From a virus: 29,827 nucleotides of DNA. Below the pieces are notes generated by a model, which was not told where the DNA came from, made no database searches, and saw only the letters and a list, made by a program, of their open reading frames with translations. A program made the translations under genes and the position numbers. Below are positions 1-29,827 of this stretch, in pieces (position 1 is the first letter of the stretch; every line of letters begins with the position of its first letter). The DNA lies in the IMG/VR virus record IMGVR_UViG_3300030012_000311, positions 1 through 29,827 of that record; one strand, 5' to 3'.

Positions 1-1798
1 GAAAGATAAAGTTTGTAAAAGAAGGTAGTTCTATCTGATTCGTGCGCATAGCACGGATGGTCAGAGTGGGTTCTGTTATTTGATGTTTTAGTTTATCTGC
101 CATACGACCTATAGAACCTGAATCTGCCATACGAAACTCATCTACCACAAGAAACAATGCAGTCCTCATATATAAGTTAAATTGTTCTTCGATATTTTCT
201 AATGAACGCATTGGTGTTTGTTGTTCGCCAAAGAGGGGCTTGAGTATCTTATGCACGAACAAACCTTTACCTGTACCAGGCACCCCTGTAAATATCCATG
301 CAGTCATAGCTTTGCGTTTGTTTTGATACACATAGGCTAACCAGTTCATAAAGTGTTCGAACTCAGGTTTACCATTGCCAAGTATATGCATAACAAGTTT
401 ATAAAAGTTCGGTGCAATCTTTTGGATCTGGATGGCTTCACCGTACGAAAGTTCTTTTACATTTTCTTCTGCGGCCATCATGTAAGAAGTTTTTCTATAT
501 AAGTTTACATAGTATGGAACTTCTTCTAGTTGTATGCCTTTGTCATTGCTGGGGTCAAACACGACACGTGCATCAGGTACGTAGTCCGGGTTTGGCCTTC
601 CATGGGAACGCATGAAATCATTTATTGAATTCTTATTAGTTGGTGTAAGAGGATACTCGTCATCAAACTGTTGTTTGGTTTCATCAAATACACCGTTAAA
701 ATAAGTGTCAGTATAGAAGTCTCGTAAAGCTAATGGTTTCTTCTTTGTTTCGCTATCTATTTTATCTGCAAAGATTTCAAATATGCTTCTATAAAAATCA
801 GGGTCTGCTTTTTCTATCTCCCATACAGGTTCACCTTTGAAGTTGTACATGTAATGTGGGTTGGTTAGTAAGAAGTAATAACCTCCGCTATCGCCTCCGT
901 TCACGTTGCAGTTTACGAAGGGCTCTGAAACACGAGATATTTGTATAGTCATCTTATCTGGGTTTTGTAGTACTTCGTGCGCTTCGCCAGCAACATTGAC
1001 CGTGGTTACTTTGCCCGCCCTCTTAGGAAGATTATTCTTCTTCCTTAGGTTGTCTTTAATTTGCAAACCAAGCGAGTGTACCTTTTCAGGATTAACACCG
1101 ACTAAAGACGAGGAGATTTCAAGAACTGGCGAACCACGGTCAATCTTGACAAATCTATCTTCTGGGTAAGGATCTTCTATGCCCACGAACTTTGGTGGGG
1201 CTATGTATATAAGTTTGCTGTTATCTGCTACCGATGGGTCTAAGACACACGAAAGGCTTTGGCCGTTAGCTGATAAAGTAATTTGTTCTGCTAAGAACTC
1301 TGTTTCATAATTAAGATTACGAAGAAAGTCTTTTAAAGTTTTAGGGTGTACAGGCATATCTAGTAGAAAGAATAGGTGCATAGATATACTGTTTTTCTTT
1401 ACGCCCAATGATGCAGAAGCCTGTGCTATATATGACACGTCGTGAAATATTTCAGGTAGTTGAAGCACAATACGGTCTGCCATGCTCTTGACGTCCTGCC
1501 CAGGTGTGCCACGAAGTCCATCAATATCAAGGACAAGTAGTTCTGTGGGGGCTGAGCGATCTGACATAAACGCACGAGGTTCATCATTTAATGGCCGTTT
1601 TAAATTGCCTTTGTGCAGACATGTGCCACCTGCACTTTGGCTGCATAAAACACGGAATAGTTTATTAAAACCAGCTCTATCAATAGATATATCTTCTTCG
1701 CTAGATGTAAAGTTTTTAACTAGTGGGTAAGGCTTTGAACCTTCTTCTGATATTTCCTTGACAAGTGGTTTGCTTGCTTTCAAGAATGTTATTATCAT
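1..1798 (-). CDS. Primase-helicase fusion (AEP-like primase plus SF3-type helicase), 3' end cut by window
   Basis: At least 599 codons stay open from the ATG at 1798 to the window edge; the stop lies outside. The N-terminal part resembles an archaeo-eukaryotic primase: ELLVLDIDG (D91, D93) fits the metal-binding hhhDhD motif and ISMHLFF (H141) fits the sxH motif. The C-terminal part carries an NTPase: Walker A GVPGTGKG at residues 505-512 after AMTAWIFT, and Walker B LFLVVDEFRM further on, as in the SF3/D5-type helicases of viruses and mobile elements. Such fusions prime and unwind at the replication fork. The start is supported by AAGGAG seven bases upstream, inside the end of csrA, with one base between the genes. 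Neighbours (DNA polymerase, csrA) fit a replication operon. Helicase call firm; primase call from motifs only. Confidence 0.85.
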   Translation of the reverse strand, partial: MIITFLKASKPLVKEISEEGSKPYPLVKNFTSSEEDISIDRAGFNKLFRVLCSQSAGGTCLHKGNLKRPLNDEPRAFMSDRSAPTELLVLDIDGLRGTPGQDVKSMADRIVLQLPEIFHDVSYIAQASASLGVKKNSISMHLFFLLDMPVHPKTLKDFLRNLNYETEFLAEQITLSANGQSLSCVLDPSVADNSKLIYIAPPKFVGIEDPYPEDRFVKIDRGSPVLEISSSLVGVNPEKVHSLGLQIKDNLRKKNNLPKRAGKVTTVNVAGEAHEVLQNPDKMTIQISRVSEPFVNCNVNGGDSGGYYFLLTNPHYMYNFKGEPVWEIEKADPDFYRSIFEIFADKIDSETKKKPLALRDFYTDTYFNGVFDETKQQFDDEYPLTPTNKNSINDFMRSHGRPNPDYVPDARVVFDPSNDKGIQLEEVPYYVNLYRKTSYMMAAEENVKELSYGEAIQIQKIAPNFYKLVMHILGNGKPEFEHFMNWLAYVYQNKRKAMTAWIFTGVPGTGKGLFVHKILKPLFGEQQTPMRSLENIEEQFNLYMRTALFLVVDEFRMADSGSIGRMADKLKHQITEPTLTIRAMRTNQIELPSFTNFIF

Positions 1799-1799
1799 T

Positions 1800-1985
1800 T
1801 TAAATCTCCTTCTTTGAGTATACCTCTTCTCTGTCAATGCGTACAGATTTGTCTGCCTCAAAGGCTAACTTGCATGATTTTTGAGAGATATTGGTCACAG
1901 TTATTGTGCATATTTCGCCACCCGGGGTGTAAACTTTTACACGATCTCCAACCTTTCTTGTTAGTATTAAGTTCTTATTTGTCAT
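1800..1985 (-). CDS. csrA: CsrA/RsmA-family RNA-binding regulator
   Basis: A 61-residue protein with the full CsrA signature: LILTRKVGD near the N-terminus (residues 6-14), an alternating beta pattern in the middle, and IDREEVYSKK at the end. The arginine of that motif (R52) corresponds to the RNA-contacting Arg44 of E. coli CsrA. CsrA dimers bind GGA motifs in hairpin loops of mRNAs and block or promote translation. A longer in-frame start exists upstream, but the ATG at 1985 begins exactly where CsrA homology begins, and AGGAGGAG lies about 12 bases before it, a slightly long spacing. The start overlaps the end of the polymerase gene by 11 bases, and the stop is one base before the primase start, so the three are probably co-translated. 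Family assignment is strong; whether it controls host or phage messages is unknown. Confidence 0.9.
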   Translation of the reverse strand: MTNKNLILTRKVGDRVKVYTPGGEICTITVTNISQKSCKLAFEADKSVRIDREEVYSKKEI

Positions 1986-3777
1986 ATCTTGTACTAACTC
2001 CTCCTTCTGCATCGAGTGGCAAATCACTACACCATTCAGGTGGTGTTCGCATGATATCAATGATTTTATTCATTGTAACATCTGCATTAACTTCTGAGCC
2101 TATTGCAATGATCTCATCATGAACCTGCATAACCACATCAACTTCAGGCAACTGCTGTATATCTAGCATTTGATCTGTAATAACTATTCGTGCAAGTGCT
2201 TGAATAACATTTTCTGTTAATCTTGGCCCATGGGTACGAACCATTTCTCTGCTGGTGTTATACACGAACTGTCCTGCATCATAGCGTAGGTTAGGATAGC
2301 TTAGAGCCATACCATTTGGTAGCTCAAGTGCACGAGACTTGACTATGAGTGGGCCATATTTCGTGCCATAGCGAGCTGGTGATATCATATCAAATAGTAA
2401 ATCTTTCATTCGTGACCACAGTACCGGGATCCCAGAGTACATACCACGATATTGTGTGACAATCTGCGCAGCTGTGCTTTCTGATACCTCTACTGATGGC
2501 GAACCTGACTTAAGAGTGTCTTGGAACTTTTGATGACCCATGCCATAACCCAGCCCTAAGATCGCTGTTTTACCGACATATCTTTCTAGTTTGTTTTCTT
2601 TGGTAATCGTGCGGCCATATATCTGGGACGCAAACTCACAGTACACATCTCTACCTTGTGCAAAGGCTTCGAGAAGATCCGTTTGTTTAGCTAGCCAGGC
2701 AAGCATACGAGCTTCGATATTAGATAAGTCTGCCACGTACAGGCGCTGCCCGCTGCTGCATGTTATTGCACGACGCAACTGAGAACCTCTAGGTAAATTT
2801 TGTAAATTGATTTTGTCCGTGCCTCCAAAACGTCCTGTATGAGCTGCATAATAACGGAGAGGTACACTGAAGGTGCCGTCAGGGTTGCACGAATCAATAA
2901 AACGTTGGGCTCTAGTTTCGTCAATACGTGATTTGACTACCTCACGGGCGTCCCACAACGCACGATGCTCTGGATACATATTACACATCTGTATATAAGC
3001 TGGATCGTTTTTACCGAAAGCAGGTATCTGTTTACCTGTACGAGGACTTTTCTTAGTTGGTACAGTAATACCCAAGCTTTCTAAGTGTGTAGCAAACTTT
3101 TGTTGAGAAGACAGTGTTTCACGTTCTACGCCCGACTCCTGGATAGCAATACGTGCACGTTCTGCCATCTCTTCTTTGTACTGTATCAACATAGGTCTAT
3201 CTAATAACAACTTTGGTTCTACAAACATTCGTGTTGTCATATCGATGAGATCCAGCTCTTTGCATGGATAGTTAGCAACGTAAGATTGAAAGAGTGCGTA
3301 GGTTAAGTCCACGTCCTGAATACAATAACCCCCGATCTGTGCATCGAGCCCGGGATCTAAGTCTCGCACGCCTTTAGCGTTGACAAGTTCTTCGCCCTTG
3401 CGCAAGGTGTCATCTGAAGGGAATTCACGAACAACACAATCTTTGAGACGAGCAGACATGTTCGGGTACAAACCCCGAGACATGGCCGCCGTATCGTAAT
3501 AATACTTAGGTACATGACCAAAGTATTGTGTAAGGATATAGGCATCAAACAAAGTGTTATGGCAAACGACTGCGGTGTTATCCCAATCAATCTGTTCCAA
3601 AACGGAGGGTGTTTCATCTTCTGAATACCATTCCGTCTCTCCGTCTTCAACCTTTATCCCCACGCCCCATACCTTAAAATCTGGATGGTTGATGTACTGT
3701 ACTGTGCTCATCTTGGTGAGCGACAGTTGCACATCATAGTAGGTTTCAAAGTCTAAATAAATTTTACTTATACTCAT
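1975..3777 (-). CDS. polA: Family A DNA polymerase with 3'-5' exonuclease domain
   Basis: A 600-residue replicative polymerase, near T7 gp5 in size. The proofreading exonuclease shows YLDFET (D9, E11), CHNTLFD (72-78) and YCIQDVDL (Y151, D155). The polymerase domain shows motif A VADLSNIEAR (D350), motif B R399-x3-K403-x3-L407-GLGYG, and motif C VMQVHDE (553-555). All catalytic carboxylates appear present. The motif B position equivalent to E. coli Pol I Phe762 is leucine (L407). No 5'-3' exonuclease domain is present, as usual for phages. The start at 3777 (MSISKIYLDFET) is chosen over one nine codons upstream because AGAGGG precedes it and homology begins at once. It overlaps the preceding gene by 14 bases and csrA by 11. 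Confidence 0.95.
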   Translation of the reverse strand: MSISKIYLDFETYYDVQLSLTKMSTVQYINHPDFKVWGVGIKVEDGETEWYSEDETPSVLEQIDWDNTAVVCHNTLFDAYILTQYFGHVPKYYYDTAAMSRGLYPNMSARLKDCVVREFPSDDTLRKGEELVNAKGVRDLDPGLDAQIGGYCIQDVDLTYALFQSYVANYPCKELDLIDMTTRMFVEPKLLLDRPMLIQYKEEMAERARIAIQESGVERETLSSQQKFATHLESLGITVPTKKSPRTGKQIPAFGKNDPAYIQMCNMYPEHRALWDAREVVKSRIDETRAQRFIDSCNPDGTFSVPLRYYAAHTGRFGGTDKINLQNLPRGSQLRRAITCSSGQRLYVADLSNIEARMLAWLAKQTDLLEAFAQGRDVYCEFASQIYGRTITKENKLERYVGKTAILGLGYGMGHQKFQDTLKSGSPSVEVSESTAAQIVTQYRGMYSGIPVLWSRMKDLLFDMISPARYGTKYGPLIVKSRALELPNGMALSYPNLRYDAGQFVYNTSREMVRTHGPRLTENVIQALARIVITDQMLDIQQLPEVDVVMQVHDEIIAIGSEVNADVTMNKIIDIMRTPPEWCSDLPLDAEGGVSTRYDK

Positions 3778-4027
3778 GCTTAGCCCTCTTGACTGTTTCA
3801 TCAATTAATATATCAGCTGTTTTTTTGTCGTGTGCAAGCCTGTAGGCCAGGCCGACAAAGTAATCAAGTCCAACATGTATAACATGTGGCGGGTCTAGTT
3901 TCTCAGCTGCATGACCTATGGCGTCATTTAAGTCGTCATATAGCGTGTCATGTGCTAATTCTTCAGTAGTCTTCGCTTTTCTGTCCGTGTAAGTAAGATC
4001 ACGGCTATCTATTATTTCCCAAGTCAT
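3764..4027 (-). CDS. Hypothetical protein, 87 aa
   Basis: I do not recognise this protein. It begins MTWEIIDSRDLTYTDRKAK and is predicted mostly helical, mixed charge, with no membrane segment and no cysteine pairs. The ATG at 4027 is chosen because AAGGAGG lies directly before it with good spacing; an upstream in-frame ATG has no such site. The start overlaps the preceding stop as ATGA, and the end overlaps the polymerase start by 14 bases, so it is translationally coupled in the replication operon. A role as a replication accessory protein is possible from position only. Confidence 0.75.
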   Translation of the reverse strand: MTWEIIDSRDLTYTDRKAKTTEELAHDTLYDDLNDAIGHAAEKLDPPHVIHVGLDYFVGLAYRLAHDKKTADILIDETVKRAKHEYK

Positions 4028-4236
4028 AGTTCCTCCTTGAACTTTTTCATTTTTGTACACCATTCTTCATACTCAGAACGTTTAGCACGTTCCCATCCTA
4101 TTTGCTTACTGGTGTACATACTATAAGCAACAGAAATCTTTACATACTTCCATTGTATAAATGGCAAGTCGTCAGGATTATTGTATGTATATGGATGTAT
4201 TGGATTACGTTTTACATATACATGTGTGGGGGGCAT
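4024..4236 (-). CDS. Hypothetical protein, 70 aa, first gene of the replication operon
   Basis: Unrecognised small basic protein beginning MPPTHVYVKRNPIHPYTYNN, rich in tyrosine, lysine and tryptophan. The ATG at 4236 has a good AAGGAG site eight bases upstream. It ends in an ATGA overlap with the next gene. As the promoter-proximal gene of the polA-csrA-primase operon it should be made early. No catalytic motif is visible; a small DNA- or protein-binding role would fit its charge, but this is only a guess. Confidence 0.7.
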   Translation of the reverse strand: MPPTHVYVKRNPIHPYTYNNPDDLPFIQWKYVKISVAYSMYTSKQIGWERAKRSEYEEWCTKMKKFKEEL

Positions 4237-4257
4237 TTAATTACTCCTTAATTAAAC

Positions 4258-4286
4258 TTGACAAAATACAATAGTGTCTTTATGAC
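4258..4286 (+). promoter_or_regulatory. Candidate sigma70-type promoter for the lone plus-strand gene
   Basis: TTGACA (4258-4263), a perfect -35 hexamer, is followed after 17 bases by TATGAC (4281-4286), matching four of six -10 positions. It lies about 48 bases before the start codon of the gene at 4334 and directly before an inverted repeat. The same intergenic space must also hold a promoter for the minus-strand replication operon, which I could not place with confidence. Confidence 0.55.
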
Positions 4287-4293
4287 TATAGAT

Positions 4294-4313
4294 ATTACCT
4301 AATAATGGGTAAT
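4294..4313. promoter_or_regulatory. Inverted repeat, possible operator
   Basis: ATTACC (4294-4299) and GGTAAT (4308-4313) form a perfect inverted repeat with an 8-base AT-rich spacer. Its position, where transcription from the plus promoter would start and between two divergent genes, suits a repressor site. No repressor gene is identified in the window. Confidence 0.4.
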
Positions 4314-4333
4314 AACACAAATGGAGATGCATT

Positions 4334-4741
4334 ATGGCAACTTATAAATCAGATATGGTAAATGGCAATCAATCATTCAAACCTTTCCCAAGTGGAGCGG
4401 TTGGTGTTAGATATGCTAAATTTACAGCTACAACTGCTATTGCACTAAATGATGTAATCGAAATGGTAGATGTTTTTGCAGGTGAAACTGTACATGACGT
4501 CAAAATTAAAACTGGTGACCTAGATACAGGCACAGCTTTAGTTCTTGATGTTGGTTACGGTGGTGCAACAGACAGTATTATTGACGGTTCAACAATTGGT
4601 CAAGCAGGTGGTAGTGATCACGCAGATGCTAACATGGCTCCTATAACATTCGCTTCAGATGACACAATTGATGTGAAAGCACAAGTTGGTCCATCAGGTG
4701 GTGGTTTAGGCGACATTGAAGTCTGGGTATACGTATCCTAA
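4334..4741 (+). CDS. Putative virion decoration-type protein, lone plus-strand gene
   Basis: A 135-residue, glycine/threonine/aspartate-rich, beta-type protein beginning MATYKSDMVNGNQ. The order KFTATTAIALNDVIEMV, then VHDVKIKTGDLDTGTALVLDVG, resembles small phage structural proteins with a repeated LA(V/L)NDVIEM...LDTG...LDVGD pattern, which I recall from marine and other phages, usually annotated as hypothetical or head-associated. GGAG lies seven bases upstream of the ATG. It is the only plus-strand gene among minus-strand early genes and has its own promoter and a hairpin behind it, so it is expressed apart from the late operon. No signal peptide or membrane segment. Structural role is inferred from family memory and composition, not proven. 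Confidence 0.7.
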   Translation: MATYKSDMVNGNQSFKPFPSGAVGVRYAKFTATTAIALNDVIEMVDVFAGETVHDVKIKTGDLDTGTALVLDVGYGGATDSIIDGSTIGQAGGSDHADANMAPITFASDDTIDVKAQVGPSGGGLGDIEVWVYVS

Positions 4742-4750
4742 AAAACGCAT

Positions 4751-4780
4751 AGCCCAAGCCGGGACACCGAATCTTGGGCT
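4751..4780. terminator. Hairpin between converging genes, possible bidirectional terminator
   Basis: AGCCCAAG (4751-4758) pairs with CTTGGGCT (4773-4780), an 8-bp perfect stem with a 14-base loop. It separates the plus gene ending at 4741 from the minus gene ending at 4807. On the minus strand a run of six T follows five bases after the stem, so it looks better for leftward transcription; no T run follows on plus. Confidence 0.6.
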
Positions 4781-4806
4781 ATACTAATGCCACTCCTTGG
4801 CATGTC

Positions 4807-4995
4807 TTAGTGAAGTATTCTGTTATCGTGTGATTCAGCCTGGTACTGTTCCCAGGTACCGTCATAGGCACAGGCAAACAATACACAAGCTTTTACTTCT
4901 TCTTCATCAACATGAAACTTTTCGACAGCGGCTTGGATGCCATGGTCGATAGCAAAGTAGCCGACGTCAAACATAAAACTTTTTAATTTACCCAT
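4807..4995 (-). CDS. Hypothetical protein, 62 aa
   Basis: Unrecognised acidic, helical small protein beginning MGKLKSFMFDVGYF. The ATG at 4995 follows GAGGAG by five bases; an in-frame GTG two codons earlier lies too close to that site to be the start. It overlaps the end of the upstream gene by eight bases and is the last gene before a hairpin terminator. Two cysteines (CVLFAC) are not enough to suggest metal binding. Confidence 0.65.
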   Translation of the reverse strand: MGKLKSFMFDVGYFAIDHGIQAAVEKFHVDEEEVKACVLFACAYDGTWEQYQAESHDNRILH

Positions 4996-5176
4996 ATTCA
5001 CTCCTCGGATACATTTCCTTAAACTTCATAGTAGCTTCATCATTGGTTAGCTGACGTTCGTTATACTTCTTGCGTTCCCAATACACAGCATCTATCCAGC
5101 TTTGCATGTTGCATTCATAAGATTTAGCAGTGTCATATTCCCACTGCTTGTCTTGAATGATTGTTAGACCTTCCAT
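4988..5176 (-). CDS. Hypothetical protein, 62 aa
   Basis: Unrecognised soluble, tyrosine- and tryptophan-rich protein beginning MEGLTIIQDKQWEYD. A GGGGG tract lies at Shine-Dalgarno distance before the ATG. It follows the membrane-protein cluster after eight bases and overlaps the next gene by eight. Charge-dense and probably helical; no motif allows a function. Confidence 0.65.
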   Translation of the reverse strand: MEGLTIIQDKQWEYDTAKSYECNMQSWIDAVYWERKKYNERQLTNDEATMKFKEMYPRSEYG

Positions 5177-5184
5177 ATTACCCC

Positions 5185-5517
5185 CTATTTACGCCATTGC
5201 GGCTGTTTGGTTTGCCATTCAGCACGAACAGTTGGGATAGATACTTTGAAAGGTTTTGTAAACAAAGTCTTAGCATCTTTACTTATCTCAAGCTTCTCGT
5301 GCACCATAGTCTTCTTCATGATAAACAAGACAATCGATGCCGTCAAACCACCAACCATAGCTGCCGTCATACCGCTGAAGGTGCCATAGAAACACACCAT
5401 CAGCGTAACAGTAATAATGACGTCAACAAAGATATCGTGGCCAATAGCTTTTTTACCACCCGCTTTAAGCGCTAGCAAAAGCAGACCTAGAGCGGACAAA
5501 ATTCCTACCAGTAACAT
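5185..5517 (-). CDS. Membrane protein, 110 aa, holin-like candidate
   Basis: Three hydrophobic stretches are visible: residues about 2-17 (LLVGILSALGLLLLAL), 30-44 (FVDVIITVTLMVCFY) and 51-66 (TAAMVGGLTASIVLFI), then a basic soluble tail ending WQTKQPQWRK. GGAGG precedes the ATG at 5517 by eight bases. Its beginning lies inside the end of the preceding small membrane gene in another frame (53-base overlap). Small multi-pass proteins with a charged C-terminus include phage holins and superinfection-exclusion proteins; I cannot choose between these. No lysin gene is visible nearby, which weakens a holin call. Confidence 0.65.
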   Translation of the reverse strand: MLLVGILSALGLLLLALKAGGKKAIGHDIFVDVIITVTLMVCFYGTFSGMTAAMVGGLTASIVLFIMKKTMVHEKLEISKDAKTLFTKPFKVSIPTVRAEWQTKQPQWRK

Positions 5518-5617
5518 CTCTGTTCCTCCACATTAGATAAGCCATATACCCAAATTGTATAAGCTCAATTAGAATCCATAGTGCAGTCGTTAGTGCACTT
5601 ACCACGTTTGCAGTCAT
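5465..5617 (-). CDS. Small single-pass membrane protein, 50 aa
   Basis: Starts MTANVVSALTTALWILIELI; one hydrophobic helix of about 20 residues (8-27), then a basic tail (RNRDVTGRNFVRSR). GGAGG lies five bases before the ATG at 5617, and the start overlaps the previous stop as ATGA, which supports translation. The last 53 bases overlap the next gene in a different frame, longer than usual, so either its end or the next gene's start may differ from what is given. Confidence 0.55.
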   Translation of the reverse strand: MTANVVSALTTALWILIELIQFGYMAYLMWRNRDVTGRNFVRSRSAFASA

Positions 5618-5793
5618 AATAACCTCCATATTAGATAGAATATACACCCGAGGCCGACCCCGACACCGAGCAGAAGCAACGAGTACTGAATACTAGTTGC
5701 AAGACCGAATAGTAGAAACAACACTGCTGTGCCAGTCAACACAGACACACCAAACTCTTTGATGTGTTGCTTACATTTGTACAACTTCTCCAT
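5614..5793 (-). CDS. Small two-pass membrane protein, 59 aa
   Basis: Starts MEKLYKCKQHIKEFG with a short basic cytoplasmic head, then two hydrophobic segments (about 17-33 and 37-57) joined by a short turn, ending WRLL. AAAGGAGGT precedes the ATG at 5793 at ideal distance. It overlaps the metallopeptidase/VWA gene upstream by 23 bases and the next gene by ATGA. A helical hairpin of this size suits a holin, antiholin or membrane-altering early protein; function unknown. Confidence 0.6.
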   Translation of the reverse strand: MEKLYKCKQHIKEFGVSVLTGTAVLFLLFGLATSIQYSLLLLGVGVGLGCIFYLIWRLL

Positions 5794-6877
5794 AAGGTAC
5801 CTCCTTTCTTTCTGTTGTAGATATCCAAAGCACTGGATAGTTAGGTTTGTCTCCAAAATCATCTGATTCTAGATCCGTCAGATACACAAGCGCCTTTGTA
5901 AATGGGTACTTCTCATTCACATAGTCCATCACAGGAGCAAAGGCTGTACCGCCTCGCCCTTCATACGTGACAGACAAAGGTAGGTCATCTGGTGTGTAGG
6001 TATTGTCTACTTGAACTTCCCAATCGCACTGCAAGAAGTTGATCTTCTCTGGTGCCAGCTCTCGCAGAATACTAGATGTTTCTGCTGTGAACTGTGTTAG
6101 CACATCATTAGTGATTGAGCCAGAAGTATCAACAGCAACTGTAATCTCTTCGAGACCAGGACTGTGCAAGGAAGGTAGATACATACCACCAGCAATGAAC
6201 CGTCTGTTGGGCTTGATCCAACTAAAGTCTGATTTGCTGTCGCCACGCATGAACCTAGATAGGACTGCTTTCCAACAAACCTTAGGTTCTATGATCTCGT
6301 CGACCAGGTCTTTCAGACTACCTGATAGCTTGCCTGCCATCTTGGCCGCTTCCGCGGCCTGATTGACTGCAACCTTCAGTTCTGTTTCCAAAGCATCTAG
6401 TTTGCCTTTCGTGCCATCGCTACCTGGATGATCCAATACACCGCCACAACCGCCTGAATCCATGACAATGGCGTCCCATCCACCGGGAGGTTCGGGAAGA
6501 ATGTCATAGATTTCTTCAGCGGTCATGTCGTTGTACTGTGGATCAACTAGACCACCGTCAGGCAGAATAAAACCTTCTGCTACTAGGTGGTTGTTGATGG
6601 CATAATCGCAAGCTACATTCCATTTCTTTGGATGTCTGTTGTTCCTACGTGTGATGTGTAGCAATACAACATGCATTACTTCATGAGCAACGAAACCTAT
6701 TTGTTGTGAGAACGTAAGACTGTTGAACCACTTCTCATTGTAGAACAATGACTTACCATCTGTGGCACCAGTCTGGTCTTCCCACTTTTTAGGGCTAAGT
6801 CGCAGACACAAAGTGCCAAAGAATGGATTGTCGAGCAACAGTCGCGCTCTAGCTTTTACAAAGTTTTCATCACTCAT
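5771..6877 (-). CDS. Metallopeptidase-like and von Willebrand factor A domain protein
   Basis: A 368-residue two-domain protein. The N-terminal region has a zinc-peptidase HExxH motif (HEVMH, 65-69) followed by WNVACDYAIN (86-95), the arrangement of the VWA-like metallopeptidase family (DUF2201 type). The C-terminal domain has a metal-ion-dependent adhesion site: DTSGS (250-254), GRGGT (307-311) and YLTDLE (332-337). Proteins of this type work with MoxR/CobS-like AAA+ ATPases, one of which is encoded two genes upstream, and such pairs act as chaperone or metal-insertion machines. AGGAGA lies eight bases before the ATG at 6877; eight bases overlap the preceding gene. Target in the phage cycle is unknown. 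Confidence 0.85.
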   Translation of the reverse strand: MSDENFVKARARLLLDNPFFGTLCLRLSPKKWEDQTGATDGKSLFYNEKWFNSLTFSQQIGFVAHEVMHVVLLHITRRNNRHPKKWNVACDYAINNHLVAEGFILPDGGLVDPQYNDMTAEEIYDILPEPPGGWDAIVMDSGGCGGVLDHPGSDGTKGKLDALETELKVAVNQAAEAAKMAGKLSGSLKDLVDEIIEPKVCWKAVLSRFMRGDSKSDFSWIKPNRRFIAGGMYLPSLHSPGLEEITVAVDTSGSITNDVLTQFTAETSSILRELAPEKINFLQCDWEVQVDNTYTPDDLPLSVTYEGRGGTAFAPVMDYVNEKYPFTKALVYLTDLESDDFGDKPNYPVLWISTTERKEVPYGEVVQM

Positions 6878-7568
6878 TGAATATATCTCCTGTTAGTTTG
6901 TCTTCCAACATAGTTTCACGAATATCAGCCATAGCGTCATCAGCAAACTCGCGTTGCTCTTGTACACGCTTGACCCTATCGTCTTTCTCGTTCATCTTCT
7001 GCAAACGGTCAGCAGGTATGTATGCTTCGAGCCAGCTTGCAGCTTTAAGTAACTGATTTAGCGTAGTAATATTGTGCTCATCAATCAGCGTATTGAACTG
7101 TTCAACTTGATTACGCCTGTTCTTGGCGTTCATCTCATTCTCCATCTGTGCTTCTTGACACTTGACGAGTGTTGCATCGTCACTTGGTACAGGCACAGTT
7201 AGGGACTTGTTGTAGTACGAATCACCAACAACGAAAGCAGGTATTCTCAAGCCACCACCACTTAGATTGAAGGATGACATTTCATAATGCGTCTCTCCTT
7301 CGCTGTCAGTATTGGTAGCAAGCTCGCACTTGATTACTACATTGTCAAGATCAACCTCTTTACCCATGTCGTAAGGCACTTGGCCCTCCCACAAGTCTTG
7401 GAGCAGAGTCTTAGTCTTGTCAATTTTTTCCAGAACGCCGTAACGCTCAAGGACTTCGTAACCTTCCTCAGTTGGAAGGCTTTTCTCTGGGTGCACACGC
7501 TCGTGTGCGTTCCTGATGTTATCTCTGATATCATCAAGCATTGAACCCGATAGACGTACAGTTTTCAT
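6870..7568 (-). CDS. Hypothetical protein between MoxR ATPase and VWA protein, 232 aa
   Basis: Begins MKTVRLSGSMLDDIRDNI. The ATG at 7568 has AAGGAGGTAATT directly before it; an upstream in-frame start has none. The opening motif, a central beta region with LRIPAFV, and a late segment FNTLIDEHNITTLNQLLKAA recall phage proteins I associate with nucleotide-modification-associated domain 5 (Nmad5), but I hold this loosely. The C-terminal quarter is charged and probably coiled coil. It lies in an operon between the ATPase (10 bases upstream) and the VWA protein (8-base overlap), so it may be their partner or substrate. Confidence 0.75.
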   Translation of the reverse strand: MKTVRLSGSMLDDIRDNIRNAHERVHPEKSLPTEEGYEVLERYGVLEKIDKTKTLLQDLWEGQVPYDMGKEVDLDNVVIKCELATNTDSEGETHYEMSSFNLSGGGLRIPAFVVGDSYYNKSLTVPVPSDDATLVKCQEAQMENEMNAKNRRNQVEQFNTLIDEHNITTLNQLLKAASWLEAYIPADRLQKMNEKDDRVKRVQEQREFADDAMADIRETMLEDKLTGDIFNE

Positions 7569-7578
7569 AATTACCTCC

Positions 7579-8589
7579 TTACAAAACCTTGTCTTTGTTT
7601 TTAACAACCCAATCACGAACATCAGGGTGAGACCTGAAGTCTGGGTTTTTAGCATAAATACCTTTCATAACCACAACCTGATACTCTTTTACAATTTGAT
7701 TTGTAACTTGCATCACGTTAGCTAGGTTCTGATCGGTCGCTCTAGACGCCAACGCTGTAGCCAATGCATACAACAATGCAGGATTGTTGTCACGCTTGTA
7801 CGTATGCGGATTAGCAATGAGCTTATCGATGTCAGGCAAGTCAGCTTTGATTTCGTGGTATGCCACAAACTCGCCAGCTGCACCTTCGCCAACCAACGAT
7901 GCGACTGCTGGAAACAGGTCATCTTTAGTTGGGTTAGTTGCCAACATTCTACTAACCATTGCCCACGCTCGAGGCGTTGGAAATGCATAGGCATCAGGAT
8001 CGAAAGACGATAACAAGTTAGCGCGATACGAAATAAACGCAATCACATCTTCGTTGATACCGTTCTGGAACGCCCATACTTTCCAATCATCAAGCGTAGG
8101 CTCTAGCTCAAAGTGGGCAAACCTGTTCTTCACAGGTGCAGGCATCTGATAAACAGCGGCAGAATCTGTCAGTCTGTTACCAGCGGCCACGATTGCCCAA
8201 CCAGGCGGTAACTCATAATTACCGATCTGTTTGTCAAGCAACAACTGCAAGAACGCATTCTGCGTTGCAGGCGGTGCTGTTGGAAACTCATCAATAAACA
8301 ATATGCCACGGCTGCCGTCCCGCTCTACGATTGGGAAGACGTCAGGCACAGCCCATGATGTGTAGCGATCACCGCTCTCTTTCTGACAGAGATACGGAAT
8401 GCCACGCACATCTACAGGGTCGAATAGATTTGCACGGAAATCTAGAATACCAATCTCTAGCTCTTTGGCTACTTGTCTTGGTATGTCTGATTTACCAATA
8501 CCTGGACTACCCCACACCATGGTGGGATCGCCAGTTGATATATTACGTTTAATCTGACGCATCAGATTACTTGGACTAGTTGATTGCAT
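7579..8589 (-). CDS. MoxR-type AAA+ ATPase
   Basis: A 336-residue single AAA+ module. Walker A is GSPGIGKS (27-34), Walker B GILFIDEF (95-102), sensor 1 VAAGNRL (134-140), and an arginine-finger candidate lies in PVKNRF (R156). PTPRAW further on fits the sensor 2 region of MoxR/RavA relatives. These ATPases form hexameric rings that remodel proteins together with VWA-domain partners, here the gene two positions downstream. AGGAGGTAATT precedes the ATG at 8589 exactly. Phage members are sometimes annotated CobS because of similarity to the cobalt chelatase ATPase subunit, but no cobalamin genes are present, so I do not use that name. Confidence 0.9.
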   Translation of the reverse strand: MQSTSPSNLMRQIKRNISTGDPTMVWGSPGIGKSDIPRQVAKELEIGILDFRANLFDPVDVRGIPYLCQKESGDRYTSWAVPDVFPIVERDGSRGILFIDEFPTAPPATQNAFLQLLLDKQIGNYELPPGWAIVAAGNRLTDSAAVYQMPAPVKNRFAHFELEPTLDDWKVWAFQNGINEDVIAFISYRANLLSSFDPDAYAFPTPRAWAMVSRMLATNPTKDDLFPAVASLVGEGAAGEFVAYHEIKADLPDIDKLIANPHTYKRDNNPALLYALATALASRATDQNLANVMQVTNQIVKEYQVVVMKGIYAKNPDFRSHPDVRDWVVKNKDKVL

Positions 8590-8619
8590 AATTACCTCCT
8601 ATACTTTTCAACATTTAAT

Positions 8620-9042
8620 TTACCACGAACACTCGTAGAAGACTTCTTTACCTTCTTCAATCCATTTGAGTGCTTTCTCACAGAACTCGAGATCCTGTTT
8701 TTTGTACTCACGCATGGAGTCTTCTTGGAACTGATGTCCCCAAAAGAAACCATCTGGGCAGAAGGGCAAGCTGTCTGTTTGCACAGCTTCTTGCAACTTG
8801 AGCACATCCTCTTTGGTGAGCATGAGAGGCACACAGTTGAAGTCTGAACCCATAACACCAAACGGCGTTTCTTCATCCTTCTTGCTGTGCCACAGCTCCA
8901 TCATAAACTGCTGAAGTCTGGCATGCTTGCGCCAATAGTATGGTGCCTCCATTCTGTCTCCAACATTATCTTTTATATCAACCACGTTTTCTGGTTGTTC
9001 TTTCTTAGGGTGTAAAAACCCTGCATTTGCATCTAATCCCAT
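8620..9042 (-). CDS. Conserved phage protein of unknown function, 140 aa
   Basis: Begins MGLDANAGFLHPKKEQ. The pattern YYWRKHARLQQFM, FNCVPLMLTKEDVLKL, PDGFFWG and LEFCEKALKWIEEGKEVFY matches a small family common in phages, including cyanophages, that I recall being annotated as phosphoglycerate kinase without real support. No known enzyme motif is visible. AGGAGGTAAATC precedes the ATG at 9042. It lies 30 bases upstream of the MoxR gene and follows a strong hairpin (9069-9084). Family recognition is good; function unknown. Confidence 0.8.
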   Translation of the reverse strand: MGLDANAGFLHPKKEQPENVVDIKDNVGDRMEAPYYWRKHARLQQFMMELWHSKKDEETPFGVMGSDFNCVPLMLTKEDVLKLQEAVQTDSLPFCPDGFFWGHQFQEDSMREYKKQDLEFCEKALKWIEEGKEVFYECSW

Positions 9043-9068
9043 GATTTACCTCCTTTGGTATAGATAAT

Positions 9069-9084
9069 GGGGGCCGAAGCCCCC
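9069..9084 (-). terminator. Stable hairpin with UUCG loop between two early genes
   Basis: Read on the minus strand this is GGGGGC-TTCG-GCCCCC, a 6-bp GC stem closed by the very stable C(UUCG)G tetraloop, followed by ATTATCT rather than a clear T run. It lies just after the stop of the 9091-9849 gene. It may be a weak terminator or attenuator, or a barrier protecting the upstream message. Confidence 0.55.
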
Positions 9085-9090
9085 GTTTGG

Positions 9091-9849
9091 TTAAGCAGCA
9101 TCAAACATACCTTTTGTATGCTCAGTTGTCTGCCTGTTGAGTGTATTAGCCACATGGACTGAACAGTCAGCATGTTGCTTGTAATTCCACTCGGCCAGTC
9201 TTTGCTGTCGTCTGACGACTTCTGTCTGAACACGCATAGTATTCAAAGACAGATCAGCTAGACCAAACTCAGTGCCGATGGTCTGGATAACTGCAGATAA
9301 CATACGAGCCTTACGACCAAGACCAAACATCTTGTCTTCACGCTCGATCAGCCACGTTGGTAGCTCATCTTCTGCAGAAACCTTAGCGGCCTCTTCCTTG
9401 TACTCATACGCAATAGCAGAGAACTCCGCCCAGGTACGAGTAGTAAGTTGCAACAAGTTGATACCTGTAGATTGTGGGTCAACCTCTAGCAATGGCATGA
9501 AACCATCAGCGACAGTCTTGACTTGCTTCTCAAAGTACTCACGTTCTTTGTCAGCCAACTCTGTATCTTCATTGTTGAATTGCATTTCTGTATCCTTCTT
9601 GGCATTGAATACCTTCATGATACCGTCAACTCTTGATTGCTGAAACGCTGGTGCGCCATCTGCATCAAGAGCATACTTTGCAAAATAGAAATCAGGTAGC
9701 TTCCTGGGTTCTTGTTTTGCTCTCTCCTCGGAGCCTACTGGGTCACCATTAGTATCTGGTGTGTACATAGACTCATCAGTCTTTAGCTCATTGACCAACT
9801 CTGGGCCGATCTCCTGATCAGCAGGGTCAAAGTGATTTGCATTCGCCAT
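9091..9849 (-). CDS. Hypothetical early protein, 252 aa
   Basis: Unrecognised, acidic, largely helical protein beginning MANANHFDPADQEIGPEL. No membrane segments, no cysteine clusters; one cysteine near the C-terminus. The middle (ADKEREYFEKQVKTVADG) is probably coiled coil. The ATG at 9849 has AGGAGGTAATT before it, the same leader as the MoxR gene. It overlaps the upstream gene by 23 bases and is separated from the next by a stable hairpin, so it may be made in larger amounts than genes below it. It could be a single-stranded DNA-associated protein by size and acidity, but I see no defining motif. Confidence 0.7.
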   Translation of the reverse strand: MANANHFDPADQEIGPELVNELKTDESMYTPDTNGDPVGSEERAKQEPRKLPDFYFAKYALDADGAPAFQQSRVDGIMKVFNAKKDTEMQFNNEDTELADKEREYFEKQVKTVADGFMPLLEVDPQSTGINLLQLTTRTWAEFSAIAYEYKEEAAKVSAEDELPTWLIEREDKMFGLGRKARMLSAVIQTIGTEFGLADLSLNTMRVQTEVVRRQQRLAEWNYKQHADCSVHVANTLNRQTTEHTKGMFDAA

Positions 9850-9988
9850 AATTACCTCCTTTGGCATTAGTTAAACATGTAAGTATCTTTTGATACTCAC
9901 ACAGATCATCATATTCAGCTCGCGAACGAGTTTCGCTCACTTCAGCTTTTTGTAGTACCTCATGGGGTACACTCACTTCTTCTAACAT
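9827..9988 (-). CDS. Small hypothetical protein, 53 aa
   Basis: Starts MLEEVSVPHEVLQKAEVSE, soluble and mostly helical. The ATG at 9988 follows AAGGAGGTAAGT; the longer in-frame start upstream has no ribosome site. It overlaps the next gene by 23 bases and is the first gene after hairpin element A (10036-10060), 47 bases away. No function can be assigned. Confidence 0.65.
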   Translation of the reverse strand: MLEEVSVPHEVLQKAEVSETRSRAEYDDLCEYQKILTCLTNAKGGNYGECKSL

Positions 9989-10035
9989 ACTTACCTCCTT
10001 GTAAATTAGATTAGAAACACATACACACACACTAA

Positions 10036-10060
10036 CTTTTTACATTTGTAATGGAAAAAG
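10036..10060. repeat. Hairpin element A of a five-member family
   Basis: On plus: CTTTTT, A, CATT, TGT (loop), AATG, G, AAAAAG. The six-base outer arms pair perfectly, A and G form a 1x1 mismatch, and CATT/AATG pair under a 3-base loop. The plus flank before it is ACACACACTAA, so the minus strand reads hairpin then TTAGTGTGTG. It lies 47 bases before the minus-strand gene starting at 9988. Confidence 0.7.
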
Positions 10061-10076
10061 TCTGAGCGTGTATCTG

Positions 10077-10228
10077 GCAGCGGGAGGGGCGCTGCAAACA
10101 CGGTTAACCGTGTTTAGCATAGGCCAACCCTATGCGGCAACGCCCGTGAGCTGCGATACACGCGAAGCACACCTGCAGGAGCACACCTGCAACCACCAAC
10201 ACATAAAGAGCCGACGCCAACGGCGTCG
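10077..10228. other. Gene-free region packed with palindromes
   Basis: Back-to-back inverted repeats fill this stretch: GCAGCG/CGCTGC (10077-10095), a perfect 20-bp palindrome with half AAACACGGTT (10096-10115), GCATAGG/CCTATGC (10117-10135) and CGACGCC/GGCGTCG (10212-10228). A 12-base direct repeat AGCACACCTGCA occurs at 10166-10177 and 10180-10191. Hairpins follow each other with almost no spacer. No convincing gene is present on either strand. It lies between the terminator at 10256 and hairpin element A, so it is upstream of the 9988 transcription unit. Regulatory RNA, protein-binding array or replication site are all possible. Confidence 0.6.
10166..10191. repeat. 12-base tandem direct repeat
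   Basis: AGCACACCTGCA appears at 10166-10177 and again at 10180-10191, a period of 14 bases. Only two copies; it lies within the palindrome-rich region. Confidence 0.7.
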
Positions 10229-10249
10229 ACCATATTGTTTCTTGTATAT

Positions 10250-10281
10250 AAAAAAAGGGGAACCAATGCACTGATTCCCCT
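10250..10281 (-). terminator. Rho-independent terminator, leftward
   Basis: On minus, AGGGGAA pairs with TTCCCCT (10256-10262 with 10275-10281; 12-base loop) and is followed at once by a run of seven T. This is the clearest terminator of the early region. It ends the unit that includes the genes at 10906, 10640 and 10450. Confidence 0.85.
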
Positions 10282-10297
10282 AATAGCAATTTACTCC

Positions 10298-10460
10298 AGT
10301 TAGTTATATGTGAAGATTTTACTAACTAAAAGCGGAAGGACGCCAATCGACTCTACATCATCCCCTACGACTTCACCGGGTGGCTGGAGGCTGATGAGTT
10401 TTTGACGCACGCGTCTACTAACTCATCAGCCGATGGCTGGGCGCGACGGTTAGCCGTCGC
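10298..10460. other. Gene-free stretch with three further hairpins
   Basis: AGTTAGT/ACTAACT (10298-10304 with 10321-10327), an 11-bp perfect stem GCTGATGAGTT/AACTCATCAGC (10390-10400 with 10420-10430) with an inner GACG/CGTC hairpin in its loop, and GCGACGG/CCGTCGC (10443-10449 with 10454-10460), which overlaps the stop codon of the minus gene ending at 10450. The sequence is visibly richer in G and C than the coding DNA around it. A plus-strand frame is open through here from about 10330 but has no ATG start and runs antisense into a better-supported gene, so I do not call it. Confidence 0.5.
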
Positions 10461-10650
10461 CCCAGGTTTTGAGGCGTTCTACTGCCTCAGCTTCAGACAT
10501 ATAGTCTGTGTATCGAGCCCAGGGCTCTTTACCTACATAGGTTTCGCCATCTTCCCATGTATACTGGACGGAGCACCAAGCTCCTATGTAATACCCAGCT
10601 GGTGTTGACATCACCTCTGCTGGGCCGATTGCAATAACTTTATCTTCCAT
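10450..10650 (-). CDS. Hypothetical protein, 66 aa
   Basis: Starts MEDKVIAIGPAEVMSTPAGYYI; a compact, beta-containing, tryptophan- and tyrosine-rich protein with EPWARYTDYMSEAEAVERLKTW near the end, a shape seen in small phage accessory proteins. AAAGGAG lies seven bases before the ATG at 10650. It overlaps the upstream gene by 11 bases, and a GC hairpin sits on its stop codon. Function unknown. Confidence 0.7.
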   Translation of the reverse strand: MEDKVIAIGPAEVMSTPAGYYIGAWCSVQYTWEDGETYVGKEPWARYTDYMSEAEAVERLKTWGDG

Positions 10651-10801
10651 TTTTAAACTCCTTTATGCTAGTTAAAGTTTCTTCTTTCCATGCTAGGAAG
10701 TCATACTTATCCCATGTAAGCATTTCTTCTACACATTTACCGTAGCTGATTCCCATGCCGAGCAAGAGGCCAGCTATAAATATAAATAATTCAATCATCA
10801 T
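10640..10801 (-). CDS. Small membrane-anchored protein, 53 aa
   Basis: Translation of the minus strand from 10801 gives MMIELFIFIAGLLLGMGISY, one N-terminal hydrophobic helix, followed by a soluble tail with KCVEEMLTWDKYDFLAWKEE and a basic end. AGGAG lies six bases before the first ATG; a second ATG follows at once (10798). The end overlaps the next start by 11 bases, typical of this operon. Likely a type I or III membrane peptide; function unknown. Confidence 0.65.
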   Translation of the reverse strand: MMIELFIFIAGLLLGMGISYGKCVEEMLTWDKYDFLAWKEETLTSIKEFKNGR

Positions 10802-10809
10802 TGGTACTC

Positions 10810-10913
10810 CTAGTTAAAAGTTGGGGGGCTTTCTCATTCCCCCCATGGATGTTCCGTAATCAACGCCCTGCGCTTTGCTACGTCCGCAGGATAACGTGCC
10901 AACTTTTAGCTAG
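10810..10913. ncRNA. Intergenic folded element with long closing stem
   Basis: CTAGTTAAAAGTTGG (10810-10824) pairs with CCAACTTTTAGCTAG (10899-10913): 15 bp with one pair that is G-U on plus-strand RNA and A-C on minus. Inside are CCTGCG/CGCAGG (10867-10872 with 10885-10890) and a six-G/six-C hairpin (10823-10828 with 10839-10844) that competes with the top of the closing stem. The whole looks like a three-way junction and begins on the stop codon of the 10906 gene. It may be a riboswitch-like or processing element, or an RNA made from the plus strand. Confidence 0.45.
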
Positions 10914-11112
10914 CTGGCGTAGCTGGAGTATCTTCCTGAACGAAGAAGATTACCTTCTCACCAGCTTTGATATCAAAGTCAGGATAGAAGTTCAAACCCT
11001 TGGCATGCGATACGCCAGAACCGACAGTAGCCAGTCTTGCTTGCTCTTTGCCAGTTTGCGGGTTCACAAAGTTACCTCTTTCAACTCTAGCTTTATATTT
11101 AACGTTACTCAT
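10906..11112 (-). CDS. Hypothetical protein, 68 aa
   Basis: Starts MSNVKYKARVERGNFVNPQT. Probably an all-beta small barrel (LATVGSGVS, DIKAGEKVIFFVQED) with a flexible Ala/Pro-rich tail. AGGAGGTAATT precedes the ATG at 11112. It is the first clear gene after hairpin element B (11179-11203, 66 bases away) and is followed by the folded element at 10810-10913. The architecture could suit an OB-like or Sm-like nucleic-acid binder, but no motif proves it. Confidence 0.7.
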   Translation of the reverse strand: MSNVKYKARVERGNFVNPQTGKEQARLATVGSGVSHAKGLNFYPDFDIKAGEKVIFFVQEDTPATPAS

Positions 11113-11131
11113 AATTACCTCCTAGGTATAA

Positions 11132-11426
11132 TTAACAAGAGACAAACCATTCATCTCTTTCATTTAAGTTCATGCTAGCCATGTACATTTGCAATGGACA
11201 TGGCCAACATAGGACAGTAGCTTCTCGGACATCCAACAGGAGCAGTCCGCCTCTGCCAATATACTTGCCGTATTCCTCTGGCTTAGCGACAAGAACGCTT
11301 TTTCCTCCCAACCAGGGGAAGTCAACCTCAGCAGAACGACGCGATATTCTTTAGCCTGCCAGTTTATCTACTCCGCTAGTAGACGCCGTACCACTTACGA
11401 TATGCTCGAGGATTTTGTCAACACAT
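11132..11426 (-). pseudogene. Possible broken gene with good start site but disrupted frame
   Basis: An ATG at 11426-11424 has GAGGAG six bases before it, yet its frame stops after two codons (ATG TGT TGA). The +1 frame reads on as VDKILEHIVSGTASTSG to an in-frame TAA (11351-11353), and the same frame is then open for 72 codons to 11132 with protein-like sequence (KPEEYGKYIGRGGLLLLDV). One inserted base and one stop would explain this, or a programmed shift at UGU-UGA-C. Against it: the last part overlaps hairpin element B. A separate 33-codon frame (11395-11496, MLNRLWVRLILLEL) overlaps the first part and is equally uncertain. Confidence 0.3.
11179..11203. repeat. Hairpin element B
   Basis: On plus: CCATGT, A, CATT, TGC (loop), AATG, G, ACATGG. 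Same geometry as element A with different but fully paired outer arms and the same A/G mismatch. Flank on minus is CTAGCATG, the least conserved of the five. It lies 66 bases before the minus start at 11112. Confidence 0.7.
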
Positions 11427-11511
11427 ACCGCACTCCTCTATCAATAGTAGGGATCAACTCAAGGAGAATCAGTCTCACCCATAACCTATTTAACATTTCA
11501 AGACACACTAG

Positions 11512-11536
11512 CCATAGCCATTTGCAATGGCTATGG
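11512..11536. repeat. Hairpin element C
   Basis: On plus: CCATAG, C, CATT, TGC (loop), AATG, G, CTATGG. Here the mismatch position is a C-G pair, so the stem is 11 bp, and an outer G-C pair extends it. Flank on minus is CTAGTGTGTC. It precedes the poorly understood stretch 11132-11500. Confidence 0.7.
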
Positions 11537-11543
11537 CCAGCGA

Positions 11544-11572
11544 GGCGACGGCCCAGGGCCGAGCCGAGCGCC
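11544..11572 (-). terminator. GC-rich hairpin after the SLOG gene
   Basis: GGCG (11544-11547) pairs with CGCC (11569-11572) around an inner CGGCC/GGCCG stem (11549-11553 with 11557-11561). It starts three bases after the stop of the 11575 gene on minus. No T run follows, so it may slow or stabilise rather than terminate. Confidence 0.4.
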
Positions 11573-11574
11573 GA

Positions 11575-11949
11575 TTAATATTCAAATACATGAACTTCAA
11601 GCCCTGCATTACGCGCAGTATCAATCATGTGCTTGGTGCCTCGGGATTTACCATCCCAGAAGGCCACCAACACATCGGCGTAATCTGCCATAAGACGATT
11701 ACGACGAGGGCCGGCTGATTTGCCATAAGCTGCCCAATCAGCTGGAAACTGAGTGATTTGCAAATCAAACTCTCTGGCGAAGCGCTCACCAAGCGCGTCT
11801 GCCCCACGGCAGGCGCCAGATACAATCTCTAGGCCTGTTTGTTCAGCGCCATTAAAGAACGCAAGATCAGGCTCAAGAAGATTCATGTAGTCAAGCAGTA
11901 GCCCATAATCATTAAAATCACGACCACCAGCAATAATCATTTTCAACAT
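11575..11949 (-). CDS. SLOG-superfamily (YspA/DUF2493-type) nucleotide-binding protein
   Basis: A 124-residue Rossmann-like protein with the DUF2493 signature: MIIAGGRDFNDY at the start, IVSGACRGADALGERFA (43-59), PADWAAYGKSAGPRRN and RLMADYADVLVAFWDG. SLOG proteins bind nucleotides or nucleotide-derived signals, and some relatives cleave cytokinin-type ribotides; members are frequent in phages, where their role is not settled. GGAG lies eight bases before the ATG at 11949. It appears to be a single-gene unit: hairpin element D lies 42 bases before the start and a GC hairpin follows the stop. Family call is firm; substrate unknown. Confidence 0.9.
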   Translation of the reverse strand: MLKMIIAGGRDFNDYGLLLDYMNLLEPDLAFFNGAEQTGLEIVSGACRGADALGERFAREFDLQITQFPADWAAYGKSAGPRRNRLMADYADVLVAFWDGKSRGTKHMIDTARNAGLEVHVFEY

Positions 11950-11991
11950 AATATATACTCCATATAATTAATTACACCTCCACACACACTA

Positions 11992-12016
11992 GCTCGACGA
12001 CCTGTGGTCGGCGTGC
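11992..12016. repeat. Hairpin element D
   Basis: On plus: GCTCGA, C, GACC, TGT (loop), GGTC, G, GCGTGC. Arms pair except for a T/T and an A/G mismatch; the mismatch sits one position further out than in the others. Flank on minus is TAGTGTGTGTGG. It lies 42 bases before the SLOG gene start at 11949. Confidence 0.65.
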
Positions 12017-12020
12017 TAAA

Positions 12021-12302
12021 TGTTCCACATGTTCCACATGGTTCCACGACAAGTGGAACACGATTAGCGTTACAACTGTGCGGGGTCAGAGGTCTGGTTC
12101 CACTGGTTCCACGTAGAATAGAACTTCGGACAACGAACATTCAACAACGAACCAGGGTCCGAGTTGATGTACTGCCAAGTTCCTCGTGGAACAACGGAAC
12201 CAACACCTCAGTAGCACGCACGCAACCCGCACGGCTACAACGCTAAACGCGGTTCCATGGACACGGGTGCCAACGGCACACTTCCGTGGAACCGATGGAA
12301 CC
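12021..12302. repeat. Cluster of GTTCCAC / GTGGAAC repeats in a gene-free region
   Basis: GTTCCAC occurs at 12022, 12031, 12041, 12097 and 12106; its complement GTGGAAC occurs at 12053, 12186 and 12286. Variants include GTTCCTC near 12178, GGAACC near 12197, GTTCCAT at 12252 and TGGAACC at 12296. The copies at 12041 and 12053 form an inverted pair with a 5-base gap. The octamer TGTTCCAC equals half of parS variants bound by ParB (TGTTCCAC-GTGGAACA), but no full parS and no parA/parB is visible. The region 12017-12360 has no convincing gene. An iteron array for a replication or partition protein is the best guess. Confidence 0.65.
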
Positions 12303-12352
12303 ACAAATGTGCACGTCGCAACCCGACGATGCACATTGATGATAGTAGTTTG

Positions 12353-12381
12353 AATAAAAAAGAAGGGGGCTGGACGCCCCC
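12353..12381 (-). terminator. Rho-independent terminator, leftward
   Basis: On minus, GGGGGC-GTCCA-GCCCCC (12365-12381) is followed by TTCTTTTTT. A strong intrinsic terminator for the gene at 12443-12652. It separates that unit from the GTTCCAC repeat region. Confidence 0.85.
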
Positions 12382-12442
12382 GGTAGTTAGGAAGAGAAGA
12401 GAAACTCTATGACAGAGTCTGGTAGGTGGAGTGTGTACTCGC

Positions 12443-12652
12443 TCATGACTTCTGAGCCAGTGGAAGTTTGCCTTGCTTAGGCTTACGAGTGGAAGCGTAC
12501 CCCTGAGCAATGGCGGAACCATACTTAACAGTAGTAGCTTTGAGTGAACCAACGCTGTCTTTGATAGACGATGTTGATATAGTATCGACGCCATTGTGAA
12601 TGGACGCTGTAACTGATCCGATGCCAGTTAATAGTTTTGTCATTATATTCAT
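12443..12652 (-). CDS. Hypothetical early protein, 69 aa
   Basis: Starts MNIMTKLLTGIGSVTASIHN; serine/threonine-rich, probably amphipathic helical, with a basic tail (STRKPKQGKLPLAQKS). GGAGG lies five bases before the ATG at 12652. It is the gene nearest the divergent control region, has hairpin element E 45 bases upstream and its own terminator downstream, so it should be among the first transcribed. Unknown function; small early phage proteins often act on host machinery, but nothing here shows that. Confidence 0.65.
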   Translation of the reverse strand: MNIMTKLLTGIGSVTASIHNGVDTISTSSIKDSVGSLKATTVKYGSAIAQGYASTRKPKQGKLPLAQKS

Positions 12653-12697
12653 ATTTACCTCCAATGAATTTAGTTAATAACACTTGAATACACACTA

Positions 12698-12723
12698 GCT
12701 CGTACATCTCTGATGGACGTAGC
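12698..12723. repeat. Hairpin element E
   Basis: On plus: GCTCGT, A, CATC, TCT (loop), GATG, G, ACG-T-AGC. Arms pair with one bulged T; the inner pair C-G replaces T-A of the others and remains paired. The A/G mismatch is kept. Flank on minus is TAGTGTGTATTC. It lies 45 bases before the start at 12652. Confidence 0.7.
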
Positions 12724-12835
12724 TTTTTTCAATACAAGGTTCCAATGAAGAGAACGACGACCGGCTTTTGACTTTGGAAAAAGGAGGGAGGAGTGGTGTC
12801 TGGTGATAGTAGTAACCAATGCGTGAGCGATATAG

Positions 12836-12894
12836 AGTATATTTTTCAAAAAAAATTTTCCCACAAAAAATTTACAAGTTATCCACACATGTGG
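12836..12894. other. Candidate replication origin: DnaA box beside AT-rich tract
   Basis: TTATCCACA at 12879-12887 is a perfect match to the strong DnaA box. Directly to its left lies an AT-rich tract (about 12841-12878) with A and T runs that would melt easily. CCACA/TGTGG (12883-12894) also forms a small inverted repeat. The site is in the divergent intergenic region between early and late genes, a usual place for a phage origin. TATACT on minus (12836-12841) could be a -10 for the leftward unit. Only one exact box is seen. Confidence 0.5.
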
Positions 12895-12900
12895 TATTTT
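12871..12900 (+). promoter_or_regulatory. Candidate late promoter, possibly giving a leaderless terS mRNA
   Basis: TTTACA (12871-12876), then 18 bases, then TATTTT (12895-12900). A start seven bases past the -10 would fall on the ATG at 12907. No Shine-Dalgarno sequence precedes that ATG, which fits a leaderless message. The promoter overlaps the DnaA box. Confidence 0.4.
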
Positions 12901-12906
12901 TAGCAT

Positions 12907-13425
12907 ATGAGTTTAGTAGAATCTCAAGCAATCGAAGTAACCGATGAAGACAGACATGAGCTTCAATCTCATTTTCCATATGCGGGCGTAAAATTATCAG
13001 AGCTCTCTGTCCAAGAAGAGAGGTTGATTTTGTTTTATATAAGAGGCATGAGCAAAGCGGCAGCGGGCCGTGCAGCGGGGTACAGGAACCAAGATACTGT
13101 GTACTCTGTTTTTCAAAAACCTAAGATCCAACAAGCAGTCGAATATCTACGAAACGAGTTCCGTGAAGAAGTAAAGTTCGACAAAAACACAGCGACCTCT
13201 ATGTATTTAGAAGCGCACCGTAAATCAGCTAACGCGACTGAAGAAAAAAATGTCGTCGATTCGTTATGCAAGCTCCACGGTCTATTTGCTCCTGACCAGG
13301 CAACACAGGTTAATATAAATGTTGATACAGTTCAGCAATTAGAAAAACTACCAGACTCTGAATTACTAAAACTAGCAGGAGTAGATACAGAGTATTTAAA
13401 ACCTAAGGGAGGAACAAATGACTAG
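12907..13425 (+). CDS. terS: Terminase small subunit
   Basis: A 172-residue protein with a helix-turn-helix-like N-terminal half: LSVQEERLILFYIRGMSKAA (33-52), then GRAAGYRNQDTVYSVFQKPK (54-73) and a long charged helix (IQQAVEYLRNEFREEVKFDK), the typical order of small terminase subunits that recognise the packaging site and form rings. The C-terminal part (VQQLEKLPDSELLKLAGVD) would contact the large subunit. First gene of the plus-strand late operon, followed after the basic protein cluster by terL. The ATG at 12907 has no ribosome site; no better in-frame start is seen. Call rests on motif order and position. Confidence 0.8.
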   Translation: MSLVESQAIEVTDEDRHELQSHFPYAGVKLSELSVQEERLILFYIRGMSKAAAGRAAGYRNQDTVYSVFQKPKIQQAVEYLRNEFREEVKFDKNTATSMYLEAHRKSANATEEKNVVDSLCKLHGLFAPDQATQVNINVDTVQQLEKLPDSELLKLAGVDTEYLKPKGGTND

Positions 13426-13576
13426 TAAATATCATCAGCAGGCGAGAGCCACTAAAAAGAAGATGAAGAAGAAAAAAATCAAGGGTAAGTTTCCTGATAT
13501 GAACAAAGACGGGAAAATTACTTTTGCAGATATAATTATGGCCCGTAAAAAAGGCAAAAAGAAAGGGAGAAAGTAA
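13418..13576 (+). CDS. Small lysine-rich protein with a single EF-hand/dockerin-type calcium loop
   Basis: A 52-residue protein beginning MTSKYHQQARATKKKMKKKK and ending in a basic tail. Between the tails is DMNKDGKITFAD (27-38), a complete calcium-loop pattern DxNxDGxIxxxD. GGGAGG precedes the ATG at 13418, which overlaps the end of terS by eight bases. Small phage proteins joining one EF-hand or dockerin-like loop to basic tails are known near terminase genes, without a proven function. Calcium or manganese binding follows from the motif; DNA or capsid binding by the tails is a guess. Confidence 0.75.
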   Translation: MTSKYHQQARATKKKMKKKKIKGKFPDMNKDGKITFADIIMARKKGKKKGRK

Positions 13577-13686
13577 TGCATTGCATAAATCAAAAACCAA
13601 AAAAGATGTCTATGAAAAAAGGCAGAAAAAATAAAGGGTATTCAGGAGGAAAAAATGCCAAGAAAAGCAAAAAGCAAAACTACTAA
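13576..13686 (+). CDS. Tiny lysine-rich protein, 36 aa
   Basis: Starts MHCINQKPKKMSMKKGRKNK. GGGAGAAAG precedes the ATG, which shares one base with the previous stop (TAATG). Composition is almost wholly Lys, Gly, Asn and Ser. Its last 32 bases overlap the next gene in another frame and contain that gene's ribosome site, so it could be only a spacer; I give it moderate weight. Confidence 0.45.
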   Translation: MHCINQKPKKMSMKKGRKNKGYSGGKNAKKSKKQNY

Positions 13687-13834
13687 AAAGAAAAAAGGCG
13701 CAAAGCCAACTAATCCAACTCTATATGCTAGAGTAAAAGCCGAAGCTAAACGAAAGTTTAAGGTCTACCCAAGTGCATATGCCAATGGGTGGCTAGTAAG
13801 AACTTATAAAAAGCGTGGCGGCGGATATAGGTAA
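13655..13834 (+). CDS. Basic protein of a phage/algal-virus family (DUF5872-like), 59 aa
   Basis: Starts MPRKAKSKTTKKKKGAKPTN, then LYARVKAEAKRKFKVYPSAY and ANGWLVRTYKKRGGGYR. The core PTNPxLYARVKAxAKRKFxVYPSAYANGWLVxxYKxRGGGYR is one I recall from marine phages and large algal viruses, labelled DUF5872; the label should be checked. AGGAGG precedes the ATG at 13655. It ends in a one-base overlap with the next gene. Function unknown; strongly basic, so nucleic-acid or capsid-interior binding is plausible. Confidence 0.7.
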   Translation: MPRKAKSKTTKKKKGAKPTNPTLYARVKAEAKRKFKVYPSAYANGWLVRTYKKRGGGYR

Positions 13835-14154
13835 TGGCTAAACCTACTGGCGGTCTCACTGCTTGGTTCGGAAAGGGGCCAAAAGGAGATTGGGTAGATA
13901 TTGGAGCACCAAAGAAGAAGGGCAAATATCAACCGTGCGGTAGAAAATCAGCTACAAAGAAAGGAAAACGTAAATATCCAAAGTGTGTGCCTCGGTCAAA
14001 AGCGAGATCCATGACCGCCGCACAAAGAAAAAGCGCCGTTAGAAGAAAACGAGCAGCGGGGAATCCAGGCGGGAAGCCACGTAACGTAAAAACTATAGTC
14101 AGGAAAAGGAAGCCTGCAGTAAAAAGGAGGACTCGTGCCAAGAAAAAGAGATAA
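13834..14154 (+). CDS. Basic protein of a phage/algal-virus family, 106 aa
   Basis: Starts MAKPTGGLTAWFGKGPKGDW, then VDIGAPKKKGKYQPCGRKS, KYPKCVPRSKARSMTAAQRK and a Lys/Arg-rich tail. The GGLTAWFGKGxKGDWVDIGAPKKxGKYQPCGR block is conserved in marine phages and phycodnaviruses in my recollection (DUF5872/DUF6321 group). Two cysteines are spaced as CGR...KCVP. One-base overlap with the previous stop; the upstream sequence has only a weak ribosome site, suggesting coupling. Very basic; function unknown. Confidence 0.75.
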   Translation: MAKPTGGLTAWFGKGPKGDWVDIGAPKKKGKYQPCGRKSATKKGKRKYPKCVPRSKARSMTAAQRKSAVRRKRAAGNPGGKPRNVKTIVRKRKPAVKRRTRAKKKR

Positions 14155-14419
14155 AATGCCTAAAAGGAACAAAAAGAACTTTAGGCCAACGAAAAAAGGC
14201 GCTGGAATGACTAGAGCAGGCGTAGCGGCCTACAGAAGAAAGAACCCAGGGTCAAAATTAAAGACAGCCGTCACAGGAAAAGTCAAAAAAGGCTCAAAAG
14301 CGGCCAAAAGACGTAAATCTTACTGTGCTAGAAGTGCAGGACAGATGAAAAAGTTCCCAAAAGCGGCTAAAAACCCTAATTCAAGGCTAAGACAGGCCAG
14401 AAGAAGATGGAAGTGCTAA
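14135..14419 (+). CDS. Basic DUF6321-like protein, 94 aa, GTG start
   Basis: The GTG at 14135 has AAGGAGG six bases upstream; an ATG at 14156 has no such site, so GTG is preferred despite a 20-base overlap. The body GAGMTRAGVAAYRRKNPGSK, then LKTAVTGKVKKGSKAAKRRK, SYCARSAGQMKKF and RRWKC is the pattern I associate with DUF6321 in phages and large algal viruses. About two in five residues are Lys or Arg. It stops immediately before the next ATG. Role unknown; the charge suggests DNA contact. Confidence 0.75.
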   Translation: MPRKRDKMPKRNKKNFRPTKKGAGMTRAGVAAYRRKNPGSKLKTAVTGKVKKGSKAAKRRKSYCARSAGQMKKFPKAAKNPNSRLRQARRRWKC

Positions 14420-14680
14420 ATGGACTATAGTTTTGGAGCATTTACATCTTGGCCAGACTGGACAGAGCCCGCTCTAGGGCTGTTTATTCTTATAGTTATG
14501 GGGTTTTTTGCTTATATGTCAGCACATTTAGTGTCTGAACGTAAAGCAGGTAAACAAATACCAACGTTTTGGGAAAAGGAGGAAGATATGGGATACGGTG
14601 CAGGATCATATTCTAAAAAGCCGGCGAAGAAAAAAGCTAAAAAAGCTAAGAAGTCGACTATGAAGAAAAAGAAAAAATAA
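14420..14680 (+). CDS. Single-pass membrane protein with lysine-rich tail; contains a nested start
   Basis: 86 residues: a short head (MDYSFGAFTSWPDWTEPA), one hydrophobic helix (about 19-37, GLFILIVMGFFAYMSAHLV), then a charged linker and a Lys/Ala tail. A second in-frame ATG at 14588 (MGYGAGSYSKKPAKKKAKKA) has AAAGGAGG at perfect distance, so a separate 30-residue lysine peptide is probably made from the same frame. The first ATG adjoins the previous stop and lacks its own strong site. Either product could be the main one. Confidence 0.6.
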   Translation: MDYSFGAFTSWPDWTEPALGLFILIVMGFFAYMSAHLVSERKAGKQIPTFWEKEEDMGYGAGSYSKKPAKKKAKKAKKSTMKKKKK

Positions 14681-16315
14681 GTGACAGAACAAATTAAAAT
14701 AGAATGCTATAAGTGCAAGAAGCTTTTAGCAGATAATCTCGTTTTACCCAAAGGACTTTGCGTGTATTGTGCAGCGGATGAGTCTGAGCAGTTGCCCGCG
14801 CCTGAAAAACATGAGAAAAAGCCTGATAAGGCTAAGATACGTGCAGAACAGGAGCTAGCGTTAAGAATACTGGCACGAAAGCGCATGTTACCCTTTGTAG
14901 AGAAGTTTAATCCTGATTACCAAGCAGGTTGGGTGCATAAAGACATCTGTAATAGGCTAGAACAGTTTAGCCAGGACGTTGCTGATCAAAAATCCCCAAG
15001 ATTGATGCTATTTATGCCTCCTAGGCATGGTAAAAGCACCTTGGCTAGTGTAGCTTTCCCTGCTTGGCACTTGGGCAGAAACCCTGGACATGAGTTTATA
15101 AGTTGTTCATATTCTGGTTCTTTGGCTATGAACTTTTCTAGAAAGGTTAGACAAGTACTAAGAGAACCTAGTTATAAGACAATATTTGAAAAAACAAGAC
15201 TGGACAAAGATTCGCAGTCTGTAGAATCGTGGCAAACGAGCCAGGGTGGTGGGTACGTGGCCGCTGGTGTTGGCGGTGGTATCACAGGTAAAGGTGCGCA
15301 CGTGTTGCTAATCGATGACCCGATTAAGAACAGGGAAGATGCAGAATCAGAGAACAATAGAGAAGCGAACTGGGATTGGTACACTTCTACAGCTTATACA
15401 CGTTTAGCCCCTGGTGGTGGGATCTTAGTCATTTTAACTAGGTGGCACGACGACGATTTAGCAGGAAGGTTGCTACAACAAGCAGAAGAAGGGGCAGACG
15501 AGTGGGAGGTAGTTAAATATCCAGCTATAGCAGAAGAAGACGAAGAGTTTAGATCACAGGGAGAACCTTTGCACCCAGAGCGTTACAACTTAGAATCTCT
15601 AGGCCAAATACAACGTGCGATAGGCCCTCGAGACTGGACTGCACTTTACCAACAAAACCCCGTGTCAGATGAAGGTGATTACTTCACGCGCGACATGATT
15701 CAATATTATGACCCTGATGAAATCGAGTATGACAGATTAAAATATTATGCGGCCTGGGACTTGGCTATAGGACAACGAGACAGGAACGACTTTTCTGTTG
15801 GTATCACAGTTGGGATAGATGAGTACGATAATATGTTCGTGGTAGATTTGATCCGGGGAAAATACGACGGGTACGAATTAGTAGAAAAAATATTAGACTT
15901 CTATGAACAGTGGCGACCCGGTATAGTAGGCATTGAGCGTGGACATATAGAAATGGCGATTGGTCCTTTCTTAGAGAAACGTGTGGCAGAGCGACAGCTA
16001 AGTTCTGCATACTTTAAAGATTTAAAAGTAGGAAGACGAGACAAAGAACTAAGAGCAAGAGCAATTCAGGGTAGAATGCAACAAGGTAAGGTATACTTTC
16101 CTAGAGACGCGGCCTGGACTGGAACTATGATCGCAGAATTGTTAAGGTTTCCAAATGGGGTTCACGATGACCAAGTTGATGCGTTAGCTTGGGTTGGGCT
16201 TATGATAATGGAGTACGCAACTTTTTATGAGGCGCCAGAACATATACCTTCGTGGCGAGATAGGTTAAGATATATAGCAAAAGGGCCGAAGAAAAAATCG
16301 GCGATGAGTGCATAA
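14681..16315 (+). CDS. terL: Terminase large subunit with N-terminal zinc ribbon
   Basis: 544 residues from a GTG that adjoins the previous stop. Packaging ATPase: Walker A PPRHGKST (113-120), Walker B VLLIDDP (208-214), coupling motif ILTRWHDDDL (251-260). RNase H-like nuclease: AAWDLAIG (D360), GIERGH (417-422) and HDDQVDA (495-501). These cut concatemers and drive DNA into the head. The first 30 residues hold C9xxC12 and C27xxC30, a zinc-ribbon pattern not standard in TerL. The start has a poor ribosome site, so translation is probably coupled to the lysine-rich gene before it. Confidence 0.95.
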   Translation: MTEQIKIECYKCKKLLADNLVLPKGLCVYCAADESEQLPAPEKHEKKPDKAKIRAEQELALRILARKRMLPFVEKFNPDYQAGWVHKDICNRLEQFSQDVADQKSPRLMLFMPPRHGKSTLASVAFPAWHLGRNPGHEFISCSYSGSLAMNFSRKVRQVLREPSYKTIFEKTRLDKDSQSVESWQTSQGGGYVAAGVGGGITGKGAHVLLIDDPIKNREDAESENNREANWDWYTSTAYTRLAPGGGILVILTRWHDDDLAGRLLQQAEEGADEWEVVKYPAIAEEDEEFRSQGEPLHPERYNLESLGQIQRAIGPRDWTALYQQNPVSDEGDYFTRDMIQYYDPDEIEYDRLKYYAAWDLAIGQRDRNDFSVGITVGIDEYDNMFVVDLIRGKYDGYELVEKILDFYEQWRPGIVGIERGHIEMAIGPFLEKRVAERQLSSAYFKDLKVGRRDKELRARAIQGRMQQGKVYFPRDAAWTGTMIAELLRFPNGVHDDQVDALAWVGLMIMEYATFYEAPEHIPSWRDRLRYIAKGPKKKSAMSA

Positions 16316-16316
16316 C

Positions 16317-18425
16317 ATGGCATATGAAAGCAAAAAGAAAAAACAAACGGTAAAAGAAGCTGAAGAGTTAGCGCTAGCAAAGAGTCAATTTGATTCTTAT
16401 GTTAGAGCTAGAGACCATGGCCATGACCAGTATGTACAGATGGCAAAAAAATGTGATGCCTTCTATCGTGGCGAGCAGTGGGATGAGTACGATATGCAAG
16501 AACTCGATGACCAAGGACGACCTGCTCTGACCATAAATACTATTTTACCAACCATAAATGCTGTTCTAGCAGAACAAAGTTCAAAGAAAGCAGACATACA
16601 ATTTAAACCTAGAGGTGGTGGTGACCAAGAAATAGCTGATGTTTTAACTCAGGTATATGCTTACATAGCAGACTACAACAAACTAGATTGGGTAGAGCAA
16701 CAAGTTTTTTCAGATGGCTTAATTCAAGACCGTGGTTACTTTGATGTAAGAGTTGATTTTACTGAACACATACAGGGTGAGATAACAGTAGAAGCAAAAG
16801 ACCCATTAGACATTCTTATAGACCCAGATGCTAAACAGTATGACCCAAGAACTTGGAATGAAATATTCGAAACCAAGTGGATGAGTATAGATGAGATAGA
16901 AGAAACATATGGCCAACAACAAGCAGACAAACTAAGAATGTTGGCAGAAACTGGTACTACCCTGGGCGCAGACTCTATGGAGTTTGAAGAAGAAAGATAT
17001 GGAGATACTGATGAGTATAACTATGGACAGCAATATCCAGGGGATCCAGAAAATGCACGAATGCTCAGATCAATTAGGGTAATAGAAAGACAATACTACA
17101 GGCTAGATGATTGCACTTATTATGTTGATCCTGTTACTGGCGACAAAAGAAAAGTGCCAAACCATTGGAATAAGAAAAAAAGAGAAGAGTTCGCAGACCA
17201 ATATGCATTAGAAATGGTGACCAAGAAGATGCGACGCGTCCGTTGGACGGTGACAGCAGACAGTGTAGTACTGTTTGATGACTTCTCACCATATGACCAC
17301 TTCACAATTGTTCCATACTTTCCGTACTTTAGGCGTGGTAAACCTTTTGGCATGGTACGAAACTTGTTATCACCCCAAGAACAACTCAACAAGATATCCT
17401 CACAAGAACTACACATAGTAAATACAACTGCAAACAGCGGTTGGGTTGTAGAGTCAGGGTCTCTATCCGGTATGACAGCAGATGATTTAGAAGAACATGG
17501 TGCGGAAACTGGTTTAGTCTTAGAGTTTAATCGTGGCTCTACACCCCCTACTAAGATACAAGCTAACCAAATACCTACAGGATTAGACAGAATAGGCCAA
17601 AAAGCGGCCATGAATATAAAACAAATTAGTGGTATAGGCGATGCTATGTTAGGGCAAACTAGCCCAGAGTTATCTGGAGTTGCTATCAAATCTTTAGAGA
17701 ACAGAGGTTCTTTAATGCTACAAGTACCATTAGATAACTTAGCAAAAACTAGACAATACCTAGCAGAAAAAATACTACAAATGATTCAGACTTACTACAC
17801 AGAAGAAAGAGTAATACAAATAACTGATGAGTCTGATCCGTATAAACCAAGAAAGAAACTAAGAGTTAACCAAATGACACCAGCAGGTGAGATCATTAAT
17901 GACTTAACTTTAGGTGACTATGATGTAATTGTTGGTACTGCTCCTGCTAGAGACAACTTTGATGAAATGCAGTTTGCTGAAGCTATTGAACTTAGAAGTG
18001 CAGGTGTACCAATACCAGATGACTTGATTGTTGAATACTCACACCTTTCACGTAAAGCAGATATTGCAGAAAGAATTAGACAGATGCAAGGTACTGCCCC
18101 ACCATCTGAAGAACAGGTACAATTACAACAATTCCAAATGGAATCACAGATCAGAAGCACGCAGCTTGAGATTGCTAAACTAGAAGCTGAGGTCACAAGA
18201 CTACAGACAGAAGCACAACTTAACCAAGCAAAAACACAAGCTACTGCATCTGAACCACAGTTGAAGGTTGCTGAATTACAAAGTAAAATTCAAACTAAAC
18301 AGGAAGAACTCCAATTACGTGAGAGGTTATCACAACTAACCAACGACATGAGAAAGAGTCAAACTGATACTGCAGCTGCCGCCAAGATGGCCGCTGCGGC
18401 CATGAAGCCAACAGGAGGTAATTAA
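16317..18425 (+). CDS. Portal protein (P22-like family)
   Basis: 702 residues from the ATG one base after the terL stop; an in-frame GTG three codons earlier is possible but has no better ribosome site. The N-terminal FYRGEQWDEYD, RPALTINTILPTINAVLAEQ and SDGLIQDRGYFDVRVDF, then DPLDILIDPDA, follow the P22-type portal pattern. The C-terminal 120 residues are a Gln/Glu-rich coiled coil (QLEIAKLEAEVTRLQTEAQ) like the P22 barrel, ending in an Ala-rich tail. It forms the dodecameric DNA channel at one vertex. Position between terL and the scaffold agrees. Confidence 0.9.
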   Translation: MAYESKKKKQTVKEAEELALAKSQFDSYVRARDHGHDQYVQMAKKCDAFYRGEQWDEYDMQELDDQGRPALTINTILPTINAVLAEQSSKKADIQFKPRGGGDQEIADVLTQVYAYIADYNKLDWVEQQVFSDGLIQDRGYFDVRVDFTEHIQGEITVEAKDPLDILIDPDAKQYDPRTWNEIFETKWMSIDEIEETYGQQQADKLRMLAETGTTLGADSMEFEEERYGDTDEYNYGQQYPGDPENARMLRSIRVIERQYYRLDDCTYYVDPVTGDKRKVPNHWNKKKREEFADQYALEMVTKKMRRVRWTVTADSVVLFDDFSPYDHFTIVPYFPYFRRGKPFGMVRNLLSPQEQLNKISSQELHIVNTTANSGWVVESGSLSGMTADDLEEHGAETGLVLEFNRGSTPPTKIQANQIPTGLDRIGQKAAMNIKQISGIGDAMLGQTSPELSGVAIKSLENRGSLMLQVPLDNLAKTRQYLAEKILQMIQTYYTEERVIQITDESDPYKPRKKLRVNQMTPAGEIINDLTLGDYDVIVGTAPARDNFDEMQFAEAIELRSAGVPIPDDLIVEYSHLSRKADIAERIRQMQGTAPPSEEQVQLQQFQMESQIRSTQLEIAKLEAEVTRLQTEAQLNQAKTQATASEPQLKVAELQSKIQTKQEELQLRERLSQLTNDMRKSQTDTAAAAKMAAAAMKPTGGN

Positions 18426-18426
18426 T

Positions 18427-19449
18427 ATGGCACAAGAAAACGTAAACGAAAACCAAGAGGAAGCTCTTGAAATTATGCCAGGAGCAGATGCCCTGCCAGA
18501 AGAAGAACAAGGTCAAGACTTTAAAGTTGACATGAACTTCGAAGAAACTGAAGAACAGGAGGAAACTGAAGTTGAACAAGACGAGCCAGAGACTGAAGAA
18601 GAATCAGAAGAAGAATCTGAAGAGGAAACTGAAGAGGAAGAATCTGAAGATGCAGACGAAGAAACAGAAGATTCAGGAGAAGAAGAAGTATTGGGAGACG
18701 ATGGGGAAGATACACAACAACCTGCTGAACCAGTACAGGAAAGAGCTGAAGAACCAAAAGAACCTATGATACCTAAGTCTAGGTTTGATGAAGTCCTAGC
18801 AAAACAAAAAGCTTTAGCTAAAAAAGTAGAAGAACTTTCTAACCCTGTAGAAAAAATAGAAAAAGCACCAGAATTTGATTTCGAAGGAAAAGAATTAGAG
18901 TACCAAGACATGATCTTAAACGGTCAGCCCAATGAAGCTGCAAAGATAAGAGCAGAGATACGGGCCGCTGAGAAACAAACAATGATGTTTGAGGTACAAA
19001 ACCAAATGGGACAAACTGTGCAACAAAGCACAGAGACTATGCGCCTGCAACAAAAAGCAGCAGAAATAGCAGAGCAACACGATGTGTTAAACGAAAGCAG
19101 TCCTAAGTATGATGAAGTTAAAACTCAAGAAGTTTTAGACCTAAGAGATGCTTACATCATACAAGGATATGCTGGTGCAGATGCATTACAGAAAGCAGTA
19201 GATTTGTTACTACCGACTGTTATAGAGCCAGCTCCAATAAATGAGCCAGATCCTGTAGAACAACAAGTAGCGGAGAAAAAGAAAGTAGCTAATACTAAAA
19301 AGAAAATAAAAGCTGCAGAAAAACAACCTCCTGCTATGAAAGGTAAAAACAAAACAGATAAAAAAATTGATGTATCTACACTATCCGTAGAAGAATTTGA
19401 CGCGCTACCTGCAGAAACTCTGAGGAGAATGCGTGGCGATTTCGGATAA
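18427..19449 (+). CDS. Head scaffolding protein candidate, very acidic
   Basis: 340 residues. Residues about 36-94 are nearly all Glu, Asp, Ser and Thr, followed by a coiled-coil region (EVLAKQKALAKKVEELS), a helical middle and a basic C-terminal end (KKVANTKKKIKAAEKQ, then MRRMRGDF-like close). An acidic, helical protein with a basic end directly before the major capsid gene is the usual profile of a scaffold. AGGAGGTAATTAAT precedes the ATG. No protease domain is visible. Confidence 0.8.
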   Translation: MAQENVNENQEEALEIMPGADALPEEEQGQDFKVDMNFEETEEQEETEVEQDEPETEEESEEESEEETEEEESEDADEETEDSGEEEVLGDDGEDTQQPAEPVQERAEEPKEPMIPKSRFDEVLAKQKALAKKVEELSNPVEKIEKAPEFDFEGKELEYQDMILNGQPNEAAKIRAEIRAAEKQTMMFEVQNQMGQTVQQSTETMRLQQKAAEIAEQHDVLNESSPKYDEVKTQEVLDLRDAYIIQGYAGADALQKAVDLLLPTVIEPAPINEPDPVEQQVAEKKKVANTKKKIKAAEKQPPAMKGKNKTDKKIDVSTLSVEEFDALPAETLRRMRGDFG

Positions 19450-19474
19450 AGTGTGGTATAAATTAAATAAGTTC

Positions 19475-19592
19475 GCGGGCTAGAGCGATATCTAGCGCGG
19501 GTTCGGCCCCGTAAAAAGTCGTTTCTCGCCCACCTGGGCGTAAAATTGGTCGGGTTCGTACCCGTAAAACTAACGAAAGCGTTGCCCCAACG
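19475..19592 (+). promoter_or_regulatory. Structured capsid-gene leader: row of hairpins, three followed by TAAAA
   Basis: The 213-base gap before the capsid gene holds GCTAGA/TCTAGC (19479-19496), CGGG-TTCGGC-CCCG (19498-19511), CGCCC-ACCT-GGGCG (19527-19540), CGGG-TTCGTA-CCCG (19551-19564) and CGTTG-CCC-CAACG (19580-19592). The middle three are each followed directly by TAAAA, and two share stem and a TTCGNN loop. An alternative AACG/CGTT pairing (from about 19573) competes with the last. Probably a folded mRNA leader controlling capsid translation or mRNA stability; a promoter could also lie near its start. Confidence 0.6.
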
Positions 19593-19662
19593 ACAAAGGG
19601 TACACGGATAAAAGTCGCTCCAATAAGTCGACTGGTTAATTTTAATTAATGGAGACATTATC

Positions 19663-20808
19663 ATGGCAAATACAAACTTTGCTGCGTTGACCAGTGAACA
19701 GCTTACTATCTGGTCTCGTGATTTTTGGCGTGTCGCTAGAAATATGTCCTTCGTTAACCAATTCGCTGGTGCGGGTTCTAACGCAATGGTTCAGAGAATA
19801 TCTGAACTTACCCAATCAGAAAAAGGGGCTAGAGCTGTATTAACACTTTTAGCTGACATGACTGGTGACGGTATCGTTGGAGACAACACTCTTGAAGGAA
19901 ACGAAGAGGCATTAAGAGCTTTCGACATTACAGTAACAATTGACCAACTAAGATTTGCGAACAGATTATCTGGAAGACTTGCAGATCAAAAGTCAGTTGT
20001 AAACTTTAGGGAACATTCAAGAGATGCACTTGCATACGCAATGGCTGACAGAATGGACCAATTAGCATTCCTTACCTTAAGTGGTATTGGGTATAACCTT
20101 AAGAACAATGGTGCGTTAAGACCATCAATGAACTCAGGGCAAAACCTAAACGACTTAGAGTTTGCGAGTGAAGTTAGTGCACCTACTTCTAATAGACATA
20201 GAAGAGTAGATGCTACTAATGGTATCGTAGCTGGCGATGTTACTGCTTTAGAAGCGGCCGACAAACTAAGTTACAAAAATATCGTTGATCTAAAAGCTTA
20301 TGCTAAAGACAACTACATCAGAGGCCTAAGAGGCGCAGGTAACGATGAGACATTCCATCTCTTCGTAACTCCGCAAGTTATGGCTGACCTTAAACTTGAC
20401 TCAGATTTCCTTGCTAACGTAAGGCAAGCTGGCGTTAGAGGACCAGGCTCAAGCTTGTTCTCTGGCTCATCAAGTCTAATGGTTGATGGCATCATGGTTC
20501 ACGAGTTCAGACACGTGTTCAATACAAGCAATGCCTTAACTGGTACATCATCAAATGCTGGTGCTGCTGGTTATAAAGGTGGTGCAAATGCTGATGTCAA
20601 CTATTCAAGATGTATCTTTGCAGGTGCGCAAGCATTAGCAATGGCTGATATTGGTGTTCCAGATATAGTTGAAGACACATTCGACTATGGAAACCAAAAC
20701 GGTATTTCAATTGGGAAAATATTCGGACTCAAGAAGCCTAAGTACCATTCTGATCACACAGGTCAGGTTGAGGACTTCGGTGTTATTGCGTTAGATGTTG
20801 CATTCTAA
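19663..20808 (+). CDS. Major capsid protein, N4gp56/DUF4043-type
   Basis: 381 residues. AFDITVTIDQLRFANRLSGR, then LADQKSVVNFREHSRDAL, AYAMADRMDQLAFLTLSG, and later ETFHLFVTPQVMADLKLD and SGSSSLMVDGIMVHEF follow the N4gp56/DUF4043 family, which has the HK97 fold. It forms the capsid shell. GGAG lies nine bases before the ATG, after a long structured leader, and a strong terminator follows the stop, which fits high, separate expression. It follows the scaffold and precedes connector genes, as expected. Confidence 0.9.
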   Translation: MANTNFAALTSEQLTIWSRDFWRVARNMSFVNQFAGAGSNAMVQRISELTQSEKGARAVLTLLADMTGDGIVGDNTLEGNEEALRAFDITVTIDQLRFANRLSGRLADQKSVVNFREHSRDALAYAMADRMDQLAFLTLSGIGYNLKNNGALRPSMNSGQNLNDLEFASEVSAPTSNRHRRVDATNGIVAGDVTALEAADKLSYKNIVDLKAYAKDNYIRGLRGAGNDETFHLFVTPQVMADLKLDSDFLANVRQAGVRGPGSSLFSGSSSLMVDGIMVHEFRHVFNTSNALTGTSSNAGAAGYKGGANADVNYSRCIFAGAQALAMADIGVPDIVEDTFDYGNQNGISIGKIFGLKKPKYHSDHTGQVEDFGVIALDVAF

Positions 20809-20822
20809 TTGTGATATATTTT

Positions 20823-20852
20823 ATGGGTGGCTACTAATAGCCACCCATTTTT
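20823..20852 (+). terminator. Rho-independent terminator after the capsid gene
   Basis: ATGGGTGGCT (20823-20832) pairs with AGCCACCCAT (20839-20848), a perfect 10-bp stem with a 6-base loop, followed by TTTT. It should reduce transcription into downstream virion genes relative to the capsid gene. Confidence 0.85.
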
Positions 20853-20864
20853 AAGGAGAAAAAT

Positions 20865-21194
20865 ATGTGGATAGTATCAGACGAAGATAAAACGGTAGCT
20901 TCTACCTGGGGAGCAACTATACATTTAAAAGCAGGTGAACCAAGAGAAGTTGGACATGACTTAGGGCTATTATGTTTACAAGCAGGTTGTACAGAGATGA
21001 AAGATGCTCCAGTAGAAAAACCTGTTGTAGAAGAAGTTGTAGAAGAAGTCGTAGAAGAGGTAGCAGAAGAGGCTATCGACTTAGACTCTATGACTAAAAT
21101 ACAGCTAGAAGAATATGGTCGTACCTTAGGTATCGAACTAGATAGACGTAAGAAAAAGTCAGACTTGATCGCAGAACTAAAAGCAGCGGAGTAA
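20865..21194 (+). CDS. Acidic-repeat protein with HeH/SAP-like C-terminus, 109 aa
   Basis: Starts MWIVSDEDKTVASTWGATIH. A small beta N-terminal part is followed by an acidic repeat (VVEEVVEEVVEEV, about residues 49-61) and a compact end, DSMTKIQLEEYGRTLGIELD then RRKKKSDLIAELKAAE, that fits the two-helix HeH/LEM or SAP-like fold, common in small phage head proteins. AAGGAG lies just before the ATG. It follows the capsid terminator, so it is probably a minor head or completion protein. Confidence 0.7.
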   Translation: MWIVSDEDKTVASTWGATIHLKAGEPREVGHDLGLLCLQAGCTEMKDAPVEKPVVEEVVEEVVEEVAEEAIDLDSMTKIQLEEYGRTLGIELDRRKKKSDLIAELKAAE

Positions 21195-21200
21195 TAAATT

Positions 21201-21938
21201 ATGGCAGGGACACTAACAGGAGCAAATTTATTAGCCAGAGTAAAAGACATTCTACAAGACACCACCAGTGTCAGATGGCCAGAAGCGGAATTACTTAGGT
21301 ATATAAATGACTCACAAAGAGAAATCGTTAACTACAGACCAGAATCTTCAGCTACTACTTCTAACGTACAGCTAGTTACAGGTACAAAACAATCTTTACC
21401 ATCAGGTGGATTGCGTTTAATAAAAGTGACTAGAAATATGTCTGATGCATCTGGCGGTGCGACAGGTAAAAGAGCTATTAGAATAGTAAACGCTGATATC
21501 TTAAACACACAAGAACCAGATTGGAATGATCCAACTGTTAGTGGAGATGCAGCGCACGGGTCAATTATTAAACATTATATATTTGATGAAGATGACCCAA
21601 GAAACTTTTATGTTTACCCTGGGGTAGCAAGTGGTCAAAATGCATTTGTAGAGATTGTTTTTTCTAATTCACCAACTGACTTAGGAAGTACGTCAGCTAC
21701 TATTTCTGTAGATGACATATATGCAAATGCTATTGTAGATTATGTATTGTTTAGAGCTTACCAAAAAGATTCTGAGTACGCAGGAAATGGGCAAAGAGCT
21801 CAACTTCACTATCAATTATTTTTAAATTGTATAGGACAAGGTATGCAAGCCCAAGAACTTATAAGTCCAAATAACGATAGAACAAGCAATATAGGTGCTA
21901 TGCCTCCAGTAATGCAGGCACCGCAACAAGGAGGATAA
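21201..21938 (+). CDS. Head-tail adaptor protein (DUF6682-like)
   Basis: 245 residues starting MAGTLTGANLLARVKDILQD, then VRWPEAELLRYINDSQREIV, a short-helix start typical of head-to-tail connectors, followed by a beta-rich region (NFYVYPGVASGQNAFVEIVF) and a helical close. I recall this pattern as DUF6682 in podoviruses. GGAG lies nine bases before the ATG. It should bind under the portal. The neighbouring 21940 gene has a similar layout and may be its partner in the tail tube. Confidence 0.75.
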   Translation: MAGTLTGANLLARVKDILQDTTSVRWPEAELLRYINDSQREIVNYRPESSATTSNVQLVTGTKQSLPSGGLRLIKVTRNMSDASGGATGKRAIRIVNADILNTQEPDWNDPTVSGDAAHGSIIKHYIFDEDDPRNFYVYPGVASGQNAFVEIVFSNSPTDLGSTSATISVDDIYANAIVDYVLFRAYQKDSEYAGNGQRAQLHYQLFLNCIGQGMQAQELISPNNDRTSNIGAMPPVMQAPQQGG

Positions 21939-21939
21939 G

Positions 21940-22617
21940 ATGGCAAGTTACTCTTCTTTAGTAAAAGAAGTTTTGCCATATGTGCCTTTTTGTCCAGATA
22001 GCTTGGTAGAACAACAACTTCGTTCTGCCACTATAGAATTTTGTGAACGTTCAAAAGCTTTTACCTTAGATATTGACCCAGTTAGCACCATACCAGGTGT
22101 TTTTGAGTATGACTTTGATATACCTTCTGGTACAGAAGTGCACCAAATTTTGCATGCTACGTATGATGGCAAAGACATGGATCCCATAAGTCCACGTAGT
22201 TTAGAGTTAAACTACCCAGATTGGAGGGATAGAACTGGCAACCCACACGTGTATCTACAGAAGACACCCACAACGTTTTGGCTAGTACCAGTGCCTAGCA
22301 CTTCGAAAGAACTAATAATGGGCGTGGCCTTAAAACCTAGTAGAACTTCTAACAATATAGATACAGTGGTATCAAACACTTATAGAGACGCTTTAATCTA
22401 TGGAACATTATATAGACTACTACGTATGCCTAAACGAGAATGGACAGACGTAGGAGCGGCACAAGAATACTTATTTCAGTTTAACGTTGAAATACAACAA
22501 GCTGAACTTAGGGCTAGAGGAGGAGACCTTGGAGTTAAAAGAACAGTTAAATATAAAGGACTCGGTATGCCAAGAAGAAGGCGTGGTAGAAAGTACGGAC
22601 AAGAAATCGACTATTGA
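21940..22617 (+). CDS. Connector or tail-tube protein, 225 aa
   Basis: Starts MASYSSLVKEVLPYVPFCPD, then LVEQQLRSATIEFCERSKAF and beta strands (FEYDFDIPSGTEVHQILHAT), a middle with HVYLQKTPTTFWLVPVP and a C-terminal helical part ending in a basic tail (PRRRRGRKYGQEIDY). This is the profile of podovirus connector or tail-tube (nozzle) proteins. AAGGAGG precedes the ATG. It lies one base after the preceding gene. The exact place in the tail cannot be fixed from sequence alone. Confidence 0.7.
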   Translation: MASYSSLVKEVLPYVPFCPDSLVEQQLRSATIEFCERSKAFTLDIDPVSTIPGVFEYDFDIPSGTEVHQILHATYDGKDMDPISPRSLELNYPDWRDRTGNPHVYLQKTPTTFWLVPVPSTSKELIMGVALKPSRTSNNIDTVVSNTYRDALIYGTLYRLLRMPKREWTDVGAAQEYLFQFNVEIQQAELRARGGDLGVKRTVKYKGLGMPRRRRGRKYGQEIDY

Positions 22618-23014
22618 GGATTTAGTCCCTACTGACATACGCACTTGTTGGGAAGAAGTTAAACCAGGCATAGAGGAAGTACTTAAGGATAGAACTTTAA
22701 GTTATAGACCAGAAGATATCTATGCTGCTTGTGTGACAGAACAAGCATTTTTATACAAAGCGAGTTTTGGGTTTGTAATACTCACAGTAGAAGTAGATGA
22801 GTTTACAAAAGAACGAACTTTGTTTGTATGGCTTGGTTATCTTTATGAAAAAGGTAACCATATGTGGGTTGAAAAACGAGACTGGTTTGACCAACTTGCT
22901 AAAAGTATTGGTTGCAGTTACATAGGCGCTCATACTAAAATTAAAGAGTTAGAGCCCTACTTTACAAAGGAAGGTTGGGAGTTAGATACAAGAATATTTA
23001 GGAGAAAAGTTTAA
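22583..23014 (+). CDS. Small virion-region protein, possibly GNAT-fold, 143 aa
   Basis: The frame is open from 22487, but most of that overlaps the previous gene. A GTG at 22583, after AAGAAGG, leaves 35 bases of overlap and is preferred; the start remains uncertain. The protein reads IRTCWEEVKPGIEEVL, FLYKASFGFVILTVEVD, ERTLFVWLGYLYEKG, LAKSIGCSYIGAHTKI and a closing IFRRKV. This strand-helix order resembles small GNAT-like phage proteins located where T7 has internal protein gp13. No acetyl-CoA loop (Q/RxxGxG/A) is evident, so enzymatic activity is doubtful. Confidence 0.6.
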   Translation: MVESTDKKSTIEDLVPTDIRTCWEEVKPGIEEVLKDRTLSYRPEDIYAACVTEQAFLYKASFGFVILTVEVDEFTKERTLFVWLGYLYEKGNHMWVEKRDWFDQLAKSIGCSYIGAHTKIKELEPYFTKEGWELDTRIFRRKV

Positions 23015-23586
23015 TGGCAGGTAAGTTAAGACAAATAGCAGGGAAACCTAAAAAAGATAGGTATAGAGCTACGTCTATAGAAAAATTCCAGACACAGTTC
23101 GCTAATGAACTACTTGATAAACTTAACCCACAAATTAGGTCTGTTATAGGTAAGATACGGGATTACGCAGATCAAAATTTTGTTGCTGAGGGAGAAGGAA
23201 TAGGTAACTTTGACGCAATGAAGATAGCAAAAACTATCCCAGGGCCTGTGGGGTTCGGTATACAAACTGGTATCGGTGTAGGTAACATATTAAGTAGGAC
23301 TTCGAATGTTAATAACTCAGCAGACCTGATGATTGGCAAGCTAGCAAACATGTCAACAAGTGGTACCAAAGGAGAGATAAAAAGCAGGGATGCTAATTTA
23401 ATGGCCCTAAAAGGACAAATGGGAGAGTTTGATACTCTTACGAAAGGCACAATGGCTAGCACCAAATTAGCTACTAATGATTTATTGAGTGAGGCATCCG
23501 CTCAACTAAAACGTGACACAGCGCCTATGGCCTTATTCAAACCAGCTTTAGAATTCACAGGATATCAAATAAGTAAGGATAGTTAA
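23014..23586 (+). CDS. Hypothetical virion-region protein, 190 aa
   Basis: Unrecognised. Starts MAGKLRQIAGKPKKDRYRAT with a basic head, then helices and a glycine-rich hydrophobic middle (PGPVGFGIQTGIGVGNIL, about residues 77-94). AGGAGAAAAG precedes the ATG, which overlaps the preceding stop by one base. It has neither signal peptide nor cysteine motifs. Located in the ejection-protein region, so an internal virion role is likely by position only. Confidence 0.65.
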   Translation: MAGKLRQIAGKPKKDRYRATSIEKFQTQFANELLDKLNPQIRSVIGKIRDYADQNFVAEGEGIGNFDAMKIAKTIPGPVGFGIQTGIGVGNILSRTSNVNNSADLMIGKLANMSTSGTKGEIKSRDANLMALKGQMGEFDTLTKGTMASTKLATNDLLSEASAQLKRDTAPMALFKPALEFTGYQISKDS

Positions 23587-23589
23587 GAT

Positions 23590-24138
23590 ATGGCATTAGA
23601 TCCCGGATACGACCCAAGCGGAAATTTAGAAGCTTTTATGCGTTCTGATTATGAGCGTTTTATGAACGAAGATGCTCCTTTTCAAAATGCCCTTTTAGAT
23701 AAAGCCATGAATGATACCTCTATTATTGATAGAGCTAGAGAAATAGCCCCTAAAGAAATAGAAAAACAAAGACAGATAGCTGCACGTAACTTAGAAAGAT
23801 ATGGTGGGGGTAATCTAAGCCCTGCACAGAGACGAGAAATGGAAAGGGCGCAACAAAGAGGTAGTAAGTTAGCTACAGCTAATGTTATAAACCTAGCAAG
23901 AAGAAACCAAAGAGAGGTTAATCAAGCACTAAGAGCACAATTGTTGGCTTCTTTTAACAGACAAAAAGCTGCCGCTACTGGCATGTTGGCACAGTCAGGG
24001 CTTGCTCAGGTGCAGAGAGAAAATGCATATAGAAATGCTAAAGCTCAATACAGACAAAATTTATTTGGGCTAGGCGGAGCTTTAATACAAGGCGTAATGT
24101 CAGGCTTTAAATCAGCAGGCGGAGGCGGAGGTACCTAA
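23590..24138 (+). CDS. Putative internal virion (ejection) protein, 182 aa, gp14-like
   Basis: Highly helical, Ala/Arg/Gln-rich. Starts MALDPGYDPSGNLEAFMRSD; a long helical core (KEIEKQRQIAARNLERYGGG, then REMERAQQRGSKLATANVIN and QREVNQALRAQLL) ends in an amphipathic and glycine-rich tail (GLGGALIQGVMSGFKSAGGG). Size, composition and place before two very large proteins match the smallest ejection protein (T7 gp14 type), which enters the host envelope. The ATG follows only a weak site. It overlaps the next gene by one base. Confidence 0.65.
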   Translation: MALDPGYDPSGNLEAFMRSDYERFMNEDAPFQNALLDKAMNDTSIIDRAREIAPKEIEKQRQIAARNLERYGGGNLSPAQRREMERAQQRGSKLATANVINLARRNQREVNQALRAQLLASFNRQKAAATGMLAQSGLAQVQRENAYRNAKAQYRQNLFGLGGALIQGVMSGFKSAGGGGGT

Positions 24139-26699
24139 TGTCTAATAAATATTTAGCAGAAGAAGATTACCAAGCAAGTGGCCTTCTATACAAAATACCT
24201 CTTGGCATAGGTAAGGCCCTTCAAGATGCTATTATCCCAGAAAAAGTTCAACAAGAACGGTTAGCAAGACAAAACGAAGTTAAACTACAAGGCGATTCTA
24301 TAATAAGAAACCTTAATGATAACTTAATAGTAGATATGAGGGCAGATGGGTTGCTTGGGGAAAACTACAAACCATTAGAGACAGACGATTTAAGTTTTGG
24401 TGAAAATCTTTTATCAGTAGGTAAAGAGGGCAACCAGTTTACTCCTAAATATAACGAATATATAGAAGCTTTGTTTGGTGACTTTCCTTTATTGACTAAA
24501 ACACTAACCGTAGGTGGAACAGTTGAAGACTTTAAACCTAATAGAGTTATATACAACCAAACTGACAATACTGTATTTTTAGTAGGAGAAAACTATAAAG
24601 GAGAAACAGCTCCTAAGACTCTTAAGTCATTAGATGCAGATGATGATGAAATAGCACAATACAGCATGTCAGACTTTAATGAGTTAGCTAAACTAGCTCT
24701 TAATACTAAGTATATAAATTCTAATCAAAAACCTGGGTACTTAAGCAATGCAAGGGAAGACGCTAATGCTATGGCTGATGATGTCTACGAAGAAATAGCT
24801 ATGGGTATAAAAGAAGCTAATGAACAAGGTCTAATAGATGATCCTGAAGTTCTCAACCAATTTAATGAAGGCATTATATCTCTTATTGCAGAACAACAGG
24901 ATGAAGAAAAATCTAAACAAATAGATGACAGAATACCTCCTGTAGCTTTAACAGAAATCAGACCTGAAATAGCAGAACTGTTACCAGACCAGGCAGGGCC
25001 ACCAGAACCAGGGTCTAAACAAGCTGAAGCTATGGCGGCTATTGCTATGGTAGATGGTGCAGAGGTAAGTGAAGAAGATAAAAATGGTTTAGTAGAAGCT
25101 TGGAATAATATGAACACTGCTGAAAAAGTATCTTTGTTAAGTACAGGTTTATTAGTTATCCCTGGAGTGGGCGCTGTAGGGTACGGCGCTATAAGGGGTT
25201 TATCTTTAACTGCTGGTATGTTGTCTAGAGCTAAGATAGGTACAAAACTTTTAGACTGGTCTAAAAAACTAGTTACTAAACCTAAAACACAGCAACAAGC
25301 CGTGGCGAAAAGTGGCAAAAAATTTGATGTAGATTCTCCACAAGGTCAAAACATTGTCAGAGCTGGTGAACAAGACCTGAAGAAAAGGACAACTAGTGAG
25401 AAACTGGTAGATTTTGGTAAAGGAAAAGGAACTGGACAAAACCCAAGAGTTGTAACTGAAGAAGTTAAAGATGCTGCTGGAAACGTAGTAAGAGAATTTT
25501 CACCAGTTAGGGCTGGCACAACAGGTGCGGTTGGTGTCGGTGTAGGCGGTAACGTAGCAGCGGGTATGGTACAAGGTGAACTTGATGAGATGGAAGATGC
25601 AGGCATGCAACAAGAAACTGCATCAACCTCAGAAGAAATAGGAACTATTGACATCCCTACTTTTAAAAACGTAGAAGAAGCAGTTGCATTCTTTCAGAAC
25701 CAAGACAACTATGATAAATTTATTCAGGTAGCTACAAGTCGAGGTGCTCAAAACGTCGCACAAAAATTAGAAGATGCATTTGCTACTCTTGGTGTAACAG
25801 ATGCTCAAAGTTTTACCACTAACCTAGAAGAAATTAAAAAACGAGTTAACCCGCAAGGTGACTTAAATGTAAACCAAACGTTGGCCGCTCTTATAGCTGA
25901 AAGGTCAGGTGCACCTAAAGAAACACAAGCTACTCTTTTTGCTAATACTTTAAACGCTTTGACTAGTTCAGACAGATTAGGGTTTGACATTGCTAAGGAA
26001 CGAAGGTCTATAGCAACTAGCCTACAAACCGCTAACCTAGAAGATTTTGAAGCTGCTTATTTAGGAGAAATTGATACCAGTGGTTTTATAAAAGAAATTA
26101 GTGATCTCTTTAACTCTGATTCTAGTAGTTTTGATGATTTAGAAAATCAGATGTTATTACAACGTCAGAGGTTTGCAGGGGGTAAAGGTTCTATTTTATT
26201 TCCACAATACATTATGACCCCTAGTGGACCTCGTAATGTGGCAAGAGAAAGGTTGTTAAGAAATCCTGCATTGCAACAGTTAAATGCAACTCAAAGAGCT
26301 GTACTTGAAAATAATTTAAAGAAAGCTGAGGACTTAGAAAAAGCTCAAACCAATCAAGTAATAAAAGCTTTAGTTAATAAATATAGTAATACCAATCTTT
26401 TAGAAACTATTAGAAATATATTTGCAGGCAGAAATCCTTTTGTAGAACCTGAAGATGAGATTTTTAGTTACATACAAGTAGAAGTAAATCAAAAAGAAGA
26501 CGGTAGCTACGATCCTGTACGTTTTATAGTAAGACAACCAGGCAGTAAGGCAAGAAGCAGTGCAGTAATTGAAGACCAAGAATTTGTTAACGAGTTTGGT
26601 AATATGGACTCTGCATACCAAATGAGTTTTTATGCAAACTTACCTAAACAAAATATAAAAGTTATCAATAAGAATAAAGGGTCAGGCACTGGACCGTAA
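24138..26699 (+). CDS. Large virion protein, probable ejection protein, 853 aa
   Basis: Starts MSNKYLAEEDYQASGLLYKI. No enzymatic motif recognised. An N-terminal mixed region is followed by a hydrophobic segment at about residues 332-357 (VSLLSTGLLVIPGVGAVGYG), a charged stretch, a Gly/Val-rich segment near residues 458-478 (GTTGAVGVGVGGNVAAGMV), then mostly helical sequence with many Gln, Glu and Asn. The position after the gp14-like gene and before a protein of over 1,040 residues mirrors the gp14-gp15-gp16 order of T7-like phages. One-base overlap upstream. The role is inferred from position and size. Confidence 0.7.
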   Translation: MSNKYLAEEDYQASGLLYKIPLGIGKALQDAIIPEKVQQERLARQNEVKLQGDSIIRNLNDNLIVDMRADGLLGENYKPLETDDLSFGENLLSVGKEGNQFTPKYNEYIEALFGDFPLLTKTLTVGGTVEDFKPNRVIYNQTDNTVFLVGENYKGETAPKTLKSLDADDDEIAQYSMSDFNELAKLALNTKYINSNQKPGYLSNAREDANAMADDVYEEIAMGIKEANEQGLIDDPEVLNQFNEGIISLIAEQQDEEKSKQIDDRIPPVALTEIRPEIAELLPDQAGPPEPGSKQAEAMAAIAMVDGAEVSEEDKNGLVEAWNNMNTAEKVSLLSTGLLVIPGVGAVGYGAIRGLSLTAGMLSRAKIGTKLLDWSKKLVTKPKTQQQAVAKSGKKFDVDSPQGQNIVRAGEQDLKKRTTSEKLVDFGKGKGTGQNPRVVTEEVKDAAGNVVREFSPVRAGTTGAVGVGVGGNVAAGMVQGELDEMEDAGMQQETASTSEEIGTIDIPTFKNVEEAVAFFQNQDNYDKFIQVATSRGAQNVAQKLEDAFATLGVTDAQSFTTNLEEIKKRVNPQGDLNVNQTLAALIAERSGAPKETQATLFANTLNALTSSDRLGFDIAKERRSIATSLQTANLEDFEAAYLGEIDTSGFIKEISDLFNSDSSSFDDLENQMLLQRQRFAGGKGSILFPQYIMTPSGPRNVARERLLRNPALQQLNATQRAVLENNLKKAEDLEKAQTNQVIKALVNKYSNTNLLETIRNIFAGRNPFVEPEDEIFSYIQVEVNQKEDGSYDPVRFIVRQPGSKARSSAVIEDQEFVNEFGNMDSAYQMSFYANLPKQNIKVINKNKGSGTGP

Positions 26700-26702
26700 T
26701 GT

Positions 26703-29700
26703 ATGGCAATAACAAAAGACTTTATAGGGAGCCAGTCTGAAAGGGACATAAGGGCTAACAATCTTAAAGACCTAGATGGCTTTGTAGGTAGCCAATCTGA
26801 TAGAGTAATAGGAGCAGAAGATCGTGTAGAGGTAGATGATCTGACTTCTGGTATTGAACGTTTCCGTGCTTCTTTTAAAACAGGACAGTCTACCCTTGTA
26901 AGTTCTTTCCAAAACTTTGATGCATCTATTGCTTCTCTAACTGGCAACAAAGAAAGGATGAATGAATCCTTAAGACGTGCTAGAGAGGAACAAGAACAAG
27001 GTGCTTATTATCTTTTAGACAGTCAACCTTTTGAAGAGTTTATAGAAGCTCCTACATTTGAGGGGTTTATTGACAGTGCTATAGAAGCAACAGGACAATT
27101 TGCTCCTACTGCAATAACAAGTATTGTTGCGGCCTTAACAGGAGCAGGCGTGGGGGCTAGCTTGAGTTACCTTACGGGCTCGAGCAGACTGTTTGCAGCT
27201 GCAGGTAGCACGGGACTTACTACTATACCCGCTAGCTTAGCCTCAAAAAAGTTTGTGCAAAGTGAAGTAGAGGACATACTTAAAAAGAAAGTAACTATAG
27301 ATGTCCTTAAAAAACAAGGTAAAAAAACTGCAATCACTATGACGCCTGATGAAGAGAAAGTAATTAACCTTCTTTATCCTTATTTACGTGGCCAACTTAG
27401 AAATAAATATGCAACTAGGGGTGCAGTGGCAGGTGCTTTTGCGCAAGAACAACCAATTGGTGCTGGTATTGCTTTTGGAGATTTTGCTGAACAAGATATG
27501 ACAGATCCAATAACAGCTTTTAGAGCCCAACAACAAGGTGTAGTTTTTGGTGCCATAGGAGTTGGTAGTGAAGCGCTTATCTATAAAGCGATTGTAAACA
27601 ACGTAAAGAGTAAGGCCGCTAAAAAATTAATTAATGAAAGAGCTGTAATAGATGCGCCTAGAAATAATGCGTTAGATGTTATATCTAGAGGACTTGGAGC
27701 GGGGGTATTGACTGGTGTGTCAGAAGGGGTAGCAGAAGGACTACAAGAAGAATTGTCCGTGCAACAAAAACTACAAATCGATAGGGACTACACAAAAACG
27801 CAAGCTAACTTAGATAGACTTCAAGCTTTGTATATGGGGACAATAGGTGGTATGGGTATTGGTACAGCAACAGGTACTTCTACTGCAGTTATTGGAAAAA
27901 TGCGAGAGCTAGCAGAAATAGGATATGAAAAGAGAATGTTTGACCTTTACCAAAAAACAAAAGGTAAAGAGATAAATCCTATTTTAGAAACCCAAAATGA
28001 TTTAAGTGCACAGTTTGCAGATTTACAAGACCCTAATATAGGTAGAGATTATGTGTGGCTAGATGCACAAAACAATGCAGCTTATGCTCCTATTGCAAAT
28101 AGAATAGACAAAATACCTAACTTAGAAAAAACTATGATACCAGGGGTTGGTACTTTCTTTACGTTTAATGAAGAACTCAATCAAAGGTTCGTAAACACTA
28201 TGAGTGCGGGCGCTTTGAACAGACAAAGGTTATTAAACTTCTTAGATATCTATGGTAAAAAACCACCTTCAGAGGGAGGTGGCCCAAGAGTTGTAGTATC
28301 TGTGCGAGGTAGGAACAATGAAATCTTACAAAGGTACGAAGTAAAAATGGGAGATGAAGAACAGTCTGCCATAACTGCAGCTCAAAATTACATAGGCGGG
28401 CCTGATGGTACTAATGGTAGAAACATCGTAGTTCAAACCCTAGAAGAATTTAATGAGGAGAGAACTAATAACTTTCCAGTGCAGGAACAAACCGAAGAAA
28501 TGCAAATGGAGCTTCCTTTTGGCAAAGAAGAAAAAGAAGCAAATAAAGACACAGCGCTACAGCAGATAAAAGAAGAACAACAACAAGCAGAAGCAGAAGA
28601 ACAACTAACTGAAAGGGATGAAGCAGGCAATATTATACAAGATGAATTTACTAGGTTTGAAACAACACAAGAACAACTGTTTGCACAAGATACGCAAAAC
28701 GAACCACAGATAGTCCCAGACATAACTCCAAAAGGTAAAATCTTAAAACGAGCAAGACAACAAGGGTCTTTAGAAAACCCGTTTGGTAGTACTCTGACAG
28801 GTAAGCCATATCTACCCCCTGTTCAGTTTAATGAAAAGGGTGAAGTAACTACAGCATGGGAGAAACGTGTACAAGAGGGAGATGCAATATACAACGAAAT
28901 CATAGGTCTTATGCCAGATGCTTTTGTTTCTGAATTCAACAGGCTTGTACTAGAAAATAAAATAAATGATTCTGCTGGTAAAAGATATATAGCTCTTGCA
29001 CAAGACTTAAATAAAACAAACCTCTTTGATAACCAAGGCCTTGGTTTTGGCACACAAGGCGATGGCGTAGTCATTTATAAATATAACATGGCAGGTGTTT
29101 CAACTGCCATAGGTACTGAGACTGCTACGCCTGATCTTATAAAACGTGCTGTAGAGATGGTAATTCCTCAAGACAAAGAAGGTAAAAAGAATAGAGGTAG
29201 ACAGACCCAATTTAAAATTTTAAACAAAGAAACAGGCCAAACAACTGCTATGGACCCTAACAAGTTTACTAACGTAGGTAGGCAGATGAATAATCGATTT
29301 GGGGACAGGGTAGACGGTAATCTTCAATCTGCTATTGCAGGGTTCGGGCGTTTGCTAGCAGAGATGGCTTTGAACGGGTACGAAGTGCAATTTGATGGTA
29401 AACCTTTTAGTGATGAGAATGGTAGAGATGCTCCTATCTACACAGTAGATGGTAAAAAATTAAGTCTAAACCAAATGGCAAAACTTATAGGGAATGAGAC
29501 AAGTAAAACCAAAATACCTAGGAGACTTGACCCCTTGCAGATAGGACCTTTACAACCTGGAAAAAAATTTCCTAAAAGAAAACTGAGAGACATACCTTTA
29601 ACAGAAACAGAGAACACAGAAGGTATAGAAAGAGATGATATGGAGGGGCTACAAAATGTTTTAGCAGATGCAGAACGAAGACTACTAGAAGCCCAACAAG

Positions 29701-29827
29701 AATTAAAAACAATTGAAGCAGAAGTAGAAAGAGAAAAAGCAAGACTACAAGAGGGGTTAACACCAGAAGAAATAGCAAAAGGTTTTTTTATAAATAAGAA
29801 AGGGCAGAAAAATGAGCCTTTTAAAAC
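26703..29827 (+). CDS. Very large virion/ejection protein, 3' end cut by window
   Basis: Open for at least 1,041 codons from the ATG at 26703 (MAITKDFIGSQSERDIRAN) to the window end. Near the start a short unit is repeated: DFIGSQSERDI, then GFVGSQSDRVI. Hydrophobic, Gly/Ala-rich stretches occur near residues 135-170 (AITSIVAALTGAGVGASLS) and near residue 240. SEGVAEGLQEELSVQQKL (about 340-357) resembles the EGLQE motif seen in large phage internal proteins. The last part before the edge is a Glu-rich coiled coil (DAERRLLEAQQELKTIEAE). No transglycosylase motif appears in the visible part. Probably ejected with DNA; no full-length comparison is possible. Confidence 0.75.
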   Translation, partial: MAITKDFIGSQSERDIRANNLKDLDGFVGSQSDRVIGAEDRVEVDDLTSGIERFRASFKTGQSTLVSSFQNFDASIASLTGNKERMNESLRRAREEQEQGAYYLLDSQPFEEFIEAPTFEGFIDSAIEATGQFAPTAITSIVAALTGAGVGASLSYLTGSSRLFAAAGSTGLTTIPASLASKKFVQSEVEDILKKKVTIDVLKKQGKKTAITMTPDEEKVINLLYPYLRGQLRNKYATRGAVAGAFAQEQPIGAGIAFGDFAEQDMTDPITAFRAQQQGVVFGAIGVGSEALIYKAIVNNVKSKAAKKLINERAVIDAPRNNALDVISRGLGAGVLTGVSEGVAEGLQEELSVQQKLQIDRDYTKTQANLDRLQALYMGTIGGMGIGTATGTSTAVIGKMRELAEIGYEKRMFDLYQKTKGKEINPILETQNDLSAQFADLQDPNIGRDYVWLDAQNNAAYAPIANRIDKIPNLEKTMIPGVGTFFTFNEELNQRFVNTMSAGALNRQRLLNFLDIYGKKPPSEGGGPRVVVSVRGRNNEILQRYEVKMGDEEQSAITAAQNYIGGPDGTNGRNIVVQTLEEFNEERTNNFPVQEQTEEMQMELPFGKEEKEANKDTALQQIKEEQQQAEAEEQLTERDEAGNIIQDEFTRFETTQEQLFAQDTQNEPQIVPDITPKGKILKRARQQGSLENPFGSTLTGKPYLPPVQFNEKGEVTTAWEKRVQEGDAIYNEIIGLMPDAFVSEFNRLVLENKINDSAGKRYIALAQDLNKTNLFDNQGLGFGTQGDGVVIYKYNMAGVSTAIGTETATPDLIKRAVEMVIPQDKEGKKNRGRQTQFKILNKETGQTTAMDPNKFTNVGRQMNNRFGDRVDGNLQSAIAGFGRLLAEMALNGYEVQFDGKPFSDENGRDAPIYTVDGKKLSLNQMAKLIGNETSKTKIPRRLDPLQIGPLQPGKKFPKRKLRDIPLTETENTEGIERDDMEGLQNVLADAERRLLEAQQELKTIEAEVEREKARLQEGLTPEEIAKGFFINKKGQKNEPFK

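Follow-up and report, generated by a model that had tools for sequence, protein, structure and literature searches.

The window analysed here, the whole stretch of DNA under study, is a 29,827-base viral record of a podovirus-like phage and is a fragment cut inside a giant gene. Early and replication genes (DNA polymerase A, a primase-like helicase, an ATPase and its VWA-type partner) lie on the minus strand and the late genes (terminase, portal and major head protein) on the plus strand. PHROGs names the VWA-type partner an HNH endonuclease, and the names are the same as those of N4 gp24 and gp25. The portal is ~40% identical to those of KPP25-like phages. A sigma70-like late promoter (12871..12900, plus strand; TTTACA, a spacing of 18, then TATTTT with TG) stands before the terminase genes, in contrast to the early units described below. 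Iterons (12040-12300) and a DnaA-box-like TTATCCACA mark an origin-like region, and an AT-rich stretch lies at 12840-12890.

Folding and reading confirmed five minus-strand hairpins at the coordinates given in the preliminary description, as well as their shared plan of outer pairs, a 1x1 position, 4–5 inner pairs and a triloop. Copy A (module 12676..12725, hairpin 12698-12723), at the head of the first early unit, has the triloop AGA, one bulged base and the flank CTAGTGTGTATTCAAGTGTTATTAA, and scored 46.4 bits. Behind it lies a small early gene (12443..12652, minus strand) whose start codon, 12652, was placed by reading its Shine-Dalgarno sequence (GGAGG). The unit ends in an intrinsic terminator (12356..12381, minus strand; GGGGGC..GCCCCC then TTCTTTTTT), which precedes copy B. 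This copy (module 11970..12018, hairpin 11992-12016; triloop ACA, inner stem CGACC/GGTCG, flank TAGTGTGTGTGGAGGTGTAATTAA) had the weakest covariance-model score, 22.6 bits, and is followed by an early gene of 124 aa (11575..11949, minus strand). Copy C (module 11489..11539, hairpin 11512-11536) is fully paired, with the triloop GCA and the flank CTAGTGTGTCTTGAAATGTTAAA, and has ~290 bases without a clear gene behind it. Copy D (module 11156..11206, hairpin 11179-11203), with the triloop GCA and the weaker flank CTAGCATGAACTTAAATGAAA, heads a unit comprising a 68-aa early gene (10906..11112, minus strand) and closed by a second intrinsic terminator (10249..10281, minus strand; AGGGGAATCAGTGCATTGGTTCCCCT then TTTTTTT). 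Copy E follows (module 10013..10063, hairpin 10036-10060; triloop ACA, A/T-rich stem, flank TTAGTGTGTGTGTATGTGTTT), before a 53-aa early gene (9827..9988, minus strand) whose orthologues in relatives were used for leader comparison. Four copies had been placed 42–66 bases before a start codon, and the distances found were ~45 (A), 42 (B), 66 (D) and 47 (E) bases. The strong minus-strand terminators before B (12381-12365) and E (10281-10256) likewise agree with the statement that at least two of the preceding units end in terminators.

The window stems comprise 11–12 pairs with one mismatch, which on the minus strand is C.T in copies A, B, D and E and a C-G pair in copy C. Template loops, from E to A, are TGT, TGC, TGC, TGT and TCT, with a central G in 4/5. 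In most window copies a seventh outer-stem pair precedes TAGTGTGT. The minus-strand flank (C)TAGTGTGT is kept in A, B, C and E (TTAGTGTGT in E), as first described for four of the five, and the weaker one is that of D (CTAGCATGA). An unfiltered covariance model matched exactly these five sites in the window, with E from 1.9e-13 to 6.4e-4; there was no sixth copy on the minus strand, the next match being the mirror image of copy C. The lack of a described family noted at the outset also held, with no Rfam 15 match above the gathering score; a permissive search of the region with Rfam returned one weak, chance-level match, at a terminator. REP, attC and IS200/IS605 hairpins are disfavoured, given that stem sequences vary between the copies of a single genome and that genes lie behind the sites. 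Intrinsic terminators, being GC-rich hairpins followed by a T-run, were rejected too, the flank in the window being TAGTGTGT.

Relatives were drawn from 80 viral contigs recovered by a terminase scan and another 80 recovered with an early-protein profile. Those with hairpins are uncultivated marine viruses of bacteria, and the copies sought in related phages were found there before early genes. The exact dialect of the window occurs in four lineages only, namely the window with L085/L107, L083/L108, G001 (L064/L098-L100/L123) and L132/L134. The 58-kb genome G001 carries four copies in its whole length, all in the early head. No such hairpin family was seen in the scanned parts of the cultured relatives identified by portal (KPP25, Acidovorax AP1, ctwe8250), and nothing in the phage record collection matched an early 252-aa protein. 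Counting hairpins with at least 9 of 11 Watson-Crick pairs, 81/284 intergenic early leaders of relatives held one compared to 2.8 expected from shuffles, which excludes chance; further downstream, the count was 8/154 (2.3 expected). In the window and its relatives the copies are limited to the head of the early region, all share the same orientation, and the sites precede Shine-Dalgarno-bearing genes in many genomes, with the leader flank conserved together with the hairpin. The proposal that the hairpins act as a head signal of early transcription units is well supported.

Outer arms that differ and still pair had been read as selection on structure, and covariation across 11 aligned window-dialect sites, taken from the window and related phages (alignment A4), supports this. 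None of 500 shuffles reached the observed values for paired cells (98.3% vs 71.8% shuffled), two-sided changed cells (33 vs 9.6) or covariation score (0.740 vs 0.189), and slid structures were 33–41% paired. The outer stem is where the covariation lies; the inner CATY/RATG pairs hardly vary, and invariant positions include the two inner pairs adjoining the mismatch (C-G, A-T), the A that ends the loop, and the AG and a later G of the flank. This indicates selection for structure alone in the outer stem, and for sequence in the inner stem, the end of the loop and the flank.

Distant relatives follow the same plan in other letters, the loop and 3′ flank being specific to the lineage dialect. Their mismatch lies 5–7 pairs from the loop, their flanks are different (some dialects carry TTTTTAT behind the hairpin), and their loops are T..C triloops (TCC, TAC, TTC) or tetraloops, many of which end in AC, corresponding to template loops GGA and GAA, also GTA and tetraloops. 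The 16 hairpins of the TNC-loop dialects showed independent and equally strong covariation (58 two-sided cells vs 18.0, 0/500 shuffles). Outside the window dialect, 23/41 loops were T..C on the sense strand and 0/41 were G..A, compared to 13/211 and 21/211, respectively, amongst control hairpins.

The preliminary description had left two readings of these elements, a DNA-hairpin promoter and a 5′-UTR RNA element. The former is favoured by the loop class in relatives, strand-specific DNA stability, the depletion of sigma70-like sites and terminators close upstream, although neither is proven. With DNA parameters, the template-strand hairpin was the more stable in 39/54 cases (p 1.3e-4); under RNA parameters, 19 favoured the sense strand and 28 the antisense strand, giving no sense advantage. 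Sense-strand mismatches were pyrimidine.pyrimidine in 34 cases and purine.purine in 5 (23 and 16 under random pairing), placing purine-purine mismatches on the template. As an argument for DNA this is tempered by terminator-like hairpins, which share the pyrimidine-mismatch excess (81 vs 43) as a similar but weaker bias. Counts of G.T against A.C were discarded as a test of RNA versus DNA, having no power, as terminator-like hairpins behave alike.

Sigma70-like promoters were scarce around the hairpins, with 1/54 in the 150 bases upstream (6.8 expected) and 1/54 around the hairpin to the start codon (6.0 expected), compared to 9/11 in the late promoter region (2.7 expected), the scan relying on the sigma70 consensus, which may miss promoters of this phage's host. 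A −10 box, TATTAA, behind the hairpin was rejected as a sigma70 promoter, since we infer that in several leaders the start would hit the Shine-Dalgarno sequence. In L132, L165, L135, L174, L137 and L123 the T-run of a terminator ends only 4–37 bases before the hairpin, leaving little room for another promoter. The gene-E orthologue leaders that lack the module (L118, L121, L129, L124, L125) have a matching stem but lack the T-run, and the Shine-Dalgarno sequence follows directly, a contrast that rests on few pairs. Automated tests of the association between terminators and hairpins were not significant (p 0.14 and 0.74), so that the pattern consists of paired examples only.

The same observations bear on a serious rival, which we regard as quite possible but less likely than not, namely that the element is a 5′-UTR or intercistronic RNA stem-loop in the minus-strand transcript that protects or processes the mRNA end. 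An unstructured, C-poor and AU-rich leader and the Shine-Dalgarno sequence would then be left free for the ribosome, as in T7 gene 10 and T4 gene 32, and a factor with sequence specificity would account for the conservation of loop, inner stem and TAGTGTGT. Consistent with this, leaders downstream of the hairpins are 8% C, 40% T and 32% A and run into AGGAGG, a GTGTTATTAA-like motif lies mostly 24–50 bases before start codons, and copy D of G001 stands directly behind the stop codon of the preceding gene. The C-poor leader and the GTGTTATTAA-like motif fit a translation leader and also an initially transcribed region. The T4 gene 32 leader provides a precedent (PMC8948821), and a hairpin, an AU-rich unstructured leader and a strong Shine-Dalgarno sequence are shared with both it and the T7 gene 10 leader; here, however, no recognisable promoter precedes the hairpin, and a sequence-specific loop and flank are kept within lineage copies. 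An RNA leader requires an upstream promoter where sigma70-like sites are depleted and where terminators can end within 4–37 bases of the hairpin, sense RNA has no advantage in stability, and G.U pairs are few in the covarying stems (3/121 cells in the window dialect and 1/176 in the TNC-loop dialects, at sites detected with a Watson-Crick bias). If true, this reading would add a new, widespread family of covarying leaders in uncultivated marine podoviruses.

An antitermination signal in the nascent RNA, allowing host polymerase to pass the inter-unit terminators, is improbable. HK022 put and lambda nut are structured elements at the heads of early phage transcripts, as here, and the copies do alternate with terminators; in contrast to put and nut, there is one short hairpin per unit, repeated in every unit, without two adjacent stem-loops or a consistent boxA. 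In G001 a boxA-like GCTCTTTA is found ahead of copy E, and the E region of the window has it too, but the word is missing before other copies, being found only near some of C, D, E and their orthologues. Furthermore, one site per operon should suffice, and in several cases the copy comes directly behind the terminator that it would need to overcome instead of ahead of it. A role of the DNA hairpins in replication priming or recombination, with their position near the origin-like region due to chance, is similarly improbable, as proximity to the iterons and AT-rich stretch (within 3 kb) and template-strand DNA stability are set against the uniform orientation before Shine-Dalgarno-bearing genes in many genomes and a leader flank conserved with the hairpin.

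Returning to the DNA-hairpin promoter, we put at about even the chance that each hairpin with its 3′ flank signals the start of an early transcription unit, in the manner of the N4 early promoters. On this reading, the inverted repeat would be extruded under negative supercoiling, and the features recognised in the template-strand DNA hairpin would be its loop, inner stem and purine mismatch. Transcription would begin a few bases past the hairpin, in or near TAGTGTGT, and yield a short C-poor leader ending in a strong ribosome-binding site, with the late genes transcribed from host sigma70 promoters. The enzyme may be a phage polymerase that escaped detection, or else the RNA polymerase of the host acting with a phage factor. 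A DNA hairpin also serves as promoter for early-expressed genes in Frpo-type promoters of the F plasmid, where host polymerase works on single-stranded DNA entering the cell; unlike in these, no −35/−10 mimic is visible here.

N4-type vRNAP promoters have a three-base loop whose central base on the template strand is a purine, depend on supercoiling for extrusion and initiate ~11 bases from the loop centre. The hairpins resemble the N4 early promoters (Schitoviridae) in their variable but paired stem, triloop and conserved short 3′ flank, in occurring as several copies on one strand shortly upstream of early genes, and, in most dialects of relatives, in their T..C sense loops (template GNA). 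The three N4 early promoters, read in the same way, had the loops TTC, TCC and TCC, 22–59 bases before genes. The stability of the N4 template loop is explained structurally by a sheared G:A pair, and N4 late genes use the host sigma70 polymerase (PMC4496689), in keeping with the sigma70-like promoters of the late genes here. However, the stems have 11–12 pairs with a 1x1 mismatch instead of 5–7 pairs, and the window loops are ACA, GCA and AGA, not T..C, and so not template 5′-GNA, which is present in other dialects. Loops and flanks vary by lineage, with 4–5 copies, and in contrast to the G at −8 of N4, CATT/AATG copies have T as the second stem base from the loop. No vRNAP or RNAPII was found here. 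Membership of the N4 promoter family is not claimed, because stem length and the loop and −8 G depart from it and no such polymerase was found.

PHROG profiles for virion RNA polymerase (phrog_2206) and T7-like polymerases (phrog_414, phrog_2051), which were positive for N4 itself, detected a T7/N4-type RNA polymerase in 0/9 relatives of 56–63 kb; these controlled searches replace one with PF00940, which was silent also in its controls. A giant cysteine-free virion protein is encoded behind the head genes, a genome place comparable to that of gp50 in N4. As a vRNAP, this giant 3′-open ORF was rejected, having no PDB profile match and no hhalign similarity to N4 gp50. Pattern searches of the protein found no polymerase catalytic motif, and it carries a metallopeptidase-like AHEIGHSF motif. 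Foldseek with AlphaFold models of its two halves gave no matches, a result that says little given the poor models (pLDDT 54 and 52). The vRNAPs of LUZ7 and LIT1 are also cysteine-free (PMC3715699). However, any protein that is ejected would be expected to lack cysteine, and its absence does not prove a vRNAP.

More broadly, DNA-hairpin promoters may exist outside the Schitoviridae, with dialects that diverge quickly and a polymerase too divergent to detect or a host polymerase with a phage factor, a proposition we hold tentatively and at somewhat less than even. To our knowledge, hairpin DNA promoters have been tied to one polymerase lineage only, the N4 vRNAP. If true, these phages would possess an unrecognised RNA polymerase, or a new way of directing the host enzyme. 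They would form a second, abundant marine phage group with hairpin promoter signals, in which no N4-type enzyme was found, and their dialects would offer many natural variants for the study of what is recognised.

The first early unit is separated from the second by a 260-base non-coding stretch (12040-12300, minus strand) that contained GTGGAACC/GGTTCCAC repeats. The same repeats were retained at 4230-4490 of a related 58-kb genome (G001) and at 5380-5640 of another relative (G002), and they look like replication iterons. Behind hairpin copy C (11512-11536), the stretch 11206-11488 on the minus strand included a conserved block (GTATGTGTTGAC..TCCTCGAGCATA) yet contained only an interrupted reading frame; this stretch may be either a small RNA or a decaying gene. 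The gene behind copy D (10906-11112, minus strand) carried another conserved leader hairpin (11135-11160) close to its Shine-Dalgarno sequence, found as TTGATACGGGTGTATCGA in the leaders of the 68-77 aa genes of four related contigs (L109, L121, L127 and L123), and this second hairpin is possibly a translational operator.

A lone 135-aa gene was located on the plus strand (4334-4741) within the minus-strand early region. The late arm of G001 encoded a 583-aa protein (43629-45380, plus strand, in contig L100) resembling, from its sequence, a membrane-bound nucleotide cyclase; its presence would be unusual for a phage of this kind, or else indicate host DNA. The gene for the giant virion protein (26703-29825 in the window; 18979-24873 in G001) encoded a product with zero cysteines, a length of 1787-3019 aa in relatives and a conserved C-terminal region (WQLKSFFYAYGK); the G001 protein also contained a metallopeptidase-like AHEIGHSF motif.

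Early and late genes were separated by an AT-rich stretch (12840-12890) harbouring a DnaA-box-like TTATCCACA and the conserved element TATATCGCT. Retained group-wide, this junction is a possible origin and divergent promoter region.
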